A stretch of 64,000 bases of DNA from a virus. Position numbers and translations under genes: made by a program. The stretch covers positions 1 through 64,000 of IMG/VR virus record IMGVR_UViG_3300017991_000083. The stretch is one strand, 5' to 3'. Of the stretch, positions 1 to 64,000 are shown piece by piece. The notes under the pieces were generated by a model. That model saw only the letters and a program-made list of their open reading frames with translations. It did not search any database and had not been told where the DNA came from. The first letter of the stretch is position 1. The number at the start of each line of letters is the position of its first letter.

Positions 1-38
1 CTTGCGAGCGATATGTCGCCCCCTAGCTTGCGAGCGAT
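1..38 (+). repeat. 26-bp-period repeat array, left copy (runs off window)
   Basis: Two copies of the 14-bp unit AGCTTGCGAGCGAT lie here. The first is cut by the window edge (from base 1 to 12) and the second is complete at 25-38, exactly 26 bp apart. The 12-bp spacer (13-24) is nearly identical to a spacer in the array at 3503-3618. The array abuts the stop codon of the first leftward gene. It probably continues to the left. Role unknown; binding sites for a phage protein is an inference. Confidence 0.75.
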
Positions 39-42
39 CCCG

Positions 43-375
43 TCAACCGGCGGCGGCGGCCGACGTGGGCTCTCGGTAGCCCAGGGGGACCCGGTTGCGA
101 ATCTGCCCCTTCAGTCGGTCGGCCCAGGCCTCGCCGGGGTCGGCATCTTCGTAGTTCATGCCAGTCGCCTGTTCGGCCAGGTCCTCGATCCAGGCGTCCG
201 GGCTCAGGCTCGGCTGCTCGTCGCCCAGGGTATAGCGACGGTGCCACGTTACCATCGTCCCCAGGCAACAGCCGGCGGCGTCCTCTCGAGGGTCCAGGGG
301 TGTCTCGTCGACGATAATCTCGATCAGGTGCCCTCGATATGTTTCCTCGTGTACTTTCGGCCAGGCATGGCTCAT
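43..375 (-). CDS. hypothetical protein (110 aa)
   Basis: Leftward gene beginning MSHAWPKVHEE. The start at 375 was chosen because AAAGGGGGC sits just upstream of the ATG. The protein is soluble and acidic in the middle, with conserved-looking segments TWHRRYTLGD and AWIEDLAEQA, and has no membrane segment. It is the last gene of the leftward operon that starts at 3082 and ends inside the left repeat array. I do not recognise a family. Confidence 0.7.
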   Translation of the reverse strand: MSHAWPKVHEETYRGHLIEIIVDETPLDPREDAAGCCLGTMVTWHRRYTLGDEQPSLSPDAWIEDLAEQATGMNYEDADPGEAWADRLKGQIRNRVPLGYREPTSAAAAG

Positions 376-407
376 AGCGCCCCCTTTCTTCCGGTCCTTC
401 TTGTCGG

Positions 408-659
408 CTAGTGACCATCCCGGAACATGCGGACCCTTGTGAGCCCTGCGTCCAGGAAGATGATCCACAGGGACTGACGGCTCGGCGTGATGTTCAGGTC
501 GATCCCCAGGCGCTTGGCCCGGTCGGCGCCGACGAACCTGGTCCACTCGTCCCGGTGATCCTTGAAGTAGCGCACAACGCGCTCGAGCTTGCGGTCCTGG
601 ACCGGCGTCAGTCGAACAGGGTCCTTCTTCTTTTCCTTTGCGAGCAGTTTTCTAGGCAT
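408..659 (-). CDS. hypothetical protein (83 aa)
   Basis: Starts MPRKLLAKEKKKDP behind GGGAGAGAGCC. A more distant upstream ATG would overlap the neighbour heavily and was rejected. The first 12 residues are strongly basic, followed by a predicted helical region (LTPVQDRKLERVVRYFKD) and a short C-terminal strand-rich end. The start overlaps the stop of the upstream zinc-ribbon gene by 8 bases, implying translational coupling. Function unknown; a small nucleic-acid-associated protein is only a guess from the basic N-terminus. Confidence 0.7.
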   Translation of the reverse strand: MPRKLLAKEKKKDPVRLTPVQDRKLERVVRYFKDHRDEWTRFVGADRAKRLGIDLNITPSRQSLWIIFLDAGLTRVRMFRDGH

Positions 660-867
660 GGCTCTCTCCCTGCTGTAGGTCCTCGAGTTCGTCAGCCGTC
701 GGGCAGAACGGCGCCCGCTCGGCCGGCGTGCCTGCTCCCCATCCATGCGAGACGTACCGGCGATAGGTCTCACAGTTGTCACACCATTCCTCTCCGTCCA
801 GCACCTTCCTAAGCGGGCCCCCGCATGTATGACAGTGCCCACAGTTGACGGCGCGGTCTCCTATCAT
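652..867 (-). CDS. small zinc-ribbon protein (71 aa)
   Basis: The ATG at 867 follows GAGGGGGGGGAGA. Residues 9-34 carry four cysteines in the pattern CGHCHTC ... CDNC, typical of a treble-clef or zinc-ribbon knuckle. The rest is short and acidic. It sits in the leftward early operon and overlaps the next gene by 8 bases. The metal-binding role is inferred from the Cys pattern; no specific function is assigned. Confidence 0.75.
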   Translation of the reverse strand: MIGDRAVNCGHCHTCGGPLRKVLDGEEWCDNCETYRRYVSHGWGAGTPAERAPFCPTADELEDLQQGESHA

Positions 868-882
868 TCTCCCCCCCCTCGG

Positions 883-1212
883 CTAGAGCTCCCCGTCGAT
901 CTGCAGCAGCACGTTCTCGGCGGCGTACAGATACGAATCTTGATTGCATAGCGGATTCCCGCTGTCCTCAGGCCCTTCAGGGCCATAGATGTCGTGAAGC
1001 TCCTGCACGACGTACCGAAAGTATGTCAGGATCGAATCGAGCTCGACGCCGGCCTCGAATGCGGCGCGTAGCACTCCCCTCTCGATCAGCATGGCCCGCT
1101 TCTCGTGATCCTCTTGCCCACCTATCACGTCCCCCTCAGGGACCAGGCACACTCGGGCCTTGTCTAGGTCGCCCCAAGCGTCGGCGTCGGTCAGGACGAT
1201 GACCTTTCTCAT
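883..1212 (-). CDS. hypothetical protein with ARVCLV motif (109 aa)
   Basis: Begins MRKVIVLTDADAW. The start at 1212 lies 3 bases after the stop of the upstream gene, with GGGGGC about 12 bases away. The N-terminal 30 residues (a beta strand, then D/G-rich turn, then ARVCLVPEGD) resemble the N-terminus of the adjacent 276-aa protein, which reads KMLLVVLNDG ... ARVCLVDAGA. The two genes look like an ancient partial duplication. The remainder is helical. Function unknown. Confidence 0.7.
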   Translation of the reverse strand: MRKVIVLTDADAWGDLDKARVCLVPEGDVIGGQEDHEKRAMLIERGVLRAAFEAGVELDSILTYFRYVVQELHDIYGPEGPEDSGNPLCNQDSYLYAAENVLLQIDGEL

Positions 1213-1214
1213 GT

Positions 1215-2045
1215 TCACTTGGCGCCCCCTTTCTGCGACGGCGGCGGCATCAGACTGTGCGGCCACCCTTCCGGCCGGACCTCGGGGCCGTCCGGGGGCT
1301 CCCCCTCGTCCCAAACGCCGGCGTTCTCGAGCTCGATCCTCAGGGCCCGGGCGTAGTCCTCGACGTCACAGTCTCCCTGCTCGAGGCCCTGGACCAGGAT
1401 GTTGGCGGCCGTCAGCACGCCCTCGGGAATCCCGTTGACCCGGGCGCCGCGGCGCTCGGTGACGGGCTCGAGCGACTCGAGCGCACACAGGAGCTTGGCC
1501 GGCCGGACGTCGACCGGGACGTCATACTCGTCCCGACCCGTCGCCAGGATCAGGGCCGTCCGGGCCCGGTTGATGTTCGGATGTTCCTCGGGCGCAAAGC
1601 CCTCGAGCATCCAGCGAAGCGAATCCAGGACGTCGCCCAGGGCCAGGGCGACCCGAGACGGCGACCCGGGATTGATCCCGCTGCAGGCATTCACACACAC
1701 ACAGGCAGTCTCGGCGAACATGCGGGTCCAGGGCGATCCGCCGGCGAACGTGGCGACGCCCAGGGGCTCGTCTACTCCGTCGTCGGCGTCACAAACGACG
1801 TCGATCTCGCAGTCATAGCCCTCGCCGTCGGGGTCCAGGGGCCGCATGGCACCGATCCCCCAGGGCGTGAAAGGCCCAGGCGTCTCAAGGTCGCCAAGCA
1901 CCGACACAGGCCGGCCCCTGTCATAGGCCTCTCGGATCGTGTCCTTGTCCAGGTCGGCGCCGGCGTCGACCAGGCAGACCCGGGCGCCGTCGGCCGCGCT
2001 GTAGGTCTCTCCGTCGTTCAGGACCACCAGCAGCATCTTCTCCAT
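1215..2045 (-). CDS. hypothetical early protein, paralogous N-terminus (276 aa)
   Basis: The ATG at 2045 follows AAGGGGGCAAC. The N-terminal module (residues 1-40) shares the ARVCLV motif with the next gene downstream. The middle part has several Cys (CVCVNACSGINP) and a helical C-terminal half ending in a Pro-rich tail. No membrane segment or recognisable catalytic motif is visible. It belongs to the operon read from the consensus promoter at 3148-3177. Function unknown. Confidence 0.7.
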   Translation of the reverse strand: MEKMLLVVLNDGETYSAADGARVCLVDAGADLDKDTIREAYDRGRPVSVLGDLETPGPFTPWGIGAMRPLDPDGEGYDCEIDVVCDADDGVDEPLGVATFAGGSPWTRMFAETACVCVNACSGINPGSPSRVALALGDVLDSLRWMLEGFAPEEHPNINRARTALILATGRDEYDVPVDVRPAKLLCALESLEPVTERRGARVNGIPEGVLTAANILVQGLEQGDCDVEDYARALRIELENAGVWDEGEPPDGPEVRPEGWPHSLMPPPSQKGGAK

Positions 2046-2057
2046 GTTGCCCCCTTC

Positions 2058-2416
<359 letters not shown>

Positions 2417-2420
<4 letters not shown>

Positions 2421-3082
2421 TCGCCCCCCTCTCCGGCCTCGGCCTCGGCGGCCTGGGCCTCGAGATACGTCAGAACCTGGTCAAACACTTCACGCTTCTC
2501 CCTTTCCTGGGCGATTGACAGGGCCTGGAATCCGTCCAGGTCGCCCCCGTATTCCTCGAGGGCCAAGCCCAGGAAGTAGACACGCCGGTTATCGCTGTTC
2601 AGCCATTCCGTCAGGGCGCTCGTGTAGCAATCGCCCTCGATCTCGGCCCCGAGCTCCAGGAAGTCGTCTCCGGGCCCGGCCTCAGCCAGGCGCCCCAGGG
2701 CGTCGACGATGTAGTCATAGCGCCAGTTGTCCGGGGGGACCTGGCCGTCCTCGTGTGCAGCGAACGCCAGGCCCTCGACCCAGGCCGGCGCCCCGTCGAC
2801 CAGCCTATAGAACAGGTCCTGCTCGACCGTCGGGAATGTGCGCTCGGCCTCGGCGGCCAGGACGTCGGCCCCGAGTTCGGCCTTGACGGCCTCGAGCTCC
2901 TGGTCGTAGACCGGCCGGCCCTCTCCCCCGTCCCGGAGACGGGCATAGGCCGCGGCCAGGCGTCTGACGTTGCGTTCCCTGACGGCCGCGGCCCGGTCGA
3001 CCTGCTCAAAGTAGCCCAGGGCGGTCTCGGCCAGGGCCGGGACCGTTGCCGGGCCCCTCTCCTGCTCCTGCTTCTCGCTCAT
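2417..3082 (-). CDS. hypothetical protein, first gene of leftward early operon (221 aa)
   Basis: The start at 3082 follows AAAGGAG with a 6-base spacer, the best ribosome site in the region. It lies about 60 bases downstream of the consensus promoter (-10 at 3148-3153). The protein is acidic and mostly helical, with an acidic patch (DDFLELGAEIEGD) near residue 135. As the promoter-proximal gene it should be strongly expressed early, so a host-takeover or DNA-mimic role is possible, but that is inference. No family recognised. Confidence 0.75.
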
Positions 3083-3147
3083 GGTCGGCTCCTTTCTGTG
3101 CCCCCGACCCGGGGGCGCCCCCTTCGTTTCCGTCAACCTCGACTATG

Positions 3148-3177
3148 ATTATAGCTGCCATGCCCCCATGCAGTCAA
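3148..3177 (-). promoter_or_regulatory. leftward sigma70-type promoter
   Basis: Read on the minus strand: -35 TTGACT (3177-3172), 18-bp spacer, -10 TATAAT (3153-3148), a perfect consensus -10. It fires toward the 2417-3082 gene and the whole small-gene operon to the left. This is the best-matched promoter in the window and sits in its most AT-rich stretch. Confidence 0.75.
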
Positions 3178-3220
3178 GCACTTTCTTCGACGGAGACCCC
3201 GGCGCCCTCGAAAGTTAGCC

Positions 3221-3239
3221 CTGTTCATATTCTGAACAG
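3221..3239. promoter_or_regulatory. palindromic operator between divergent promoters
   Basis: CTGTTCATATTCTGAACAG is a perfect 7-bp inverted repeat with a 5-bp centre. It lies between the leftward and rightward promoters. A further half-site, CTGTTC, occurs at 3250-3255 next to the rightward -35. Near copies occur at 48943-48960 and 61000-61017. Binding by a phage repressor or activator is inferred. Confidence 0.6.
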
Positions 3240-3257
3240 TGGTATTTTTCTGTTCTG

Positions 3258-3287
3258 TTGACTCTAAGGGGCGATCAGTGCTAGACT
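3258..3287 (+). promoter_or_regulatory. rightward sigma70-type promoter
   Basis: -35 TTGACT (3258-3263), 18-bp spacer, -10 TAGACT (3282-3287). It has the same -35 and spacer length as the leftward promoter, with a weaker -10. It points toward the only rightward gene (3665-3862), giving a leader of about 370 nucleotides that contains the repeat array. Confidence 0.55.
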
Positions 3288-3299
3288 TGCGACGGTTGC

Positions 3300-3490
3300 G
3301 GGTGTGATCTCGGCGTCCCCCAGGGGGCGCCAGGCGCACAAGGGGGTCGGCGCCCCCGTCGCCAGGCGGGGCGTCGCCCCCGGCGGGCCCAGGGCCAGGG
3401 GGAGCTCGAGGGCCGGCCCCGGGACCGGGCCCAGGGAGAGCTCGAGGGCCCGCCCCAGGGAGAGCGCCGCGGCCGGCGAGGGCCGACGAT
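3300..3490. other. GC-rich non-coding stretch of control region
   Basis: No gene is supported here. The sequence is unusually G/C-rich, with runs of GGGCC and CAGGG and a repeated GAGCTCGAGGGCC at 3402-3414 and 3438-3450. The open frame on the opposite strand lacks a ribosome site and has a low-complexity Pro/Gly/Ala translation, so it was not called. The stretch would be the leader of a rightward transcript. Confidence 0.5.
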
Positions 3491-3502
3491 ATGCCGACCC
3501 CT

Positions 3503-3618
3503 AGCTTGCGAGCGATATGTCGTCCCCTAGCTTGCGAGCGATCTCCAGATTCAGAGCTTGGGAGCGATCTGCAGACCTGGAGCTTGTGAGCGATCGCGCA
3601 CGATAGCTTGGGAGCGAT
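3503..3618 (+). repeat. iteron-like array: five 14-bp repeats at 26-bp period
   Basis: AGCTTGNGAGCGAT occurs at 3503, 3529, 3555, 3581 and 3605, with steps of 26, 26, 26 and 24 bp. The centre base varies (C, C, G, T, G) and the rest is invariant. Each unit contains a short dyad GCT-N4-AGC. The last copy ends 46 bp before the start of the rightward gene. Same-strand copies flank the small-gene block on its left side (1-38). Candidate protein-binding array: origin, partition or control site. Confidence 0.85.
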
Positions 3619-3664
3619 CACAACGCATACGTTTGTTTCTGAGATTACAACCCGGGGGGCTTGT

Positions 3665-3862
3665 ATGAGGGCAGTTACAAGGGCCCGGCTACGGGCAGAG
3701 GCGAAGCGCATCGGCACCGCCCAGGCCCGCCGGCGCATCAACCGCCTGAAGGACACACATCCCTACCTGACAGAGAAGGAGCTGGAGTCCATCGAAGCGG
3801 ACCTCCAGCTCTCCTACATCGCAGGATTCACCCGCGGACTTGCCCATCGCAACGACTACTAG
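3665..3862 (+). CDS. small basic protein, only rightward gene (65 aa)
   Basis: The ATG at 3665 follows GGGGGGC with a short spacer, the same ribosome-site style as the leftward genes. The first 30 residues are rich in Arg and Ala (MRAVTRARLRAEAKRIG ... ARRRINRLK), then an acidic helix (EKELESIEADLQLSY) and a short tail. It is preceded by the rightward promoter and the repeat array. Its stop codon overlaps the stop of the convergent lipase gene in a CTAG (3859-3862). A small DNA-binding regulator is plausible from charge and position but not proven. Confidence 0.65.
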   Translation: MRAVTRARLRAEAKRIGTAQARRRINRLKDTHPYLTEKELESIEADLQLSYIAGFTRGLAHRNDY

Positions 3863-4815
3863 GTCATCGGAGCACGCCGATAACAGTCCTCAAACTCGAT
3901 GAGGACCTGCCAGGCCTTCTCACGGCCGGCGTCGTAGAGCTTCCCGCATGACTTGAAGTCACGCGGAGAGAGCTTGCGGCCCTCCTGGTTGTGGAAGATG
4001 ACGAGCCACCCTCGACGCGGGCAGTAGCGCACGTTCTCGGAGACGAACTCTCCCCACCCCTCGATCTCCTGCTTGTACTCCTCGTAGGAGATCTTCTCGC
4101 GGGCCTCCGCACTCCACTCCCAGGGCCAGAACTTCGCCTGGTCTTCGACGGGCGACATGCCCGCGTACCCCAGGATCGAGACGAACGTGATCGTGTCGGG
4201 CCCACAGAGCTCGTCCATGATCGGGATCTTGTTCAACATGCAGGCAGCGTCGCCCCAATAGGCCCCCCGCCACTTCACCTGAGGGTAGAGCCCGGGGACT
4301 GCCATGCTGGTGATGACCGCCTCCAGCGGCGGCATCGAGGGATCGATACCGGGCCCAAACATCTCACGACCCGAACGACTGTAGCAGGACACCCCGACGT
4401 AGAGTGGGACCTCGAGAAGGTCCCACTTCGGGGGCAGGAACAGGTCCAGGTACTTCGCCAGAGGCTCAGGATTCAGGACGTGACTACGCCACTTCCGACG
4501 CAGGAACCCGATGAGCAGGCTCAGATTGTAGTCCCCGAACGACGAGCGCTTGACACTGTGCCACCACTCTCCGAGAACCTCCGGGGGCATTCCGTAGGCC
4601 CAATGCGAGAGGTTGAACGCCCCGATGCTGTTGCCGACCAGGGCCTTCAGCGTGAGAGGTTCCATCGCCCTCCGCTCGAGCCACCATCGGACGGACTCGA
4701 TGTGCCCGCCCTGAAGACAGCCCTTGTTCCCGCCACCTGTCCCGACAAACACGACGTTTGTCGGCCGACGGAACAGCGGCGCCAGTGGCGACGGCCCGAA
4801 TACATCCGCGATCAT
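3859..4815 (-). CDS. patatin-like phospholipase (318 aa)
   Basis: Start at 4815 is set by AGGAGG with a 6-base spacer. An upstream in-frame ATG lies inside that ribosome site and was rejected. It has the patatin plan: a glycine-rich oxyanion loop near residue 30 (GTGGGNKGC), the nucleophile elbow GNSIG near residue 61, and the catalytic Asp near residue 186 in GAYWGDAA, where the usual Asp-Gly is Asp-Ala. Patatins hydrolyse acyl esters of membrane lipids. No signal peptide is seen, so the substrate would be reached from the cytoplasm or after lysis. Role in host membrane remodelling or lysis is inferred. Confidence 0.85.
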   Translation of the reverse strand: MIADVFGPSPLAPLFRRPTNVVFVGTGGGNKGCLQGGHIESVRWWLERRAMEPLTLKALVGNSIGAFNLSHWAYGMPPEVLGEWWHSVKRSSFGDYNLSLLIGFLRRKWRSHVLNPEPLAKYLDLFLPPKWDLLEVPLYVGVSCYSRSGREMFGPGIDPSMPPLEAVITSMAVPGLYPQVKWRGAYWGDAACMLNKIPIMDELCGPDTITFVSILGYAGMSPVEDQAKFWPWEWSAEAREKISYEEYKQEIEGWGEFVSENVRYCPRRGWLVIFHNQEGRKLSPRDFKSCGKLYDAGREKAWQVLIEFEDCYRRAPMT

Positions 4816-4816
4816 G

Positions 4817-5569
4817 TCAGTCCTCCTCACCGAAACGTGACAGCTCGGCCTCGCGGTCGCGACGCGCCGCCCGCTTCTTCTCCCTGGCGCGACGATCCTT
4901 CGTCCGTCTCCGCGCCCGCTGCAACTCGCGCTTCTCCGCGTCGGCAGTCTGCCCGCTCACGTCCTCGAACTGAGCGTCGATGATCCCCTCTCCTCCCGTG
5001 CTCGTGAACCGCAGATCCGAAAGGATTCTATCTTGCAGGACCGTCCGCTTCGCGCAGGACCCACAGACGTCGTCGACGATGAACGCGAGCTGGCGCATCA
5101 TCGACGTCACATCGGACATCGTGAGGAACGCGCCGACCTTGACCTGCATCTCGATGATCGCCTTGAACGTCTTACGGATCTCGGCGCTCAACTGGATGAG
5201 GAGACGGATCTTGGGCTGGTTCTCTTCGGTGAGCCAATCGGACGGGCTCTCGGGAAGCGACCCGTAGATGTGTCCGAGCAGCCCCTTGAGAGAGAGCAGC
5301 TCAGCAGACAGATGGAAGAGCTCCGGATGCTGCCGGAGCTCCTCAGTCTTCTCTGCGAGTGAGAGGGTATAACTCTTGCTGTAGAGGCCGTGCTTGATAG
5401 GGCCTCCGGGACTGGCCCCGCCGTGGAACTTGCACCGGCCCGTGCCTACGTGGTCTGTGCCGAAGCCGGCCTGGAGACTACAGTAGCCTCCACTCCGGTT
5501 GACTGCGTTGCAGGTTTCCGTCGGTTCCCGCATCGGGAGCGTCGTCTTGCGGTCGCTGTTGCCGCCCAT
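4817..5569 (-). CDS. small-terminase-like Cys/HGG protein (250 aa)
   Basis: The ATG at 5569 follows AGGTGG. The N-terminal 60 residues hold CNAVNRSGGYC, GRCKFHGG and KHGLYS. This Cys/His signature is common in phage proteins placed where the small terminase subunit is expected. A helical centre and a very basic C-terminal third (RARRRTKDRRAREKKR) suit a DNA-binding packaging protein. However, no large terminase gene is adjacent; the next gene is the lipase. The call is therefore tentative, and a different DNA-binding role is possible. Confidence 0.5.
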   Translation of the reverse strand: MGGNSDRKTTLPMREPTETCNAVNRSGGYCSLQAGFGTDHVGTGRCKFHGGASPGGPIKHGLYSKSYTLSLAEKTEELRQHPELFHLSAELLSLKGLLGHIYGSLPESPSDWLTEENQPKIRLLIQLSAEIRKTFKAIIEMQVKVGAFLTMSDVTSMMRQLAFIVDDVCGSCAKRTVLQDRILSDLRFTSTGGEGIIDAQFEDVSGQTADAEKRELQRARRRTKDRRAREKKRAARRDREAELSRFGEED

Positions 5570-5577
5570 GAATCCAC

Positions 5578-5847
5578 CTACATGAAGTCTGAGATGTCAA
5601 TACGGAGCTCCACGGACTCGACGATCTGCCCCCCGATGTTGGTCTGAGTCGTCACTCCTTCAACGCATCCGATCGTGCCCAGGGACCCGAACACGTCGAC
5701 CTCGCTCTGGTCGAACGTGATGATCGGCGGCATCCCCGCGTCCTGCATCCTCTTGATGTAGGCCGGGATCTGCTTCAGGGCCTTGTTGATCTCATCGATC
5801 TTCGACTGAGGCAGGTGCTGTTTCGGCCGGATGATGAGCAGGCCCAT
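5578..5847 (-). CDS. hypothetical protein (89 aa)
   Basis: Starts MGLLIIRPKQ one base before the stop of the upstream gene, with GGAGGGCTAG as ribosome site. A helical first half (SKIDEINKALKQIPAYIKRM) precedes a beta-rich second half with alternating hydrophobic residues (VESVELRIDISDF). Soluble, no motif recognised. Lies between a Cys-containing protein and the small-terminase-like gene in the same operon. Confidence 0.65.
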   Translation of the reverse strand: MGLLIIRPKQHLPQSKIDEINKALKQIPAYIKRMQDAGMPPIITFDQSEVDVFGSLGTIGCVEGVTTQTNIGGQIVESVELRIDISDFM

Positions 5848-6198
5848 CTAGCCCTCCAGATCATCGCCGGCCAGGGGCTTCGTAGCCTTCTTGGTCTCCT
5901 TCTTCGACGCCCTCTTGGAGCCGCCCTTGACCGTGGCCCCGTCCTCGAGCGCGTCGGCGATCGCCGACGTCTGATCGGCGATAGACTCCAGGAGCTTCAC
6001 GATCTCGCCGAGATAGAGCACCGGCATTCTGAACGGGCAGTCGTAGGCCTGCGCCTCCACTTCCTTGACGCCCCTCTTCCTGAGATCCTCCATGCCCGCC
6101 TCGTCGAGGACCCGGACCGCAATCGCACAGTCGTTGCACTGCGCCGGGGCGCTGCGCTTGATGGGACATACCCTATTCACTCGAAGTGCCTCTGGCAT
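5848..6198 (-). CDS. hypothetical protein, Cys cluster and Lys-rich tail (116 aa)
   Basis: The start at 6198 follows AGGGGAGATAGA. The N-terminus has CPIK ... CNDC and a later CPF, compatible with a small metal site. The centre is helical (EIVKLLESIADQTSAIADAL) and the C-terminus is Lys-rich (KKETKKATK). It sits in a run of small Cys-containing genes. Function unknown. Confidence 0.65.
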   Translation of the reverse strand: MPEALRVNRVCPIKRSAPAQCNDCAIAVRVLDEAGMEDLRKRGVKEVEAQAYDCPFRMPVLYLGEIVKLLESIADQTSAIADALEDGATVKGGSKRASKKETKKATKPLAGDDLEG

Positions 6199-6220
6199 TC
6201 TATCTCCCCTTGTCTGAGAC

Positions 6221-6481
6221 CTACCCCTTCGCGCCGTCCCGCTTACGTTCCTTCTGCTTCTCAACCATCCGGTCCAGCTTGTCGCGCTTGCCTCGCCAGA
6301 TCTGCATCTGGCGGTCGTCTCTCGGGATCATGAGCTCCGGGCCCTGGCTCGGGACCTTGCTCATGTCGGGCTCCACGAACTCGGGCCTCTTCACGACTTT
6401 CTTGCAGCCGCGACAGACAATCGACCAGGTCCGCTCCGTGACGTAGAGCAGCCCGCCGCAGTGCGGACAGCCGGCGATCAT
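6221..6481 (-). CDS. small zinc-ribbon protein (86 aa)
   Basis: Starts MIAGCPHCGG at 6481, overlapping the upstream stop in ATGA. GGGAG lies 8 bases upstream. CPHC and CRGC are separated by about 17 residues, a standard zinc-ribbon spacing. The C-terminal half is very basic and helical (RGKRDKLDRMVEKQKERKR). Function unknown; nucleic-acid binding is plausible from the composition. Confidence 0.7.
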   Translation of the reverse strand: MIAGCPHCGGLLYVTERTWSIVCRGCKKVVKRPEFVEPDMSKVPSQGPELMIPRDDRQMQIWRGKRDKLDRMVEKQKERKRDGAKG

Positions 6482-6873
6482 GTCTTGAGCTCCCGGATAC
6501 GCACGCGGTCGACCTTCGAGGCCTGCTCGGCCGTGCAGATGAGAACGAGCCGGTTCCCTCTCGAGATGTAGGCATCGCTCACGCCGAACCAGACCTCCTG
6601 CAGCGTATCGTACGCCGCGATGCGTCCGGCGCCCTTGCACTCAGGACAGACCTCGACCGTCTGCCCTTCGTTGATCTCCTCGGGCGTTGCCGGACGACGC
6701 CCGTCCTCGGCGATGAACATCGCGCCGGCGCCCTTGCACTCCGGACATCTCTGGTATTCGTGCCCCTGCGTCATGAGCCCGACGTGATCGATGCGGGTCT
6801 GCGCCGGATCGACGCTCCGGCCTTCCTTTTCAGGCCACTTCTTCTTGAGTGCTTCCCGCGTCTCTCGGTCCAC
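6478..6873 (-). CDS. DnaJ-type zinc-finger protein (131 aa)
   Basis: A GTG start at 6873 overlaps the upstream TAG by one base, with GAGGAGGGCTA as ribosome site. Two copies of CPECKGAG about 32 residues apart match the CxxCxGxG repeats of DnaJ zinc fingers. There is no J domain. The C-terminal 45 residues form a short beta-rich domain (RLVLICTAEQ). Similar stand-alone proteins are often annotated as anti-sigma or chaperone-like; the function here is unknown. Confidence 0.7.
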   Translation of the reverse strand: MDRETREALKKKWPEKEGRSVDPAQTRIDHVGLMTQGHEYQRCPECKGAGAMFIAEDGRRPATPEEINEGQTVEVCPECKGAGRIAAYDTLQEVWFGVSDAYISRGNRLVLICTAEQASKVDRVRIRELKT

Positions 6874-7151
6874 TAGCCCTCCTCGTCGCCATCGAACTCC
6901 ATCTCCGCCTGCGGCTTGTCGCGCTCGGCTCGAACGCGACGCAGGACCTCGCGGAGCCAATCGATAGGGCTCTCTCCCCGGCACACGTTGAGGGCGCCAA
7001 GTATCCCGTCCAGGGCCTCGTCGGACTCCGTCCCCTCGGGCGCCAGCGTATCCAACAGGGCCATGCCTGTGTCGAACCCCATCTTGAGCCTGGCCACTAT
7101 CTCCTTGCACTCGTTCAGGGTCAGGTCTTCCGTCGGTGCCTTCTTCGCCAC
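6873..7151 (-). CDS. hypothetical protein (92 aa)
   Basis: A GTG start at 7151 lies behind GAGGGGGCATT. The protein is helical, acidic at its end (EFDGDEEG) and contains no motif I recognise. It lies just downstream of the SbcC-like gene, so it may be co-translated with the recombination genes. Confidence 0.65.
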   Translation of the reverse strand: MAKKAPTEDLTLNECKEIVARLKMGFDTGMALLDTLAPEGTESDEALDGILGALNVCRGESPIDWLREVLRRVRAERDKPQAEMEFDGDEEG

Positions 7152-7172
7152 AATGCCCCCTCTCTCGAATCG

Positions 7173-9284
7173 CTACTCACGAATCGACGCTATACCATCT
7201 CGCTTCACAACTGTCAAGACATCAGGGAAGTTCTGCTGGATGTTCGGCAGATGACTGATGAGCACGATGGACCTGTCCTGTTCGCGCTCTGACTCGAACA
7301 GCTCGAGCGCCGCCTCCCGGCCCGTCGCGTCCAGGTCCGCCAGGACCTCGTCGAGCATCAGGAACCCGATGCGCGACTCCATCGCACGACTGGCAACAGC
7401 ATTCAGCCCCAGGTACAGGGCCAGGGCCATCCGCTTCTTCTCGCCCCCGCTCCAGGCGTCCCACGGGCTCTCACGTCCCGTCTCCAGGTCGGTGATGAGG
7501 ATCTCGAACTTCTCCGCAGTCCCTCCCGACTGCAGCGGCACTACGGTCTCGAACCGGACACGCACCGCCGGATAGAGCTTCTCAAGGTAGCTGTTGACTT
7601 CGCTCTCGAACTCCGGGATGAAACTGTCGACTACCAGAAGCCGGATCCGCGGGAAGCCGTCGGCCCAGTACTTGGCCATGCGGATGGCCTCGTTCAGGTC
7701 CCCGATCTGCTCGCCATATTCGGCCAGCTCCTTCTCGAGCTTCTTCTTCTCGCGCTTCGCAGACTCGATCGTCGCGATGTTCGACCGGGCCTCTTCGACC
7801 ACGAGCTTGCCGGCCTCGATGTCGTTCTCCATCTCCGTGAGATCGGGCTCCTCATCCGGCAGCCCCTCGCAGGCTTTCTCAGCAGCCTTGAGCTTCTTCT
7901 TTGCCTCGAAGATACGCTCATCGTGGTGGTGCTTGCGCTCCTCGATGGTCTTCTCGACCTCGCCCTGGTGTGCCTGAGCCGCCTCGATGGCAGACATCTC
8001 GTTCTCGAGCCCGTCGATGCGCTTCTGCATCGCGGCCAACTGCTGCTGCTTCTCCTTCAGCCGGAGAAGTTCCTCGGAGTTCTTGACCCGACGGGCACTG
8101 AGTTTCTTCAGGGTCTTCGAGTACTCACGGGCCTGGGCATCGAGCTCGTCGGCGGCCTCCTTTATCGCGTCCGCTGCCTTAGCATCGATGACCCGCCGGC
8201 ACGTCGGGCACGCCGACCCCTTCTGGCCCAGGACCTCGAGGAGCTTCTTGCGCGTACTGTCACAGGAACCGCGGAGAGTTGAGGTCTTGGCGATCTTAGT
8301 CTGCAGCTCGACTTCCCTTTCCTGGCCGGCGGCAATCGCTTCGGTCACATCCTCATCACCGGCCAGAGCAGCGTAGTCAGCCCGGGCACCTTCTATGTTC
8401 TTCTTGATCGTGCCGAGCTTCTCGATCTGCGCCGCGTCCTTCTCGAGCTGCCTCTTCCAACGTCCCAGGTCCTCACTCCGCTGATCCTTCCTGGCCTGGA
8501 CCTCAGACGCCCAATACTCCGCATCAGTCCTGAGCTCGTCCGCCCGCTTCGCCTTCTCCAGGTTCGATCGCAGTGTCTCGAGGAGCCGCTCCCTTGTCAC
8601 GAGAGTCTTCTGTGCCCGGGCCAGTGCAGCATCCCAATCGTCTTCCGTCACCGACCCCATCAGCCCCTCGAGGAGCTCCGTTGCCCGTTCCTTCTTGGCC
8701 ACAACGCGGCCGCGCTCTGACTCCCGCGCACCTGCCGTTGCCCGCGCCAGGCCGGCCGCACGCTCAACGATGTGCAGCCCAAGGATCTTCCCGACAATCT
8801 CGAGCCGGTCCTTGCTCGTGCCCTCGGCGAACACCGAGACGTCGCGCTGGCCGAAGTATGCTACGGACCTGAACGTCTCGAAGTCCATCCCGGTCAGACG
8901 GTTGATGGTCGCCTGGGTGAGCGTCGGCGTCTTGGCGGTCAGGTCCTCCACGCCGGCGTCGGTCTTGCGATGGAGCTCGACGCGGTTGTTCGAGCCACGA
9001 TAACGCCGGATGCGGTAGACATCGCCGGCGACCTCGAATGACAGAACGGCGTGCCCGTTCGTCGCGCCGTGACGGATGATGGCGTCCTTGGGGATCTTCC
9101 TCAGGAGCTTCCCGTAGAACGCCCAGGCAACCAGATCGAGGATAGAGCTCTTGCCCGACCCGTTGCTGTCCGCTCCGGGCGTCTGGTTGTCTCCGACAAT
9201 CAGGAGCATCCCGTACTTCGAGAAGTCGACGGACGCCTCCTCGAACGGGAGTAGGTTCTTGATTGTCAGCTTACGGAGTCTCAT
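7173..9284 (-). CDS. SbcC/Rad50-like recombination ATPase (703 aa)
   Basis: An ABC-type ATPase of the Rad50/SbcC/T4 gp46 family. N-terminal FEEASVDFSKYG is followed by the Walker A loop near residue 42 (NGSGKSS). Long coiled coils surround a zinc hook CPTC near residue 357. The C-terminal lobe has the ABC signature SGGEKKRMALAL and the Walker B LMLDEVLADLD. At 703 residues it is short for bacterial SbcC but normal for phage. It should work with the Mre11/SbcD-like nuclease encoded at 9908-11059 to process DNA ends and hairpins during recombination-dependent replication. Confidence 0.93.
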   Translation of the reverse strand: MRLRKLTIKNLLPFEEASVDFSKYGMLLIVGDNQTPGADSNGSGKSSILDLVAWAFYGKLLRKIPKDAIIRHGATNGHAVLSFEVAGDVYRIRRYRGSNNRVELHRKTDAGVEDLTAKTPTLTQATINRLTGMDFETFRSVAYFGQRDVSVFAEGTSKDRLEIVGKILGLHIVERAAGLARATAGARESERGRVVAKKERATELLEGLMGSVTEDDWDAALARAQKTLVTRERLLETLRSNLEKAKRADELRTDAEYWASEVQARKDQRSEDLGRWKRQLEKDAAQIEKLGTIKKNIEGARADYAALAGDEDVTEAIAAGQEREVELQTKIAKTSTLRGSCDSTRKKLLEVLGQKGSACPTCRRVIDAKAADAIKEAADELDAQAREYSKTLKKLSARRVKNSEELLRLKEKQQQLAAMQKRIDGLENEMSAIEAAQAHQGEVEKTIEERKHHHDERIFEAKKKLKAAEKACEGLPDEEPDLTEMENDIEAGKLVVEEARSNIATIESAKREKKKLEKELAEYGEQIGDLNEAIRMAKYWADGFPRIRLLVVDSFIPEFESEVNSYLEKLYPAVRVRFETVVPLQSGGTAEKFEILITDLETGRESPWDAWSGGEKKRMALALYLGLNAVASRAMESRIGFLMLDEVLADLDATGREAALELFESEREQDRSIVLISHLPNIQQNFPDVLTVVKRDGIASIRE

Positions 9285-9543
9285 CTATGCACACTACCTT
9301 CAGGTGATCTGTTGTGATGCCTAACCTCTCCATCTCTGCAAGACACATCGGCGTGATTGTCGTGAGTCTGATGCGAGCCAAGCGGGCCTGTGCCAGCAGT
9401 CGAATCTTCCTGTCCATCCTGTCCTGCCCAAGGGGATAGAGCATTATCGGGAGCCCAAAGCGAGGCCCCACCCACAGGTATTTCATCCCCGTGGGTTTAC
9501 TGAACATAACCCCGCGGACAACCTTATCCCTGTCAGCTATCAT
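9271..9543 (-). CDS. hypothetical protein (90 aa)
   Basis: Starts MIADRDKVVRG behind a GGGGGGGGTGGG stretch and ends 14 bases inside the start of the SbcC-like gene. Contains a Gly/Pro-rich turn (VGPRFGLP) and a basic helix (RMDRKIRLLAQARLARIR). No family recognised. Its start overlaps the stop of the tiny membrane-protein gene upstream. Confidence 0.6.
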   Translation of the reverse strand: MIADRDKVVRGVMFSKPTGMKYLWVGPRFGLPIMLYPLGQDRMDRKIRLLAQARLARIRLTTITPMCLAEMERLGITTDHLKVVCIDETP

Positions 9544-9680
9544 CCCACCCCCCCCATGACCACGGCGACCAGAAGAGCCAGAAACAGCGTCCCCATTCCG
9601 ACACAGAGCGCCAGGAACGAACATCCCATTAGGGCCAGAAATAGACCCCACAGCAGGCGGTCTTGTTCGTCAGGGTTCAC
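9540..9680 (-). CDS. tiny membrane protein (46 aa)
   Basis: A GTG start at 9680 follows AGGAGAGATA, and the TGA overlaps the next gene's ATG. The product begins MNPDEQDRLLWG and is then almost entirely hydrophobic: two segments rich in Leu, Ala, Gly and Phe joined at a CVGMG turn. This predicts one long or two short membrane helices. It fills an otherwise unexplained gap between two overlapping genes. Function unknown; small membrane proteins of this type can affect lysis or superinfection. Confidence 0.6.
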   Translation of the reverse strand: MNPDEQDRLLWGLFLALMGCSFLALCVGMGTLFLALLVAVVMGGVG

Positions 9681-9921
9681 TATCTCTCCTCATCCCGTTC
9701 CGCTCGAGCCACTCCAGGAACTCCGCTCTGGTGTCCCACGACATCGGCACCCCGATCCTCTGGCCGCGGCTGTTCTTCAACGGCCCCACATGCTCGCACC
9801 AGGCGCCCTGCCGACTGACTCGCGCCTCCACGAGAGAGTACTGTCGAAGAAGGATCCCGGCCGAAAGGACCGCCAGCAGTGCGACCACACACAGGGCCCC
9901 GGGCAGATTACGGCTCCTCAT
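9670..9921 (-). CDS. membrane-anchored hypothetical protein (83 aa)
   Basis: The ATG at 9921 is 9 bases from GGAGG; a GTG two codons earlier is too close to it. Residues 8-24 form one hydrophobic segment (ALCVVALLAVLSAGILL), suggesting an N-terminal anchor with the remaining 55 residues outside. The exposed part contains EFLEWLERNG. Overlaps the SbcD-like gene by 14 bases and the tiny membrane protein by 11. Function unknown. Confidence 0.6.
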   Translation of the reverse strand: MRSRNLPGALCVVALLAVLSAGILLRQYSLVEARVSRQGAWCEHVGPLKNSRGQRIGVPMSWDTRAEFLEWLERNGMRRDSEP

Positions 9922-11059
9922 GTTCACGTGCCTCCATCAGGAGCGAACGCCCCAGGTCGATGAGCTGGTTCATGCCCCTGGCACCGGGCGGCGGTTCCTG
10001 CTCGACGTAGATCTCAATGGCGTCGTCCAGAGAGATGCCGACCTGCATCCCCGCCATCCGAGACTCGCGCTCGCGCTTGACGATATCGTAGGTGGCGATG
10101 ACGTCCCAAGCGCCACGGTCGCGTAGCTGCTTCTTGGCCGTCGCCAGGAGAGTCCCCGCGAACTGGTGACAGAATCCCGAGGACCCCCTGACGAACAGCT
10201 TGACCAGCGCATTCTTCGGGTCGACGGCGAGCCAGTTTGCTTTCGAGTTGGCCTGGTCTACCTCGACTTGGATGAACGGCCGGTCGTGGACGTCGGCGAA
10301 GAACACCTTGCGTACCTCGCCCGTATCCGGGTCGAGCTTGACGCACTTGAAGCCCTTCGCCTGGTCCCTTTCCGAGAACGTCACGCGCCCGATGGACCCG
10401 CTGTAGTAGAGCTGGTCCCCGCGATGGAAGTCGCCGAGCGCGACGTATGCGAACGGGTCGATATCTGCCTGGGTGATCTCGACCCCCTTCTCGGCCTCGT
10501 ACGTGTCCGATGCCCAGGCTCCCATGACAGGGAAGTGCCCGAGCAGAATGTTGATATACTCGTCATCAGTCCAGGCCTTCCACTCTCGAGGGTAGACATC
10601 CCTCGCCCACGGCTGCACGACCAGGTTCACGTTGGCCCTCGACCGGACTGTAGTGAACATGTGATTCCCGAGCTCGTCCAGGACCGCCACGTTGCCGCTC
10701 TGCAGCGGAAACTCCTCCATGACGTAGCTGAACGTCTCCAGGAAATGGCCCTCCCGACCTATGTCGTGCTGGCCGATCGTGATGAACGTCTGGACCCCCG
10801 AGAGTAGGAAGTCCCGGAGCACCCCGGCGAAGACGCGCCGCGTGACCTCGTCAGGCCTGGAGTGGAAGATGTCCCCCGCAACCAGGATGAAGTCGACCCG
10901 CTTCTCGACGGCGAACGCCAGCATCTTCCTGATGTTGGTCGCCAGGTCCAGTAGCCGACGGCTGACCCCGGCCTCGTCACGTCCCCCATAGGAACACGTG
11001 TTGGTCAGGTGCCAGTCGGCAGTGTGTATGAACTTGAGAGCGGGTCGCTTCTTCGACAT
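9908..11059 (-). CDS. SbcD/Mre11-like nuclease (383 aa)
   Basis: A calcineurin-like metallophosphoesterase of the Mre11/SbcD/T4 gp47 family. In order: HTADWHL at residue 12, AGDIFHSR, IGQHD, LLGHFP and ALGDFH. Two usual metal ligands look substituted: the GNHD motif reads GQHD and the late GHxH reads GDFH. Both substitutes can still coordinate metal, so activity is not excluded. Partner of the SbcC-like ATPase encoded at 7173-9284. The C-terminal 130 residues form the capping and ATPase-contact region. Confidence 0.9.
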   Translation of the reverse strand: MSKKRPALKFIHTADWHLTNTCSYGGRDEAGVSRRLLDLATNIRKMLAFAVEKRVDFILVAGDIFHSRPDEVTRRVFAGVLRDFLLSGVQTFITIGQHDIGREGHFLETFSYVMEEFPLQSGNVAVLDELGNHMFTTVRSRANVNLVVQPWARDVYPREWKAWTDDEYINILLGHFPVMGAWASDTYEAEKGVEITQADIDPFAYVALGDFHRGDQLYYSGSIGRVTFSERDQAKGFKCVKLDPDTGEVRKVFFADVHDRPFIQVEVDQANSKANWLAVDPKNALVKLFVRGSSGFCHQFAGTLLATAKKQLRDRGAWDVIATYDIVKRERESRMAGMQVGISLDDAIEIYVEQEPPPGARGMNQLIDLGRSLLMEAREHEEP

Positions 11060-11062
11060 CTT

Positions 11063-11353
11063 CTAGTCGCCCCGGGAATGGGTCTTGCCAGGCCCACCCG
11101 GGCCCGGCGCCGCCATCGCCTTCGTGTGATCGACGAGCTTGAGCCTCTTCGAGTTGGGGACCTTCTTCAGCCGGCCCACGTCGACCCAGCAACAGGCCGC
11201 GGGTTTCCCCGAGTCCTTCTCGCACTTCTCCGGCTCGACGCACACGTGCATACAGCCCGTGTCGTAGACCGAGATCCCCGTCACCCGGCCCTTGAACTTG
11301 CTGATGACATCCTGAACGTGGTCTCCCCACTCGAACGGCGCTCTGAACTCCAT
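11063..11353 (-). CDS. small conserved phage protein, YorP-like fold (96 aa)
   Basis: GDHVQDVISKFKGRVTGISVYDTGC ... VCVEP-type spacing, with a conserved Lys-Gly-x-Val-Thr-Gly core, resembles the short beta-barrel proteins of the YorP family found in many phages. It adds two Cys-rich turns (PEKCEKD, AACCW). The start at 11353 follows GAGGAGGGGGT. First gene below a 100-bp gap holding tandem TCCGGACATT repeats. Function unknown. Confidence 0.65.
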   Translation of the reverse strand: MEFRAPFEWGDHVQDVISKFKGRVTGISVYDTGCMHVCVEPEKCEKDSGKPAACCWVDVGRLKKVPNSKRLKLVDHTKAMAAPGPGGPGKTHSRGD

Positions 11354-11370
11354 ACCCCCTCCTCTCAGAA

Positions 11371-11391
11371 TCCGGACATTATCCGGACATT
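11371..11391. repeat. tandem TCCGGACATT operator-like repeats
   Basis: TCCGGACATT occurs at 11371-11380 and 11382-11391, 11 bp apart, about one helical turn. A related CCCGGACAT lies at 11448-11456. All are in the 103-bp gap (11354-11456) just upstream of the leftward gene that starts at 11353. Same-face spacing suggests a bound protein. I see no convincing promoter in the rest of the gap. Confidence 0.55.
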
Positions 11392-11456
11392 GATTCTGGC
11401 CCGTGTCGAGTTAGGCCCTAGCCCGCAGGCCTTTCTCTGGACACGAACCCGGACAT

Positions 11457-11879
11457 CTACGTGGCCGGAACCACCCCGCACCCGCTAGGCGGCGTCAGGT
11501 TCGCCCGGGCGATGCTCTCAGTCTCGCACCACTCGGATTCCATGATGACCGTACCCTCGGAGTCGCGGGCAACGTGCTTCACATAGTAGGTGAACGTCTT
11601 ACCGGCGTCGGCCTCGGAGATCGAATCGCGATACGTGCCCTGCAGTCCCTCGCCCATGTAGGGCAAGTCGACCGCGACCAGCTCCATATCCGCCTGGCCC
11701 TCCTCGAGCCGTGCGAGGTCGGTCGTGATGATCGCATCGGCCGGCCCGATCCAGGTCCCGTCGAGCCACGTGACGTCGAGCAGGCCGGTCTGAGTGTAGA
11801 AGTCCGCCGCGCAACACGCGCCCGGCATCAGCGCCATCGCCACGAGCGCCATCGCCAGCAGGGTCACTGGTAGTCTCAT
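11457..11879 (-). CDS. secreted protein with signal peptide (140 aa)
   Basis: The start at 11879 follows GGAGGGACCG. Residues 1-24 are a textbook signal peptide: Arg, a long Leu/Ala/Met core, then ACCAAD at the cleavage zone. The mature part is beta-rich and acidic with two late Cys (WCETE, GCGVV), possibly a disulfide, and resembles a fibronectin- or Ig-like sandwich. Adjacent to a second exported protein. Function unknown; an envelope or surface-associated role is inferred from export. Confidence 0.7.
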   Translation of the reverse strand: MRLPVTLLAMALVAMALMPGACCAADFYTQTGLLDVTWLDGTWIGPADAIITTDLARLEEGQADMELVAVDLPYMGEGLQGTYRDSISEADAGKTFTYYVKHVARDSEGTVIMESEWCETESIARANLTPPSGCGVVPAT

Positions 11880-11888
11880 CGGTCCCTC

Positions 11889-12173
11889 CTAGTCTGTGGG
11901 AGCCACAGCACAGCCCCCGATCTCCAGCACATATCCAGTTGCCACTCTGAACATCAGCGTGTGCGTGCCGGGTCCGGCGTAGGGAGTCCAGAACTCCATC
12001 GTCCCCGCGCTGCTCGAGACGGGCTCGAGCTCCGGCACACGAACGCCGTCGACGTAGATCTCGTATGTCGTATCCGGCATAACACCTGACAGGGTGTGGT
12101 GCATGTTCATTGGCGCCGCAGCGACGACCGCCAGAACAAGCACCACCATCCCTGTCAGGGCGGGCCGGATCAT
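11889..12173 (-). CDS. exported small beta-sandwich protein (94 aa)
   Basis: The ATG at 12173 overlaps the upstream TAA by one base. Residues 1-22 form a hydrophobic signal sequence or anchor (VVLVLAVVAAAP). The mature domain has TTYEIYVDGVRV and a Ser-rich turn and looks like a fibronectin-like strand set. Pairs with the next gene downstream as two exported products. No specific function. Confidence 0.65.
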   Translation of the reverse strand: MIRPALTGMVVLVLAVVAAAPMNMHHTLSGVMPDTTYEIYVDGVRVPELEPVSSSAGTMEFWTPYAGPGTHTLMFRVATGYVLEIGGCAVAPTD

Positions 12174-13087
12174 TACTTCAGGTCCTCCATCACCGTGAAG
12201 ATGTGGCCTCCGTTGTCGAACACGGTCGCGCCAGGACACATGCTGTCAGCGAAGTTCACCGCCTGGACGACGTCGTCGTCCGTGATGTTGTCGCCCGTCT
12301 GCGAGCCGGCGGGACCGCACGGGATGATGAGCGGCGGCAGCCGGAACGGGTTCTCGCGCAGGCCGTAGGGACCACCACGAATAACGTCGAGCCCACGGAG
12401 CCTCTGCGGCGAGCCGTCGTGGAACGAGTTCGGGAAGTTCTCGTAGCAGATGCCGTCACAGGCCGGGCAACGGTGCGTGCCGTTGCCGAACACGCTCACG
12501 CGCTCCTTGGTCCAGACTCTGCCCGACCGCTTGGCCAGATTGAATCTGAACGACGCGACGAAGAAGTAGAGGTCTTCGATGTAGCTCGTCAGCTCGAACT
12601 CCTCGAGCTTCACTCCGTTCCACTTCCCGAGCCACCAGTTGATGCCCTTGTCGGGCAGGTAGTCAAGGAACAGGCCGTCGGGGATGAGGCGGAAATGCGG
12701 TGCGTGCCCCACGAGCAGGCCACAGTGGACATCGACCAGGTCCCGGACCACGTTCTGATGCCGGAAGTCTATCATCGCCTGCGGGTTTGGCGTGTCACTG
12801 ACCACGACCTCGCCCTCCGCGTTGCGGAACCAGGCATTGTTCGCCTCAACCGCTTCTCGAATCCTGACCTGGGGCTCCGCCTGTGATGTCCAACTGATGT
12901 AGATCACGGGGACATGTAGCAGTATCAGCGCCCCTTCGCGCTGACGGGCGATGCACCAGTCCATCGCCGCCGGGTCCTGCATCGTCCGCCACTGGACGCA
13001 GATGACCTTGTAGCGCCCATCGATGTCCAAGGGCGGCTCCTGCGCTCGGAAGAAGTATCCGGGCTTCACTCTATCGGGAAGACTCAC
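12173..13087 (-). CDS. glycoside-hydrolase-like TIM-barrel protein (304 aa)
   Basis: A GTG start at 13087 behind GGAGGCGCT overlaps the RecA stop. Features recalling uncharacterised TIM-barrel glycosidases include [13 protein letters not shown], then [13 protein letters not shown], then DGLFLDYL with an Asp at a strand end. A late CPACDGIC could bind metal. No signal peptide is seen, although the two genes below encode exported proteins. A sugar-active enzyme is a tentative reading from motif spacing only. Confidence 0.5.
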
Positions 13088-14175
13088 AGCGCCTCCTCAA
13101 TGGCTTTCGCCAGTTCCGCGTTCTCCTTCAGGACTCCCCTCAGCGCCTCACGACCCTGGGCGAGGGCCCCCTCCGGGAGCTTCCCGGAGAATGCGAGCTG
13201 GATCGCCGCCACCGTGTTCGCCGCCGGCGGATCTTCGCCCTCGCCCAGGTAGTAGAATGCGCCCTTGCGCGTGATGACGCCCGACGCCTCAGCCAGATCG
13301 ATGAGCTCGCCTATGCGATCGAGCCCCTCGCCGTAGATGATCGCCGAACGGGCGACCCGGAACGGCGGAGCGAGCTTGTTCTTCACGACCTTCAATCTGA
13401 GCCTGTGGCCAGTCGGGCCCTCGTCCTTCCCGCCCGCACCCTTGATCTTCTCGCCAGCCCGGACGTCGATGCGCTGACTCGCATAGAACTTCAGGGCCCG
13501 ACCACCTGGCGTCGTCTCGGGATTGCCATACATCACACCGATCTTCATGCGTATCTGGTTGATGAAGATGGCGCAGGTTCTGGTCTTGTTGATGGCCGCC
13601 GCGAGCTTCCTCAGCGCCTGGGACATCAGTCTGGCCTGCAGGCCCACGTGCGAGTCGCCCATACTGCCCTCGACCTCGGCACGCGGCAACAGGGCCGCTA
13701 CCGAATCCAGGACAACGATGTCTACCGCGCCGCTCATCACGAACTTCTCCATGATCTCGAGCGCCTCTTCGCCGCTGTCCGGCTGAGAGACGATGAGCGG
13801 GTTGTCCTTGGTGTCGATGTGGACTCCCAGGGCACCGGCGTAGTCCCTGTCGAGCGCGTTCTCGACGTCGATCATGACCGCCGTGCCGCCCTGGGCCTGG
13901 CACTGTGCGATGGCCGAAAGGGCCAGAGTCGTCTTGCCCGAGCCCTCGGGCCCGTAGACCTCGACGATGCGCCCCCTGGCGAACCCGCCTATGCCCAGGG
14001 CCCGGTCCAGGGCCGGGCTCCCGGTCGGGATCACGTCTATGTGTTGGGTCGGCACGGTCCCGTCCAGGGCGAGAACCGAGCCTACCCCGTACTGCTTTTC
14101 GATCTGGCCAACGGCCGCGGCAAGGGCCGCTTTACGGCCGTCTTCTTTGGCCGTTGTTTTCTTCTTTCCACCCAC
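13084..14175 (-). CDS. recA: RecA recombinase (363 aa)
   Basis: Full-length RecA. Walker [10 protein letters not shown] near residue 75, the strand IDVENALD with the conserved Glu (cellular RecA usually has DAEHALD), Walker [15 protein letters not shown], loop 2 [17 protein letters not shown], and C-terminal YYLGE. A GTG start at 14175 follows GGAGA; the start lies within the end of the uracil-DNA glycosylase gene, so the two are coupled. It would catalyse strand exchange for phage recombination and could displace or assist host RecA. Confidence 0.97.
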
Positions 14176-14849
14176 GGCATCAGTCTCCGGATGAGTCGGA
14201 CCAGCTCGCGCACGTCCGACTTGTAGGGCCCATAGGTCGCAGCTTCGTCTCTGACCAGGACTGCAGGATGGAGCATCGCGAAGTAGAGGCGGTGCCCGGT
14301 CTCCTTGGTGTAGAACGTCTGGCCGCGCTTTTTCTTGATCCCCTGCAGGCCGATCAGCTCCTGCAGTGGCAGGCCCCCGAACAGAACCACGATCTTCGGC
14401 TTGACGAGCTCAATCTCGGCGTCGAGCCATCGCCGGCACGCATTGAGCTCCTTCCGACTAGGGTCACGGTTCCGTCCGTCAGTGAAGGGCCGGCACTTCA
14501 CGAGGTTCGTGACATAGACCTCGTCCCGTTCCAGGCCCACCTTGGACAGGATGCGGTCGAACCATTCGCCGGATGGCCCCACGAACGGCCGACCGATCCT
14601 GTCCTCGTCTCGGCCGGGGCCGATGCCGATGAACATCACATCAGCGTCGACCCCGCCCTCGCCGCACACCGCCCGGCCCCTGGTCCTTTCCAGGCCACAG
14701 GCGGTGCAGGCTCTCACTCCCGAACACAACTGCCTGAGGGAGTCAGCCGGACTAGAAGTTGTCGTCCTCTTCGTCGTCGTCGGCGACTTCTTCGTCTTCT
14801 TCGTCGTCTTCGACGTCCTCGTCTTCTTCGTCGTCGTCGGCATCCTCAT
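14082..14849 (-). CDS. family-4 uracil-DNA glycosylase (up to 255 aa)
   Basis: Iron-sulfur UDG signature: [10 protein letters not shown], then [20 protein letters not shown] (active site), [15 protein letters not shown] and the late HPAV. Four Cys are placed as expected for a 4Fe-4S cluster. The start is uncertain. An ATG at 14849 or 14843 (with GAGG upstream) overlaps the SSB-like gene by about 95 bases and adds a Thr/Lys-rich leader. A TTG at 14729 would give the more usual family length. Removes uracil from DNA, consistent with a repair role beside RecA. Confidence 0.9.
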
Positions 14850-15759
14850 CCTCAGACTCGTCGTCCTCTACCTCTTCGTCCTCAGACTCGTTGTCCTCTA
14901 CCTCTTCGTCCTCGGACTCGTCGTCCTCTACCTCTTCGTCCTCGGACTCGTCGTCCTCTACCTCTTCGTCCTCGATCTCGTCAGGGGCGACATCGTCGCC
15001 GTCATCGAAGGCGGCATCGACATCGACGTCCCCCTCGATCCCCTCGGAGATGCCGAGCGCCATGTAGATCTCGCCGAGCGGGGTCGGGTCCTGGTAGGCC
15101 AGCAGACCGTCGCCGAGCAGGTCCATCGGATCGGACATCTCGCTCAGGTCCGGCATCTTGCCCGACTCGGCCGGCGGGATGGGCTGCACGGTGTAGCGCG
15201 TCGCACGGCCAGAGCCCGTCTTCTTGATGTTCACGATCCACTTCGTCGGCGCACCGTAGCTATCCATCGCCGCGAAGTCGGCGATGCTCTCGAAGATCTG
15301 CGGGCCGATGCCATCACGCCCGCCGAGGAGCTCGATGCGGTCCCCGTAGACCGGAACCTGCTTGGTCGCCTGCTTGCCGTCCTTCATGACGGGGACCTTC
15401 TTCCCGTCCTTGCCCTTCTTCCAGCGCTTCTTCTTGACGAAGGTCACGGGGACCGCCGCCAGGTAGAACTTGCGCTGCCAGGAACAGCGCTGGTCAGGCG
15501 GCGGGACACCGGCCTCGCGCTCGTCCCTGATGAGCTGACAGGCCGGACACTTGTCGACCGCCATGCCCTGCTTCCTGTAGCCGCCAGGGCAACAGAGTCG
15601 GACGTTCCCGCCGTCCGGGTTCTCCGTCCAGTGAACCACGGCCTTGCCGTATGCGTCCCGGACGATTCGGACGAAGTTGTCCCCCTCCGCCAGCGTGATG
15701 CCCTTGCTGCGCCTCTCGCCGTCGAAGTCCTTGCTCAGTTGCCTACTCTCCTGCACCAC
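14752..15759 (-). CDS. single-stranded DNA-binding protein, gp32-like (335 aa)
   Basis: A GTG start at 15759 is set by AGGAG with an 8-base spacer. Features: a conserved core with a Cys knuckle (CCPGGYRKQG ... CPAC), basic strands, GAPTKWIVNIKKTGSG then TRYTVQPIPP. The C-terminal tail of about 90 residues is almost pure Asp/Glu and ends DDNF. An acidic tail ending in Phe is a hallmark of SSB and phage gp2.5/gp32 proteins, where it recruits replication partners. Location between polymerase and UDG/RecA genes supports the call. Four 30-bp tandem repeats build part of the tail. Confidence 0.7.
   Translation of the reverse strand: MVQESRQLSKDFDGERRSKGITLAEGDNFVRIVRDAYGKAVVHWTENPDGGNVRLCCPGGYRKQGMAVDKCPACQLIRDEREAGVPPPDQRCSWQRKFYLAAVPVTFVKKKRWKKGKDGKKVPVMKDGKQATKQVPVYGDRIELLGGRDGIGPQIFESIADFAAMDSYGAPTKWIVNIKKTGSGRATRYTVQPIPPAESGKMPDLSEMSDPMDLLGDGLLAYQDPTPLGEIYMALGISEGIEGDVDVDAAFDDGDDVAPDEIEDEEVEDDESEDEEVEDDESEDEEVEDNESEDEEVEDDESEDEDADDDEEDEDVEDDEEDEEVADDDEEDDNF
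14851..14970. repeat. four 30-bp tandem repeats inside SSB-like gene
   Basis: Units start at 14851, 14881, 14911 and 14941. The last two are identical and the others differ by one or two bases. Each encodes a ten-residue acidic unit (ESEDEEVEDD type) in the C-terminal tail. In-frame copy-number changes would lengthen or shorten the tail by ten residues. Confidence 0.85.
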
Positions 15760-16456
15760 TCTGAGATCTCCTTTCTCGGGCCTTCCTACCCGCCTCCTTC
15801 TGTCGCCGGGGCCGTATCTTGTGGGGCGTGATGCCCTCGACATCGATGAGGCCCATGTGCATCGTGTCGCCGAGCAGGTCCGCTATCTTCGTCATCGTGA
15901 ACGATCGAGACGACAGCGCGTCTGTGACCTGCCTCAGAACGTCGCGGTGCCGCGTGCGCTGCCTGACCCGCAGAGCGGCCTCGCGATACTCATCGCAGAC
16001 CTTGACGATAGTCTCTCCGTGCTTGGCCGCGATCTCGTCGCGGACCACGTCGGCGGTCTTCTCGCTCGCCGCCGCGAGCTTCCTGGCCGTCGCGCTCACC
16101 AGGTCCTTTACCCGGTCCACGCTCGGCTTCTTGCCCTCCGAAACCTCAGCCCATCGGTAGAGGGTCTCTTTCGCAGAACCCTCCGTCGCATTGAGGTACT
16201 CCTGGGCCCGCGAAACGCGCTCCTCTGCATGTGCGAGCTGCGTACCGAAGAACGCCTTGGTGGCCGGCAGCTCGTCGAGCGCGTGCAGGACCTGGAACGG
16301 GTCCTCGCACCCGTCCCCCAGGGTCAGCATCTCGTCCAGGTCGACCCTGACGGTCTCCTTGCCTACAGGCAGGTCGAACACCCGCATCGAGGCAGGTAGC
16401 CTCAGGATCGAGAGCGAGTCTAGTTGGTGGAGCTTCTTGCTGGCTTCTCCGGCCAT
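15743..16456 (-). CDS. hypothetical helical protein next to SSB (237 aa)
   Basis: The ATG at 16456 follows AGGGGGGTGT. A beta-rich first 35 residues (LPVGKETVRVDLDEML) are followed by long amphipathic helices with heptad-like spacing (KTADVVRDEIAAKHGETIVKV) and a basic tail (RPRRQKEAGRKARERR). Sandwiched between polymerase and SSB genes with overlaps to both. A replication or recombination accessory role, for example a mediator, is inferred from context only. Confidence 0.65.
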   Translation of the reverse strand: MAGEASKKLHQLDSLSILRLPASMRVFDLPVGKETVRVDLDEMLTLGDGCEDPFQVLHALDELPATKAFFGTQLAHAEERVSRAQEYLNATEGSAKETLYRWAEVSEGKKPSVDRVKDLVSATARKLAAASEKTADVVRDEIAAKHGETIVKVCDEYREAALRVRQRTRHRDVLRQVTDALSSRSFTMTKIADLLGDTMHMGLIDVEGITPHKIRPRRQKEAGRKARERRSQSGAGE

Positions 16457-18405
16457 ACACCCCCCTCGAGAAAGAATCCTAGTGCCGTGACTTCGTGATG
16501 GAGCTCGGCCGCTCGCGACCAGGGCTTCACCTTCTTCTGCCCGAACAGGTCGCCCTGGTATTCCGCGCCGGCGAGCGCCGCCCGCAGGTCCGCCATGAGC
16601 TGCCACCTGGGCTTATCCATGTAGTCGAACGCGCCGGCCACGACCAGCTTCTTCGTGAGCACAGGCGACAGGTCATTGAGCCTCATGACCGTCGACATGT
16701 CGGGGAAGTGCCGCTCCTGGCGCCGGAGCAGTGACGCCAGGGCTTTCTCCCCGACCCCCTTGATAGCAGTCAGTGGGACACGGATGCCCCCGTCCTCGAT
16801 GGCGAATCGGGCAGCGCTCTTCCGCACATCGATGGGCAGGACACGAATCCCCATCCTCCGGCACTCGTCGAGCCCGCGGACTATGGACCTATTCCTCTTC
16901 TCGTTCGCGCCCTCGAGCGCGTTGTTCAGGAACGCACACATGAACTCCGTCGGGTAGTGGACCCTGAGCCACATCGTCTTGTAGGACCACTTCCCGCCGT
17001 AGCAGACGGCGTGCGACTTGTTGAATGCGTAGCGCGTCGCCGACTCCATGCGCTCCCATATCTCATCGGCCACGTCAGCGGGCACAACGCCCTGACGCTG
17101 ACAGCCTTCGATGAACATATGCTTGATGGCCTGGACCTCGGACCCGCCGCGGGCGAGCTTCTTGCCGATCATCCTGCGCGTGCGGTCGGCCTCCGAGGTC
17201 GACATGCCGGCGAGGGCGCGACAGATCTCGATGAACTGCTCCTGGTAGACGATGATGCCGTAGGTGTCCGCCAGGATGGGCTCGAGCGACGGATGCAGAT
17301 AGTGGGGCGTCCTCGAGGCGTAGTCGGCGACGAAGTCGATGGCGCCAGGGCGGCCGACGGCCGAGAGGTCGTAGAGCTCCCGGAACGACCGCGGCTGAAC
17401 CTCGGCAACGGAACGGCGGGACGTCTCGGTGTCTATCTGGAATCCGCCGAGCACGTCGCCCGCACACACGGCGTCGTAGACGGCAACATCCTCGAAGTCG
17501 ATGTTGTTCAGGTCCTCCAGGGTGTGGGGCCCATCCTCGTCCTCGATGAGCGCGAGGCAGCCCATCACCATCGTTATCGAGTCGACGCCCAGGATATCGA
17601 ACTTCACGAGTCCGAGCTTCTCGACCTGGTCCTTGTCCCACTGCGTCATGTAGACCTTTTCGCCGCCCGAGTCTGTGATGCGGAGCGGCATCAGAGTGTC
17701 GATAGGCGCCGGCGCTATCACCACGCCGGCCGCGTGTCGGCCCGTGTGTCGCGGCCTCGCGAGCAGGGTCTGGACCAGCTCGTAGAGGCCAGGATGCTTC
17801 TCGAGGTAGACCTTCAGCCGGTCGGGGTCGTCTGCATCGTCGAGCGTCAAAGGCTTGCCAGTCTCCTTGTCGACGTACTCTCCGTAGCGGAAGCAGGACT
17901 TGACCTTCTCGAGCGTCACCTGCGGGACCCTCAGAGTCCGCCCGGCCTCGTCGATGGCGCCACGGAGCCCGAAGGTCGCGAACGAGATGATCTGAGCGAC
18001 GTGCCGGGAACCGTACGTGTCCCTGATGTAGTCGAAGATCTCCTGGCGACGGCTATGCTGGAAGTCGAGGTCGATGTCCGGGGGACTGACTCTGGCGGGG
18101 TTCAGAAACCGCTCGAAGACCAGCCCGAACTCGAGCGGGTCCAGGTGCGTCACCCTGAGGCAGTAGCAGACGCAGGACGCCGGAGCGCTCCCGCGCCCGT
18201 CGTTCATGCCGATGCCCTGCTCTCGGGCGAATCGGCAGAGGTCGTAGGCTATCAGGAAGTACGGCGCCCACCCGCCCTCTTTGATGACCGAGAGCTCGTA
18301 GTTGCAGCGCTCCTCGTGCGCGGGCGTCAGTGCCCGGTCACGCAGGCCCTGGGTGGTGAGCATGGCGAGATGCTGCATGGGATCGCCAGGAAATGCCTTC
18401 TTCAC
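16420..18405 (-). CDS. DNA polymerase III alpha, catalytic fragment (661 aa)
   Basis: Contains palm, fingers and HhH region but no PHP domain. GRGSAPASC, then PDIDLDF near residue 105 and KFDILG near residue 269 supply the three catalytic Asp. Later come RTRRMIGKKLARGG, AFNKSHAVCY and the helix-hairpin-helix KGVGEKAL. It ends at the ALGFFLEG motif and so lacks the OB-fold and tau-binding parts of cellular DnaE. A GTG start at 18405 follows ACGGGGGCA. The missing N-terminal PHP domain is encoded at 18959-19825, with an unrelated gene in between. Confidence 0.93.
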   Translation of the reverse strand: MKKAFPGDPMQHLAMLTTQGLRDRALTPAHEERCNYELSVIKEGGWAPYFLIAYDLCRFAREQGIGMNDGRGSAPASCVCYCLRVTHLDPLEFGLVFERFLNPARVSPPDIDLDFQHSRRQEIFDYIRDTYGSRHVAQIISFATFGLRGAIDEAGRTLRVPQVTLEKVKSCFRYGEYVDKETGKPLTLDDADDPDRLKVYLEKHPGLYELVQTLLARPRHTGRHAAGVVIAPAPIDTLMPLRITDSGGEKVYMTQWDKDQVEKLGLVKFDILGVDSITMVMGCLALIEDEDGPHTLEDLNNIDFEDVAVYDAVCAGDVLGGFQIDTETSRRSVAEVQPRSFRELYDLSAVGRPGAIDFVADYASRTPHYLHPSLEPILADTYGIIVYQEQFIEICRALAGMSTSEADRTRRMIGKKLARGGSEVQAIKHMFIEGCQRQGVVPADVADEIWERMESATRYAFNKSHAVCYGGKWSYKTMWLRVHYPTEFMCAFLNNALEGANEKRNRSIVRGLDECRRMGIRVLPIDVRKSAARFAIEDGGIRVPLTAIKGVGEKALASLLRRQERHFPDMSTVMRLNDLSPVLTKKLVVAGAFDYMDKPRWQLMADLRAALAGAEYQGDLFGQKKVKPWSRAAELHHEVTALGFFLEGGVWPEKPARSSTN

Positions 18406-18902
18406 TGCCCCCGTCTTTCTCGCTTGTAGAGGTCCGTGATGTCCTCAAGCGTCACATCGTCGGCTGAGACTGCAAGCGGCCGCAACTTGTCTCCGACGGC
18501 GGAGCGCTCGGCGGCCCCTGCCCTGGAGCTTTGCCCCCCCGCCTCAGGCTGACTGCCAGCGGTTATGGGAGCCTCGCCCGCGGGCGGAGCCGGTCGAGCG
18601 CCCGCCTGACGGTCGGCCTCATACCCCTCCCCCGGCAGAAGCCGAAACGGTTCGTCGCCGGCGCCGCCTAGAACGTCAATCCCCCTCTTCTTCGTCCGGT
18701 GAAGGACCGTATCCACGAGAGCGCGATGGTCGCGGCTCTCGATCTGCGATTCGACCACCGCTATCAGCTCGTTCCTCGTGTAGCCCAGGCGCAACAGCTC
18801 GAATACCTTGTACTGCTTCCCTGGTCGGAACGGATTGGGCGCCTCGGCTGCAAACTTGCTCGAGGGCTCCGGGTGGCGGGCGGTCCCATTGTCACCAGCC
18901 AT
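18402..18902 (-). CDS. hypothetical protein between polymerase halves (166 aa)
   Basis: The start at 18902 follows AAGGGAG. An N-terminal helical domain (KVFELLRLGYTRNELIAVVE, like a small DNA-binding or dimer fold) is followed by a disordered Pro/Ala/Gly linker and a short acidic helix at the end (VTLEDITDLYKRERR). No homing-endonuclease or intein motif is visible. Its position, inside the split polymerase operon and 4-base overlapped with the catalytic fragment, suggests a role in the polymerase complex, possibly bridging the two halves. That is inference. Confidence 0.65.
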   Translation of the reverse strand: MAGDNGTARHPEPSSKFAAEAPNPFRPGKQYKVFELLRLGYTRNELIAVVESQIESRDHRALVDTVLHRTKKRGIDVLGGAGDEPFRLLPGEGYEADRQAGARPAPPAGEAPITAGSQPEAGGQSSRAGAAERSAVGDKLRPLAVSADDVTLEDITDLYKRERRGQ

Positions 18903-18928
18903 ACCGAGTCTCCCTTGTCTGTGCCCTC

Positions 18929-18946
18929 ACTCGATATACGCCAATC
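18929..18946 (-). promoter_or_regulatory. 18-bp conserved intergenic element, copy 1
   Basis: ACTCGATATACGCCAATC (plus strand) is identical to 30739-30756. Read leftward it becomes GATTGGCGTATATCGAGT and ends 27 bases before the start of the 18402-18902 gene. It lies within the 56-bp gap after the polymerase PHP gene. TATATC could serve as a -10; no consistent -35 is shared. Candidate phage-specific promoter. Confidence 0.55.
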
Positions 18947-18958
18947 CAGCGGAATCGG

Positions 18959-19825
18959 TCAGGCGGTTTCTGCGCTCCTGAACGTCGGATACTTCGGCGA
19001 AGTGTCCATTTTGACGTGCATAACGCTATCTGCGATGGCCACAGCCCGGTCCATCGCTTCCGCCAGGAAGCCCCGGTCCATGTCCGAGTAGACGTTCCGG
19101 AAGGTCTCACAGAGCTCGGCGCGGGTCTTGAGCCAGAGATTCGACGTGTTCGCCTCCAGCCGACCCTTCGTGTTCACGAGCATGATGTCCTTGTGCATCT
19201 TCACCTGCGACCGGGTCGCGTAGTGGACGTCGTTCGTCACGACGACAGGAACCCCGTGCTTCCTCGAGAAGTCCACGATCTGATAATTCAGCTCATGGAC
19301 CTCAGGGATTGCGAGGGGCATCAGCTCGATGAACGCACGGTCGGGGAACATCTCGGCGAGCTGGCGATAGAACGCCAGAGCCCCGGCCTCATCGCCGGCT
19401 GCCAGAAGTCGCTGTATCTTGCCCATCATGCAGCCGCCAAGCACGACGAGACCCTCGGCATAGGTGCCGAGGGTCTCCAGGTCGATGCGCGGGCGACGAA
19501 AGAACCCTTCAACGAAGCTCGCGGTCGAGAGCTTGCACAGGTTCTCGTAGCCCTTCTTCGTTCTAGCGAGCACGGTCAGGTGCGTGACCGGGCCCTTCTC
19601 GGAGAGGTCGTCCGCCAGGTAGAACTCGCACCCGAAGATCGGCTTGACCTTGTGGCGCTCACAGGCCATCGCATGGTCGAACGTCCCGTACATATTCCCG
19701 TGGTCCGTCAGCGCGAGAGCCGACATCTTCTTCGCCGCCGCGGCCAGTGCGAGCTCGTCAGGAGAGCAGACCCCGTCGAGGAGCGAATACCAGGAGTGGA
19801 CGTGTAGGTGGACAAATGGTCTCAT
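18959..19825 (-). CDS. DNA polymerase III alpha, PHP fragment (288 aa)
   Basis: The N-terminal PHP domain of a C-family polymerase as a separate protein. The metal ligands of the proofreading-type PHP all appear present: HLHVH, LLDG, TDHG, GCEF, the His of HLTVLA, the Cys of LGGCMMG, and NDVH. It ends at KYPTF, the point where cellular DnaE passes from the PHP to the palm. The ATG at 19825 overlaps the previous stop. Likely associates with the catalytic fragment encoded at 16420-18405 and may be a 3'-5' exonuclease. Confidence 0.9.
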   Translation of the reverse strand: MRPFVHLHVHSWYSLLDGVCSPDELALAAAAKKMSALALTDHGNMYGTFDHAMACERHKVKPIFGCEFYLADDLSEKGPVTHLTVLARTKKGYENLCKLSTASFVEGFFRRPRIDLETLGTYAEGLVVLGGCMMGKIQRLLAAGDEAGALAFYRQLAEMFPDRAFIELMPLAIPEVHELNYQIVDFSRKHGVPVVVTNDVHYATRSQVKMHKDIMLVNTKGRLEANTSNLWLKTRAELCETFRNVYSDMDRGFLAEAMDRAVAIADSVMHVKMDTSPKYPTFRSAETA

Positions 19826-20037
19826 GCCTTGTGTAGGAACCCCTCTCTCACGAACCGCTTGATCTTGCCCTTCTCGCTCTTCGGACACCCGTCGACCTCG
19901 CACGACGCCGCGATGCCGTAGACGCCCATCGGATAGAACATGTAGTAGTCAGCATCATCCGGCAGCGCCGACAGCGACGTGATGATCGCGATGCGCGTGC
20001 CGGCCGGTGTCTCGAACACGAGCGGCGGGCGTTTCAG
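19822..20037 (-). CDS. hypothetical small protein, possible CTG start (71 aa)
   Basis: The frame reads LVFETPAGTRIAI ... CEVDGCPKSEKGKIKRF and looks protein-like, but has no ATG before residue 29. A CTG at 20037 sits 7 bases after a perfect AGAGGAGG; a GTG at 20019 is the alternative. It overlaps the end of the sigma-like gene by 83 bases, so a frameshift extension of that gene is another explanation. Function unknown. Confidence 0.45.
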   Translation of the reverse strand: MKRPPLVFETPAGTRIAIITSLSALPDDADYYMFYPMGVYGIAASCEVDGCPKSEKGKIKRFVREGFLHKA

Positions 20038-20641
20038 CTCTCGACCTCCTCTGGCAGAACTGCTTGACCTCGGCGAACATGCGCCCAACTGCACGGCGGC
20101 GGCTCGGGCTCCGTTCGCCGAACATCTCGAACGCAACGTCTGAGAACGTCGCGCCAGTAGCGAGGAGCTCGAGGACCTGGGCACAGTCGGCCTTGCCGGC
20201 CTCTCGAAGCTCGCCGGCGAATGTCTCGATATCGATCCGGGCTCTGACGGCAGGGCCATGTGACTGCGTCTGCCAGGTCAGGCCGTAGTAGGATGCGTCG
20301 GGACGGGGATTCCTCTTCTGAGCGGCACCGCGACGGACCGCCCTGCACACGTGCTTGTCATGCACGAGTCTGAAGACCCAGGCCGCGAACGGTGCGCCGC
20401 GGCTCTCGTCCCAACGCACATGTCCCGTAGTGTCACACGCCGCGTGCCAGACGGCGTCCTGCACCCACAGAAGGAGCTCGTCTTCCTGAAGGGCCTGGTC
20501 GGAGAGCTCCTCGGCTCGCCGCCTGGCCCACGCTCGCACCTTCTCTGCTTCGAGGAACTCAGTGACGAGCCGCTCGAGCGCGACGTCGTCGCCGTCCCTC
20601 ACTTGCCCCACAAGGTTGTGAATCGCCATGTCGGATACCAC
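19955..20641 (-). CDS. sigma-factor-like protein (228 aa)
   Basis: A GTG start at 20641 follows GGAGG with a 6-base spacer. Residues 12-95 follow the pattern of sigma70 region 2: ALERLVTEFLEAE, then LWVQDAVWHA and APFAAWVFRLVHDKHV with basic residues after it. A second helical unit near residues 150-190 (CAQVLELLATGATFSDVAFEMFG ... RRAVGRMFAEV) resembles region 4. The last 30 residues look less protein-like. A phage sigma factor or a degenerate relative is inferred; it could read the conserved 18-bp elements. Confidence 0.5.
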   Translation of the reverse strand: MVSDMAIHNLVGQVRDGDDVALERLVTEFLEAEKVRAWARRRAEELSDQALQEDELLLWVQDAVWHAACDTTGHVRWDESRGAPFAAWVFRLVHDKHVCRAVRRGAAQKRNPRPDASYYGLTWQTQSHGPAVRARIDIETFAGELREAGKADCAQVLELLATGATFSDVAFEMFGERSPSRRRAVGRMFAEVKQFCQRRSRAETPAARVRDTGRHAHRDHHVAVGAAG

Positions 20642-20682
20642 GGTCAGCCTCCGGAACGGGTCCGCGTCGGTATCTGGCGGGG

Positions 20683-20982
20683 TCAGTCGTCGGTAGGAGT
20701 TGGACCAGGGCCCCCTGCCATCTGGATCTTGATGAGTTCACGTTCGACCGCTCGACGAATGATGTGCGACTCTGTCACCTTGAGCTGGCCCAGGTCAATG
20801 ACCTGTTCCCCGGTGCCAGACGTCACAGACCGCACGCTGGAACGGAGCTGCTCGGTCTCGTGCTCGGCCGCCCGCCTGAGCCAGTCCTTGATCTCGGGCG
20901 TCGTCTTGGCGACCAGTCTAGGCCGGGCTTCCCGTTTGCTCGAACGTGATGTCTTCCGACCCTTCCCATCTCGTGTATTCAT
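20683..20982 (-). CDS. small basic protein, ribbon-helix-helix-like (99 aa)
   Basis: The start at 20982 has an excellent AGGAGGG. A basic N-terminus (KGRKTSRSSKREARPR) precedes TTPEIKDWLRRAAEHE and ESHIIRRAVERELIKIQ, a strand-helix-helix layout like Arc/CopG DNA-binding proteins. It precedes the sigma-like gene, so it may be a transcription regulator. It overlaps the zinc protein gene upstream by 65 bases, which is unusual here. Confidence 0.6.
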   Translation of the reverse strand: MNTRDGKGRKTSRSSKREARPRLVAKTTPEIKDWLRRAAEHETEQLRSSVRSVTSGTGEQVIDLGQLKVTESHIIRRAVERELIKIQMAGGPGPTPTDD

Positions 20983-21217
20983 CGTTGCACCCTCCTACAA
21001 CGAGAGTGTAACACGAGTCCCATTCCGTGTCAACAGGAAAAGTCCACTGGTTCGTCGAGTCGCAGGGCTCGTAGTGCATGGGCGGGGCAAGGCCCAGGCC
21101 AATGCAGTGAAGACAGGCATAGGAACCGTCTTCACAGAGGTAGAGACAGAGGACCATGTAGCCGCAAACGGGGCACTGAATGAGATGGGGATCGGGTGAG
21201 TTTGTGTAGCTCGGCAT
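20918..21217 (-). CDS. zinc-ribbon protein (99 aa)
   Basis: Begins MPSYTNSPDPH at 21217 with CAGGGGGC as ribosome site. CPVC and CLHC about 22 residues apart form a zinc ribbon with an extra CLYLC between. The C-terminal third is acidic. Its leader contains a strong multi-stem structure (21235-21300) ending about 18 bases before the start. Function unknown. Confidence 0.65.
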   Translation of the reverse strand: MPSYTNSPDPHLIQCPVCGYMVLCLYLCEDGSYACLHCIGLGLAPPMHYEPCDSTNQWTFPVDTEWDSCYTLVVGGCNDEYTRWEGSEDITFEQTGSPA

Positions 21218-21234
21218 GACGCCCCCTGGGAGAG

Positions 21235-21300
21235 GGTGTCGCGCACGCGGACAAGTTCTGCGCCGACCACAGAACCGGGGGCTGCCCGGCACGCGACACC
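21235..21300 (-). ncRNA. structured leader: three-stem RNA element
   Basis: The gap between two genes folds into three nested stems: GGTGTCGCG (21235-21243) with CGCGACACC (21292-21300), GTTCTG (21255-21260) with CAGAAC (21270-21275), and CCGGG (21275-21279) with CCCGG (21285-21289). This gives a three-way junction of 66 nucleotides in the leader of the zinc-ribbon gene. It is not a convincing tRNA (no T-arm, wrong loop sizes). A cis-acting control RNA is the likely reading. Confidence 0.45.
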
Positions 21301-21304
21301 GAAC

Positions 21305-21808
21305 CTACAGGTCGAACTCGCACAGCTCCACTCGGCAGAAGACGTCCCTGGGGTAGGGGCCGTGGATCTGCACCTGGATAAAGCCTACTCCCGCACAGTC
21401 ACGAACTAGCGCCAGCCGCCCATGCGCGAGGAGATCGTCGGGCCCGTCCGGGACCCTCTTCGACTTCTTCGGGAACAGGGCGTCCTCAATGCCCTTGACG
21501 ACGTTGCCGGTATCACCATGCTGCTTGCCCGCGAACTGGATCGCACAGTCGACGTAGTACTGGACGTTCCCCTCTCGAATCTCTGGCCAGACAACGTCGC
21601 GGATCCACTGCCAGAGGTCAAGGGGGATGGACTCGATGATGTAGTCCTTGAAGCCGATGTAGCGAGCGTACTGAGTTGGGCGCCCATCCTTCGTCCTCAT
21701 CATCTGCCACTTCTGTCGCGCAGTCGTCCTAGTCCAAGGGATGGGATTGCCTTCAGGGTCGTACTGGTTCCCTCTAACCTCGAAGGAAGCAAGGACCAGA
21801 GGTTTCAC
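21305..21808 (-). CDS. RusA-like Holliday junction resolvase (167 aa)
   Basis: The key pattern is GDTGNVVKGIEDALFP ... PDDLLAHGRLAL: Asp, Asn, Lys, then the DAL motif and a later Asp-Asp, the RusA acidic site plan. Preceded by beta strands (VLASFEVRG). A GTG start at 21808 has GGGAG 9 bases away. RusA-type enzymes cut four-way junctions and fit the recombination and replication neighbours. The family match is from motif spacing and moderate. Confidence 0.6.
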   Translation of the reverse strand: MKPLVLASFEVRGNQYDPEGNPIPWTRTTARQKWQMMRTKDGRPTQYARYIGFKDYIIESIPLDLWQWIRDVVWPEIREGNVQYYVDCAIQFAGKQHGDTGNVVKGIEDALFPKKSKRVPDGPDDLLAHGRLALVRDCAGVGFIQVQIHGPYPRDVFCRVELCEFDL

Positions 21809-21830
21809 AGAGGATCACTCCCTCAGGGGT

Positions 21831-22838
21831 CTATGCGGCTCCTGGTCGACGTACCCTATCTAGCCTCTGAGAGAGGCTACGGCTGCCAGGATAGGAGATT
21901 TCGCTCCCCTGAGAAAGTGAAAGTGATAACAGCTTCAGGAACGAGTCACGGTCCGGGACCTCGCCCGGGTCCTTGCACGGACCGAGGTAGAGAACGGACT
22001 GCTTGACCGCGCTCCCGCGCAGCGCACGGAACCCTTCGCCAGTTCCGACACGGCCGGCAACGTCGTTGTCCAGCGCCCATATCACTTCGTCGGCACGCAG
22101 CAGCATCTCGATCTGCCTGTTGCTCGGACGCGCACCCAGGAGCGCCACGACCTCGAACCCGAACGACCAGACCTTGAGAGCATCGAAGATGCCCTCGACG
22201 ACAATCACCGAAAGTAACCTCTGTCTCTGTGCGACGCGAAGAATCGGCGGCGTGAACAGGGGAACCAGGTGCTGGCCGTAGAGGACCTCGGACTTCTTCG
22301 CCCCCTTCGGGTAGCGATACTGCTTGCCGACCAGGGAGCGCGTTGCCTCGAACATGACCGGACCCATGTTCGGGCTCCGGACCGGGAAGTGTAGTAGCTC
22401 CCCGTCCCGCCCTCTCGACGTCCATAGGTCCCAGGACCGAGCCAGATCCGCTATCTGGCCGGCGTCGAACCCGCGCCCCTTCAGGTATTCGACCCCGCGC
22501 TCAGAGAGCGTACCATAGGACCTCGAGCGCGTCTTCCCGCCGAGCTCCAGGCGATGTATCGGGGCCTCGTGCCGGCGCAGGTCCCGGACCCTGTCGCCGA
22601 GTCTGTCGGCCCCCTGGTATCGCAGACTCGACGCATCGTAGCCCCACATCTTCAGGAGCTTCGCGAGCGATCCTCCACCACAGACGAAGCAGTTGTAGAC
22701 CCCCTTCTCGACATTCACCGAGAACGACGGGGTCGACTCGTCGTGGAGCGGGCAGCAGCACCAGACCTCGTCATCGCGGATCGCGACCTGGTCACAGCCC
22801 TGCTCCTCGAGGATCTCCGCTATCTTTTCGAGCGTCAT
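21831..22838 (-). CDS. DnaG-type primase (335 aa)
   Basis: CHC2-type zinc finger near residues 28-54 (CPLH ... CFVC) followed by a TOPRIM domain: VVEGIFDALK near residue 213 and the Asp motif ALDNDVAG near residue 257. No C-terminal helicase-binding domain is obvious, giving a compact phage primase. The ATG at 22838 has GGGAG upstream and overlaps the preceding zinc protein by 47 bases. Makes RNA primers for the DnaB-type helicase and polymerase. Confidence 0.92.
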   Translation of the reverse strand: MTLEKIAEILEEQGCDQVAIRDDEVWCCCPLHDESTPSFSVNVEKGVYNCFVCGGGSLAKLLKMWGYDASSLRYQGADRLGDRVRDLRRHEAPIHRLELGGKTRSRSYGTLSERGVEYLKGRGFDAGQIADLARSWDLWTSRGRDGELLHFPVRSPNMGPVMFEATRSLVGKQYRYPKGAKKSEVLYGQHLVPLFTPPILRVAQRQRLLSVIVVEGIFDALKVWSFGFEVVALLGARPSNRQIEMLLRADEVIWALDNDVAGRVGTGEGFRALRGSAVKQSVLYLGPCKDPGEVPDRDSFLKLLSLSLSQGSEISYPGSRSLSQRLDRVRRPGAA

Positions 22839-23094
22839 CAGGGAATCTCCCACAAGGGCTCTCCCACAAGTCGAGGTTCCTATCGAACAGGGCGCTGCCA
22901 CAGACCTGACACTTCACGGGGCTCACGTTACGCCAATAGACCTGCCCGCAACAGAAGCACGTCCAGTAGTGCTCGAGGAGATAGTGCATCAGCGCCGCAT
23001 CTACATCCCTCGCGATGGCCAAAGCGAACTCGTTGCGGACCTCCCGCATGAACTCGTGATCGTCCTCCGGCCACTCCTTCGGGGGAGTCTCCAC
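22792..23094 (-). CDS. zinc-ribbon protein (100 aa)
   Basis: The core reads WPEDDHEFMREVRNEFAL, then CFCCGQVYW ... CQVCGS, a zinc ribbon. The start is uncertain: GTG at 23094 follows the stop of the tiny gene upstream by 5 bases; ATG at 23139 (GAGGG upstream) would add 15 residues but overlap that gene. Ends 47 bases inside the primase gene. Function unknown. Confidence 0.55.
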   Translation of the reverse strand: METPPKEWPEDDHEFMREVRNEFALAIARDVDAALMHYLLEHYWTCFCCGQVYWRNVSPVKCQVCGSALFDRNLDLWESPCGRFPDDARKDSGDPRGAGL

Positions 23095-23099
23095 TTTTC

Positions 23100-23195
23100 C
23101 TATGACACTTCGATGTCCCAGGGATCCCTGTGACCGCATTTCTTCTTCGCCCTCTCTATCAGCCAGAACATGAGGCAGATCAGCAGGTAGCGCAT
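23100..23195 (-). CDS. tiny membrane protein (31 aa)
   Basis: The ATG at 23195 directly follows the TAG of the gene above and has GGAG 9 bases upstream. The product starts MRYLLICLMFWLIE and continues with a Lys-rich stretch, so it is a single membrane helix followed by a positive cytoplasmic tail. It exactly fills the gap between two zinc or small-protein genes. Function unknown; at this length the call rests on spacing, ribosome site and hydrophobicity. Confidence 0.45.
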   Translation of the reverse strand: MRYLLICLMFWLIERAKKKCGHRDPWDIEVS

Positions 23196-23411
23196 CTAGT
23201 AGAGCTCCGTCGGTTGCTGCCGTTGCCTGTTCCCCTCGATGACGATGCGCCTCAGCATCGCGTCGTCCGCCTCGGCCGTCCAGGTCCGCAAGGGCAGACT
23301 GCAGTCCCACTCCTGGAAGTTAGGGATACCGTCCGGAGTTTGGTCTCCGCGGCCTAACCCCAGTCGTCGACTCCCGTGACCGTCGGATTCGACCCCGGCC
23401 ATCTGTCCCAT
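23196..23411 (-). CDS. hypothetical protein (71 aa)
   Basis: The start at 23411 (MGQMAG) is supported by GGAGGG 9 bases upstream, though it overlaps the preceding gene by 58 bases. No other start with a ribosome site exists in this frame before residue 50. The C-terminal half (ADDAMLRRIVIEGNRQRQ) is helical. Function unknown. Confidence 0.45.
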   Translation of the reverse strand: MGQMAGVESDGHGSRRLGLGRGDQTPDGIPNFQEWDCSLPLRTWTAEADDAMLRRIVIEGNRQRQQPTELY

Positions 23412-23638
23412 CTCACTATTCCCTCCGGCACCGACTCGTCGACCAGCACGGGGATTACCCCGAACAGCCGGCCGACGTACCGCCGCCCCGTCAGTGCCGC
23501 CAGGACGCAGTCGACCAGCTCCGCTGCCTGGTCACGCTTCTTGACTGTCCCCTTCTGGACCACAGGGCCCTCGAGAACGGCGTCGATCGCACGCTCCCGG
23601 AGCCCGGGGGTCAACAGCCGCATGGGCAGAAACTCCAT
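23354..23638 (-). CDS. hypothetical protein (94 aa)
   Basis: The ATG at 23638 follows GGAGG. A helical protein with LRERAIDAVLEGPVVQKGTVKKRDQAAELVDCVLAAL and a C-terminal acidic segment. No motif recognised; lies in the string of small genes between helicase and primase. Confidence 0.6.
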   Translation of the reverse strand: MEFLPMRLLTPGLRERAIDAVLEGPVVQKGTVKKRDQAAELVDCVLAALTGRRYVGRLFGVIPVLVDESVPEGIVRWDRWPGSNPTVTGVDDWG

Positions 23639-23648
23639 CGCGCCTCCG

Positions 23649-23846
23649 CTACTCCGATTCGTACTCTTCCTTGGTCAAGTAATCGCCCACGCCCAAGCTA
23701 GGCGGGACGCAACCGTCACAGCAGAACACCACGCCACCCGCCAGAGACTTCTCCACACCGCCCAATGATGGGATGGTCGCCGCCCTGGTAGGTGACTTCT
23801 TCTCGCAGACCTCACACAGCCTCGGCCACGGTCTTCTTATGCCCAT
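23649..23846 (-). CDS. small zinc-binding protein (65 aa)
   Basis: Begins MGIRRPWPRLCEVC at 23846 behind AAGGGGCGGGCGAG. Two Cys pairs, CEVC and CCDGC, about 28 residues apart suggest a zinc knuckle. One of many small Cys-rich proteins in this phage; function unknown. Confidence 0.65.
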   Translation of the reverse strand: MGIRRPWPRLCEVCEKKSPTRAATIPSLGGVEKSLAGGVVFCCDGCVPPSLGVGDYLTKEEYESE

Positions 23847-23870
23847 CTCGCCCGCCCCTTCCTGGAGACC

Positions 23871-24236
23871 TCAGTCTTGCGGCGGGCACAGCTCATGTCC
23901 CGTCGCACTGTAGACGCACAGTGACGTGTCCAGACCGCTATCCCATCGGGCCCAACGCCAGTTCTCGGGCGACCAGTCGTCGACCACATGATACGTGCTC
24001 TCGCCCTCGCCGACCTTGCCCCACTCGTACGGGATGCCTTCGTGGACCTCACGCACGCCCATTATCACAGACCCGCGGCGCCAGACCTCGATGCTGTTCT
24101 CCTTGAACACGTAGGACCGGATGCCCGTCGGATCATACGGATCGTCGAACCTATCGCGCATCGTCTGGCCCATCTCCCGGATCGCGCTGCACCCGGCCAG
24201 GGCCAGGGCCAGGACTACCACCAGCACCACTCTCAT
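23871..24236 (-). CDS. putative lipoprotein (121 aa)
   Basis: The ATG at 24236 follows GGGGGTTGAT. Residues 1-15 form a short hydrophobic signal ending in the lipobox LALAGC, so cleavage and lipid attachment at Cys16 are expected. The mature part is soluble with Trp-rich EWGKVGEG and ENWRWARWDS. Phage lipoproteins can act in superinfection exclusion or as outer spanin subunits; neither can be decided here and no lysis partner is adjacent. Confidence 0.75.
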   Translation of the reverse strand: MRVVLVVVLALALAGCSAIREMGQTMRDRFDDPYDPTGIRSYVFKENSIEVWRRGSVIMGVREVHEGIPYEWGKVGEGESTYHVVDDWSPENWRWARWDSGLDTSLCVYSATGHELCPPQD

Positions 24237-24237
24237 A

Positions 24238-24402
24238 TCAACCCCCAGGATCGCGGCCCCACATCAGGAACAGGCTGATCCCCTTCAGGCTCACGCCCAT
24301 ATCGCCGCCCCTGGCCGGCGCCTTCTTCGGCCGGGGGCGAAACCACCAGTGCCTCGGCTCCTGCTGCCCCTTGGTCAGTCCGACCGTGAAGAGATAGACC
24401 AT
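24238..24402 (-). CDS. hypothetical small protein (54 aa)
   Basis: The ATG at 24402 overlaps the helicase TGA (TGATG) and has GGAGGAGAG as ribosome site; the stop lies 2 bases from the lipoprotein start. The product has a Pro/Arg/Lys-rich middle (FRPRPKKAPARGG) between two short hydrophobic stretches (VYLFTVGL and ISLFLMW). It fills the gap exactly, which supports it as a real gene. Function unknown. Confidence 0.55.
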   Translation of the reverse strand: MVYLFTVGLTKGQQEPRHWWFRPRPKKAPARGGDMGVSLKGISLFLMWGRDPGG

Positions 24403-25835
24403 CAGAACTCTCCTCCCATCTTGTGTTCGCCCAGGATCCGCTTCCTCATCTTCGGCGAGTCCAGTCTACAGACCCGGAAATCGGGGAAGAGCAGGCCGTA
24501 CTTCTCAGACCCGAAGTCTCGGGCAGCGACCCATCCGAAGTTCAGGGTCCCCTCTTCCTCGTTCTCCTTGGTCTTCGTCAGGTAGCAGACGGCGTTCGCG
24601 TGCTCACGCGGCCGCGGCGAGTAGGCGAAGTCCTTCTGCGTCAGGACCTTCTTGCCGGCAGACTCCGTCTTGGCCTGATTTGCCGTCACGATCGCAAGTC
24701 CAGACGGGCGGTCCGGCGCCTCATCGAAGTGGACGTAGCCCTTCGCGAGCTGAGACAGGTCCCAACTGATGGTGCCCAGGGACTGCCACTCGCTGTCGTC
24801 GCCGCGGCGCTCCGCCGGGGTCATGTCGTTTAGGTAGTCGACTGTGACGACGTCGACGCGACGCTGATACTTCTCCTCCGCCCGCCGGACCTCAGCCTCG
24901 ATGGCCGGGACCGTGCAGGACCGACCCTTGAACTCGACGATCTCGTAGATGCCGCCGCGCTTCGCCAGGGTCGCGAGCCGTTTCTTCAGCAGCTTGAAGT
25001 CGGCCGGCGACATCGCCGGATGCTCGGGGTCCTGGCCGAGCGGATCGCGGAAGCTCGAGAACCTGATCCCGCTCCGCCGCGAGAAGAACCTGTTGGCCGC
25101 CTTGTATCGGTCCATCTCGATCGTCACGTGGAGCGTGAACTTGCCCTGCATCGCGACGTTGTGGCCGACCTCGAGTAGGAACGTGCTCTTGCCGACCTTC
25201 GCACAGGCCAGCATGATGATGAGCTCCTTCGGGAACAGACCGCCGGTCGAAGCGTCGTAGAGCCCTATGCCCGTCGGGATGCCGGCGAAGCGCTCGGGCT
25301 CGCGGATCTTCTGCTTGATGACCTGGCGATGGTGTCCGAAGTCCTCAACGGGGTTCGTCCGGAAGACGGTGATCTCGCCAGTCCCGAACTCGCGGCTCGC
25401 GAGCACCATCTCCCGCTCGACGGCGTCGATGTCGCCCTTCTCGAAGCTCCTGGTCGCCGAGTCCAGGCGGACCCAGGCGCGACGGACCTTCTCCAGACGC
25501 CGGAGCTCCTCGCAGTAGAGCTGGAACGCCTCAGTCTCGCCCTGGCCCAGGTTCTGGCCCAGGGCGTAGACCTTCTCGACCAGGGCCTCAACTGCCGCCA
25601 TCTTCGTCGGCGACAGGTTGAACGTCGCCTTCTTGACGATCAGGTCGGACGCCGGCTGTTCCTTGCCCTTGTAGTCGCGCAGGACCCCGAAGAGACGCCG
25701 GCACGAGTCATCGCTGAACGAGTCGGCCGAGAGCAGCGCGAGGTTGCTCGCGAGCTGCTTCCGAATGTCCCGCCGCAGCATGAGCGCGAGAACGGTCTGC
25801 TCGAAGTCCAGGTTCTCGAACTCGACGTTAGGCAT
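24402..25835 (-). CDS. DnaB-type replicative helicase (477 aa)
   Basis: The start at 25835 follows GAGGAGAACG. A helical N-terminal domain (residues 1-110) is typical of DnaB, then a RecA-like motor with Walker A ACAKVGKST near residue 210 and Walker B VTVDYLND near residue 332. Further motor motifs include VTANQAK. It would unwind DNA ahead of the split polymerase and recruit the primase encoded at 21831-22838. Confidence 0.92.
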   Translation of the reverse strand: MPNVEFENLDFEQTVLALMLRRDIRKQLASNLALLSADSFSDDSCRRLFGVLRDYKGKEQPASDLIVKKATFNLSPTKMAAVEALVEKVYALGQNLGQGETEAFQLYCEELRRLEKVRRAWVRLDSATRSFEKGDIDAVEREMVLASREFGTGEITVFRTNPVEDFGHHRQVIKQKIREPERFAGIPTGIGLYDASTGGLFPKELIIMLACAKVGKSTFLLEVGHNVAMQGKFTLHVTIEMDRYKAANRFFSRRSGIRFSSFRDPLGQDPEHPAMSPADFKLLKKRLATLAKRGGIYEIVEFKGRSCTVPAIEAEVRRAEEKYQRRVDVVTVDYLNDMTPAERRGDDSEWQSLGTISWDLSQLAKGYVHFDEAPDRPSGLAIVTANQAKTESAGKKVLTQKDFAYSPRPREHANAVCYLTKTKENEEEGTLNFGWVAARDFGSEKYGLLFPDFRVCRLDSPKMRKRILGEHKMGGEF

Positions 25836-26217
25836 CGTTCTCCTCGGGGGGCACCAGCATATCGACCCTGTCCATGTGCAGGCCCAGGTTCGGGACGATG
25901 TGCGACAGCAGGCACGGACTCGTGACCAGGTCAAACGACTCCGTTCCCTTCCCCGCGACAATGGCGACCATCACCGTCTGCGGGACCCTCCGGCCGTCCC
26001 CCGACTCGATGACGCTCTGACCCTTGATGTGCAGCTCCGTCACCCGTCCCTCGAACATCGCTCGCAGGAACCTGTCGAACGGCCTCTGGCTTTCCTGACT
26101 CTCCCGGCTCTCCTGGCAAACCTGCTGAGCCCGTGGTGGCGCTGGCGGCGGTGCCGGCTTACGGGCGCCTGCAGGCGGCGGCGTCGGCTCCTTGCGATCT
26201 CCTGGCATCCCGCTCAT
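25828..26217 (-). CDS. hypothetical protein with Pro-rich N-terminus (129 aa)
   Basis: The ATG at 26217 has AAAGGGGGG upstream. Residues 8-35 are Pro/Ala-rich and probably disordered, followed by a compact domain (FDRFLRAMFEGRVTELHIKGQS ... VMVAIVAGKG) of alternating strands. It overlaps the helicase start by 8 bases and is the first gene below the tandem-palindrome gap at 26236-26302. Helicase-associated role inferred from coupling only. Confidence 0.65.
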   Translation of the reverse strand: MSGMPGDRKEPTPPPAGARKPAPPPAPPRAQQVCQESRESQESQRPFDRFLRAMFEGRVTELHIKGQSVIESGDGRRVPQTVMVAIVAGKGTESFDLVTSPCLLSHIVPNLGLHMDRVDMLVPPEENDA

Positions 26218-26235
26218 CTGTCCCCCCTTTAGCAT

Positions 26236-26302
26236 ATTCGGCCAAGTTCCCGAACTTAGCCGTATTCGGTTGATTTCCCGAACATCAACCCATTCCGGTT
26301 GA
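26236..26302. repeat. three tandem 28-bp repeats with palindromic cores
   Basis: Units begin ATTCGG or ATTCCGG at 26236, 26264 and 26292, exactly 28 bp apart; the third is partial. Each of the first two forms a dyad around TTCCCGAA: AAGTTC-CC-GAACTT in unit 1, and GGTTGAT ... ATCAACC in unit 2. They occupy most of the gap upstream of the helicase operon. Operator array or structured leader. Confidence 0.7.
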
Positions 26303-26307
26303 ATCGC

Positions 26308-26583
26308 CTAACCGCCGCCCGCCTCCGCGGCCGGCCGCACATGTTCCTCAGGGATCCCCTCGTCAAGAGCGGGGACCCTCGCATTCAGCGGGAAGATTGC
26401 GTAGACCCACATCCACTCGATCGGGGCTCCGGGCCCGGCCGTCCTCGCCTCGACCTGGCTACTGTGGACCTTCCCCGTCGACCTCTGCCCGCCGCGATAC
26501 CAGACCGTCTCCCCGATCGCATACGCTGGCCGTCGCGGGACATCGGCCTCTCGCTCGTAGACGGCGTGCCGAATCATCCCCAT
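26308..26583 (-). CDS. hypothetical protein, SH3-like (91 aa)
   Basis: The start at 26583 has GGGAGGGATAGCTC upstream (a second Met two codons later is possible). YAIGETVWYRGG resembles the start of SH3-type barrels, with a short strand set and an acidic Pro-rich tail. Positioned directly after the candidate initiator. Function unknown. Confidence 0.6.
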   Translation of the reverse strand: MGMIRHAVYEREADVPRRPAYAIGETVWYRGGQRSTGKVHSSQVEARTAGPGAPIEWMWVYAIFPLNARVPALDEGIPEEHVRPAAEAGGG

Positions 26584-26586
26584 GAG

Positions 26587-27501
26587 CTATCCCTCCCGCA
26601 TCTCCGCACAGGCGGCCCGGCGCAGGCAGACCCGGCAGATCTTGTCGCCGGGATCGTAGAGCCGCCAGGCCAGTGAGTCCTCGATCTCGATGCCGCCCTT
26701 CTCGGCCTTCCTGCACCGGAGCGACCCGTTGCCCTTCGTCACGTCGACTCTGCCCCGCAGCTCCGAACGGCGACGCTGCACTTCGGTCAGGAACCCGTCC
26801 TGGACCGCCGGCGAGCAGATCGCGCCGATGCCGATGTTCTCCAGGGACTCGGACTTGGTCTCGAACAGCCAGACCAGGTAGCCCCTCGCGTCGGTCTTCG
26901 ACAGCCCGAGCCGAGCGAAGCGGCCGAGGACGTCGCGCTTGAACCGGGCCAGGACCTGGCCCTGGCGCTTCTCCCCGGCGACCGAGCCCTCGAGCTCCAG
27001 CGAGACATGCCCGTAGTGCTCGACGTAGAGCTCGTTCGCGAACCGGAGAAAGTCGACCGAGGTCCACGAGTCAACCGGCTTCGGCTCCGGGTCGGGGAGA
27101 CTCGGCCCCCCTCCCCCCCCTTTAGGGGGGGGAGAAGGGGGGCCGCCCGCCGCGCCAGCACTTTTGCGGACAGCTTTCGTAAGCAGGGCGATGGCCGCCT
27201 GGACGTCCCGGTAGTCCTGGTCGCCCTCGGCGGTCGGATCCAGGGGCCGGTAGACCGCGAGCGAGTCCTGGCCCTCGGGGCGGTGCCGCTCGAGCAGCCC
27301 GTGATCGTCGAGCGCGTGCAGGTGGCGCCGGGCAGTCTCGACGTGAACGCCGCGGATCTCCGCGAACCGGGCCAGTGTCCGGGACGTGACGGGCACCACG
27401 TCCGAGACGATCCGCAGCAGCAGCCAGGTCGTTTTCGCGGCGTCTTCGAGCTTCGAGTAGCCGAGTAGCAGCACCATCAGGGCATCAAGCAGCTCCACCA
27501 T
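26587..27501 (-). CDS. winged-helix protein, candidate replication initiator (304 aa)
   Basis: Residues 30-75 form a winged helix (SRTLARFAEIRGVHVETARRH then LDDHGLLERH). A Pro/Gly linker near residues 120-135 is encoded by long C and G runs. The C-terminal domain is followed by four Cys (CRKAEK, CRVC, AAC). Two genes upstream of the helicase gene, this layout (N-terminal DNA binding, linker, C-terminal domain) resembles lambda O-type initiators or helicase loaders. Start at 27501, or GTG one codon later, behind GAGGAGGAG. Function is inferred. Confidence 0.6.
   Translation of the reverse strand: MVELLDALMVLLLGYSKLEDAAKTTWLLLRIVSDVVPVTSRTLARFAEIRGVHVETARRHLHALDDHGLLERHRPEGQDSLAVYRPLDPTAEGDQDYRDVQAAIALLTKAVRKSAGAAGGPPSPPPKGGGGGPSLPDPEPKPVDSWTSVDFLRFANELYVEHYGHVSLELEGSVAGEKRQGQVLARFKRDVLGRFARLGLSKTDARGYLVWLFETKSESLENIGIGAICSPAVQDGFLTEVQRRRSELRGRVDVTKGNGSLRCRKAEKGGIEIEDSLAWRLYDPGDKICRVCLRRAACAEMREG
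27104..27144. repeat. C6/C8-G8/G6 inverted repeat inside initiator-like gene
   Basis: GGCCCCCC (27104-27111) then T, eight C, TTTA, eight G, AGAA and GGGGGGCC (27137-27144) form a nearly perfect giant hairpin. Opposite strands carry long G runs with G-quadruplex potential. It encodes the Pro/Gly linker. The homopolymers would be slippage-prone. Origin or regulatory role is possible by analogy with the lambda origin, which lies within the O gene. Confidence 0.7.
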
Positions 27502-27527
27502 CTCCTCCTCGGCCCCGTGTAGGGCAG

Positions 27528-27630
27528 CTTACGCAAGTCAGCACAGATGCGGGTCAGCCGCATATCTGCGGACCGCACGGTCCTTACAAACTTGGCGCCC
27601 TCTGTAAGTATAACTTCTAGGCGCTTACAG
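27528..27630. promoter_or_regulatory. control region with GTAAG repeats and hairpins
   Basis: The 141-bp gap upstream of the winged-helix gene holds four CTTAC/GTAAG elements (27528, 27583, about 27604, 27624). Two of these form an inverted repeat CTGTAAG (27602-27608) and CTTACAG (27624-27630). There are also palindromes CCGCA-TATC-TGCGG (27558-27571) and GGACC-GCAC-GGTCC (27570-27583). TATACT on the minus strand (27612-27607) could be a -10. The dense dyads indicate a regulated promoter. Confidence 0.5.
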
Positions 27631-27642
27631 TGAGCTGTCAGG

Positions 27643-28080
27643 CTAACCACAGTCGCACCCTTTCAGCGTATCTGCTGGTTCCCGCCCGTGCCATCCGACC
27701 ACCAGGGTCCAGCGCCAGAGCGGGACGAGAATCTCCCCCTTCCAGCACGGCGCCGCAGGCCGGATGAACCTCTTGCCGGCGCGTCGGCCGGACACCATCA
27801 TCGCCCATACGATCCGGTCGTCCATCACGACCTCCTTGACGAGTGCGTCTACAGCCTTCTCCGCCAAGGCTGACGCTATCGTCTTGAGAAGTGGAGCGGC
27901 TGACCCCTCTAGCTGTCGGACGTCGCGCTCCAGCTCTATCCTGCGAAGCACTGTCAGGGCGTGCTTGAGACAGATCTGGCGCTGGTTCGAGAACGACTGT
28001 CTGAACGGGAGTAGCCCTATGTCCTGGGCCATCTCGTCGTAGGCCTGCTCGAAGATCAGCATCCTCTGTCGGCTGTCCAT
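27643..28080 (-). CDS. hypothetical protein (145 aa)
   Basis: The ATG at 28080 follows AAGGAGACGTTG. Helical N-terminal two-thirds (FEQAYDEMAQDIG, LKHALTVLRRIELERDVRQLEG), then a strand-rich end with Trp and Cys (PLWRWTLVVGWHG, CDC). Upstream of the control gap for the winged-helix gene, so it ends that transcription unit. No family recognised. Confidence 0.65.
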   Translation of the reverse strand: MDSRQRMLIFEQAYDEMAQDIGLLPFRQSFSNQRQICLKHALTVLRRIELERDVRQLEGSAAPLLKTIASALAEKAVDALVKEVVMDDRIVWAMMVSGRRAGKRFIRPAAPCWKGEILVPLWRWTLVVGWHGREPADTLKGCDCG

Positions 28081-28286
28081 CAACGTCTCCTTCGCAGGGC
28101 AGGATGCCGGTCGGGGCCGCGATGTTTCCGGTTGTCCATGAACGTGCGAATGCCGTTGTAGCAGGCAGGACAACACTCGAACCAGACCCCCGGGCGGACG
28201 TCGATACGCTTCTTTTTGGGATTCTGCACCCTGCCCTTACAGATAGGGCAGTCCTCGAATAGCTCGGTCTCGCCTTGCCTGTGCAT
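28080..28286 (-). CDS. small zinc-ribbon protein (68 aa)
   Basis: Starts MHRQGETELF at 28286 behind GAGGGGGTGAGCTG. CPIC and CCPAC about 24 residues apart make a zinc ribbon, followed by a basic tail rich in Arg. Its start overlaps the stop of the membrane-protein gene above. Function unknown. Confidence 0.65.
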   Translation of the reverse strand: MHRQGETELFEDCPICKGRVQNPKKKRIDVRPGVWFECCPACYNGIRTFMDNRKHRGPDRHPALRRRR

Positions 28287-28477
28287 CAGCTCACCCCCTC
28301 GAGCTGTTCGACCCTCTGTCTCAGATCGTTGATGTCGCTTCGGAACTGCCACGGCCACCACTGCCAGACCCAAGTCGTCAGCCAGATGGAGACTATCAGC
28401 GCGATGAGGGAGATCACGATAGCCCATCTCTGCCGAGCCTCCATCTTGGCCTCTTCACTGACGAAGATGTCGTCCAC
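28286..28477 (-). CDS. single-pass membrane protein (63 aa)
   Basis: A GTG start at 28477 follows GGGGGCACA. Residues 18-45 form one hydrophobic, Trp-rich membrane helix (WAIVISLIALIVSIWLTTWV), followed by a short coiled coil (INDLRQRVEQLEG). A single helix with a charged coiled-coil tail is seen in some holin or spanin accessories, but it is not next to the endolysin. Function unknown. Confidence 0.65.
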   Translation of the reverse strand: MDDIFVSEEAKMEARQRWAIVISLIALIVSIWLTTWVWQWWPWQFRSDINDLRQRVEQLEGVS

Positions 28478-28487
28478 TGTGCCCCCT

Positions 28488-30293
28488 CTATGAGATCAGC
28501 GCCCGGATCTTCTGGACGGTCAGGCGGTCGCTTCGCCACCCGCCCTCCACGACTATGTCGAACAGATCCTGCTTATCCTCGAGGACGGCCTTCATCCGGG
28601 CCTCGACGGTGTCCTCGGCGATGATGTTGATGACGTTCAGGATGGGGCTCTTCTGGCCTACGCGGTCGATGCGGCCGGTCCGCTGGCGCATGGCCTGGGG
28701 GTTCCAGAGCAGGTCGAAGTTGATGAGCGTGCTGGCGCCCTGCATGTCCTGGCCCTCACGGAGCGCGTCTGAGGCGACGATGACTCGGCAGGGGCGCTTG
28801 CCCGTCATCAATGTGCCCTCGTTGAACTGTCGGCAGAGCTCGTTCCGCTCGTCGGGCTTCGAGTTCTTTCCGTGAACGGAGAGGGCCCCGTAGCCGCGCC
28901 TGTTCAGTTCGTGGGCGATCATGTCGCACATGTCGGTGAAGAAGCAGAAGACCACGAACTTCTCGTCAGGCTCGAATCCTCCGAGGATGCGGTAGAGCTC
29001 AGTGAGCTTGGTGCTGCCGCGATGGCTCTCCTTGGCCCCGATAAGGACCGGGGAGAGGCAGGCCTGGCGGAGATAGGTGAGGAGCGGGAGCACTTCGGCC
29101 ATGATGATCTTCTTGGCCTTCTGCATGTCCTCGAGGAGCCCGGCGAGCTGGTCCTTGACCTGATCGTACAACTGACGCTGTTCGGGCGCCAGTTCTATCC
29201 AGCGGTCGGTCTCGATGATGTTGCCGGCGATGCGGCCCTTGAGCTGCTCGGCGACCTCTTCCTTCCGGCGCCGAAGTACGTAGGGCCCTATCCGCTCGGT
29301 CACGATCTCCAGGTTCTTGTAGCCCTTCACGCCCCCGAAGAAGTCTCGGACGATGAACCTCGAGTCGAACAGGGCGAAGTTGTCGAGGAACGCTCCCGGA
29401 TCGATGATCTGGAACACGCTGAACAGGTCCTCGAGCGTGTTCTCGAGGAACGTCGCCGAGAGCCCAACGACTCTTGGAACCCGCTTCGCGAGCTTGATCG
29501 CGGCCTTTGTGCGCTTCGCCTTCAGAGACTTCGCGTACTGAATCTCGTCCAGGACGAGCAGGCCAGGCTTCATGCCGGCGAACTCGTCGGGATAGCGCCA
29601 GAGCAGATCGTAGTTGACGATGGTGTAGGGATGTCCCGCGGACCACTGTTCTGCCCAGGCTTTCGCTCCCACCTTGCTCTTCGCCTGCAGGACCGTCACG
29701 GGATGGTCGGTGAACTTATGGATCTCCGCCTCCCACTTCTTCTTGAGCGAGGCGGGGCAGACTACCAGGACGGTCGCGAGCTCCCCCTGCTCCCGGAGCG
29801 ATTCGGCGAACGCGATGGCCTCGACCGTCTTCCCGAGCCCGACCACGTCACCCAGGATAGCGCCGCCCTCCCTAGAGGCCGAAAAAGCCCCGTGAAGCCA
29901 TTCGACGGCCGCAGACTGGTATGGGGGCAGTTCGCCCTTGAACGTCGCAGGAACGAGCAATTTGGGGGGCTCAGCGCCGTTCTGAGGGGCCTTTTGAGAC
30001 CTGTCCAGGCCCTGGCCCTGGGCCTGGACCATGCTCTCGCGCCAGGCCATGTGCCGATCGTAGGCCACCTGGGCCTTCGCATCGACCGCGATGACGCCCT
30101 GGCCGCACAGGTGCTCGTCGACGAGCACCCTGAGCTCGTCCAGGCACTCGAGCGGTGCGATCCACACGCGCTCGCGAGGCTTCCACTCCCGGGTAGAGAG
30201 CTTCGTTCCGGCCACGTGCTTGTAGCGCGTGAAATGGGGACCGTTGAACCGGAACGCAAAGGTCCGGCTGTCACGATATGACACCGTCAGCAT
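28488..30293 (-). CDS. SNF2-family helicase/translocase (601 aa)
   Basis: Two RecA-like lobes of a superfamily 2 ATPase. Motif I GDVVGLGKT near residue 148, DEIQ box near residue 248, motif III LSATFLEN, and the C-terminal ASDALREGQDMQ and RQRTGRIDRVGQ (motif VI, near residue 538). The first 110 residues form a separate HARP-like or DNA-binding part. Starts at 30293 behind GGAGCCTAG. Such phage enzymes remodel DNA or forks in replication or recombination; exact role unknown. Confidence 0.92.
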   Translation of the reverse strand: MLTVSYRDSRTFAFRFNGPHFTRYKHVAGTKLSTREWKPRERVWIAPLECLDELRVLVDEHLCGQGVIAVDAKAQVAYDRHMAWRESMVQAQGQGLDRSQKAPQNGAEPPKLLVPATFKGELPPYQSAAVEWLHGAFSASREGGAILGDVVGLGKTVEAIAFAESLREQGELATVLVVCPASLKKKWEAEIHKFTDHPVTVLQAKSKVGAKAWAEQWSAGHPYTIVNYDLLWRYPDEFAGMKPGLLVLDEIQYAKSLKAKRTKAAIKLAKRVPRVVGLSATFLENTLEDLFSVFQIIDPGAFLDNFALFDSRFIVRDFFGGVKGYKNLEIVTERIGPYVLRRRKEEVAEQLKGRIAGNIIETDRWIELAPEQRQLYDQVKDQLAGLLEDMQKAKKIIMAEVLPLLTYLRQACLSPVLIGAKESHRGSTKLTELYRILGGFEPDEKFVVFCFFTDMCDMIAHELNRRGYGALSVHGKNSKPDERNELCRQFNEGTLMTGKRPCRVIVASDALREGQDMQGASTLINFDLLWNPQAMRQRTGRIDRVGQKSPILNVINIIAEDTVEARMKAVLEDKQDLFDIVVEGGWRSDRLTVQKIRALIS

Positions 30294-30304
30294 CTAGGCT
30301 CCGG

Positions 30305-30703
30305 CTAGTGATATGGCCCTGCAGGACAGCCCTTGTCGCGCCACTTCTGGATGATCTCTTCGTAGCGTGCGCGGAACTGCATCGTGGACATGCCGCCGAT
30401 GTGACGCATGAACTCGGCCACCAGATCTGCTACCCGATTGTCGAGGGTGCGGGGTGGTGTGGCCGGCAGCGGCTTGGGCTCGATGCGATGAATGACCCTG
30501 TGTGCCACAACGCTCCAGGGACAGTAAGGCCCGGGCTTGGTCGGCGGTGGCTGGCGGAACAGCGGTGTCCCGCCGCAGATCGTTATCTTCGACCGCGGCG
30601 CACAGCGCCGGCGCCAGAACCAGAGATGGGTCACGAGGATAGCGCTGTAGGACGCCAGGACGAAGAGGCAGAACAGCAGGATCTTGAAGAACACAATCGA
30701 CAT
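30305..30703 (-). CDS. membrane-anchored hypothetical protein (132 aa)
   Basis: The ATG at 30703 follows AAGGGGGCTCCC. Residues 3-30 are an N-terminal membrane anchor (IVFFKILLFCLFVLAS). The soluble rest has a Pro-rich segment and a C-terminal helix (NRVADLVAEFMRHIGG, FRARYEEIIQKWRDKG). It is the first gene downstream of the second copy of the conserved 18-bp element. Function unknown. Confidence 0.65.
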   Translation of the reverse strand: MSIVFFKILLFCLFVLASYSAILVTHLWFWRRRCAPRSKITICGGTPLFRQPPPTKPGPYCPWSVVAHRVIHRIEPKPLPATPPRTLDNRVADLVAEFMRHIGGMSTMQFRARYEEIIQKWRDKGCPAGPYH

Positions 30704-30738
30704 GGGAGCCCCCTTCCCGTGTGAGAGAGACCGTTCCT

Positions 30739-30756
30739 ACTCGATATACGCCAATC
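30739..30756 (-). promoter_or_regulatory. 18-bp conserved intergenic element, copy 2
   Basis: Identical over all 18 bases to 18929-18946. It lies in the 76-bp gap (30704-30779) below the methyltransferase gene, ending 35 bases before the start of the membrane-protein gene, the same leftward orientation and similar distance as copy 1. Candidate promoter for the helicase/membrane-protein operon. Confidence 0.55.
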
Positions 30757-30779
30757 GGGCGCGTTTTGGGCGCTACTTT

Positions 30780-31391
30780 CTAGGAGAAACTCTCTGGTCG
30801 GAACGGGACCCTGGCCGGATCGAGACAGGCTGCCCACATGTGACGCTTCTTCTTCGTCGTCGTCGTGAGCTTCGCCCGGTGCTCGTAACGCTCCTTCGCG
30901 CACTGATACCAGGGCCGTTCAGCGTCGTGCAGCAGCAGGATCCCGTTCGGCTTGAGGAGAGTCCGGGACCTGATAACGCATCGCCGACGGAAGCGGCCGT
31001 CGACAATGACGATGTCGAACTTCTGACGCTTGATCGCACTCTCCGGGACGTCCTTGAGCTCCTCGGGATCTCCGTCTAGCCAGGGGAGCGCGATGTAGGT
31101 GTTCCCGTTCGTGTTCAGGGGCATGAAGTGGACGGTGACGGCCCCTTTCGGTATCTTCTCTTCCTTGACGCTGACCGCCACCTTGCCGCGGACGCGCTTG
31201 TTCCAGCTCTGGTGATGTTCGATGGACCGCCAGCGGAACCGGACCCCGAGCTTGTGCAGGAGCTCGGCGCACATGAGCGTACTGCCGCCGGAGCCCCACT
31301 CGAGGATCTCGAGCGGCTGGCCGGTCTCGGCGTAGGCCCGCATCACTTCCCGGAGAATCTCTATGTCGTCGGGGTCCATCCAGGGCTTCAT
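30780..31391 (-). CDS. SAM-dependent methyltransferase-like protein (203 aa)
   Basis: Class I methyltransferase motif I, ILEWGSGGST, near residue 33, then SIEHHQSW (motif II acid) and FDIVIVDGRFR with LLKPNGILLLHD later. The ATG at 31391 overlaps the endolysin TGA and lacks a strong ribosome site, so translation is probably coupled. It closes the late operon. Substrate unknown; FkbM-like or glycan modification is possible given the glycosyltransferases elsewhere in the operon. Confidence 0.7.
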   Translation of the reverse strand: MKPWMDPDDIEILREVMRAYAETGQPLEILEWGSGGSTLMCAELLHKLGVRFRWRSIEHHQSWNKRVRGKVAVSVKEEKIPKGAVTVHFMPLNTNGNTYIALPWLDGDPEELKDVPESAIKRQKFDIVIVDGRFRRRCVIRSRTLLKPNGILLLHDAERPWYQCAKERYEHRAKLTTTTKKKRHMWAACLDPARVPFRPESFS

Positions 31392-32047
31392 AGCTGGCTC
31401 ATGTAGCCGGCGACCTTCCGCCGGAACTCGTAGGGGTCGAGGTTCTCGCCGGGACACATCTTCCTGTAGACCTTCTCGCCGCTCGGACCCATGCTCCACC
31501 CGGTCCCCTGGAGCTCGCGATGGAACACGGCGCCCGTCGACGGTAGGCCGAGCTCGTGCAGGACCCAGGCGACGGTCTTCGCCGCTGCTGCCCACTTCAT
31601 CTCCGGGAGATTCGAGATGCCGTCATAGTCGATGGCGACCGCGAGCGAGGTCTTGTTCCAGGATGCAACGTGCCAGGCCCGAACGTCGTAGTCGAGACAC
31701 CAGTGAACGACGCAGTCCCCACCCACAAACTCGATGACATAGTGATAGGTGATCGTCGGACAACCCTCGTTCGGGTTGATGTGGCATTCGGGGCTCGTGT
31801 CGTAGAGCGCCAGGTCGTAGACGTCGGCCGCGGGCTTGTCGTCGTCGGCCGTGCAGTGCAGCACAACGCGCTCGATGACGTCGACCGGGCGCCGGGGGAT
31901 CGGCAGGGTCGGATGCGCGTACTCGCCCTGCATCTCTTCGCGGATGTCAGAGAACTTTACACTCTCGCCGAGCAGATCTGCCAGGCTACTGAATGTCTTC
32001 TTCTGTCCCAAGATGAGCCTTATCCAGTTGAGGAATCGCGTCCACAT
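31388..32047 (-). CDS. endolysin: zinc N-acetylmuramoyl-L-alanine amidase (219 aa)
   Basis: Amidase_2/PGRP fold. LHCTAD gives the first zinc His near residue 64, a central YDVRAWHV strand, and later FHRE with the downstream CPGENLD giving the His and Cys ligands, as in T7 lysozyme. An N-terminal extension of 55 residues, partly hydrophobic at its start (FLNWIRLILG), precedes the domain. It cleaves the amide between muramic acid and the stem peptide for lysis. Encoded at the end of the tail gene block. Confidence 0.88.
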   Translation of the reverse strand: MWTRFLNWIRLILGQKKTFSSLADLLGESVKFSDIREEMQGEYAHPTLPIPRRPVDVIERVVLHCTADDDKPAADVYDLALYDTSPECHINPNEGCPTITYHYVIEFVGGDCVVHWCLDYDVRAWHVASWNKTSLAVAIDYDGISNLPEMKWAAAAKTVAWVLHELGLPSTGAVFHRELQGTGWSMGPSGEKVYRKMCPGENLDPYEFRRKVAGYMSQL

Positions 32048-32868
32048 CAGCTACCGCCACTGGTGATGATCGACTCGGAGAAGAGTAGATCAAGTCCTTC
32101 GAGCAGGAGAGCCTCGTCGTCGTCGGGAGTGAACCTGCTATTGAACACGTAGCGCATGACCGCGGCGCTGGACGACGGCCGGCACGACGCACAGTCTTCT
32201 TCGTCGGAGTGCGGCCAGTAGACTATAACCTCGGCATTCTGAAGGGCGCTGACGACAGCCTGCTCGTCCAGGGTCAGGCCCGGCCACTTGAGATAGCCGT
32301 AGAACCGCCAGCCTGTGGCCAGGGCACTGATGGAGAGCCCGTTTATCGTCTGCGGCCTGAGCTCGCGAGCGTGCTTCAGCTCCTCGTATGTCGGATTCGG
32401 CATACCCAGGGAGACAGTGTCGACTTCGTAGCACTTGACTCCGTCGATGTTCAGCGTCCCCGAGCTCGTGATCTTCACCAGGAACGACGTCGCCTCGCGG
32501 TAGTGCGCGAACGTCTTGATAACGGCCCGCTCCTTGTAGGCCGAGCTTGAGAGCCCTGTGATGGAGAAGCTCTCGTCTCCGACCATCACGGTCGCTGTCG
32601 CCGTTGCCGACTTCGCAAAGAAGCTCACTACGAAGGACCGCGACCCAAGAGCGCCCGTGACCGTGCAGGTGGTCTGTACGGTCTCGCTGCTGATCTTGAA
32701 GGAGTAGTCGCCAAGCGGCGTCGAGGAGTCGGCCTCGCGGGTGCCTCCGGTCCATCCGCTCGTGTCGGTCTCGAACTCGCCGTTCGTGATGTAGTCCGTA
32801 TCGTCATCGCAGACGGCGAACTTCGGCTGTTCGTCGCCGATCGTGAGCGGGTGTATCCAGAGCGGCAT
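32047..32868 (-). CDS. virion protein with carbohydrate-binding-like domain, paralog B (273 aa)
   Basis: ITNGEFETDTSGWTGGT opens a jelly-roll module of CBM4/9 type (residues 27-150). A C-terminal domain carries GWRFYGYLKWPG and VIVYWPHSDEEDC. It shares order and motifs with the upstream neighbour (GEFE, GWRF, WPHTD), so the two are tandem duplicates. Located between the giant tail protein and endolysin; likely tail-tip or adhesion subunits binding sugars. Confidence 0.65.
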   Translation of the reverse strand: MPLWIHPLTIGDEQPKFAVCDDDTDYITNGEFETDTSGWTGGTREADSSTPLGDYSFKISSETVQTTCTVTGALGSRSFVVSFFAKSATATATVMVGDESFSITGLSSSAYKERAVIKTFAHYREATSFLVKITSSGTLNIDGVKCYEVDTVSLGMPNPTYEELKHARELRPQTINGLSISALATGWRFYGYLKWPGLTLDEQAVVSALQNAEVIVYWPHSDEEDCASCRPSSSAAVMRYVFNSRFTPDDDEALLLEGLDLLFSESIITSGGS

Positions 32869-33707
32869 TAGCTAATCACCTCTATCGGCTTCGCAGACAG
32901 CAGGTCGGCTCCGATGAGTGCGATGGTCCCGACGTGGCCGAGGTATCTGTTGTGGAAGTAGCGCCGGCGGTACTTCGTGTCGTCCCACAGGCACGACATG
33001 ACGAAGTTGGCGTCCGTGTGCGGCCAGAAGATAATGATCCCTGCCTCGCTGATCTGCGTCCGACGGATCTCCTGCATCGCCGTCAGCAGATCGTACTTGA
33101 GCTCCGCAGTGAACCGCCAGCCCAGGACGTAGTCCGTGATGGTCAGGTCAGCGCGAATGGTCCGGGCCTGGAGTTGGCGCTCGAAATCATACTGGTCCAC
33201 GGACGGCAGTGGCAGCCCCGTGATGTCGCGCATAACCCTGTGACAACGGATTCGGTCTACGTGGAGAGCCGCTGTGGCAGTACACGACACGGTGAACTCC
33301 GTGTCTGTCTGGCCGGCGGAGAACGTGACCACGCCGGCCCTCGGGCGATACTCCGAAGAGTCGAGGTCTCTGAGATAGACGGTGTGTGACTCTGCCGGCG
33401 ACGTTGCTGAGATGGTGAACGACTCGACGCCCGAGCCTCTTGCGAACAGGGTCAGGGCGAAGGACATCCCGCCGAGAGCCCCGAGGCTAGGAGATATCGT
33501 CTGATACATCGTGTCTGTCGGATCGAGGCGCCCAACGAAGTCTCCGAACGGGGTTAGAGGGTCGGCGTACTGAGATACGCCCCCGCCGTCCCAATCGTCG
33601 CCGTTGACCTCGAACTCGCCGTTTGTGATGTGGTTCTCGGAGTCGCAGAGCACGAAGCGCGGGGGGAGCACTCCACCGATGACGTTCGCTTCCCAAGGAT
33701 GTGACAT
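32868..33707 (-). CDS. virion protein with carbohydrate-binding-like domain, paralog A (279 aa)
   Basis: The ATG at 33707 follows AGGGGGTTAGC. ITNGEFEVNGDDWDGG begins a jelly-roll CBM-like module; the C-terminal part has LGWRFTAELKYD and IIIFWPHTDANF. The duplicate of the next gene downstream. Presumed tail-tip or baseplate component by position after the tape measure and the giant tail protein. Confidence 0.65.
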   Translation of the reverse strand: MSHPWEANVIGGVLPPRFVLCDSENHITNGEFEVNGDDWDGGGVSQYADPLTPFGDFVGRLDPTDTMYQTISPSLGALGGMSFALTLFARGSGVESFTISATSPAESHTVYLRDLDSSEYRPRAGVVTFSAGQTDTEFTVSCTATAALHVDRIRCHRVMRDITGLPLPSVDQYDFERQLQARTIRADLTITDYVLGWRFTAELKYDLLTAMQEIRRTQISEAGIIIFWPHTDANFVMSCLWDDTKYRRRYFHNRYLGHVGTIALIGADLLSAKPIEVIS

Positions 33708-33716
33708 GCTAACCCC

Positions 33717-36700
33717 CTACGTTTCTTCTCCGTCCCACACCAGGGCCTTGACATCGAGTGAGTTCTTCCTCATATCCAGGCCGAGCTCCGAGATGCTCCA
33801 TCGAACGGTTCTGTCAGAGCACCCGAACGTCGAGGATACAAAGAGCCTAAAGACGTCCTTCAGCTCGAGCCAGGGCATGAACACCACTGCCATGTCCACA
33901 ACCATCCTGGCGACCTGGAAGTAGGCATCGTACACCTGCGCCATCGCGTCTGCAACGTACATGTCCTGGACGAACGGGTTCGTCAGTTGCAGAACCTTGG
34001 CTCCCCACTCAGACGAGCCAGATATCTCAGTCCCGTTCTCGCCGTAGATATCTGTCCAGTCCACGTGGACGCCGTCGTACTGATGGGGCCAGGTCTCTAC
34101 GCCGTTGATCTTGACCAGGTGTTCTGGCTCCGTGATCTGAAGGACGTTGCCACTGGCGATAGAGTGGTCTCGCTTCTGCACGTAGGCCTCGCGCTCGGGC
34201 GAGATTCGGAAGACGGTGTTTGTGATCTCGCAGAGGTACGTGATGGCCTGTCGAATGCTCATGCCCTGACCGAAGTTGGCGATGGTCACGCGAGGGTAGA
34301 CCTCAGTGTCGTAGTGAAACAGGATCCCTCGAGGATGCGTCACGCCGTAGATGCGTCCCGTCCCCGTGGCGAGCAGCTTGCCCGAGATGCCCCAATCGGA
34401 TGCTTGTAGGTTATCGAGGCGCGTCAGCGTGATGGTGCTCCCGTTGTAGGTCGCGCTTACGAGGATGGCGCCGCGGTCCTTGTACAGTGGATGCGCCAGG
34501 ACAGAGTAGACCTTGTCGCTATGCGGGTCGAAGACGTGGCCCATGAACTGGCTGTTGCTCGTGTCCGTGGCGTCGGACAGGGACTGAGACTTGACCATCG
34601 TCACGCCGCTGGAGTCGATGTCGAGCACGAAGTAGAAGTACTGAAGCGCGTCCAAGTCCCCGGTTTCCGCACCGTCATCGCGGTCCCAAAGGGCGCCGTG
34701 GATGATGTGGTTGCTCGAGGAGCTGTCGCCGTCGCAGAGGTTGAGGATGGTATAGCCCTTGTGCCCTCCGTCGTCGTATATCCAGTTGTCCCACACGACT
34801 ACGGACTCGGAGTAGACCCTGTCTATCCGGACCGTGTTCGATGAGATGGAACTCATCCGGATGCGGATCCAGTAGAACTCATCCGTATTGGAGACCTGGG
34901 TCTGTGTCCCGGGGTTCGTCAGGTTATAGAACGTAGACGGGGTCCACCTTTGCTTGTCTGCCGAGTTGAACGGTGGATGGATGCAGATGACTCCGCTCGC
35001 AGACAGCTCGTACGTCCCGTCGAAGTAACGCCTCTCTGACGACTCATCGCTGCCGACGTCGGACATCGTCTCCCAAGCAGAGCCGGTCCAGATCTGTATC
35101 TCCATCGTCCCGCTGACGGTCGGGTCCACGAACTCGAGCTGGACGGAGAGGAACTGCTCTGCCATGCCGAGGTAGAGATAGTCGTCAGTGCTGTCGAGCT
35201 CGACGGTGTACGAAGGCGCGTCCTCCGATGCGAGGTCTGACGAAGAGTCGGTCCACCCCGACGCCGAGTTGTACCAGTAGGCCACACCCGGGCGCTGGAG
35301 ATTGGGGGCGCCGGAGCTGACGAAGAAGAACCCTTCGTCCTTGTAGCTAATGACACGGAGCGCCGCCATGCTGGTCTCGCCGTACCCCATCTCAACGATC
35401 TGCATGACCGCGATGTACCTGTAGTCGTCTATGCCGAGGCACCCGCACAGAACCTGCGTGTCGACACCCTTCCTGTGCCATCGCAGGTACTTGGGACCGT
35501 CCGCGTGCCAGGTGTCGTCTCCTATCCGATGGCGATACATCGCAGAGTGAAGGACACAGCCCGATCCGTTCGTCTCGATGTTCTGGAACCGTTGCTGGTG
35601 GATGCTACCTGTGGCAGATTCGTACTCCAGGAATCCCTCCTGGCCGAACGTGTAGCGCAGTCGGGCAGGATACTTGTGAATGTTGATGGGGAAGTGATCC
35701 CAATGACTGTAGAAGCCTGCCGGGAGATAGATCCACGGGTAGCCCTTAGCCCCGGTAAAGATGGTCGAGACGTCTCGGCCGATGTACATGTAGAGCCCCA
35801 TGAAGAAGACTCCCCTGGACACCAGGCCGGCAGCCGACTGCATTCCAGAGAACAGGTACTGCGCTCCGTTGTACTTGAACTTGCCGCACGTTACGAGCTG
35901 GCCGAACGGGAGAGAGATGTTCTCCCCGTTGTTCATCCCGGCCCCGCCCTCGGTCCACTGTCCGGTCATTCTCTGGTAGGTGCCAGAGGCCTCTCCATCG
36001 ATGTGCTGATCTCGCCCCGGGCGGACGATGTGGGTGCCGGGCCAGACGCCGTAGTAGTAGTCGTCGGCCGCGGCATTCTTCAGGTCATACGTGTATATCT
36101 CGAGGACCGCATCGTCGATGTCGTACTGGAACGCGATGCCAGGACAAGTGTACTGGCTCCAACACCAGTACTTGTATGGGTGAATGGCCAGTCCCCGCAG
36201 GGTCAGATTGCCAGAGACGGTCTCAAGTGCGAGAACGACGATCTGGTAGTCCTCAGACCAGGTGGTCTCATAGTTCCATCCGGTGTCGGATCCCTCTACG
36301 GGGTCTGTGTACCCTGGCCGCGGCACAGTGTAGACGTGCTCGAACTCGGTGTCGCCCTTCACGCGCCAGATCTCGAGCCCTGACGCGACGTAGAGATAGC
36401 CACTCGAAGAGTCGTAGGTCATCGCGGAAATGGGATGCCGGGCCGTCAGGTGTGGGCACCTGCCCCCGTACCCGAATATCTGAGCAGTGTCTATCTCGAG
36501 GTTGAGATCGTCGATGTGCTGAATGCCGGGGGCATACCCGCCACGGACGAGCAGCTTCTGGATGAGCCCGTGTGCGGACATGAGCTGATACCAAGTCGCC
36601 GGCACGGGAATGACCGTGTTGTTCTCGTCGACGTCATGCTTGATTATCACCTGCTGATTCACGGATTCGCCGGGGATGTTCGGGATGTCGACCATTACAT

Positions 36701-39356
36701 TGAGCTGGTCGCCGCGCTTGCCCACCAGGCCGATGATCTTCTGGACCCGGTTGCAGGTGCCGGCAACAGGCGGGTCTCCTGCTGTCGGGGTTCCGGGCCC
36801 GATGACGGCAACGTGGTCGAGCGAGTACATCGTGACGAAGAGATACTCTCCGCACCAGAAGATGAAGTCGGGCGTGATGAACCCCTCGTCGTAGTCTCCG
36901 CTGATGCCCCAAGACTGATGGTCGTAGTACTCGACAGTGGCCCCGTTGTCCTTCAGGACGGTAATCATGTGCTGCTCGGCGGCGACGCCACTAGTGATGC
37001 AAATATAGCCGTCCCTGTCGGGATAGTGCTGGCGGCTGACTCCGCGGACGTTGCGGATCCATCCGTTCTCGGGATCTTCGTTGCCCTGGCCAGGCCCTGC
37101 CGCATCGTCCGATCGTCTGCCCCATCGCCAGATGACCGACTCCGTGTCGGCCCAATCGTACTTGTACAGGGCCCGATCTTCGGTCGTCGGCAGGTGCCAA
37201 ACCGTCGTCGCGAAGAGGCCGTCCTCTTCCTCTACACAGAGCTCAAGGTCATACGTCCTGTCGCCAGCATCGATAAACTCTGGCTGCGTCTCTGTCGTAT
37301 CCTCCGACTTGTTCGTGATGTAGACGTCGTTGTTCCCGCCCTCCCGGCAGATGAACAGCTTGTCGTCCATGTCGAAACGGTCCTGATGCGACGCGACAAT
37401 GCCCCTGTGGGTCTGAGACGGAGAGCTCCCGTAGTCGAAGTAGCCGGCGAAGGTGTAGGGGGCTGTCTTGAGATAGGCCTTCGTCAGTACCCCGTAGGGA
37501 AAGTTGCCGTTGGAACCGTGGACATAGATGTAGGTCCCGTCGCCAGTGATGCTGCGAATGACAAAGCCGCTACCTTCCGTTTGGATGTCCGCTACCCATG
37601 TGCATCCGTCGGGCGGGTCGTTGGTATAGATGAGGACCTTGTTGGCGGTTGTGCCGTTGGTCGCATCGGCCACATAGATGTAGTCCTCGTCAGCCCAAAT
37701 GCCCTTCGGCTGATTCATCTGCCCTTCGCCCGTCCCACTCTCGCCGAAAGTGGCGGCGACCTCGAGGTAGGGCGTCTCGGGGATCTCGTAATCGGCCTCG
37801 GTCTCTATCTTCACGAAGTAGAGTCCGGCCCACCCGAAGTCGGCATCGGGGTCGTTCTCGTCTACGATAGTTACAGGGCGCCAGTCCTCGGGCATCTGCC
37901 AGGTGATCCATCCGTCGACAGAGAATCTCTCCGTTCCGTCGACGTACCCCTCAATGCCGAGATCAGGATCCGCCTCAGGGATCTCGACCCAATTCCCCGG
38001 GCCCTTGCTATAGTAGACCTTGATAGAGAAGTCGCCAGAGGCGGGGTCCTGGATGTCGAAGTACACTCCGCCGAACCGCTCATTGTCGCCCAGGTACAGC
38101 GTGTCGTTTGATCCAAGGAGATCGAAGGGGGTCCCTGGGATTGCGGCCTGATTCGTTCTGTCAGTCCACGTGTCGGTATCGCTGTCGTGGACGATGACAG
38201 CATTGAAGTCGGGTATCGCCTCAGCCTTTCTGCCGCTATCGAACGTGAGAGTGGGCAGGCCCTTCTCATATACCTGTGTCCCGTTCTCCGCAAAGTCTAT
38301 CCAGACGATGTCGGCAGTGTGGTAGTTGGGATTCTTCGCGATGGCCGTCGGACGTCCGAAGTTGAAGATGGCCCGGTTCCCTGCATAGTCGTAGAGATTC
38401 TTGTCGCCGTCAGAGTTGACGTCGTCTTCGTCCTGCACCAGAACCGTGTCGCCGTAGTCCCACTGATATCTGTTCGGATGGACGTACTTGAAGACACGCC
38501 CGCCGGTACGCATGTCGAGACCCGACACCCGGACAATGTCGACCCCCTCGGTCGCTTCGCCGTCAGGGAAGACATACGCCAGGTTCTTCGGTCCGTAGTA
38601 GACCTCGCTCCCATCTAGGGGAGCGTAGTACCGAACAAGCTGGACGCCGGTGAGCTCGACCATCGGGCCGTACGCATTCGAGCACTCGTAGGCGGCCTTA
38701 TGATCGAGATCCTTCATGTAGCCGTAGACTTGGATGGTCAGAGATCGCTCGCTCTTACTCCAGGTTGTCCCGGACGGGTCGACGACGCCGCCGATGATGA
38801 TGGGGCGCTCGTTTGTCTCTGTTAGCCCCTTGTATCCCAACTTCACGGTTATCCAGATGCGATCCGTCGTGTTGAAGAACCCGTCTTCGGTTATCTCGTT
38901 GTAGAGATCCCTGTCGGGGTCGAGCATACTGACCTTGAACGTCCCCGTGTCGAACACGTTCAGGGTCTGTGACTCGACGGACTGTCGGATTCTGGCGATA
39001 GGGCGCTGCGCGAGGTAGGACACAAGCGAGAACTTGTACGCTATGAGACTGTAGAGATCCTCGGTGGCGCTGTAGGTGAAGCCGCTGAGTGTGAGGGTGG
39101 TCCAGTCGTCCGAAGATGAGTACGCCGGCGCCGAGCCGATGGTATATTCGGTCGCAATCCCGCGTGACATCACGCAGACCACGTCGCCGTTCGAGAAGTG
39201 CGAGGTCGCATCGCCGGCCACCCGGATAGCCGTTCCCGACCCACTGACTACGATGCCCGCCCACTGATGCCAGGCATAGACTTCAGTGACAACGGGCGGG
39301 GCCTTGCCCACCCGCGACGACTGCAGTTTGTACCTGTCTGTGACTGTCAGGGTCAT
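33717..39356 (-). CDS. giant tail protein with beta-propeller repeats (1879 aa)
   Basis: The largest gene in the window, overlapping the tape-measure stop in TGATG. The N-terminal 160 residues resemble a distal tail or hub domain. A long central section contains NHL/beta-propeller-like repeats, for example GEGQMNQPKGIWADEDYIYV near residue 545, and many repeated YIYVA/YLYV strands. A C-terminal domain of about 150 residues follows. Directly after the tape measure, so a central tail-tip or receptor-binding fibre is the best reading. Propellers often bind glycans. Confidence 0.75.
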   Translation of the reverse strand: MTLTVTDRYKLQSSRVGKAPPVVTEVYAWHQWAGIVVSGSGTAIRVAGDATSHFSNGDVVCVMSRGIATEYTIGSAPAYSSSDDWTTLTLSGFTYSATEDLYSLIAYKFSLVSYLAQRPIARIRQSVESQTLNVFDTGTFKVSMLDPDRDLYNEITEDGFFNTTDRIWITVKLGYKGLTETNERPIIIGGVVDPSGTTWSKSERSLTIQVYGYMKDLDHKAAYECSNAYGPMVELTGVQLVRYYAPLDGSEVYYGPKNLAYVFPDGEATEGVDIVRVSGLDMRTGGRVFKYVHPNRYQWDYGDTVLVQDEDDVNSDGDKNLYDYAGNRAIFNFGRPTAIAKNPNYHTADIVWIDFAENGTQVYEKGLPTLTFDSGRKAEAIPDFNAVIVHDSDTDTWTDRTNQAAIPGTPFDLLGSNDTLYLGDNERFGGVYFDIQDPASGDFSIKVYYSKGPGNWVEIPEADPDLGIEGYVDGTERFSVDGWITWQMPEDWRPVTIVDENDPDADFGWAGLYFVKIETEADYEIPETPYLEVAATFGESGTGEGQMNQPKGIWADEDYIYVADATNGTTANKVLIYTNDPPDGCTWVADIQTEGSGFVIRSITGDGTYIYVHGSNGNFPYGVLTKAYLKTAPYTFAGYFDYGSSPSQTHRGIVASHQDRFDMDDKLFICREGGNNDVYITNKSEDTTETQPEFIDAGDRTYDLELCVEEEDGLFATTVWHLPTTEDRALYKYDWADTESVIWRWGRRSDDAAGPGQGNEDPENGWIRNVRGVSRQHYPDRDGYICITSGVAAEQHMITVLKDNGATVEYYDHQSWGISGDYDEGFITPDFIFWCGEYLFVTMYSLDHVAVIGPGTPTAGDPPVAGTCNRVQKIIGLVGKRGDQLNVMVDIPNIPGESVNQQVIIKHDVDENNTVIPVPATWYQLMSAHGLIQKLLVRGGYAPGIQHIDDLNLEIDTAQIFGYGGRCPHLTARHPISAMTYDSSSGYLYVASGLEIWRVKGDTEFEHVYTVPRPGYTDPVEGSDTGWNYETTWSEDYQIVVLALETVSGNLTLRGLAIHPYKYWCWSQYTCPGIAFQYDIDDAVLEIYTYDLKNAAADDYYYGVWPGTHIVRPGRDQHIDGEASGTYQRMTGQWTEGGAGMNNGENISLPFGQLVTCGKFKYNGAQYLFSGMQSAAGLVSRGVFFMGLYMYIGRDVSTIFTGAKGYPWIYLPAGFYSHWDHFPINIHKYPARLRYTFGQEGFLEYESATGSIHQQRFQNIETNGSGCVLHSAMYRHRIGDDTWHADGPKYLRWHRKGVDTQVLCGCLGIDDYRYIAVMQIVEMGYGETSMAALRVISYKDEGFFFVSSGAPNLQRPGVAYWYNSASGWTDSSSDLASEDAPSYTVELDSTDDYLYLGMAEQFLSVQLEFVDPTVSGTMEIQIWTGSAWETMSDVGSDESSERRYFDGTYELSASGVICIHPPFNSADKQRWTPSTFYNLTNPGTQTQVSNTDEFYWIRIRMSSISSNTVRIDRVYSESVVVWDNWIYDDGGHKGYTILNLCDGDSSSSNHIIHGALWDRDDGAETGDLDALQYFYFVLDIDSSGVTMVKSQSLSDATDTSNSQFMGHVFDPHSDKVYSVLAHPLYKDRGAILVSATYNGSTITLTRLDNLQASDWGISGKLLATGTGRIYGVTHPRGILFHYDTEVYPRVTIANFGQGMSIRQAITYLCEITNTVFRISPEREAYVQKRDHSIASGNVLQITEPEHLVKINGVETWPHQYDGVHVDWTDIYGENGTEISGSSEWGAKVLQLTNPFVQDMYVADAMAQVYDAYFQVARMVVDMAVVFMPWLELKDVFRLFVSSTFGCSDRTVRWSISELGLDMRKNSLDVKALVWDGEET

Positions 39357-42300
39357 CAGTCAATCGCCTCGCCAGTGGCGTTGCGGAGCCGCTGGATCAT
39401 CCGCCTCTTCGCCGGGAGCATCACCTTCTCGTAGAAGTCGTCGACGGAGTCCTCGTCGATCGAGAGCATCCCGCCAGGAGCGACGATGATCTGGTCCGGA
39501 GTGCTTCCGGCGATGATGGAGAGAAAGTCCTCTCTGTCCATGCCCATCGACTCCCAGGGCGCCTGTGCCGGCCGGGTCTCCGGTATCGTTGCCTGTCCCA
39601 TGCCGGCGCCAGGAAACGGCATCTCTGCCATCGACTCGACAAGGTCTGTGAGCTTCGGCGACAATAGCCGTTCGTCATGGTGGATGTAGGCGAATCCGTC
39701 CCGGACATTCTTGCCACCGACCTTTCCCACGAACGGCGTGTTGCCAGATACCGGGTCCTGCGTGCTGAACGCCGTCGACGCTGCTCCACTGGACGTCGAT
39801 GAGCTAGCCGCGCCTGCAGCGTCTCCGAGGCCGGGGAGCAGGTTCAGCATCCAGGCCAGGGCCTTCGCGAAGAGCAGGCGCCAGATGAGCTTGCCGACCT
39901 CCTCGAGCATGATGGCAACGGCGTTGACTACGGCCTCGGCGACCGGGTCCAGGGCCTTCTTGATGATGGCGTCCTTGATGGTCTGGCCGAGATCCGTCCA
40001 GATCTGTTCGGCCTCCTTCGAGTCGCGCCGCAGGGCGTTCAGCCAGTTGACCGTCGCGTTGCTCAGGGAGTTGGCGATATTGCTCGACCAGCGCTCCCAC
40101 GACTGGCGGCGCTGTTCGGCGATCTCCTGCTCAACTTCCACAAGCTCAGCCTGCAGTGCGAGATAATCTTCGTTCCCCTCGGCCGTCGCCGCCAGACGTG
40201 CCTGTATGTAGTCGCGGTACTCTGTCAGGCTCATGCGGTTCTTGTTTCGTTCGGCCTGGAGCTCCTCCTCGAGCTCGCTTCTGCGAATGGCTACAAGGGC
40301 CTGCTTCAGAACGATGGCCGCCAGGGTCTCGATCTCGTTGCGGTGCTCGCCGGCCTCTTTGGCCAGATCCATGTCTTCAGCGTACTGGGCATGGGCCCGG
40401 GCCCGGGCTTCGGCGTACTGCCCCTCTTCGGCAGCTATCCGGAGCTGCTTGAGCCTGTCGAGGAACTGCTTCCGGTTCCTGAGGGTCTCTTCGTCAGCGT
40501 CCTTCTGGATCTGTGCCTTGGCGAGCTGCAGGGCCTTCTCGGCCGCGAGGCGGAGATCCGATTCCTGACTCGCAAGGTCCTCGATCAGAGTAAGCAGGAT
40601 ATCCCTCGTCGCCTCGGCTTCGGCGATCTTCTGGACGTCGGTCTCCTTGGCCATTGACGCTTCGATGTCCGCGACCTGCTCCCTGAGATTCTCCTGGTAT
40701 CCCGCCAGGCCATCGGCCAGGGCAATATCCTCGTCATACTGACGCTGTGCGGCCTCGCGACGGCGGTCGAACTCGTTCTCGATATTGTCGAGGGTGATAG
40801 CCTTCAGCCTTTCGGCCGCTTCCGTCTGCAGCTTGACGATGGCGTCTATCTCTTCCTCGCTGAGGCCGTAGTTGGTGTCCTCGCCCCCTCCGAGATCGGT
40901 GAGCCAGCCTTTCAGTGTGGCGATGGTCATGATGAGCTCGCGCATCTCCGCGTCTATCTCGTTGATCCTCGCGAGCTGCTCGTTGTACTCCTTCTCGGTG
41001 CCCAGGTACTCGGAGATGGAAATGCCACCAGCGCCGCCCTCCCCGGCCGACAGCGCCTCGAGCCTGGCCTTCTTATAGCCCTCCCACTTCGCCGAAAGCT
41101 CGGCAAAGCCTTCGTTCTCTGTGGCGAATCGCTTCTTGACCATCTCCAGATCCATCTGAGCGATCTCGAGCTGAGCCTGCCACCTGTCCTGGTTCAACTT
41201 CAGCATCATCTGGTGATTGGCTACGAGAGTCGTGCGGTACTCCTCCAGGGCATCGCGGTTGATCCCGATCACGTTCCCGAGATCATCGAACCCGGTGACG
41301 ACCTGCGGGAGTGCGTTGCCGAGCATGTTCATGACGCGCTGGAGCTCTGCTGTCTCGGCGTTGCTCTTGGCGGTGATGCCGTTGAGCTCGTCGAGCTTGG
41401 TGGTGAGCTTGTCCAGGCTCTCGATCTCGCTACCCATCGCGTCGATGGTCTTCTTTATCTCGGCACTACGCTCGACCTGGCCCTGGATCGAGAGCTCTTC
41501 CATCTTCCGGGCGGCGGCGCCAACTCCCACGAACGCGGCGACAAGGGCACCGAGCGCGGCGACGATCCACCCGACCGGACCGGCCAGGCCAAGAAGCACG
41601 TTCTTGACCATTGATAGGCCAACGGCGATGCGCGGCAGCAGCGACACCATGAATCCAAGGACGCCCGTGAGCAGGGTGAGTCCGCCCGCGGCCGTCGTCG
41701 AGAACGCGGCGACACGCTGCATCCATTCCGGCAGATCGCCGAGAAATAGCGCCGTCTCTCGTAGGCCGTCCGCGACCTTGCGGAGCACGGGGACCAGCGC
41801 CTGGCCGAACTGGAGCACGATCTCGTTGATGGAGTTCCGGAGTTTCTTCAGGGTCCCAATGAACGTGTCCGTCTGGATATCGAGCATCTCGTAGGCCTTG
41901 TTCGTGCCGGAGATGCTCATCTCCATCTCCTCGAGCCTGGCCGAGCCGGCCGTCACAAGGTTCAGAATGCCCGCCAGAGCACGAGCGCCGAAGATGACCG
42001 AGGCCGCTCGCGGCGTTATCTTGTGCTCCTCGAACTGCCTGACGATATCGACGAGGCTGTTCAGGGTCGGATCGACGTCCTTCGCTGCGATGCCTAGGTT
42101 CTCGATTTCGCGACGGGCCATAGGCGTGAGTCTCGCGAGCCGGACCAGCGACATCCTGAGCGCCGTGCCGGCCATCGAGGCCTCCATGCCAGAGTTGTAG
42201 AGCAGCCCAAGCGCGGCAACGACGGTCTCGAACTCCTGGCCGGCGTTGTGCGCGATAGGCGCCACATACCTCATGGAGATCGCCAGGCGCTCGGCCGTGG

Positions 42301-42868
42301 CCTGAGACTTGGAGATGGCCGCGGCGTAGGCGTTCGCGACACGGTCCGCGTTCTCCGTCCCCATCGCGAAGGCGTTCATGGCGGCGACGACCATCTGAGT
42401 CGTCTGACCCAGGTCGTTCATCGTCGCGCCGGCAAGGGTCAGGGTCGCGCCAAGGGCCTCGACGGTCTGTTCGGCATTGTAACCGGCACTGGCCAGGTAG
42501 TACATCGCCTGGGCCGTCTCGCGGGCGGAGAAGATGGTCGTCTGACCCCAATCTCGGGCAATCTCGCGCATCGAGGTCATGTCCCGGAAGTGCTCGCCCA
42601 GGACCGACCCGACGTTCGCCATCTCCTGCTCGAACTGCGCGAACTGCCGGACCGACATCGCGGCCATCGCGGTGATGGCGGCGCCGGCGATCGTCGCCGC
42701 CATCCCCATCCGCTGGAGCTGAGGGCTGACCTCAGCGACCTGACGCTGGAAGTGACCGAGATGAGCCTTGGCGAGCTGTGTTCCGGAGACAAGCCCGGTC
42801 AGGTTCGCGTTGATAGCCACGAACACTGTGCCGAGCGATACCGCCCCCATGCCTACGCCGAACGCCAT
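39356..42868 (-). CDS. tail tape measure protein (1170 aa)
   Basis: The TP901-type tape measure core is visible in residues 60-330 (FEQEMANVGSVLGEHF, SARETAQAMYYLASAGYNA, LRMSLVRLARL). Two hydrophobic segments near 395-460 (TLLTGVLGFMVSLL, GWIVAALGALVAAFVG) would enter the host membrane. A long coiled coil follows (residues 560-940). Starts at 42868 behind AAGGGATAGAAG. The length predicts a tail of roughly 170 nm if 0.15 nm per residue applies. Confidence 0.93.
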   Translation of the reverse strand: MAFGVGMGAVSLGTVFVAINANLTGLVSGTQLAKAHLGHFQRQVAEVSPQLQRMGMAATIAGAAITAMAAMSVRQFAQFEQEMANVGSVLGEHFRDMTSMREIARDWGQTTIFSARETAQAMYYLASAGYNAEQTVEALGATLTLAGATMNDLGQTTQMVVAAMNAFAMGTENADRVANAYAAAISKSQATAERLAISMRYVAPIAHNAGQEFETVVAALGLLYNSGMEASMAGTALRMSLVRLARLTPMARREIENLGIAAKDVDPTLNSLVDIVRQFEEHKITPRAASVIFGARALAGILNLVTAGSARLEEMEMSISGTNKAYEMLDIQTDTFIGTLKKLRNSINEIVLQFGQALVPVLRKVADGLRETALFLGDLPEWMQRVAAFSTTAAGGLTLLTGVLGFMVSLLPRIAVGLSMVKNVLLGLAGPVGWIVAALGALVAAFVGVGAAARKMEELSIQGQVERSAEIKKTIDAMGSEIESLDKLTTKLDELNGITAKSNAETAELQRVMNMLGNALPQVVTGFDDLGNVIGINRDALEEYRTTLVANHQMMLKLNQDRWQAQLEIAQMDLEMVKKRFATENEGFAELSAKWEGYKKARLEALSAGEGGAGGISISEYLGTEKEYNEQLARINEIDAEMRELIMTIATLKGWLTDLGGGEDTNYGLSEEEIDAIVKLQTEAAERLKAITLDNIENEFDRRREAAQRQYDEDIALADGLAGYQENLREQVADIEASMAKETDVQKIAEAEATRDILLTLIEDLASQESDLRLAAEKALQLAKAQIQKDADEETLRNRKQFLDRLKQLRIAAEEGQYAEARARAHAQYAEDMDLAKEAGEHRNEIETLAAIVLKQALVAIRRSELEEELQAERNKNRMSLTEYRDYIQARLAATAEGNEDYLALQAELVEVEQEIAEQRRQSWERWSSNIANSLSNATVNWLNALRRDSKEAEQIWTDLGQTIKDAIIKKALDPVAEAVVNAVAIMLEEVGKLIWRLLFAKALAWMLNLLPGLGDAAGAASSSTSSGAASTAFSTQDPVSGNTPFVGKVGGKNVRDGFAYIHHDERLLSPKLTDLVESMAEMPFPGAGMGQATIPETRPAQAPWESMGMDREDFLSIIAGSTPDQIIVAPGGMLSIDEDSVDDFYEKVMLPAKRRMIQRLRNATGEAID

Positions 42869-42871
42869 CTT

Positions 42872-43432
42872 CTATCCCTTCTTCCGTTTCTTCTTCCGCT
42901 TGTCGATTACCTGGAAGCCCGGCACTGTCCCTGGCTTGGCGCCCGGAAGGCCGAACAGGGCCCGAGGGTCTTGGATCTTGAGCTTCGACTTCGTGATGCG
43001 GCCGGACTTGTCCTTGACCTGATCGACCTCTGTCGTCGCTCTAGGTGGGCAGACCAGGACATTACCCTTCCCCTTCACGTAGCGGGCGGTATAGGCGCCC
43101 TGTCCGTCCCCTCGCTGTCCTCCTACCTTGAGCCCGGGGCCGGGGGTTTCCCCGGCATCTCCCCCATGTGCCTTCAGCGCTTCCTTCTGCAGATGGCTCC
43201 TTACCTGCATCGACTCACGGAGACCCTGCAGCAGCAGCCTGGCCTGAGGACGGGTAAGCTGCAGGATGTCCCCCAGGGGCCACTTGAACTCTTGAGCAAA
43301 TCGGACCACCAGTGCCCGCCACGAGCCCATCGCCTTGAGGAGCTCAGGGGGCAGGGTCTCTATTTGCTCGCCGGTCTCGCTGCGAGGACCGCTTCGCCCG
43401 CCGCCGAGACCGTTTTCATCCCGTCGAAAAAA
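42872..43432 (-). CDS. tail assembly chaperone T-frame (made as G-T fusion by -1 frameshift)
   Basis: This frame has no good start of its own. It is entered from the upstream G gene at a T TTT TTC slip site (43426-43432): zero-frame GAT TTT TTC becomes TTT TTT CGA, giving FF then RRDENGLGGGR. The fusion is about 319 residues. Positioned between the G protein and the tape measure as in lambda G/GT. The T part is rich in Gly/Lys (GQRGDGQGAYTARYVKGKG) and ends KKKRKKG. It holds the tape measure before tail assembly. Confidence 0.85.
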   Translation of the reverse strand, partial: FFRRDENGLGGGRSGPRSETGEQIETLPPELLKAMGSWRALVVRFAQEFKWPLGDILQLTRPQARLLLQGLRESMQVRSHLQKEALKAHGGDAGETPGPGLKVGGQRGDGQGAYTARYVKGKGNVLVCPPRATTEVDQVKDKSGRITKSKLKIQDPRALFGLPGAKPGTVPGFQVIDKRKKKRKKG

Positions 43433-43830
43433 TCGTTGAGGTTGAGAATCGCCATCAGGAGCGGCGGGAAGCACCCGATCGGCATCTTCTTCAGCCGCTC
43501 AACGGTCAGATGTGGGTGGTGCTGGCGAAGTCCGTAGTGCGCGATATCGGCCAGGACCTGAATCGCCTCCTCAGGAACGACCTGCCCATCTTTCAGCTCC
43601 AGGGCATCCAGCTCGAAGAGCTTCGCCTGCAGGTCCGGAAGCTCGTCCATCGGGACGGCGCAGACCTTGAACGGCACGCCGCGCAGAATCACGGGCTCCG
43701 GGGCGTTCCGGAGCGCATCGATCTCATCCTGCTCGGGCGGTATCGCGGATTCGTCGACCGCCGCCGCGATCGGCTTCTCCTCAGGTGCCGCTCCGTCCTG
43801 CTCCACTGCCTCGTTCTTCTCTTCGGCCAT
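43360..43830 (-). CDS. tail assembly chaperone G (156 aa)
   Basis: The ATG at 43830 follows AAGGAG with a 7-base spacer. A disordered acidic N-terminal 45 residues, then a compact helical domain (LPDLQAKLFELDALEL, AIQVLADIAHYGL). The canonical slip heptamer T TTT TTC at residues 133-135 diverts some ribosomes into the T frame. Lies between the tail tube gene and the tape measure, the standard position. Confidence 0.88.
   Translation of the reverse strand: MAEEKNEAVEQDGAAPEEKPIAAAVDESAIPPEQDEIDALRNAPEPVILRGVPFKVCAVPMDELPDLQAKLFELDALELKDGQVVPEEAIQVLADIAHYGLRQHHPHLTVERLKKMPIGCFPPLLMAILNLNDFFDGMKTVSAAGEAVLAARPASK
43426..43432 (-). promoter_or_regulatory. programmed -1 frameshift slip site
   Basis: TTTTTTC on the minus strand in frame as T TTT TTC, 66 bases before the zero-frame stop codon. 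It matches the XXXYYYZ rule for -1 slippage, and the -1 frame stays open to 42872 with a chaperone-like product. No other overlap explains the downstream frame. Confidence 0.88.
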
Positions 43831-43856
43831 TTACAGGCTCCTTTTCGAGGGGCGGT

Positions 43857-43884
43857 CCGGGCCAGGTCGACACCCCTGGCCCGG
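43857..43884 (-). terminator. GC hairpin below tail tube gene
   Basis: CCGGGCCAGG (43857-43866) pairs with CCTGGCCCGG (43875-43884) across an 8-base loop. It lies in the 68-bp gap after the tail tube gene, where siphoviruses often attenuate transcription. No U-run follows, so it may be an RNA-processing or attenuation structure and not a strict terminator. Confidence 0.4.
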
Positions 43885-43898
43885 CCCTATCCCCAGGC

Positions 43899-44351
43899 CT
43901 AGCTCTCGTCTCCGAGTTCGATCGTGCCGACGCTGTTGCTGCTGTCGGCCGTGGCCTCGAAGTCGAAGTTGGGAATGACGTGCGAGTCTCGTGCGAACGG
44001 GAACCTCAGGTTCGTCGCCCGGCACTCGTTGAGCGTGATGGTGAACGTCACGCTGTCGGTTGTCATGGTGAACTCGAGCTGCCAGGTGTCGGGATACGAC
44101 GTGTTGGAGAGCGCCACCGACGTCCCGGTTCTCGTGCCACCAGTGAGTCGCTCGACTCCCTTCGCGGTCAGATTCGCGAACTCGGCGCTGCCGGTGATCG
44201 ACCCGGTATGCGTCCGAATGTCCTTCGGGAAGAGACCCGCACCGCTGTAGAGCTTCGCGACGTCGAAGCTGAAGTCGAGACTGAAGTTCTGCAGATGGCC
44301 CAGGATCTCCCCGTCCTGGCGCATTGTGCCAAGACCGAACTGGATAGCCAC
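43899..44351 (-). CDS. major tail tube protein (150 aa)
   Basis: A beta-rich protein starting MAIQFGLG, with a hairpin-rich core (FSLDFSFDVAKLYSGAG, AEFANLTAKGVERLTGG, TWQLEFTMTTDSVTFTITL). Length, composition and position just before the G chaperone gene match siphovirus tube proteins. Starts at 44351 behind GGGAGGGGGTGAATATCTAGTGG-type purine-rich sequence. Forms stacked rings around the tape measure. Confidence 0.75.
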   Translation of the reverse strand: MAIQFGLGTMRQDGEILGHLQNFSLDFSFDVAKLYSGAGLFPKDIRTHTGSITGSAEFANLTAKGVERLTGGTRTGTSVALSNTSYPDTWQLEFTMTTDSVTFTITLNECRATNLRFPFARDSHVIPNFDFEATADSSNSVGTIELGDES

Positions 44352-44382
44352 TAGATATTCACCCCCTCCCTAAGTGGGTCTA

Positions 44383-44838
44383 TTACGTCGTTCCGAGGAC
44401 GACCGTGAAGGTCATCGACGTATGGAGCAGGTTAGCCTCTGGCTCCGGGATCTCGATCGAGGAGACCAGGTTACAGCGCCTGCACCTAACTGTGAACGCC
44501 TGGGCGTTCAGATTCGTGACTCCTGCCTCTCCTACCTCACCATGCAGCAGGTCGAACACTTCCTGCTCCAGGGTATCCATCGTCGTTTTCGGGTAGCCTC
44601 TGTTCGTGGGCACCCAAAGGTGGATCTTGACGTCGAAGCCGGCCGAAGGGAGCCGGTGCGCTGCATTGGTCCATGTCACCTGGAACGTGAGCTGCGGGTA
44701 GTCCCGGTCCTTCACCCGTACAACGGGCAGCGCCGAGTCGTGGATGCGCGTACTGCACTTCCCCGTGATGATCGCGCTGGACGTGAACAGCGCTTTCAGG
44801 GCCCCCTTCAGGGCGATCTTCATGCGCTCGTTGCTCAT
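44383..44838 (-). CDS. tail terminator/completion protein candidate (151 aa)
   Basis: An ATG at 44838 overlaps the previous stop. Helical start (MKIALKGALKALF), then beta strands with YPQLTFQVTW and a central DTLEQEVFDLLHG helix. It is the last connector-type gene before the tube gene, where gpU-like tail terminators normally lie. The assignment is by position and size; no motif proves it. Confidence 0.6.
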   Translation of the reverse strand: MSNERMKIALKGALKALFTSSAIITGKCSTRIHDSALPVVRVKDRDYPQLTFQVTWTNAAHRLPSAGFDVKIHLWVPTNRGYPKTTMDTLEQEVFDLLHGEVGEAGVTNLNAQAFTVRCRRCNLVSSIEIPEPEANLLHTSMTFTVVLGTT

Positions 44839-45386
44839 CTACCTGCCGCTCCTGCAGCCCCTACTGTGCCACTTGCCCTCATCGCCGCGGCTACCGCGGC
44901 GCCGATCTCTGCCTGGACCTGCTGCTGCTTGTTTATCATCGCGGTCCGGATGTAGGGTCGCGGAGCCATCGGCGGCTCCGCACGGCCCTCATGGACGTAG
45001 AGCACGTAGAACGGGGTTGTCCTCCTCCGGCCGTACTTGTCGACCCACTTGCCGGGGGCCGTGTAGCCGGGATGCACGCCAATCTTCCAGCGCCAGTGCA
45101 GGAACGAGACCTCCTCGGGCATGAATGCCTTCGTCGATGCCCTCATGAGGCCGGTGTCAACCGCACGGAGAGCGCCAGACGATACGAGTTCTACCGCCTC
45201 CCTCTCGATGAGCTGAGCGCCCCTGGTGCCGGCCAGGACCACGTTCTTGACCGCTCTCGAGGCGAACAGGGTCAGGGCGACCTGCACTTCCTTCACGCCG
45301 ATCACATGGACTCCGCCCCGGAACAGTGTCCCGGGAATGACCCCTGTCGCCCCGCCCGTGAGGCCCGAAAGTGTGCTGAGAGGCAC
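44835..45386 (-). CDS. HK97 gp10-like head-tail/tail protein (183 aa)
   Basis: A GTG start at 45386 overlaps the upstream TAG. EVQVALTLFASRAVKNVVLAGTRGAQLIEREAVEL and the Pro-rich GHPGYTAPGK-type centre, then YVHEGRAEPPMAPRPYIRTAM, follow the pattern of gp10-family tail proteins (the PxPFxRPAL-like end). Ends in a helical Ala-rich tail. Acts in head-tail joining or tail completion. Confidence 0.7.
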   Translation of the reverse strand: MPLSTLSGLTGGATGVIPGTLFRGGVHVIGVKEVQVALTLFASRAVKNVVLAGTRGAQLIEREAVELVSSGALRAVDTGLMRASTKAFMPEEVSFLHWRWKIGVHPGYTAPGKWVDKYGRRRTTPFYVLYVHEGRAEPPMAPRPYIRTAMINKQQQVQAEIGAAVAAAMRASGTVGAAGAAGR

Positions 45387-45742
45387 TAGCTATACCCGCC
45401 CTCTCCGTAAGCGTCCATGTAGACCTGCTTGTGGTGATCCTTCACGCCGCCTGGTCGATTGTCGACATAGCGGACGATGAACGTCTCGCCTGTGACCTCC
45501 TGGGTCAGAATGTCGTCGACCTTGACTATCGCCGTCGGCAGCATAAACCCGAGATGGGAGCTCGACCCGATGACGCCGCCGACGCCGGCCTCTGCGGCCC
45601 CCTTGTTGCGCGTGATGCGGATGGGCTGATCGGTCGCCGCGAGCCGAGGGCCAGTGGCGATGTCGCCTGTGGCCGTGGTCGCCTGCGCCGGCACCCGCGC
45701 TATGCTCACCCGCTCGGGGAGTAGCCCCACCTTGATTGCCAT
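45386..45742 (-). CDS. head-tail stopper candidate (118 aa)
   Basis: A small beta-barrel-like protein (LLPERVSIARV, GFMLPTAIVKVDDILTQ, ETFIVRYVDNRPGGVKDHHKQVYMDAYG). Size, composition and place between the connector and the gp10-like gene match the SPP1 gp16/HK97 stopper family. The ATG at 45742 overlaps the previous TGA. Confidence 0.65.
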   Translation of the reverse strand: MAIKVGLLPERVSIARVPAQATTATGDIATGPRLAATDQPIRITRNKGAAEAGVGGVIGSSSHLGFMLPTAIVKVDDILTQEVTGETFIVRYVDNRPGGVKDHHKQVYMDAYGEGGYS

Positions 45743-46722
45743 CAGACCATCCCGTAGCCGTACTTCTGAACCACGAGCTTCATCATCCTCTGGACGCCGC
45801 CCGTGACCTTATCTCCGAACTTGGACTCGACCATCTTGAGATCCTGGCCGAACGTCGCCTCGTAGTCGGCCATGACGATGCTCTTCACGCCGAGCGCACT
45901 CACTGAGGCCTGCTCCTCCTCCAGGAGCCAGACCTGGGCCCGGAACGCGACCAGCATGTTCGCGAGCATCCTTACGTCGCTTGGGACCTCGGTGTAGCCG
46001 TAGGTGTACTGCACGTCGACGTTGACCGGGCCCTTCGTGAAGTAGGAGTAGGTATCGCTCACGAGCCGGATGCGCCCGTCGGCCGTGTAGACGTGGTAGT
46101 GGTCGCTCGAGATGGTCGTGGGCGTCGAGGAAGTCACGCCGTTGATGCAGTCCCTAAGGCGCGTCACTGAGAGAACAGGCCAATGCCTGAGGATCACAGT
46201 GTCCTGGTCGTCGCGGTCGATGTCATGAACCTCGGTGCCGGCATCGTTGGCGTAGAAGTCATGCTGGCATTCCTGGTCGATGATAGTCTTTGCCCAATCG
46301 CGCCAGGTCTCCTTGATGTCGTCGACGGTGACTCCCTCGACAAGCTCCACAACCTCAGCCTTACTGTCGTAAGGATTTGTGTAGGCAGCCGCCCCGCCGG
46401 TCGTGACCTCGAAGTATTCCGTCCTGGCCGTGGCAGCTATCAGATTCCCGTTGACCTCGAAGTACCACACGATCCGCCAGTTGGACCCTACGGTCGCGTC
46501 GACCGGCAGCGTGTAGCCCGTGAACTGGTAGTGGCCCTCTGCGAGCCTGGTGATGTTGCTGTTGTCCGTCTCCTCGTGGACCAGGGTCCCGCCCTGGTCA
46601 TAGATCTTGAGAGTGGGCTCGGTCCCGCCGGCGTAGCCGTCGGGGTCGACGAGCGCCCCGCCCTCAGACACGTAGATGTAGATGTCGAGGTTGACGGCGT
46701 TGCCCTGTGCAAATGTCAGCAT
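45742..46722 (-). CDS. head-tail connector with extra N-terminal domain (326 aa)
   Basis: The C-terminal 200 residues look like a gp6/gp15-type adaptor: SKAEVVELVEGVTVDDIKETW, helices, then SDVRMLANMLVAF and a helical end. The first 115 residues form an added Ig- or BppU-like strand domain (PTLKIYDQGGTLVHEE, EGHYQFTGYTLP). The same kind of N-terminal module occurs in the next gene, so both may attach to the neck. Starts at 46722 behind AAGGGGGATTCGGTC. Confidence 0.7.
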   Translation of the reverse strand: MLTFAQGNAVNLDIYIYVSEGGALVDPDGYAGGTEPTLKIYDQGGTLVHEETDNSNITRLAEGHYQFTGYTLPVDATVGSNWRIVWYFEVNGNLIAATARTEYFEVTTGGAAAYTNPYDSKAEVVELVEGVTVDDIKETWRDWAKTIIDQECQHDFYANDAGTEVHDIDRDDQDTVILRHWPVLSVTRLRDCINGVTSSTPTTISSDHYHVYTADGRIRLVSDTYSYFTKGPVNVDVQYTYGYTEVPSDVRMLANMLVAFRAQVWLLEEEQASVSALGVKSIVMADYEATFGQDLKMVESKFGDKVTGGVQRMMKLVVQKYGYGMV

Positions 46723-46737
46723 GACCGAATCCCCCTT

Positions 46738-48141
46738 CTACTCGAACTCACAGTAGCCGCCCTCTGCAGACGTTGTGTCATAGATGGCCTGAAGAATCGC
46801 CGACAGCGAGCCGGCGGCAGTGTGCTCGCTCAGGAGCTCGTCCAGGACAGCGTCTGCAACGTCAAGTGCCGTGATGCTTATCCCGTCTATCTGGTCACTC
46901 AGCGTCTCCAGCGTATCGCTGTCGGCCCCGCGAATGTTCGACTCTGTCGTGCTGATAGCCTGATCGAGGTCGGACAGGTTCGCGATGAGCGCTCCGGCGA
47001 ACGGGGTCGAATCGGACAGGATGTCTGTCACGGCGATGTCGTTCAGGCTGGCTATGGCCGCATCGATGGCATCGAGCTCGGACGCGGTGTCCGCCGGCAG
47101 ATTGTCCGTCTTCGTCTTGATGGCGGAGACGTTCGATCCGACCACGGCCAGGGCGACAGTTGTGGCAAGGCCGCTAACGTCTGCCTTGAACTGGTCAGGA
47201 TTGTCGAGGTCAGCCTGGACAGCCGCGATCTCGTCACTGAGATCCTTCAGGTCGTCGGAGTCCGCTCCACGGATATTGCTCTCGGTCGTGCTCAGGGCCT
47301 GGTCCAGAGTGCTGTCCAGGAGCTCAGCCAGGGATCCGGCAACTCCGGAGTGATCTGCAATCGCCTCCTCGAGAACGGCGTCGGCGATAGCGCCCGCTGT
47401 CGGATCGTTCAGGCCGGCTATGGCCGCATCGATAGCATCGAGCTCGGACGCAGTGTCCGCCGGCAGATTGTCGGTCTTTGCCTTGATGCCCGCCATGTCG
47501 ATCACCAGGTTGACAACGGCGCCGCCGAATGTGCCTCCAGTAGCGTGTCCGGCAGTAGACTCGTCCCACACGGCATCTGCGTTGTCTCCGGCGGTCGGGA
47601 TGCTGAGTCCGGCTATCTCGTCTGAGATATCCTTCAGATCGTCGTCATCTGAGCCGCGGATGTTGCTCTCAGTCGTGCTGATGGCCTGATCGACCCGGGT
47701 GTTCAGGCTATCCATGTACCCGCCGAACGTGCCGCCGGTCGTGTGGCCGGCCATCGCTTCATCCAGGACAGCGTCGGCGATGGCCGCAGCGGTCGGGTCA
47801 TTCAGTCCGGCGATGTCTGTGGCGAGGTCGTCGAAGACGTTGTCGGTTACATAGACGGCGCCCTCGTACTGTACACAGTCGTTCGCCTGGACGATGTAGA
47901 GGAGCGGGCCCTCTGTATCCAGGTCGCCTGAGGCGGGGTTCCAGGTATAGTGCCCGTCCCCGACCTCCGTCCAGTTGTCCGCGGTGATGGAATCGGTAGT
48001 CCAGGACGTCGCGTTCTTCTTGCGAAACTTCAGCGTGACGGACCCGTAGGCGATGCCCGTCTTGACGGAATGATAGGTGTCGTCATCGCGAAAGATGACA
48101 GGCAGCTCTTCTGTAGACGAGTCCTTCGTTACGGGGTACAT
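46738..48141 (-). CDS. repetitive fibre-like virion protein (467 aa)
   Basis: The first 110 residues are a strand-rich attachment domain (SVTLKFRKKNATSW, GHYTWNPASGDL). The rest is an imperfect repeat: STTESNIRG occurs three times, NLPADTASELDAIDAAIA twice and LNDPTA twice, with Ala/Asp-rich helices between. This predicts a long trimeric coiled coil. Starts at 48141. Position between neck genes and a beta-sandwich gene suggests a neck or head fibre (whisker). Confidence 0.7.
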   Translation of the reverse strand: MYPVTKDSSTEELPVIFRDDDTYHSVKTGIAYGSVTLKFRKKNATSWTTDSITADNWTEVGDGHYTWNPASGDLDTEGPLLYIVQANDCVQYEGAVYVTDNVFDDLATDIAGLNDPTAAAIADAVLDEAMAGHTTGGTFGGYMDSLNTRVDQAISTTESNIRGSDDDDLKDISDEIAGLSIPTAGDNADAVWDESTAGHATGGTFGGAVVNLVIDMAGIKAKTDNLPADTASELDAIDAAIAGLNDPTAGAIADAVLEEAIADHSGVAGSLAELLDSTLDQALSTTESNIRGADSDDLKDLSDEIAAVQADLDNPDQFKADVSGLATTVALAVVGSNVSAIKTKTDNLPADTASELDAIDAAIASLNDIAVTDILSDSTPFAGALIANLSDLDQAISTTESNIRGADSDTLETLSDQIDGISITALDVADAVLDELLSEHTAAGSLSAILQAIYDTTSAEGGYCEFE

Positions 48142-48143
48142 GC

Positions 48144-48866
48144 CTAAGCCATCCTTGGAGCGAATCGGGTGACGACGTGGATGTCCGCGCCGTCGACCCT
48201 ATCTACGCGACTGTTCGGCGGGATGATCCCCTCTGCCATCAGAAGCCTTGACAGGGCCATCAGGCAGCCGCCGTAGAAGGTCAGGTTGCCGCTTGGCAGC
48301 TTGTTGAGGGCACCCTGGCGAACGTAGCCGACCTGCAGATAGCATCGATAGCCGCCCTTGCTCCGCCAGCCCTTGAACCTCCAGAGCAGGGAACCAGGCG
48401 GATCGGTGAAGCCCCCAACGTCGCGGAGCTCACAGTCTGTGTCGCCATCGATGTTGATGCACGAGAAGTCTGTGGCGTCGATAGTGAAAACGGCCGATGA
48501 CCCTGGGTTCGAGGCCCAAGACTTGCTCCCCCAATAGTTCCCGGTTGGGAAGCCGTAGTCGCCGAGATCGAGCGCCCCCCCGATGATATCGTGGTCGTAG
48601 TACAGGCCCACGACATACGTCCCGTTGTACCCTATTGGCTCCGTGACGGAGTGTGTTTCGCACGTGAACCTGGCCAAGTCCAGGACAACGCCGCCGGGAA
48701 TGCTCGACGTGTCGAACGAATAGTAGGCCCTCCACTCCACAGGGTCGACCGAGTCGCCCTGCTGGACGTTCGGATTCCACTCCGTTCCCGTGAAGTCGTG
48801 CGCTGACACCCCGTCCTTGATGTAGCCCCAAACGTCGGGGTTGAAAGAGTCGATGACGAGCGACAT
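48144..48866 (-). CDS. beta-sandwich virion protein (240 aa)
   Basis: Starts MSLVIDSFNPDVWG at 48866, set by GGAG with a 7-base spacer. WRAYYSFDTSSIPGGVVLDLARF recalls DNRLRE-type beta-sandwich modules, in which a strand pattern precedes long aligned repeats. It has several Trp/Tyr and no membrane segment. It is the first gene below the regulatory gap 48867-48961. A surface-decoration or neck role is inferred. Confidence 0.6.
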   Translation of the reverse strand: MSLVIDSFNPDVWGYIKDGVSAHDFTGTEWNPNVQQGDSVDPVEWRAYYSFDTSSIPGGVVLDLARFTCETHSVTEPIGYNGTYVVGLYYDHDIIGGALDLGDYGFPTGNYWGSKSWASNPGSSAVFTIDATDFSCINIDGDTDCELRDVGGFTDPPGSLLWRFKGWRSKGGYRCYLQVGYVRQGALNKLPSGNLTFYGGCLMALSRLLMAEGIIPPNSRVDRVDGADIHVVTRFAPRMA

Positions 48867-48923
48867 AGGGCGTCTCCAGGCCGGTTCCAGGTCATCTCCC
48901 GGCCATACTGCGACTGACGTACT

Positions 48924-48946
48924 CTGAAAGCAAGACCGTAAGTGCT
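48924..48946 (-). promoter_or_regulatory. conserved late-region motif, copy 1
   Basis: The shared core AAGCAAGACYGWAAGTGCT is preceded by CTGA (48924-48946); the same 23-bp pattern is at 61044-61066. It contains CTGNAAG twice, 12 bp apart. On the minus strand TTGCTT with a 17-bp spacer leads to CAGTAT, a weak sigma70-like pair upstream of the 48144-48866 gene. Confidence 0.55.
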
Positions 48947-48960
48947 CAACATCTGAACAG
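48943..48960. promoter_or_regulatory. operator palindrome, copy 2
   Basis: TGCTCA-ACATC-TGAACAG matches the 3221-3239 operator with one mismatch in the left arm and keeps the 5-bp centre. It overlaps the conserved late motif by four bases and lies upstream of the presumed -35. The whole 95-bp gap (48867-48961) is regulatory; no gene is seen. Confidence 0.5.
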
Positions 48961-48961
48961 C

Positions 48962-50065
48962 TTAGCCGACGATGTTCTTCGAGCTGCCCTCTACGAGCTC
49001 GAGCGCGGTCCGGCCCCGGCCCAGGCTCCGGTTCAGTTCCTCGTACCAGGTCGCGTGAGCCGCGAGCAGTTCTTCTGCCCGGTGCCTGTATGTGTGGCCT
49101 GCCAGAACGAGCTCGCGGCCGGCCCTGGCGATCCGGGTTCGGTCCTGATCCCGACGCGGGTCGACGAGGTCCTGGATGACTGCCACTGCCTTTTCTATCC
49201 GGTTGAACGAGACCAGGTTCACGCCGTTCTTGAACAGGCCCCCCATCCCCTCGAAGGCATAGGTCACATAGACAGCCGTGCCGCAACACATCACGTTCCA
49301 GGTCCGGTTGCTCGTGTACTGGTCGATGTCGTTGTAGGCGTTGATTCCGAGCACAACCTTGGCGCTTGCGACTGCGATCGAGAAGTCCTTCTCATAGACC
49401 TTCCCGAAACAGGGGGCCCCGGCACCCCAATTCGTACCGTAGACCCGCAGCTTCAGGTCCGACTGTGCCACCAGGGACATGAGCTTCGCCCGCAGCGCCG
49501 AGTCCGGGAAGTGGGAGTAGTTTCCGCCCATGAATGCCACATCGCACTCGAACGCGGGGTCGGGCTTGACGGGCTTGTAGACATCCGGGTCACTGGCCGT
49601 GTGCCAGGTCATCACCCTGGGCACACCCAGGCGCCGGTAGCACTCGAACTGCAGCTCATCGGCGTTGCTCAGGAGCAGCATGTCACACACCGCTCCGAGC
49701 CTGGCGATGTCCCGCACCGCCATCCCGCGCTGATCCCCAAAGAACAGGGCGACGAATGTGCGAGGGGCGCTCTGCTTGATCGAGCGGACTATCGCGGGGT
49801 CGAGTCGCTCGCCCTTGTTGATGAGCACGATGTCAGGCTTCCAGGATCCGACCTTTTGCAGAACCTCTATTCCCATCCCCTCACCGCCGAGCTTCTTGGC
49901 TCTCGAACGGTAGTCGTAGTCGATGACCTCACATCCGGCCTGGCGAAGGCCCCGCGTACGCAGGTGATCTGATACGTGGTCCTGCAGGAAGGTCCCGATG
50001 TGGAAGACCTTCAGCGGCCCGTCACTTTCCGACCTTGTCGGGGATGAACTCCGGAGCGGCGCCAT
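48962..50065 (-). CDS. glycosyltransferase, GT-B CgeB-like (367 aa)
   Basis: The ATG at 50065 has a perfect AGGAG with 5-base spacer, 44 bases inside the previous gene. LKVFHIGTFLQDHVSDHLR opens the first Rossmann domain. The second has VAFMGGNYSHFPDS, ASAKVVLGINAYN and TSNRTWNVMCCGTAVYV, then NGVNLVSF, the nucleotide-sugar end of CgeB-type GT-B enzymes. First transcribed last in the glycosylation block. Confidence 0.82.
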   Translation of the reverse strand: MAPLRSSSPTRSESDGPLKVFHIGTFLQDHVSDHLRTRGLRQAGCEVIDYDYRSRAKKLGGEGMGIEVLQKVGSWKPDIVLINKGERLDPAIVRSIKQSAPRTFVALFFGDQRGMAVRDIARLGAVCDMLLLSNADELQFECYRRLGVPRVMTWHTASDPDVYKPVKPDPAFECDVAFMGGNYSHFPDSALRAKLMSLVAQSDLKLRVYGTNWGAGAPCFGKVYEKDFSIAVASAKVVLGINAYNDIDQYTSNRTWNVMCCGTAVYVTYAFEGMGGLFKNGVNLVSFNRIEKAVAVIQDLVDPRRDQDRTRIARAGRELVLAGHTYRHRAEELLAAHATWYEELNRSLGRGRTALELVEGSSKNIVG

Positions 50066-50810
50066 CTGGACTCCTCTTGATGCGGCCTCGCTTGGCCTGG
50101 TCTCTGAACGCGGTGTACTTCTTGTAGGCCTGGCGCTTGCACTTGGGGTGCTTCGGGTGGTCCATCGCCTCGACATAGGAGTGGATCTTCCCCTTCTCGT
50201 CTTCCCACCTGTTCGCGAGCTGTGCAACCTGCCAGCCCTTGGCCCGGACCCTGGCACAGAGCGGCGTTCCTGCGAAGCCCATGACCTGTCGCGGTCCGAG
50301 CTGGAACCCGCCGGCGTCTACGAGCGCCTTCTTGTGGCACACCCAATGGATCGGGCAGAGCATCTTCCTGAAGATGACCGTGATGTCGCCTCGGGTCTCG
50401 GTCCCGATGACGTTCGTCTTCCTGGGCTCCCCGTGATTGTGCCCGTTCACAAAAGCGAGCTCAGGGAATAGGCGTAGCGCCTCCATACAGATTTCGAGCC
50501 AGCCCGGGTTGTACCAGGCGTCGTCGTCGCTGATGGCGATTATCTTGCTCTTCGTCGCCTTGATCCCGATCATCCGGGCCTTCGCCGAGCCCTTGTTGTC
50601 GTCGAGCAGGATGGCAGTGAGCTTTCCCTGGTCCTGCATCTCCTGGAGCCATTCGCGGGTGCCGTCGGCGGAGTTGTTGTCGACCACGATGATACGGTGC
50701 GGATGGAGAGTGTTCTCGATCATCGAGCCGATGCAGTCCTTGAGATAGAGCAGCCGGTTGAACGTGATGACAACGATGTCGACCACGGGGCGATCGTCCT
50801 TAGCTGCCAT
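50022..50810 (-). CDS. glycosyltransferase family 2, paralog 1 (262 aa)
   Basis: The start at 50810 follows GGGAGAAGACA. GT-A fold: VDIVVITFNRLLYLKDCI, VVDNNSADGTREWL, and the DXD motif ISDDDAWYNPGWL. Very close to the neighbouring 280-aa gene over the first 120 residues (a tandem duplication). Transfers a sugar from a nucleotide donor; acceptor probably a virion protein. Confidence 0.85.
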   Translation of the reverse strand: MAAKDDRPVVDIVVITFNRLLYLKDCIGSMIENTLHPHRIIVVDNNSADGTREWLQEMQDQGKLTAILLDDNKGSAKARMIGIKATKSKIIAISDDDAWYNPGWLEICMEALRLFPELAFVNGHNHGEPRKTNVIGTETRGDITVIFRKMLCPIHWVCHKKALVDAGGFQLGPRQVMGFAGTPLCARVRAKGWQVAQLANRWEDEKGKIHSYVEAMDHPKHPKCKRQAYKKYTAFRDQAKRGRIKRSPDGAAPEFIPDKVGK

Positions 50811-51642
50811 TGTCTTCTCCCTTCTCCACTGGCTTTGGCACGAACTCGGGATCTCCGCCGAGCTTCGCACGGCGGGCGAACTCCTTGTATCCCGTGCTCT
50901 CATAGTAGTCATGGTGCGACTTCGGATGAGACGGATGGGCCATGTGTTCGACGTACCGAACGCCTTCGGCATCTGCGTTGCCGAGCTCTGTATAGGGCCG
51001 GATGAGTCGGTTGACGTTCCCTCGGTCCGCCAGTGTCTCGATAGTGAACTTCGCAGAATGCCCTCCGATCTCGTGCAGCTTGCCGAACGGGAACCCGCTC
51101 CCGAGCAGCTTGCCACGTGCGATCTTCATGCCGCCGGCCTCCTCAACGATGGAGCGTCGGAAGACCAGATGAAACGTCCGAAGCGAGGTCCGGAAGTCTA
51201 TCGAGATGCCCTTGCGCCGTTCCGTTCTGACGTACTCCAACGTGCGACGATGGTCGGCCGACGTCACAGAGACTTCGGGCCAGAGCTCGAGAATCCTCAT
51301 GCAAACGGTTAGCCAGCCCGGGTTGTACCAGGCATCGTCATCGCTGATGGCCACGATCTCGCAGTCCGAGAGCTCCATGCCGGCGTAGAGCCCCTTGATG
51401 CGTCCGACGTTCTTCTCGAGGAAGACCGGAATGAGATTGCCCTCTGCAGCCTGTTCCTGGAGCCATTCTACAGTCCCATCCTCGGAATGGTTGTCGACCA
51501 CGATGAGCTTCCCGTAGGGGTAGCGCGTGTTCTCGCGGATTGACCGGATACACTCCTTGAGGTAGAGCAGCCGGTTGAAGGTAACTACGATGATGTCGAC
51601 GGGCTCTGTGGGTGTTCCGTCATCCCATTCCGCATGGCTCAT
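50800..51642 (-). CDS. glycosyltransferase family 2, paralog 2 (280 aa)
   Basis: Shares TFNRLLYLK, VVDNHSEDGTVEWLQE and the DXD motif ISDDDAWYNPGWL with the downstream paralog. The C-terminal half diverges (FHLVFRRSIVEEAGGMKI, GGHSAKF), implying a different acceptor or sugar. The ATG at 51642 follows GGGGGTCTGAC. Confidence 0.85.
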   Translation of the reverse strand: MSHAEWDDGTPTEPVDIIVVTFNRLLYLKECIRSIRENTRYPYGKLIVVDNHSEDGTVEWLQEQAAEGNLIPVFLEKNVGRIKGLYAGMELSDCEIVAISDDDAWYNPGWLTVCMRILELWPEVSVTSADHRRTLEYVRTERRKGISIDFRTSLRTFHLVFRRSIVEEAGGMKIARGKLLGSGFPFGKLHEIGGHSAKFTIETLADRGNVNRLIRPYTELGNADAEGVRYVEHMAHPSHPKSHHDYYESTGYKEFARRAKLGGDPEFVPKPVEKGEDNGS

Positions 51643-51643
51643 G

Positions 51644-52801
51644 TCAGACCCCCATCATGTGCGACGCGACCTCGACGATGGTCTCGGCCCGCGCCTGGAA
51701 CGTGTGCTTGTGCGCTATCTCCATGCCCTTCGCCGAGAGCTCGGCGCGTGCCGCGTCGTCGGCCAGGAACCGATGCACGAGACGGTTCAGGTCGTCGGCA
51801 TTCCGGTACTCGGGAACGGTCTCCTTCATGAACGACTTCAGACCCTTGGCCCGATCACTGATACAGAACCCGCCACTGGCCAGGACGTCGAGAATCCTGA
51901 ACGACAGGAAGCCTTCCTTGGCCATCGGCTTATGATGGTCATTGAGCGAGATGGCGGTAGAGTTGTAGAGGTCGGGCAGGCGCTCATAGGGCCAGTACTG
52001 GCCGGCGTACCAGCTCAGATCGAACCCGGGCTTTGACGGCCACTTGCATCCGATGACGACCGGCGTGTACCCGACCGGCTCCAGGTCCCGGATGATCTCG
52101 CGCCCAAAGCCCAGGGACCCGCGGGCGTTCCCAACGAACACGACGTTGTGCGAGAACGGCGGTTTCTTCTTCGGCGGCCGCATATCTGTACAGACCTCGA
52201 GCGGATGGACCGGCGGGCCCATGTCCCTGATCTGACTGATGAACGACGGCGACAGACAGAACACTACGTCGTACTTCGCCATCTCCTCAGCGTCCATCTT
52301 CTGAGGATGAGAGTGGAACCAGCAGACGTTGAAGCTGCTCGGGTTGTAGAAGAACGGGTACTTGTCCTTCTGCGGGAACGGGTGCCCGAACAGGTAGACC
52401 GTCACATCAGCGAGCTCCGGGAAGACCTCAACGGTGTGCCCCATCGCCAGGAACCCGGCCTCGAGCCGTTTCTTGACCCACCAGTCGCCCCAACACTCGA
52501 AGGTCCTGGGATCGGTCTCGGCCCAGGTCCTGACGTTGATCGCCAGGCCCTTGATGTTCTTCGAGTTGTTGCGGATCTCCGTGAGCCTCCGTTCCGTCAC
52601 CATCCGAGAGAGACGATTGCGCTCGGCCTTCAGAGCGTCGCGTTGGTTCGACCGACGGCCGCCGTCCACGCCGGCCAGCCTCGCCTCGAGCTTGCGGTCC
52701 TCTTCCGTCTGCTCTCGGAGCGGCTTGTTCACAAAGAGATGTCTTACCCGTTCACGTTCCGCGTCTACCGGATTCAGGAAGTTCTTCGAGCTCTTGGGCA
52801 T
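51644..52801 (-). CDS. glycosyltransferase, GT-B CgeB-like with coiled-coil N-terminus (385 aa)
   Basis: An N-terminal charged helical segment (residues 10-80, ERERVRHLFVNKPLREQTEEDR) precedes a GT-B fold: CWGDWWVKKRLEAGFLAMGHTVE, FHSHPQKM, VVFVGNARGS and DLYNSTAISLN ... FRILDVLASGG. The last motif is the CgeB donor-binding signature. Related to the next gene upstream, which shares GNAR and the LDV(L/I)A(S/A)GG motif. Confidence 0.82.
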   Translation of the reverse strand: MPKSSKNFLNPVDAERERVRHLFVNKPLREQTEEDRKLEARLAGVDGGRRSNQRDALKAERNRLSRMVTERRLTEIRNNSKNIKGLAINVRTWAETDPRTFECWGDWWVKKRLEAGFLAMGHTVEVFPELADVTVYLFGHPFPQKDKYPFFYNPSSFNVCWFHSHPQKMDAEEMAKYDVVFCLSPSFISQIRDMGPPVHPLEVCTDMRPPKKKPPFSHNVVFVGNARGSLGFGREIIRDLEPVGYTPVVIGCKWPSKPGFDLSWYAGQYWPYERLPDLYNSTAISLNDHHKPMAKEGFLSFRILDVLASGGFCISDRAKGLKSFMKETVPEYRNADDLNRLVHRFLADDAARAELSAKGMEIAHKHTFQARAETIVEVASHMMGV

Positions 52802-53769
52802 CAGAGATTCTCCACTGCCGCGATAACTCGCTTCGCGGCGCCAAGGAACGTCAGGGGCGGGACCTGGGCCCGCATCTTCTCGCAGATCCTCTTTCTGTCA
52901 GCCTCTGTCAGGGACGTCAGGTGCGCGAGTTGTATCCTGGCGTCTGCGGGACTGAAATAGGTCGGCCAGTGAGTCTGGATGGCGCCGTCGTCGGACAGCT
53001 TGACCGGATCAACCAGGGGCAGTCCGCCGGCCGCGATGACGTCGAGGACCTGGTGCTTCAGGAACCCGCGTATCGCCATTGGGGTCTGATGGTCGATGAG
53101 AACGACCTTCGCAGAGTGATAGAGATCCTGCAGGCGCCAGAAGTCATGGTACTTCGCAATCCACCTGTCTCCTGCCCTGTTCCAGTTCCGGCCCCATACC
53201 CCGAACGAGAATGCCAGGTCCCGGCGATCCAACAGATAGTCGGCAACCGGGCGCCCCCCGCGACTAGGCCGGGCGTTGCCGATGAACACCACGTCGGGAC
53301 ACTCTGCGTCGATCTGCGTAGTGGTCTGATTCACGAAATTCTTGCCCTGGATCATCCGGTCGGTGCTCGGTCGGATGAGGACAGGATCGGCTGTGCCGAA
53401 CAGGTGCGAGCAGGGGGGCAGGTACTTGACCACGGCCTCGGCGTCGCGGATCTGCCCGTTGGCCTCCTGTTCTATCCACGTGGCAGATGTGCAGAATACG
53501 ATGCTGTACTTCCGCAGCTCGCTCAGGGTCATCAGTTCGGGATGACTGTAGAACCAGGCTACGTTCAACTTGCCCGGGGGAACGGCCCGCTTGGCCGGCG
53601 CCTTCCCCCAACAGTAGAAGTTCAGATCTGATCGATAGGGATTGTCGACGAGCCGATGCCCGAGCTCCTCGAATGCGTGCCCCATCAGAACCCGGACCCA
53701 ATGATCGCCCCAAAAGGGCTGTGAGGGCCCGGGTTCGTGACTGGACCTGTCGTAGAGATGTATCCGCAC
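52801..53769 (-). CDS. glycosyltransferase, GT-B CgeB-like (322 aa)
   Basis: A GTG start at 53769 overlaps the upstream TAG, behind GGGAGCTCTA. WGDHWVRVLMGHAFEELGH, FYSHPELM, VVFIGNARPSRGG, DLYHSAKVVLIDHQTP and VLDVIAAGG follow the same order as the 385-aa neighbour, so the two are paralogs with a shorter N-terminus here. Presumed nucleotide-sugar transferase. Confidence 0.8.
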   Translation of the reverse strand: MRIHLYDRSSHEPGPSQPFWGDHWVRVLMGHAFEELGHRLVDNPYRSDLNFYCWGKAPAKRAVPPGKLNVAWFYSHPELMTLSELRKYSIVFCTSATWIEQEANGQIRDAEAVVKYLPPCSHLFGTADPVLIRPSTDRMIQGKNFVNQTTTQIDAECPDVVFIGNARPSRGGRPVADYLLDRRDLAFSFGVWGRNWNRAGDRWIAKYHDFWRLQDLYHSAKVVLIDHQTPMAIRGFLKHQVLDVIAAGGLPLVDPVKLSDDGAIQTHWPTYFSPADARIQLAHLTSLTEADRKRICEKMRAQVPPLTFLGAAKRVIAAVENL

Positions 53770-56081
53770 TAGAGCTCCCTGACGTCTGCAACCCCGTAGT
53801 ACATGTGCGTTATCATCCGAGGCGGCAGATCCCCACGGAACGGTTCCGCAGTCCCGCCGCCGGTTGTGGGCTGAGTCTCTTCGCCAGGCTGCCAGTTGGA
53901 GTAGCGGTCCTCAACATTCCGCTCGATGCCGCGGCCGGCATAGTAGCCGAGCTTAGCCCGGATCTTCGAGGTCGGCTGCACGTAGCCGAAGTGGTAGACC
54001 AGTTTGTCTGCCACTACCGCCTCTTTGTAGCCCGTCTCTGAGCGGACCGGGCGGCCCTCGCTGTCGACGAACGTATTGAACGACTTCTCGTGATGGAAGC
54101 CCTGACTCCAGCGCCACATTCTCGGGATCTTCGACTCCCACTGAGGGCAGCCGACAGCGACCGTTGTGAAGTTCGTCCAGAAGTGATGGAAGCCCACGCG
54201 GACGATTGCCAGCTCACGGTCGTCTACGAACATCTTCATGAGGCGAGCGACGTCTTTCGGCTCCCATATCTCGTCGCTATCGACCTTCATGTAGATGTCG
54301 CCCGTCACACGCTTGGCGATCGCGTTCTGCATCTCAACCTTGTCCTTCCACCGATGATCCTTGGGCGGGGGGACGAGAGTGATCTTCTCATCCGGGTCGG
54401 GATAGGCCGCGATCTTCTGGAGTGTCGCATCGGTGCTGGAGCCGCGCTCGTCGGCGTGTTGCCACATCCCTTCGACTGCCCCCTCGACGATGATGATCTC
54501 GTGGGCGAGATCGTAGATGCCGTCGAGCGCCTCCGTGATGTAGGAGTCGCCGTTGAAGACTATCATGCCGACGGAGAGCTTCGGGCCGTAGCCCCCTACC
54601 CGGAAGATGTCGAGGGACTTCTTGGTGCTCGCCTCGATGGTACACCAGTCCAGAATCCGGTCCCGGCCTCGGGCCACAGTCGCTGAGACTTCGGCGCGGT
54701 TTTCTGGCTCGAGCACCCAGGACACCTTTTCCGCGAAGTCGCCAGGGTCGCCCAGGCGTGCGTAGAAGACGCCGTCCCCGTAGGAACCACGGAGCACCGG
54801 GAGATCGTAAGCGACAACGGGCGTGTTCATGTAGAGCGCCTCTTCGGGGGGCATTCCGAACCCCTCGAACATGCTCGGGAACAGCAGTACGTCGGCTTTC
54901 TTGATGGCCTCGAACTTGGAGCGGTCGTCGACAATGCCCTGAACGTCGACGTAGAGATGGTTCTCAGCCCACTCGGGCCTCTTGGCGTCGAGCCTCTTCT
55001 GCTCGTTCGGGCCGACCTTACCCATCACCGTCACATGTGCCGAGCACTGCAGGGTCTCCGCAAGCGCATCGAACACCGCGATCGGGTTCTTGAAGTCGAC
55101 CATCCTGGCACAGAACACGAGCTCGGCCCCGTACTCGGGCTCCTGCTCCCGCTCACGCGCCTCCGCCCTCGAGAGCTCGTCGTCTATCTCGTCCACATCA
55201 TCGAAGATGGGATCGGCGATGCCCGCCAGAGTGGCGTCGGCCACAAGCTGGTTGATCGGCGGCTCGAGCACGAACCAGGGACCCTCGAAATCCGGAAGCC
55301 ACTGTTGGGCCCATCTCGAGCTTACCGCGGACGGACTCACGATCCCGTCGCAGGTGAGCAGGCACTTCTTGTAGTTCGCCCAGTACTCCTCTGTCGCATC
55401 TCTGCCAGACGGATAGGTCATCCCCTTGAAGTTCGGGCTCTCGAAGAGGATCAGGTAACAGGGAATGCCGAAACGCTCGGCGTAGGACTTGGCGAACTGG
55501 CCTCCGATGTTCGGCACACCAATGACGAAGTCGAACTCGTTCTCGGAGATGTCCATCCCCCATCGGGTGTCGACGATGCGCTCGAACCGCTCGAGGTTGT
55601 AGCCAAGGAAGTCCTTCTCGAACGGCGCCGGCGTGTTCGTGATGACCTTGACGTCCATGACCTGGGACAGGATGACGCCAAGCAGATACATTGAGTAGCG
55701 TCCGCCCGTGTAGTGCGGCATCTGCTCCATGAAGATAGCGCAGCTCCGCGGGGCCTTGCTCGGGCCGTAGGTCAGATACTGGCGTTCTGATGGGAGAGGG
55801 ATGAAGAGCGGGCTGGTCGCAAGCGCGACGAGCTGCCCGAGCTTGTGCGAGTCAGCGTTCTCGATGAACTTCTTGGGGATGGTTAGCTGATAGGCAGTAG
55901 GCAGTTCTTCAATGGAGATGTCCGGCACATCCTCATCGGCAGCGATGACGGGGCCGGACTCTACTGGCGTAGGGGCGGTTTCGCCCACAAAGGCCTTGCG
56001 ACTCTCCAGCGGTGCGCCCCCGCCTTCGACGAAGTTCTTTGTGGGCTCGTCCCGCTCGAGGGACCGTTTCGTATCTCCCAT
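53769..56081 (-). CDS. bifunctional glycosyltransferase GT4-GT2 fusion (770 aa)
   Basis: The N-terminal 65 residues are disordered. A GT4 (GT-B) unit follows, with YTGGRYSMYLLG, VFCARMVDFKNP, VTVMGKVG and FPSMFEGFGMPPEEAL near residue 404. From residue 501 a GT-A unit begins (LSVGMIVFNGDSYI), with the DXD-like KVDSDEIW near residue 598 and a long C-terminal end. Start at 56081; GGAGG lies unusually close to the ATG. Two linked enzymes suggest consecutive sugars are added to the same acceptor. Confidence 0.85.
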   Translation of the reverse strand: MGDTKRSLERDEPTKNFVEGGGAPLESRKAFVGETAPTPVESGPVIAADEDVPDISIEELPTAYQLTIPKKFIENADSHKLGQLVALATSPLFIPLPSERQYLTYGPSKAPRSCAIFMEQMPHYTGGRYSMYLLGVILSQVMDVKVITNTPAPFEKDFLGYNLERFERIVDTRWGMDISENEFDFVIGVPNIGGQFAKSYAERFGIPCYLILFESPNFKGMTYPSGRDATEEYWANYKKCLLTCDGIVSPSAVSSRWAQQWLPDFEGPWFVLEPPINQLVADATLAGIADPIFDDVDEIDDELSRAEAREREQEPEYGAELVFCARMVDFKNPIAVFDALAETLQCSAHVTVMGKVGPNEQKRLDAKRPEWAENHLYVDVQGIVDDRSKFEAIKKADVLLFPSMFEGFGMPPEEALYMNTPVVAYDLPVLRGSYGDGVFYARLGDPGDFAEKVSWVLEPENRAEVSATVARGRDRILDWCTIEASTKKSLDIFRVGGYGPKLSVGMIVFNGDSYITEALDGIYDLAHEIIIVEGAVEGMWQHADERGSSTDATLQKIAAYPDPDEKITLVPPPKDHRWKDKVEMQNAIAKRVTGDIYMKVDSDEIWEPKDVARLMKMFVDDRELAIVRVGFHHFWTNFTTVAVGCPQWESKIPRMWRWSQGFHHEKSFNTFVDSEGRPVRSETGYKEAVVADKLVYHFGYVQPTSKIRAKLGYYAGRGIERNVEDRYSNWQPGEETQPTTGGGTAEPFRGDLPPRMITHMYYGVADVREL

Positions 56082-56128
56082 TCCTCCATCGCTTGACCAC
56101 GACGAGCTGCCTGACGGGGCGCTCTAGG

Positions 56129-56497
56129 CTAGAAGACTCCCATGATACCGACGTTGACTGTCGTTGCCGTCGACGCTATCCGGCGGACATAGAAATGGTC
56201 CTCGGGCTCGTCCAGGACGATGTCGAGCGGGGCCGCGACCCCGACCATAACACGCCCGTTCTCGTGCGCTGTGTGATCGGTGCCCCACGAGAACCACACC
56301 GACCAGGCGGTCGAGACCGATCCGTCGACCACAACCCGTATCCTGCGACACGGCTTCGAGAGAACGATCTCAGAGGTCGCGTCGTGAACCACTGCCAGAG
56401 CCTCGCCGCAGCAGACCTTGTTCTGTGGAATGACGATCGCGGCCTTGAGGATACTGTCGCCGTCCTCGAGTTCGTGCTTCCTGACTCCCGGGGGCAT
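56129..56497 (-). CDS. hypothetical capsid-region protein (122 aa)
   Basis: The ATG at 56497 follows GGAGGGTAGGACT. A strand-rich, soluble protein (HELEDGDSILKAAIVIPQ, EIVLSKPCRRIRVVVDG, VGVAAPLDIVLDEPEDHFYVRRI) with the look of a small beta-barrel, fitting a head-decoration or cement protein. It lies between the capsid and glycosyltransferase genes. Not assigned to a family. Confidence 0.6.
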   Translation of the reverse strand: MPPGVRKHELEDGDSILKAAIVIPQNKVCCGEALAVVHDATSEIVLSKPCRRIRVVVDGSVSTAWSVWFSWGTDHTAHENGRVMVGVAAPLDIVLDEPEDHFYVRRIASTATTVNVGIMGVF

Positions 56498-56501
56498 AGT
56501 C

Positions 56502-56798
56502 CTACCCTCCTCCAGATGACATCGCCCGTGCAACGGCTCCCAGGGCGGCCGTTATCTTGTCGAGATTCGCCAGAACGGCAACGATCAGGCCAGTGGACCC
56601 GCCCGATATCGCAGCCCGTCTACTCAGCTCTCCCTTGATGCGCTCGTCAGCCAGGCGGAGATCGATGACCTCCCTCTTGAGCTGCTTGCGCTCCTCTTCG
56701 GCCCGTTCCAGGGCGTTGAGCAGCAGTCGACGGTACTCTGCGAACTCACCGTTGCCGTGCCCGTTCCCGCCTCCGTTGCCGTTGCTAACAGGGACCAT
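56502..56798 (-). CDS. coiled-coil protein with hydrophobic end (98 aa)
   Basis: Starts MVPVSNGNGG at 56798 with GGAGGG 9 bases away. A Gly/Asn-rich head, then a coiled coil (FAEYRRLLLNALERAEEERKQLKREVIDLRLADERIKGEL) and a hydrophobic C-terminal stretch (STGLIVAVLANLDKITAALGAV). The layout resembles XhlA-type holin accessories or a membrane tether, though the position in the head block is odd for lysis. Function unknown. Confidence 0.55.
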   Translation of the reverse strand: MVPVSNGNGGGNGHGNGEFAEYRRLLLNALERAEEERKQLKREVIDLRLADERIKGELSRRAAISGGSTGLIVAVLANLDKITAALGAVARAMSSGGG

Positions 56799-57246
56799 CG
56801 GGCCAGCCCTCCAGCTCCCCAGGGTCTGTGGTGTAGATGATGCCAATCATCCAAGTCTCGCAGTCGGCTATGAAGGTATGGACCTGACCCGGTTCCAGAA
56901 TGGCCTCATCTCCAGGAAGGAGCTCGAAGGACCTGTTGTCTATCGTCAGAGTGCCGCCACCATCCAGGATGATGAGCCACTCCTTGCCTACATGTGCATG
57001 GTCCGGGAACGATGCCCCGGCCGCGAAGTACGCCTTCTGCCCGGCGCTCACGCGATTCTTCCACAGCCCGAACCCGAATACGGTTCCGCATCCGGGCTGA
57101 GATAGATCTACAAATGATACACCCTTCGGCGCGAGTTCGAGCTCGCTCAGGCGAGGCGTCAGAGCGCGGAGTTTGTCCAGCGGGGTAGACTCCAGGCTCT
57201 GCTCTTGGTCGTGCTGTTCAAGTGCTGGTGCTGAATGCTCAGGCAT
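56785..57246 (-). CDS. cupin-domain protein in capsid operon (153 aa)
   Basis: The ATG at 57246 follows TGGGGGCTTC. Cupin motif 1, PDHAHVGKEWLIILDGGG, has the His-x-His-x4-Glu metal site; motif 2 is EPGQVHTFIA with the later His. The first 50 residues are a disordered Gln/Pro-rich extension. Cupins are metal-binding barrels often acting on sugars. Its neighbours are capsid and glycosyltransferase genes, so sugar-nucleotide or sugar epimerisation is possible but unproven. Confidence 0.75.
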   Translation of the reverse strand: MPEHSAPALEQHDQEQSLESTPLDKLRALTPRLSELELAPKGVSFVDLSQPGCGTVFGFGLWKNRVSAGQKAYFAAGASFPDHAHVGKEWLIILDGGGTLTIDNRSFELLPGDEAILEPGQVHTFIADCETWMIGIIYTTDPGELEGWPDGPC

Positions 57247-57264
57247 GAAGCCCCCAGGTTCGTG

Positions 57265-57299
57265 GCGCCCGCCGCGATGTGTCGGACCGCGGCGGGCGC
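57265..57299 (-). terminator. GC-rich hairpin below major capsid gene
   Basis: GCGCCCGCCGCG (57265-57276) pairs with CGCGGCGGGCGC (57288-57299) over an 11-base loop, a 12-bp perfect stem just downstream of the capsid stop. There is no U-run. Such structures commonly limit read-through so that capsid transcripts exceed those of downstream genes. Confidence 0.55.
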
Positions 57300-57322
57300 A
57301 CACGCTATCTACTCGAGACGGC

Positions 57323-58309
57323 CTAGCTCGTGGAGCTCGGGTGCTCGAGGTTGTAGATCTGGCACAGCGCCGCGTGATGCTCGACGTTGAAGTCCATCCT
57401 CACGCTGATGACCGACCTGCGAGCGTCGTAGTGGATGACCTCCTCCGACTTGAACTTGATGAGCCGCCTGTCACCGATGACAGGGTTCTGCACATGCGTC
57501 ATCACGCCGCCGCCGTCAGGAAGGTAGTTGCTCGCGAAGACGGTGATCTTCCCGTAGAGCTTCCCGAACTCGCCGGAGTGGATGGTCGCGTTCGGACCGT
57601 ACTTGTCGACGGTCACGAGCTTCGCATCGTCCAGGAGCTGGTTCACGCTCCACGGATTGAGGAAGACGACCAGGTCCTGCATCTTGCGCCCGTACTTGCC
57701 GAGGTTGAACATCGCCTCGCGCAGGAACGCTGTACTCATCGCAGCGCCATTCGCGTTGACTCTCGGAGCCGAAGACGCGACGCGGCCGGCGCGAGTGTAG
57801 AGCCCGTCCCAGGTCGTCCTGTGGTCCTTCGTGAACCAGTTGGCGTCCGTCGCGAGCGCCTCGGTGGCGGCCGTAGCCGTGTGGGTGGTATCACCCACGA
57901 GCATGGCCTCCTCCTCAGCCTCCGCGATAGCAGCGCCGAACTGGTCACGGACGATTGCCTGGAAGTCCGTGTTGGCGTCCTCGTAGAGCTCTTCACTGAC
58001 CATCATCTGCGACATGAGCTTCTTCGCCGTCAGGCGAATCGTGCCCGTAGTGAAGCTGGTCTCGGTCGCCTCGGCAGCCTGGGTCGACTGATGGTAGACC
58101 TTGGCCGCACTCAGAACCTTCGGGAAGTCGAGCGTCATGCTCGTCATCGTGACGGTCCTGAAGATCTGACGGCAGACGTTCCTCTCCCTCACGAAGTCGA
58201 TAAACTCATCGGCCAGTGGGGTCGGAAGGAAGTCGCCGCCGGTGCCGGCCGTAGTGTTCATCGCCTTTCGCAGGGCATCGCCGAGCGTACCGATTTTCCT
58301 CTTAGCCAC
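57323..58309 (-). CDS. major capsid protein, HK97 fold (328 aa)
   Basis: A GTG start at 58309 is set by AGGAGGTGA, the strongest ribosome site in the window. FLPTPLADEFIDFVRERNVCRQIFRTV, EELYEDANTDFQAIVRDQFGAAIAEAEEEAMLVGD, and GRKMQDLVVFLNPWSVNQLLDD match the HK97-type phage capsid family (N-arm, P-domain spine helix, A-domain). Only a short N-terminal delta-like region is present because scaffold is encoded separately upstream. Confidence 0.93.
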   Translation of the reverse strand: MAKRKIGTLGDALRKAMNTTAGTGGDFLPTPLADEFIDFVRERNVCRQIFRTVTMTSMTLDFPKVLSAAKVYHQSTQAAEATETSFTTGTIRLTAKKLMSQMMVSEELYEDANTDFQAIVRDQFGAAIAEAEEEAMLVGDTTHTATAATEALATDANWFTKDHRTTWDGLYTRAGRVASSAPRVNANGAAMSTAFLREAMFNLGKYGRKMQDLVVFLNPWSVNQLLDDAKLVTVDKYGPNATIHSGEFGKLYGKITVFASNYLPDGGGVMTHVQNPVIGDRRLIKFKSEEVIHYDARRSVISVRMDFNVEHHAALCQIYNLEHPSSTS

Positions 58310-58378
58310 GTTAGTTTCACCTCCTCTCGTATAGAATCTATGCAGCGGCGTTTCCGCCCCGCGAAGTGTACCTATGTG

Positions 58379-59122
58379 CTACGACCGCGAATGCAGGTGC
58401 ATCCAGCGGCTGAGCAGTGCCTTCCGAACGTCCTTGTCCAGAGACTTGAAGACGTCCGCGTCGTCCTCGCCGATGTCCATCAGGGTCTCGTCCGGGACGT
58501 CCTCGGCCTTCTTCACCTTGCTGAAGTCAAAGCCCTCGGAAGCGTCCACGTCGGCGCCCTTCTCAACCAGACGGCTACGCTTCCCGACCCTGACGATCTC
58601 CAGCTCGGACATGCGCTTGGCGACCCCGGCCTCCACGGCCTTGGCGATCCGCTTGTCCAGATCCTCGCCGAGCTTCTTGACGAGAGAAGTCGTAAGAGCC
58701 TCGACGTCGACGGACTTCTCAGCGGCATCGTCTTCCTCCTCCTCCTCCTCCTCCTCCTCTTCCTCTTCCTCGTCGTCATCGCCGCCCTCGTCCTCGTCGT
58801 CCTCGGGCTCTTCCTCCTCGTCGTCCTCGCCCTCTTCGTCCTCGGTCTCCTCGGCCTCTTCCTCCTCGTCGTCCTCAGACTCGTCGTCGCCCTCGTCGAC
58901 CTCTTCGGTCTCCTCGGCCTCCTCCTCGCCCTCGGTCTCCTCGGTCTCTTCGGTCTCCTCGGTTTCCTCGGCCTCGTCAAGGGCCTTGCCGAACGCCTCG
59001 GCGAGCGCGTCCTCTACCGCGCCCTCGAGATCAGGCATGATCTCCGCCTTCGCAAGCTGGACGATCTCGCCCAGGTTGATGAGATCGATACCGCCGGCCT
59101 CGTCCTTGCTCTTCTTCGCCAA
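58379..59122 (-). CDS. acidic scaffold-like protein (247 aa)
   Basis: A TTG start at 59122 follows GAGGGGGTGAACTGA. The N-terminal 50 residues and the C-terminal 105 residues are helical. The middle 95 residues are almost pure Glu/Asp, with a 14-residue Glu run encoded by GAG/GAA simple repeats (58735-58980). Location directly upstream of capsid and after the protease fits a scaffold, whose acidic middle might exclude or mimic DNA in the procapsid. Confidence 0.65.
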   Translation of the reverse strand: MAKKSKDEAGGIDLINLGEIVQLAKAEIMPDLEGAVEDALAEAFGKALDEAEETEETEETEETEGEEEAEETEEVDEGDDESEDDEEEEAEETEDEEGEDDEEEEPEDDEDEGGDDDEEEEEEEEEEEEEDDAAEKSVDVEALTTSLVKKLGEDLDKRIAKAVEAGVAKRMSELEIVRVGKRSRLVEKGADVDASEGFDFSKVKKAEDVPDETLMDIGEDDADVFKSLDKDVRKALLSRWMHLHSRS

Positions 59123-59163
59123 TCAGTTCACCCCCTCTCACCGTAGTCTTTCGGGCAGCAGGT

Positions 59164-60981
59164 TCACTGCTGGTATGGCTCCTGGCCGAACAGGTCGCTC
59201 ACGACCTTCCCGATGAGCTCTGAGCCGATATGGCCCATGCTCGTACTGATCGCCTTCCGGAGAGCCACCTTCTGGTTGCCGTCCAGATTGCGTATGTCGA
59301 TGTCCTTCGCGAGCCTCACGATCGCACTGCGAAGCTCATCGAGAACGTCCGTGTCCTTCAGGACGTACTCGACACTGCACTTCACACAGAGCTCTATGCC
59401 CTCGCGTGCCACGCTCTTCTCGAGGCCGAGAGCCTTCCTGTGCCTCTGGACGTGCTGGATCGCAGCCTGCGGGCCGCGCTGACCAGACCTGGCGCCCATA
59501 AGGGCACTCCAGGCCGCGATGACGCCGCCACGATGGCACAGCATGTCGCCCGTCGTGTAGACGCCAAGGTCACTCAGCTTGCCGCCTCCCTTCACCCAAT
59601 GATGGGGGTACTTCCAGGTCGACTTCTTGTTCGCTTCCCCGGTGACGGCATGTGCGCCGCGGGGGAGCTTCGTCTTGTCGACGCTGCCCCACGAGGGCTC
59701 ATTGGAGTCGATCTTGCTGTTGTGAGTCAGAGCCTTGTCCATGCGCTCACCGTCGTCGCTCTTCGCCATCTCCGCCGACTCGTCACCGTCCGCGTCGTCC
59801 TCGTCCTCGACCTCGTCGTCAAGACCGCCTCGGAACGACTTGACGGCTCGGACCAGGGACAGGTCCTCGGCATCCGGATTCGAGGGCATCGATGTGATGG
59901 AGTACTCGGCGAGCTCGCCGTCCATGATCGTCGGGACCTCTCTGCCGTGTTCCTGGTAGAAGACGTCCTCGACCTTCGTCACCCATCCCGCCACGGAATA
60001 CCCAAGGGTCGTTCCGTGCTCGAGCTTCATGACGATGTCCGACACTACCCTGTTGCCACGTTCCTTGACGGGATCCCACTGCGGCTCGAGATGGGTCCAG
60101 GCCTTGAACGCCCGTCCATCCCTGATGAGCTCGGTCTCCGTGCAGACCCCGACTGTGTGCTGGATTCCGTACCTGTGCTCCTCGTAGACGTTCAGTCCCT
60201 TGGCCATCGCAGCCATCTTCTGAACGAACGCCGCGGCCATGATCTCCCCGTCACGGTCGAGCGAATCGCTGCTCGCGATGCCGCAGACGTAGAGCCCGTC
60301 CTTCCGCTTCTCGAGAATGCACTTGCTTCCGCCCTCGGCATTCTTGGCCATCTCGAACGGGACGAAGACCCGGAAGTAGCCGGGGCGCTTCCTGCGCCGC
60401 TTCTCTTCCTGTTCCCATTCCCGGTCGAGATCCTTGGGGCTCGAGCTCTTCATGATGACCCCCTTAGTGTCCAGGTCCAGGGGCTCGCCATCCGCGCACT
60501 GGTGCAGTGCCTTCGTGAGAGCCTCGCCCATCCGACGGCGCCGGCCGTGCCGGCGGCTCTTCTTGTAGTGCCATTCGCCGTCGTAGTAGCTGTAGAGCTT
60601 CTTGACCGCGTCCCACGCCTCGTTGCAGCGCCGTTCGCGGGATGATGCCGTGCTCCGGTTGTAGACGTCAGCCCACAGCTTCATGCCGAAGATGGGGAGC
60701 TCCTGCACGTCGTCGGGGAGCTCGTCGGATCGTTGGTAGGTGTCCTGCAGAGGGACTCGGGTCTTCTTCGCGTGCCAGCGACCGTCCTCGAGATAGAACC
60801 GGCGCCGGACGGCACGCCAGCCGGCGTCGTCACACAGCTTCGCCTGATCCGCGCCATTCTTGAACGGCCGATTCGATCGGGCGTTGTATCCGAAGACGTA
60901 GGCTTTCTGAACGCCTGGCCCATGCGTTTTGACCGCATCGGGCACGTCACCAGGGAAGCTGAGCTTCGCTATCTTGGACAT
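59164..60981 (-). CDS. prohead protease fused to two ChaB-like domains (605 aa)
   Basis: Start at 60981 behind AGGGTTCGG. Residues 5-75 and 85-155 each resemble ChaB: FPGDVPDAVKTH ... AGWRAVRRRF and LPDDVQELPI ... EAWDAVKKLYSYYDGEW. The S78-type protease follows at about 205-400, with YVCGIASSDSLDRDGE, the His in VYEEHRYG near residue 268 and the Ser region EYSITSMPSNPDA near 361. A C-terminal RGG/helical module (residues 430-520) is often seen on these proteases. It should cut scaffold and capsid in the prohead. Confidence 0.8.
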   Translation of the reverse strand: MSKIAKLSFPGDVPDAVKTHGPGVQKAYVFGYNARSNRPFKNGADQAKLCDDAGWRAVRRRFYLEDGRWHAKKTRVPLQDTYQRSDELPDDVQELPIFGMKLWADVYNRSTASSRERRCNEAWDAVKKLYSYYDGEWHYKKSRRHGRRRRMGEALTKALHQCADGEPLDLDTKGVIMKSSSPKDLDREWEQEEKRRRKRPGYFRVFVPFEMAKNAEGGSKCILEKRKDGLYVCGIASSDSLDRDGEIMAAAFVQKMAAMAKGLNVYEEHRYGIQHTVGVCTETELIRDGRAFKAWTHLEPQWDPVKERGNRVVSDIVMKLEHGTTLGYSVAGWVTKVEDVFYQEHGREVPTIMDGELAEYSITSMPSNPDAEDLSLVRAVKSFRGGLDDEVEDEDDADGDESAEMAKSDDGERMDKALTHNSKIDSNEPSWGSVDKTKLPRGAHAVTGEANKKSTWKYPHHWVKGGGKLSDLGVYTTGDMLCHRGGVIAAWSALMGARSGQRGPQAAIQHVQRHRKALGLEKSVAREGIELCVKCSVEYVLKDTDVLDELRSAIVRLAKDIDIRNLDGNQKVALRKAISTSMGHIGSELIGKVVSDLFGQEPYQQ

Positions 60982-60999
60982 CCGAACCCTCTCTCTTGG

Positions 61000-61018
61000 C
61001 TGTTCAACATCTGAACAC
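61000..61018. promoter_or_regulatory. operator palindrome, copy 3
   Basis: CTGTTCA-ACATC-TGAACAC, the same dyad as 3221-3239, with only the last base deviating. It lies in the 83-bp gap between the MuF-like gene and the protease gene, downstream (in transcription direction) of a promoter-like stretch. The ACATC centre is shared with copy 2. Confidence 0.55.
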
Positions 61019-61043
61019 CTACTCTGCATAAGGGCTTCGTCAA

Positions 61044-61066
61044 CTGTAAGCAAGACTGAAAGTGCT
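61044..61066 (-). promoter_or_regulatory. conserved late-region motif, copy 2
   Basis: The same 23-bp pattern as 48924-48946, differing at three positions, with the core AAGCAAGACTGAAAGTGCT at 61048-61066. On the minus strand TTGCTT, 17 bp and TATGCA form a weak promoter pair toward the protease and capsid genes. Confidence 0.55.
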
Positions 61067-62570
61067 ACGCCGGGCGTCTGAGACCGGCGATCTTATACTC
61101 TCCGCCCCTCAGTCGAGACACGACGATGTCGTTCTGGTGCGACTTCTGTGTCACGTCCTGGATGAACTCGAGTGTCATGCGCCGGCCCTCGTCGGTATCG
61201 GTGTGCTCGGCCTCCTGATGTACATAGGACTCCAGGTCTTCCCGCCCGACGATGGCGAGCATCCGGTTGAACACCTGATGCTGGAGCGTCCCGGTCTCGA
61301 AGGGGTTCTTCACGTCCTCGGGCGGCGCGGTCATCATGTAGTAGGCAACCGCGTTCCGCCAGGCGAGCTCGGTCATGGCCTCGAGCTGCTCCGGCGTTGA
61401 CTCCTCGAGTGCCGACGGGGGCAGGGCCTTCTCGACGTACGGTCGAGGATCGAGTCCAAGCAGCTCGATCAGCGGCAGCATCTCGGCGTGATCTGCCAGG
61501 GACCAGCCCGGGCCCAGGATCTGGTAGCTGAGCTCGAGCGCTTCCGGCCCTGCCTCTGGCACGGCGATCTCGAACATGAGCTCGGTCGGCTCCCCAATGA
61601 CGGGTCGCCAGGTGCAGCGGCACCGGCAGTGCAGGGGCAGCATCCCCGATGCGTCCTCGACGGAATAGACCTGATCGTGTTCCGCAAGGCAATCGGGGCA
61701 TGTGCGATGGTCGTCGGTCGCCGTGTACTGGACGTAGCCGACACCCGTCTGCCGGTAGCCCTCGAGCTTCCCCTCGTTGTACCAGCGCAGGACCTCGGTC
61801 CTGGCCGTGATAGTCGCCCAATTCGAGGCCTCCAGGTTGTACTCGTAGCCGCGGCGTAGAACCTCGTCAGTCACGGGGTCGATGAGCGGCTCTACCGCGA
61901 TCGGGATGGGCTTGTTCCAGACCGCCAGGATGCGATCGCGGATCACCGGGATGGACTCGCCCTGGCGCAGCCCCTCGACGAGTGCCGCCTTGATCTGGTC
62001 CGAGATGTGCAGTGCGATGTGCGCCGAGAGCTGCAGGATGTACTCTTCGGCTATCTGGACGGTCAGCGGATCGCGCATCTCGAACTCGATGGGGATCTCG
62101 AACTCGGCGAACGCGCTGTCGCCGCCGGCCTTCAGGGCCTCGAACAGGTTCGCGGCGAAGATGTTGCGGTAGGGCTCGTAGTCGACATAGCTGATGGTCC
62201 TGATGGCATCGGACGCGATGTCCTGCTTCTGGAGCCATCGGCGGACGGGTGCCGGCATGGGCCGGCGCTCGAAGACGGTCTCGATCTGGTAGGGATGCTT
62301 CCAGGGGAACTCTTTGACTCGCTTCTCGACCTTGCGGCCCTTGAGGTAGCTGAAGGCCTCTTTCCTGGCCTTTTCGGTCATGTGCTTATCGAACAGGGCC
62401 AGGCACCGATCGCGCTGAGTCTCGAGGACGCGCATGAGCGCGACCTCTATCCAGAGCTGCTGGAGCATCGTCCACTGGTAGAGGGGCGCATCGGGATCGA
62501 AGAACCGATCCCACACGTCGACCCGGCGCGAGCCGGTTATCTGTTCTGCGAGCTGTTCCTTCAGCGGCAT
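61065..62570 (-). CDS. MuF-like head morphogenesis protein (501 aa)
   Basis: A long helical N-terminal half precedes the Mu gpF signature near residues 260-330: ARTEVLRWYNEG, YTATDDHRTCPDCLAEHDQVY, and LPLHCRCRCTWRPV with the conserved Cys/His and CRC. A C-terminal 170-residue extension is helical and acidic. Encoded immediately after portal, as usual. MuF proteins enter the procapsid and take part in assembly. Confidence 0.85.
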   Translation of the reverse strand: MPLKEQLAEQITGSRRVDVWDRFFDPDAPLYQWTMLQQLWIEVALMRVLETQRDRCLALFDKHMTEKARKEAFSYLKGRKVEKRVKEFPWKHPYQIETVFERRPMPAPVRRWLQKQDIASDAIRTISYVDYEPYRNIFAANLFEALKAGGDSAFAEFEIPIEFEMRDPLTVQIAEEYILQLSAHIALHISDQIKAALVEGLRQGESIPVIRDRILAVWNKPIPIAVEPLIDPVTDEVLRRGYEYNLEASNWATITARTEVLRWYNEGKLEGYRQTGVGYVQYTATDDHRTCPDCLAEHDQVYSVEDASGMLPLHCRCRCTWRPVIGEPTELMFEIAVPEAGPEALELSYQILGPGWSLADHAEMLPLIELLGLDPRPYVEKALPPSALEESTPEQLEAMTELAWRNAVAYYMMTAPPEDVKNPFETGTLQHQVFNRMLAIVGREDLESYVHQEAEHTDTDEGRRMTLEFIQDVTQKSHQNDIVVSRLRGGEYKIAGLRRPA

Positions 62571-62573
62571 CGT

Positions 62574-64000
62574 CTAGCCCAGGCCCCCGGGCTGCAGAAA
62601 GAGCTTGTTCAGGGCGCTCTCGCGCCTCGAGAGGTAACGCACGATCCCGAGCTCGACTTCGGTCTCATCCAGACCCTCGAGGCCTGGCGAGGACATCAGA
62701 GCATCATGCGATACCATCTTGGCCGCCGCCGGCATCTGGCCCGTAGCGGCCAGGGTCGCGGCCATGTCGACCGGAATGAAGTCAGACGAGATGAACGGCG
62801 TGTCCGCCCACTCCTCGTCGATGCGATCGAGACCAAGCTCCTCGCGGATCATGTTGATTGTGAGAGCGCCTATCTTCCAGTAGATCTCGTGGATCTTGGC
62901 GAGCTCCTCTTCGTCCTTCTGCAGGAACGCACGCCAGTCGAGATAGACGTCCCTGTAGCCGAAGCCTAGGTCGGACCAGATGACTTCCTGGTTGAAGTGG
63001 TGCTTGAACAGGCGCAGGTGCGGCGCCACAGCGTCGCGCTTGAACTGCTCCGTCTGCTCCTGCGAGTTCAGCTTGCCCGTGGTCTGGTCGACGACCCCCA
63101 GGATGAACGGGGGGACGCCGTACATCGCCGCGATCTTGAGCATGAGAACACGGCTGTACTCCTGGTACTGCATCTCGTTCTGTGTGTTGGCCACCTTGGC
63201 GAACTGGACGCCGCCGCCGGCCGTACCCAGGAGCAGGGGCCGGTGCGGGTTGCCACGGAGCTCGTGATCCCACCACTGGCGTATCCGGGTCATGGCCTCA
63301 TTCACGGTCCCGCTCGGCAGGCCACTGAACATGACAGCGAACCGCGGAGTGGCGTCGTTCGCGAAGAAGTCCAGGTTGTACTGCGATGCGTAGAGCTCCG
63401 CTGTCACCGTCTGGCGGAGACTCTCGAGCGGCGAGAGCGGGTAGATGCGCCCGGACTCGGGGTAGGCGTTCATGTAGATGAGCTCGTCGCTCGGGAACTT
63501 GGCGACGACCTTGCCGCCGCCGTCGACCTGGTGGTAGGCCTCGGCGAGGCTACGGAAGATGCCCCGGTTGTCGACGTTCAGCTTGACCGTCTGTGAGGGC
63601 ACCGAATAGAGCTCGAACGGGGTCTTGGTCCCCTTTCCGCTGACGGCCTTGACGACCTCCATCGCGCCGGCGCCGTAGATGAGAGAGTCCTTCGTCACGC
63701 GCTGACGGATGGCGCTGAAGCTCTCCGTCGTCGCGTTCGGGTTCGCGATGAAGTCCTCGATCTCTTCCTTGTGGCGCAGCGTTTCGTCGGAGACCTTACC
63801 GCCCTTCCCCGGGACCACCTTGACGATCGGCTCGACTGAGACGATCCGATTCGTTGTCCTGTCGACGCAGACGCGCACCCACACGTTCCCGACATACATC
63901 AGTCGCATCTCGACGTAGGACAGGCCCTTATAGAGCTGCTTCGTCGGGAGCTCCTGTGCGTGCGAGAACTCCGGACCTCCGATCACGCTCTCCTTGCCCG
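62574..64000 (-). CDS. portal protein (right end possibly cut by window edge)
   Basis: HK97/SPP1-like portal: YVEMRLMYVGNVWVRVCVD at its start, then KDSLIYGAGAMEVVKA, YMNAYPESGRIYPLSPLESLRQ, VMLKIAAMYGVPPFILG and TQEQTEQFKRDAV-type helix. The frame is open to the window edge; a GTG at 63986 with AAGGAG close by may be the true start (470 residues). It forms the DNA entry ring in the capsid vertex. The large terminase would be expected upstream, beyond the window. Confidence 0.9.
   Translation of the reverse strand, partial: GKESVIGGPEFSHAQELPTKQLYKGLSYVEMRLMYVGNVWVRVCVDRTTNRIVSVEPIVKVVPGKGGKVSDETLRHKEEIEDFIANPNATTESFSAIRQRVTKDSLIYGAGAMEVVKAVSGKGTKTPFELYSVPSQTVKLNVDNRGIFRSLAEAYHQVDGGGKVVAKFPSDELIYMNAYPESGRIYPLSPLESLRQTVTAELYASQYNLDFFANDATPRFAVMFSGLPSGTVNEAMTRIRQWWDHELRGNPHRPLLLGTAGGGVQFAKVANTQNEMQYQEYSRVLMLKIAAMYGVPPFILGVVDQTTGKLNSQEQTEQFKRDAVAPHLRLFKHHFNQEVIWSDLGFGYRDVYLDWRAFLQKDEEELAKIHEIYWKIGALTINMIREELGLDRIDEEWADTPFISSDFIPVDMAATLAATGQMPAAAKMVSHDALMSSPGLEGLDETEVELGIVRYLSRRESALNKLFLQPGGLG

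Follow-up and report, generated by a model that had tools for sequence, protein, structure and literature searches.

A strong bulged hairpin is predicted in the spacer between a RusA-like and a cysteine-rich open reading frame of a virus replication module

The window, i.e., the whole stretch of DNA that was analysed, covers bases 1 to 64,000 of a virus record that is 91,366 bases long. Its replication module consists of minus-strand genes which encode, in 5' to 3' order, a DnaB-like helicase (24402-25961), a primase (21831-22901), a RusA-like Holliday junction resolvase (21305-21808; phrog_6537, E 2.1e-10), a 99-aa cysteine-rich, zinc-ribbon-like putative ORF (20918-21217), a second 99-aa ORF (20683-20982), and the PHP part (18959-19903) and core (16420-18405) of polymerase III alpha. 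The polymerase is split in two, with a 166-aa ORF (18402-18902) lying between the PHP part and the core. A 228-aa ORF at 19955-20641 weakly matched a sigma factor (E 0.00033), its 20.3 bits falling short of the cut-off of 198. Further upstream, an inverted repeat at 21815-21920, with 15-nt arms that are 87% complementary and 76 nt apart, reaches from the last part of the primase ORF into the stretch preceding the RusA-like ORF; by eye, its 3' arm holds the likely RusA Shine-Dalgarno (SD) sequence.

The RusA-like stop codon and the ATG of the cysteine-rich ORF (21217, minus strand) are separated by a spacer of 87 bases, within which a bulged rod-like hairpin is predicted (21235-21300, minus strand). 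The rod begins 4 bases past the stop codon. A sequence-only reading had placed a structured RNA in the gap before the zinc-ribbon gene, about 18 bases from its start; the placement was right, and by our count 17 bases separate the rod from the ATG. An SD-like AGGGGG, read from the sequence, lies 4 bases before the ATG (21222-21227, minus strand). GGGGG occurred just upstream of 35 of the 122 genes called over the whole record, compared with 2.5% of 5000 random places in its first 82 kb; AGGGGG thus appears to be a usual SD of this virus. For this count and for the survey of gaps described below, we used our own hexamer-score gene calls, from which two plus-strand calls were removed, one of them a 41-aa ORF overlying the cysteine-rich ORF, and to which the cysteine-rich ORF was added by hand.

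The hexamer-score gene caller had in fact favoured the 41-aa plus-strand ORF over the cysteine-rich ORF. The latter scored 22.6, as against -66.2 and -67.4 for the other two forward frames; in the portion that lies outside the next gene it scored 19.7, and one reverse frame there scored 16.5. Coding support for this ORF is therefore moderate and ambiguous. No family match was obtained in PHROGs, Pfam or NCBIfam, and the 'zinc ribbon' label derives from its CxxC pairs. An in-frame extension of the ORF across the rod had a coding score of -16.9.

On the gene strand, the minimum free energy (MFE) structure of the 66-mer is a single bulged rod of -43.2 kcal/mol, made up of 18 pairs interrupted by one single-base bulge, a 6-nt one-sided bulge, a 9-pair apical stem and a 5-nt loop. 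The sequence-only reading had instead proposed a three-way junction built from three perfect stems of 9, 6 and 5 bp. All three are present in the sequence, namely the 9-bp basal stem (5' arm 21292-21300, 3' arm 21235-21243; inverted repeat I5, 100% complementary), the 6-bp stem (21255-21260/21270-21275) and the 5-bp stem (21275-21279/21285-21289), all on the minus strand. However, base 21275 is common to the 6-bp and 5-bp stems, so these two cannot both form in full, and the disjoint versions are 9/6/4 or 9/5/5. The rod retains the 9-bp stem and, within its apical stem, the 6-bp stem, and it loses the 5-bp stem.

When folded on the gene strand, the three-way junction built from those stems reached -25.8/-25.6 kcal/mol, approximately 17 kcal/mol short of the rod. 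The complement, folded as RNA, gave an MFE of -32.1 as against -43.2 for the gene strand, and there the best structure was indeed a three-way junction (z -2.23), although one that uses another 6-pair stem with one G-U pair. Mirrored onto the gene strand, this junction contained one A-C mismatch and reached -30.0 kcal/mol, still approximately 13 kcal/mol less stable than the rod. The fold differs between the strands because five of the 27 rod pairs are G-U. We therefore rejected the three-way junction on the gene strand, as by the energy model it is 13-17 kcal/mol less stable than the rod. A genuine junction, formed co-transcriptionally or when bound, would draw on the three stems in the sequence and on the best plus-strand fold, but two of its stems compete for one base and no downstream gene was called on the plus strand; we regard it as highly improbable. 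This case carries a caution, in that stems picked by eye can lose out on the strand that is really transcribed, since G-U pairs are strand-specific.

The sequence-only reading had further held that such clean nesting of stems seldom arises from GC content alone. This stands for the spacer, since 5000 shuffles of the gap sequence yielded the three-stem motif 0 times; for a whole record as long as this one it does not. By a strict search, disjoint 9/6/5 stems occurred nowhere in the 91,366 bases, and the 9/6/4 and 9/5/5 motifs occurred once each, in both cases at the target; per block-shuffled record, 0.4 and 0.2 occurrences, respectively, were expected (30 shuffles each). Moreover, 9-bp arms within 66 bases were found as 112 seed pairs in the record, as against 39.65 on average in 20 shuffled ones.

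The claim of a strong RNA structure in the intergenic leader was supported. The -43.2 kcal/mol of the rod 66-mer was reached in none of 200 shuffles (z -4.88) and in 0 of 6000 dinucleotide shuffles. This 66-base pick is stronger against shuffles than the full gap, for which the corresponding figure was 54/6000; with 131 nt of context, z was -2.70 (2/200 shuffles). When the best 66-mer at any offset of the shuffled gap was taken, -43.2 was reached in 2 of 4000 shuffles, a frequency that becomes ~0.02 after correction, as 41 gaps were examined. These were the gaps of 38 to 420 bases, so that gaps of 776, 934 and 2124 bases fell outside the set. Amongst them the target gap ranked 7th (z -2.84). 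A z below -2 was found for 10 of the 41 gaps and for 13 of 123 length-matched coding controls, i.e., the intergenic gaps of the record somewhat exceed its coding stretches in structure. The position of the element, the predicted rod, its excess over shuffles and the stronger predicted fold of the gene strand are thus all observed.

Compared with the rest of the record, the rod is less exceptional. Folding of minus-strand 66-mers at every offset over the first 82,192 bases, i.e., short of the repeat-rich end of the record, showed that 42 of 82,127, belonging to five sites, reach -43.2. The target is the weakest of the five, and three of the four more stable sites lie within called genes. Amongst windows of similar G+C, 3 of 5244 reached this value, the target included. 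By a composition-regressed score (80-mers, window, both strands), the target was only the 34th non-overlapping site. After correction for composition, both strands of the window have their strongest fold at 12081-12160, a long inverted repeat in a weakly scored 94-aa ORF call. The main rival to a functional reading is that the rod is a stable fold without function, in a sequence of 73% G+C. The more stable sites inside genes, the modest composition-regressed rank, the fraction of a three-stem motif expected per shuffled record and the frequency of 9-bp inverted arms throughout the record all fit this explanation, whereas the matched shuffles (0/6000 and 2/4000) and the clean placement between stop codon and SD speak against it; on balance, we consider it possible but rather unlikely. 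As a fold, the strong intergenic rod is probably real, of an ordinary kind and with a putative function.

None of 4227 Rfam families matched the window at the gathering threshold, and the two weak matches obtained within 20900-22000 at E up to 5 did not overlap the hairpin, which led us to reject an Rfam assignment, whether as a riboswitch, a leader or another known family. A tRNA-like element was rejected as well, as ARAGORN called 0 tRNA or tmRNA genes in the window. An intrinsic terminator was rejected because the G+C-rich stem has no adjoining T-run on either strand, CTCTCCCAGG being what follows on the gene strand; a scan of 16000-28000 gave three terminator-like sites, none of them at the hairpin. 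The perfect 9-bp arms would also suit an inverted repeat acting at the DNA level, as a protein site or an origin hairpin, and as single-stranded DNA both strands fold (-21.8, 2/200 shuffles; -18.6, 5/200). However, the G-U pairs make the fold strand-specific and not a symmetrical palindrome. Taken together with the missing T-runs and the absence of a scanned terminator at this position, this makes a terminator or attenuator, or a DNA-level repeat, very unlikely.

The sequence-only reading had also suggested that the element may control translation. In our predictions, the SD is mostly paired, its partners being the bases directly upstream of it, with the rod not involved; across four rod-containing contexts, its unpaired probability was 0.06-0.19. 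Masking of the whole rod gave unpaired SD values of 0.26 and 0.11 in two matched contexts, versus 0.19 and 0.12 unmasked. As this barely alters SD pairing, pairing of the rod itself with the SD was rejected. In contrast, masking of the 5' arm alone lowered the unpaired SD from 0.19 to 0.03 and the AUG from 0.61 to 0.36, and in a transcript starting past the rod, for which the downstream context differs, the values were 0.00 for the SD and 0.16 for the AUG. Since loss of the 5' arm lowers access to SD and AUG while masking of the whole rod hardly alters pairing, the rod may help to stop its own 3' arm from getting in the way. Translation control at the cysteine-rich gene is thus weakly supported at best. 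It could operate through sequestering of the 3' arm, coupling to rusA translation, or protein or ligand binding, and the geometry would allow it, as a ribosome terminating 4 bases before the rod should be within reach and the ATG lies only 17 bases beyond. Nevertheless, the SD is already mostly paired when the rod is present, the rod changes this little as a whole, and no Rfam family matches; overall, this alternative appears doubtful. A more specific version, in which the rod serves as an operator where the cysteine-rich zinc-ribbon-like protein would bind its own leader hairpin and restrain its own production, or production of the replication module, strikes us as far-fetched. If true, it would amount to an unrecognised viral RNA-binding autoregulator.

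Relatives of the locus were sought in collections that may omit records close to that of the window. Seven protein scans and two DNA searches yielded no locus with the pair of RusA-like and cysteine-rich ORFs. Scans of viral contigs with the cysteine-rich ORF, RusA-like protein, primase and polymerase singly gave no confirmed relative; these scans demand an exact 8-residue match and may miss moderately diverged relatives. From a scan with a RecA-like protein, the best 80 of 147 loci were kept, with best segments of 31-62% identity, and a polymerase alignment of the best 80 of 438 loci showed 30-36% identity among the matches listed. Genome contigs searched with RusA gave two loci (30% identity over residues 5-78). 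Of 180 loci besides the record of the window, 0 had a match to the cysteine-rich ORF at E up to 0.01, and two, namely this genome-contig pair, matched RusA at the same threshold. In the phage collection there was no DNA match, and the RusA protein search returned two partial matches of 26% identity. Finally, a pattern search for the basal stem found 18 stretches, whose interiors were by eye unlike the target and 14 of which fall within one or more open frames. On these grounds, the 18 stretches were taken as chance occurrences.

Near-identical leaders are present in three other minus-strand spacers of the record, at 85182-85233, 86047-86100 and 87180-87230 (L003:5182-5233, 6047-6100 and 7180-7230). 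Each has a tall G+C hairpin, the sequence of which varies among the copies while remaining paired in all three folds, followed by a conserved CCCCCGCAAGGGGG word that carries an SD and directly precedes the start codon. In two of the three leaders, the CCCCCGCAAGGGGG word folds as a second hairpin. This set is possibly a better case than the hairpin at 21235-21300. Three long stretches of the record (82194-84317, 87729-88662 and 90753-91366) are without called genes and, by eye, rich in short G+C-rich repeats, e.g., ATCGCTCGCAAG and units containing CTCGAG.

The reading we tentatively prefer, at a probability of roughly 45%, is that the rod belongs to the ordinary intergenic elements of mRNA, by which a transcript is segmented or protected. 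In the module's minus-strand transcript, the rusA-like and cysteine-rich genes would be separated by one long bulged stem-loop formed by their spacer. This stem-loop may be a site at which the transcript is cut, i.e., a double-stranded substrate of the RNase III type, and/or a barrier guarding the 3' terminus of the segment upstream, and such cutting or protection could give the two genes separate mRNA levels. We infer co-transcription of the two genes, folding in vivo, and cleavage or protection. The rod fits between the stop codon and the SD, as this reading would have it.

Known systems offer partial parallels. The R1.1 hairpin originates from T7 early mRNA, where it is located between genes, and has an unpaired stretch separating its lower and upper stems, as does the predicted rod. 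Like RNase III signals of this type, the rod is predicted as a long, double-stranded intergenic hairpin, with 27 pairs in the 87-base spacer. The rod differs from R1.1 in that its 6-nt bulge is one-sided, and the likeness is one of predicted shape. R1.1 is a model RNase III substrate and, like the rod, an irregular hairpin of ~60 nt (PMC6121014). In bacterial operons, intergenic stem-loops of selective RNA processing and stabilisation have been reported at processing sites, e.g., in the cip-cel operon of Clostridium cellulolyticum (PMC4423207). As described there, such operons resemble our locus in having a strong stem-loop in a spacer of co-directional genes; they are unlike it in that processing sites and transcript-abundance steps were measured, whereas the rod is predicted and its genes are viral (PMC4423207). 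If it has a function, the rod would add one further case to the intergenic hairpins of mRNA, here within a replication module of phage type.
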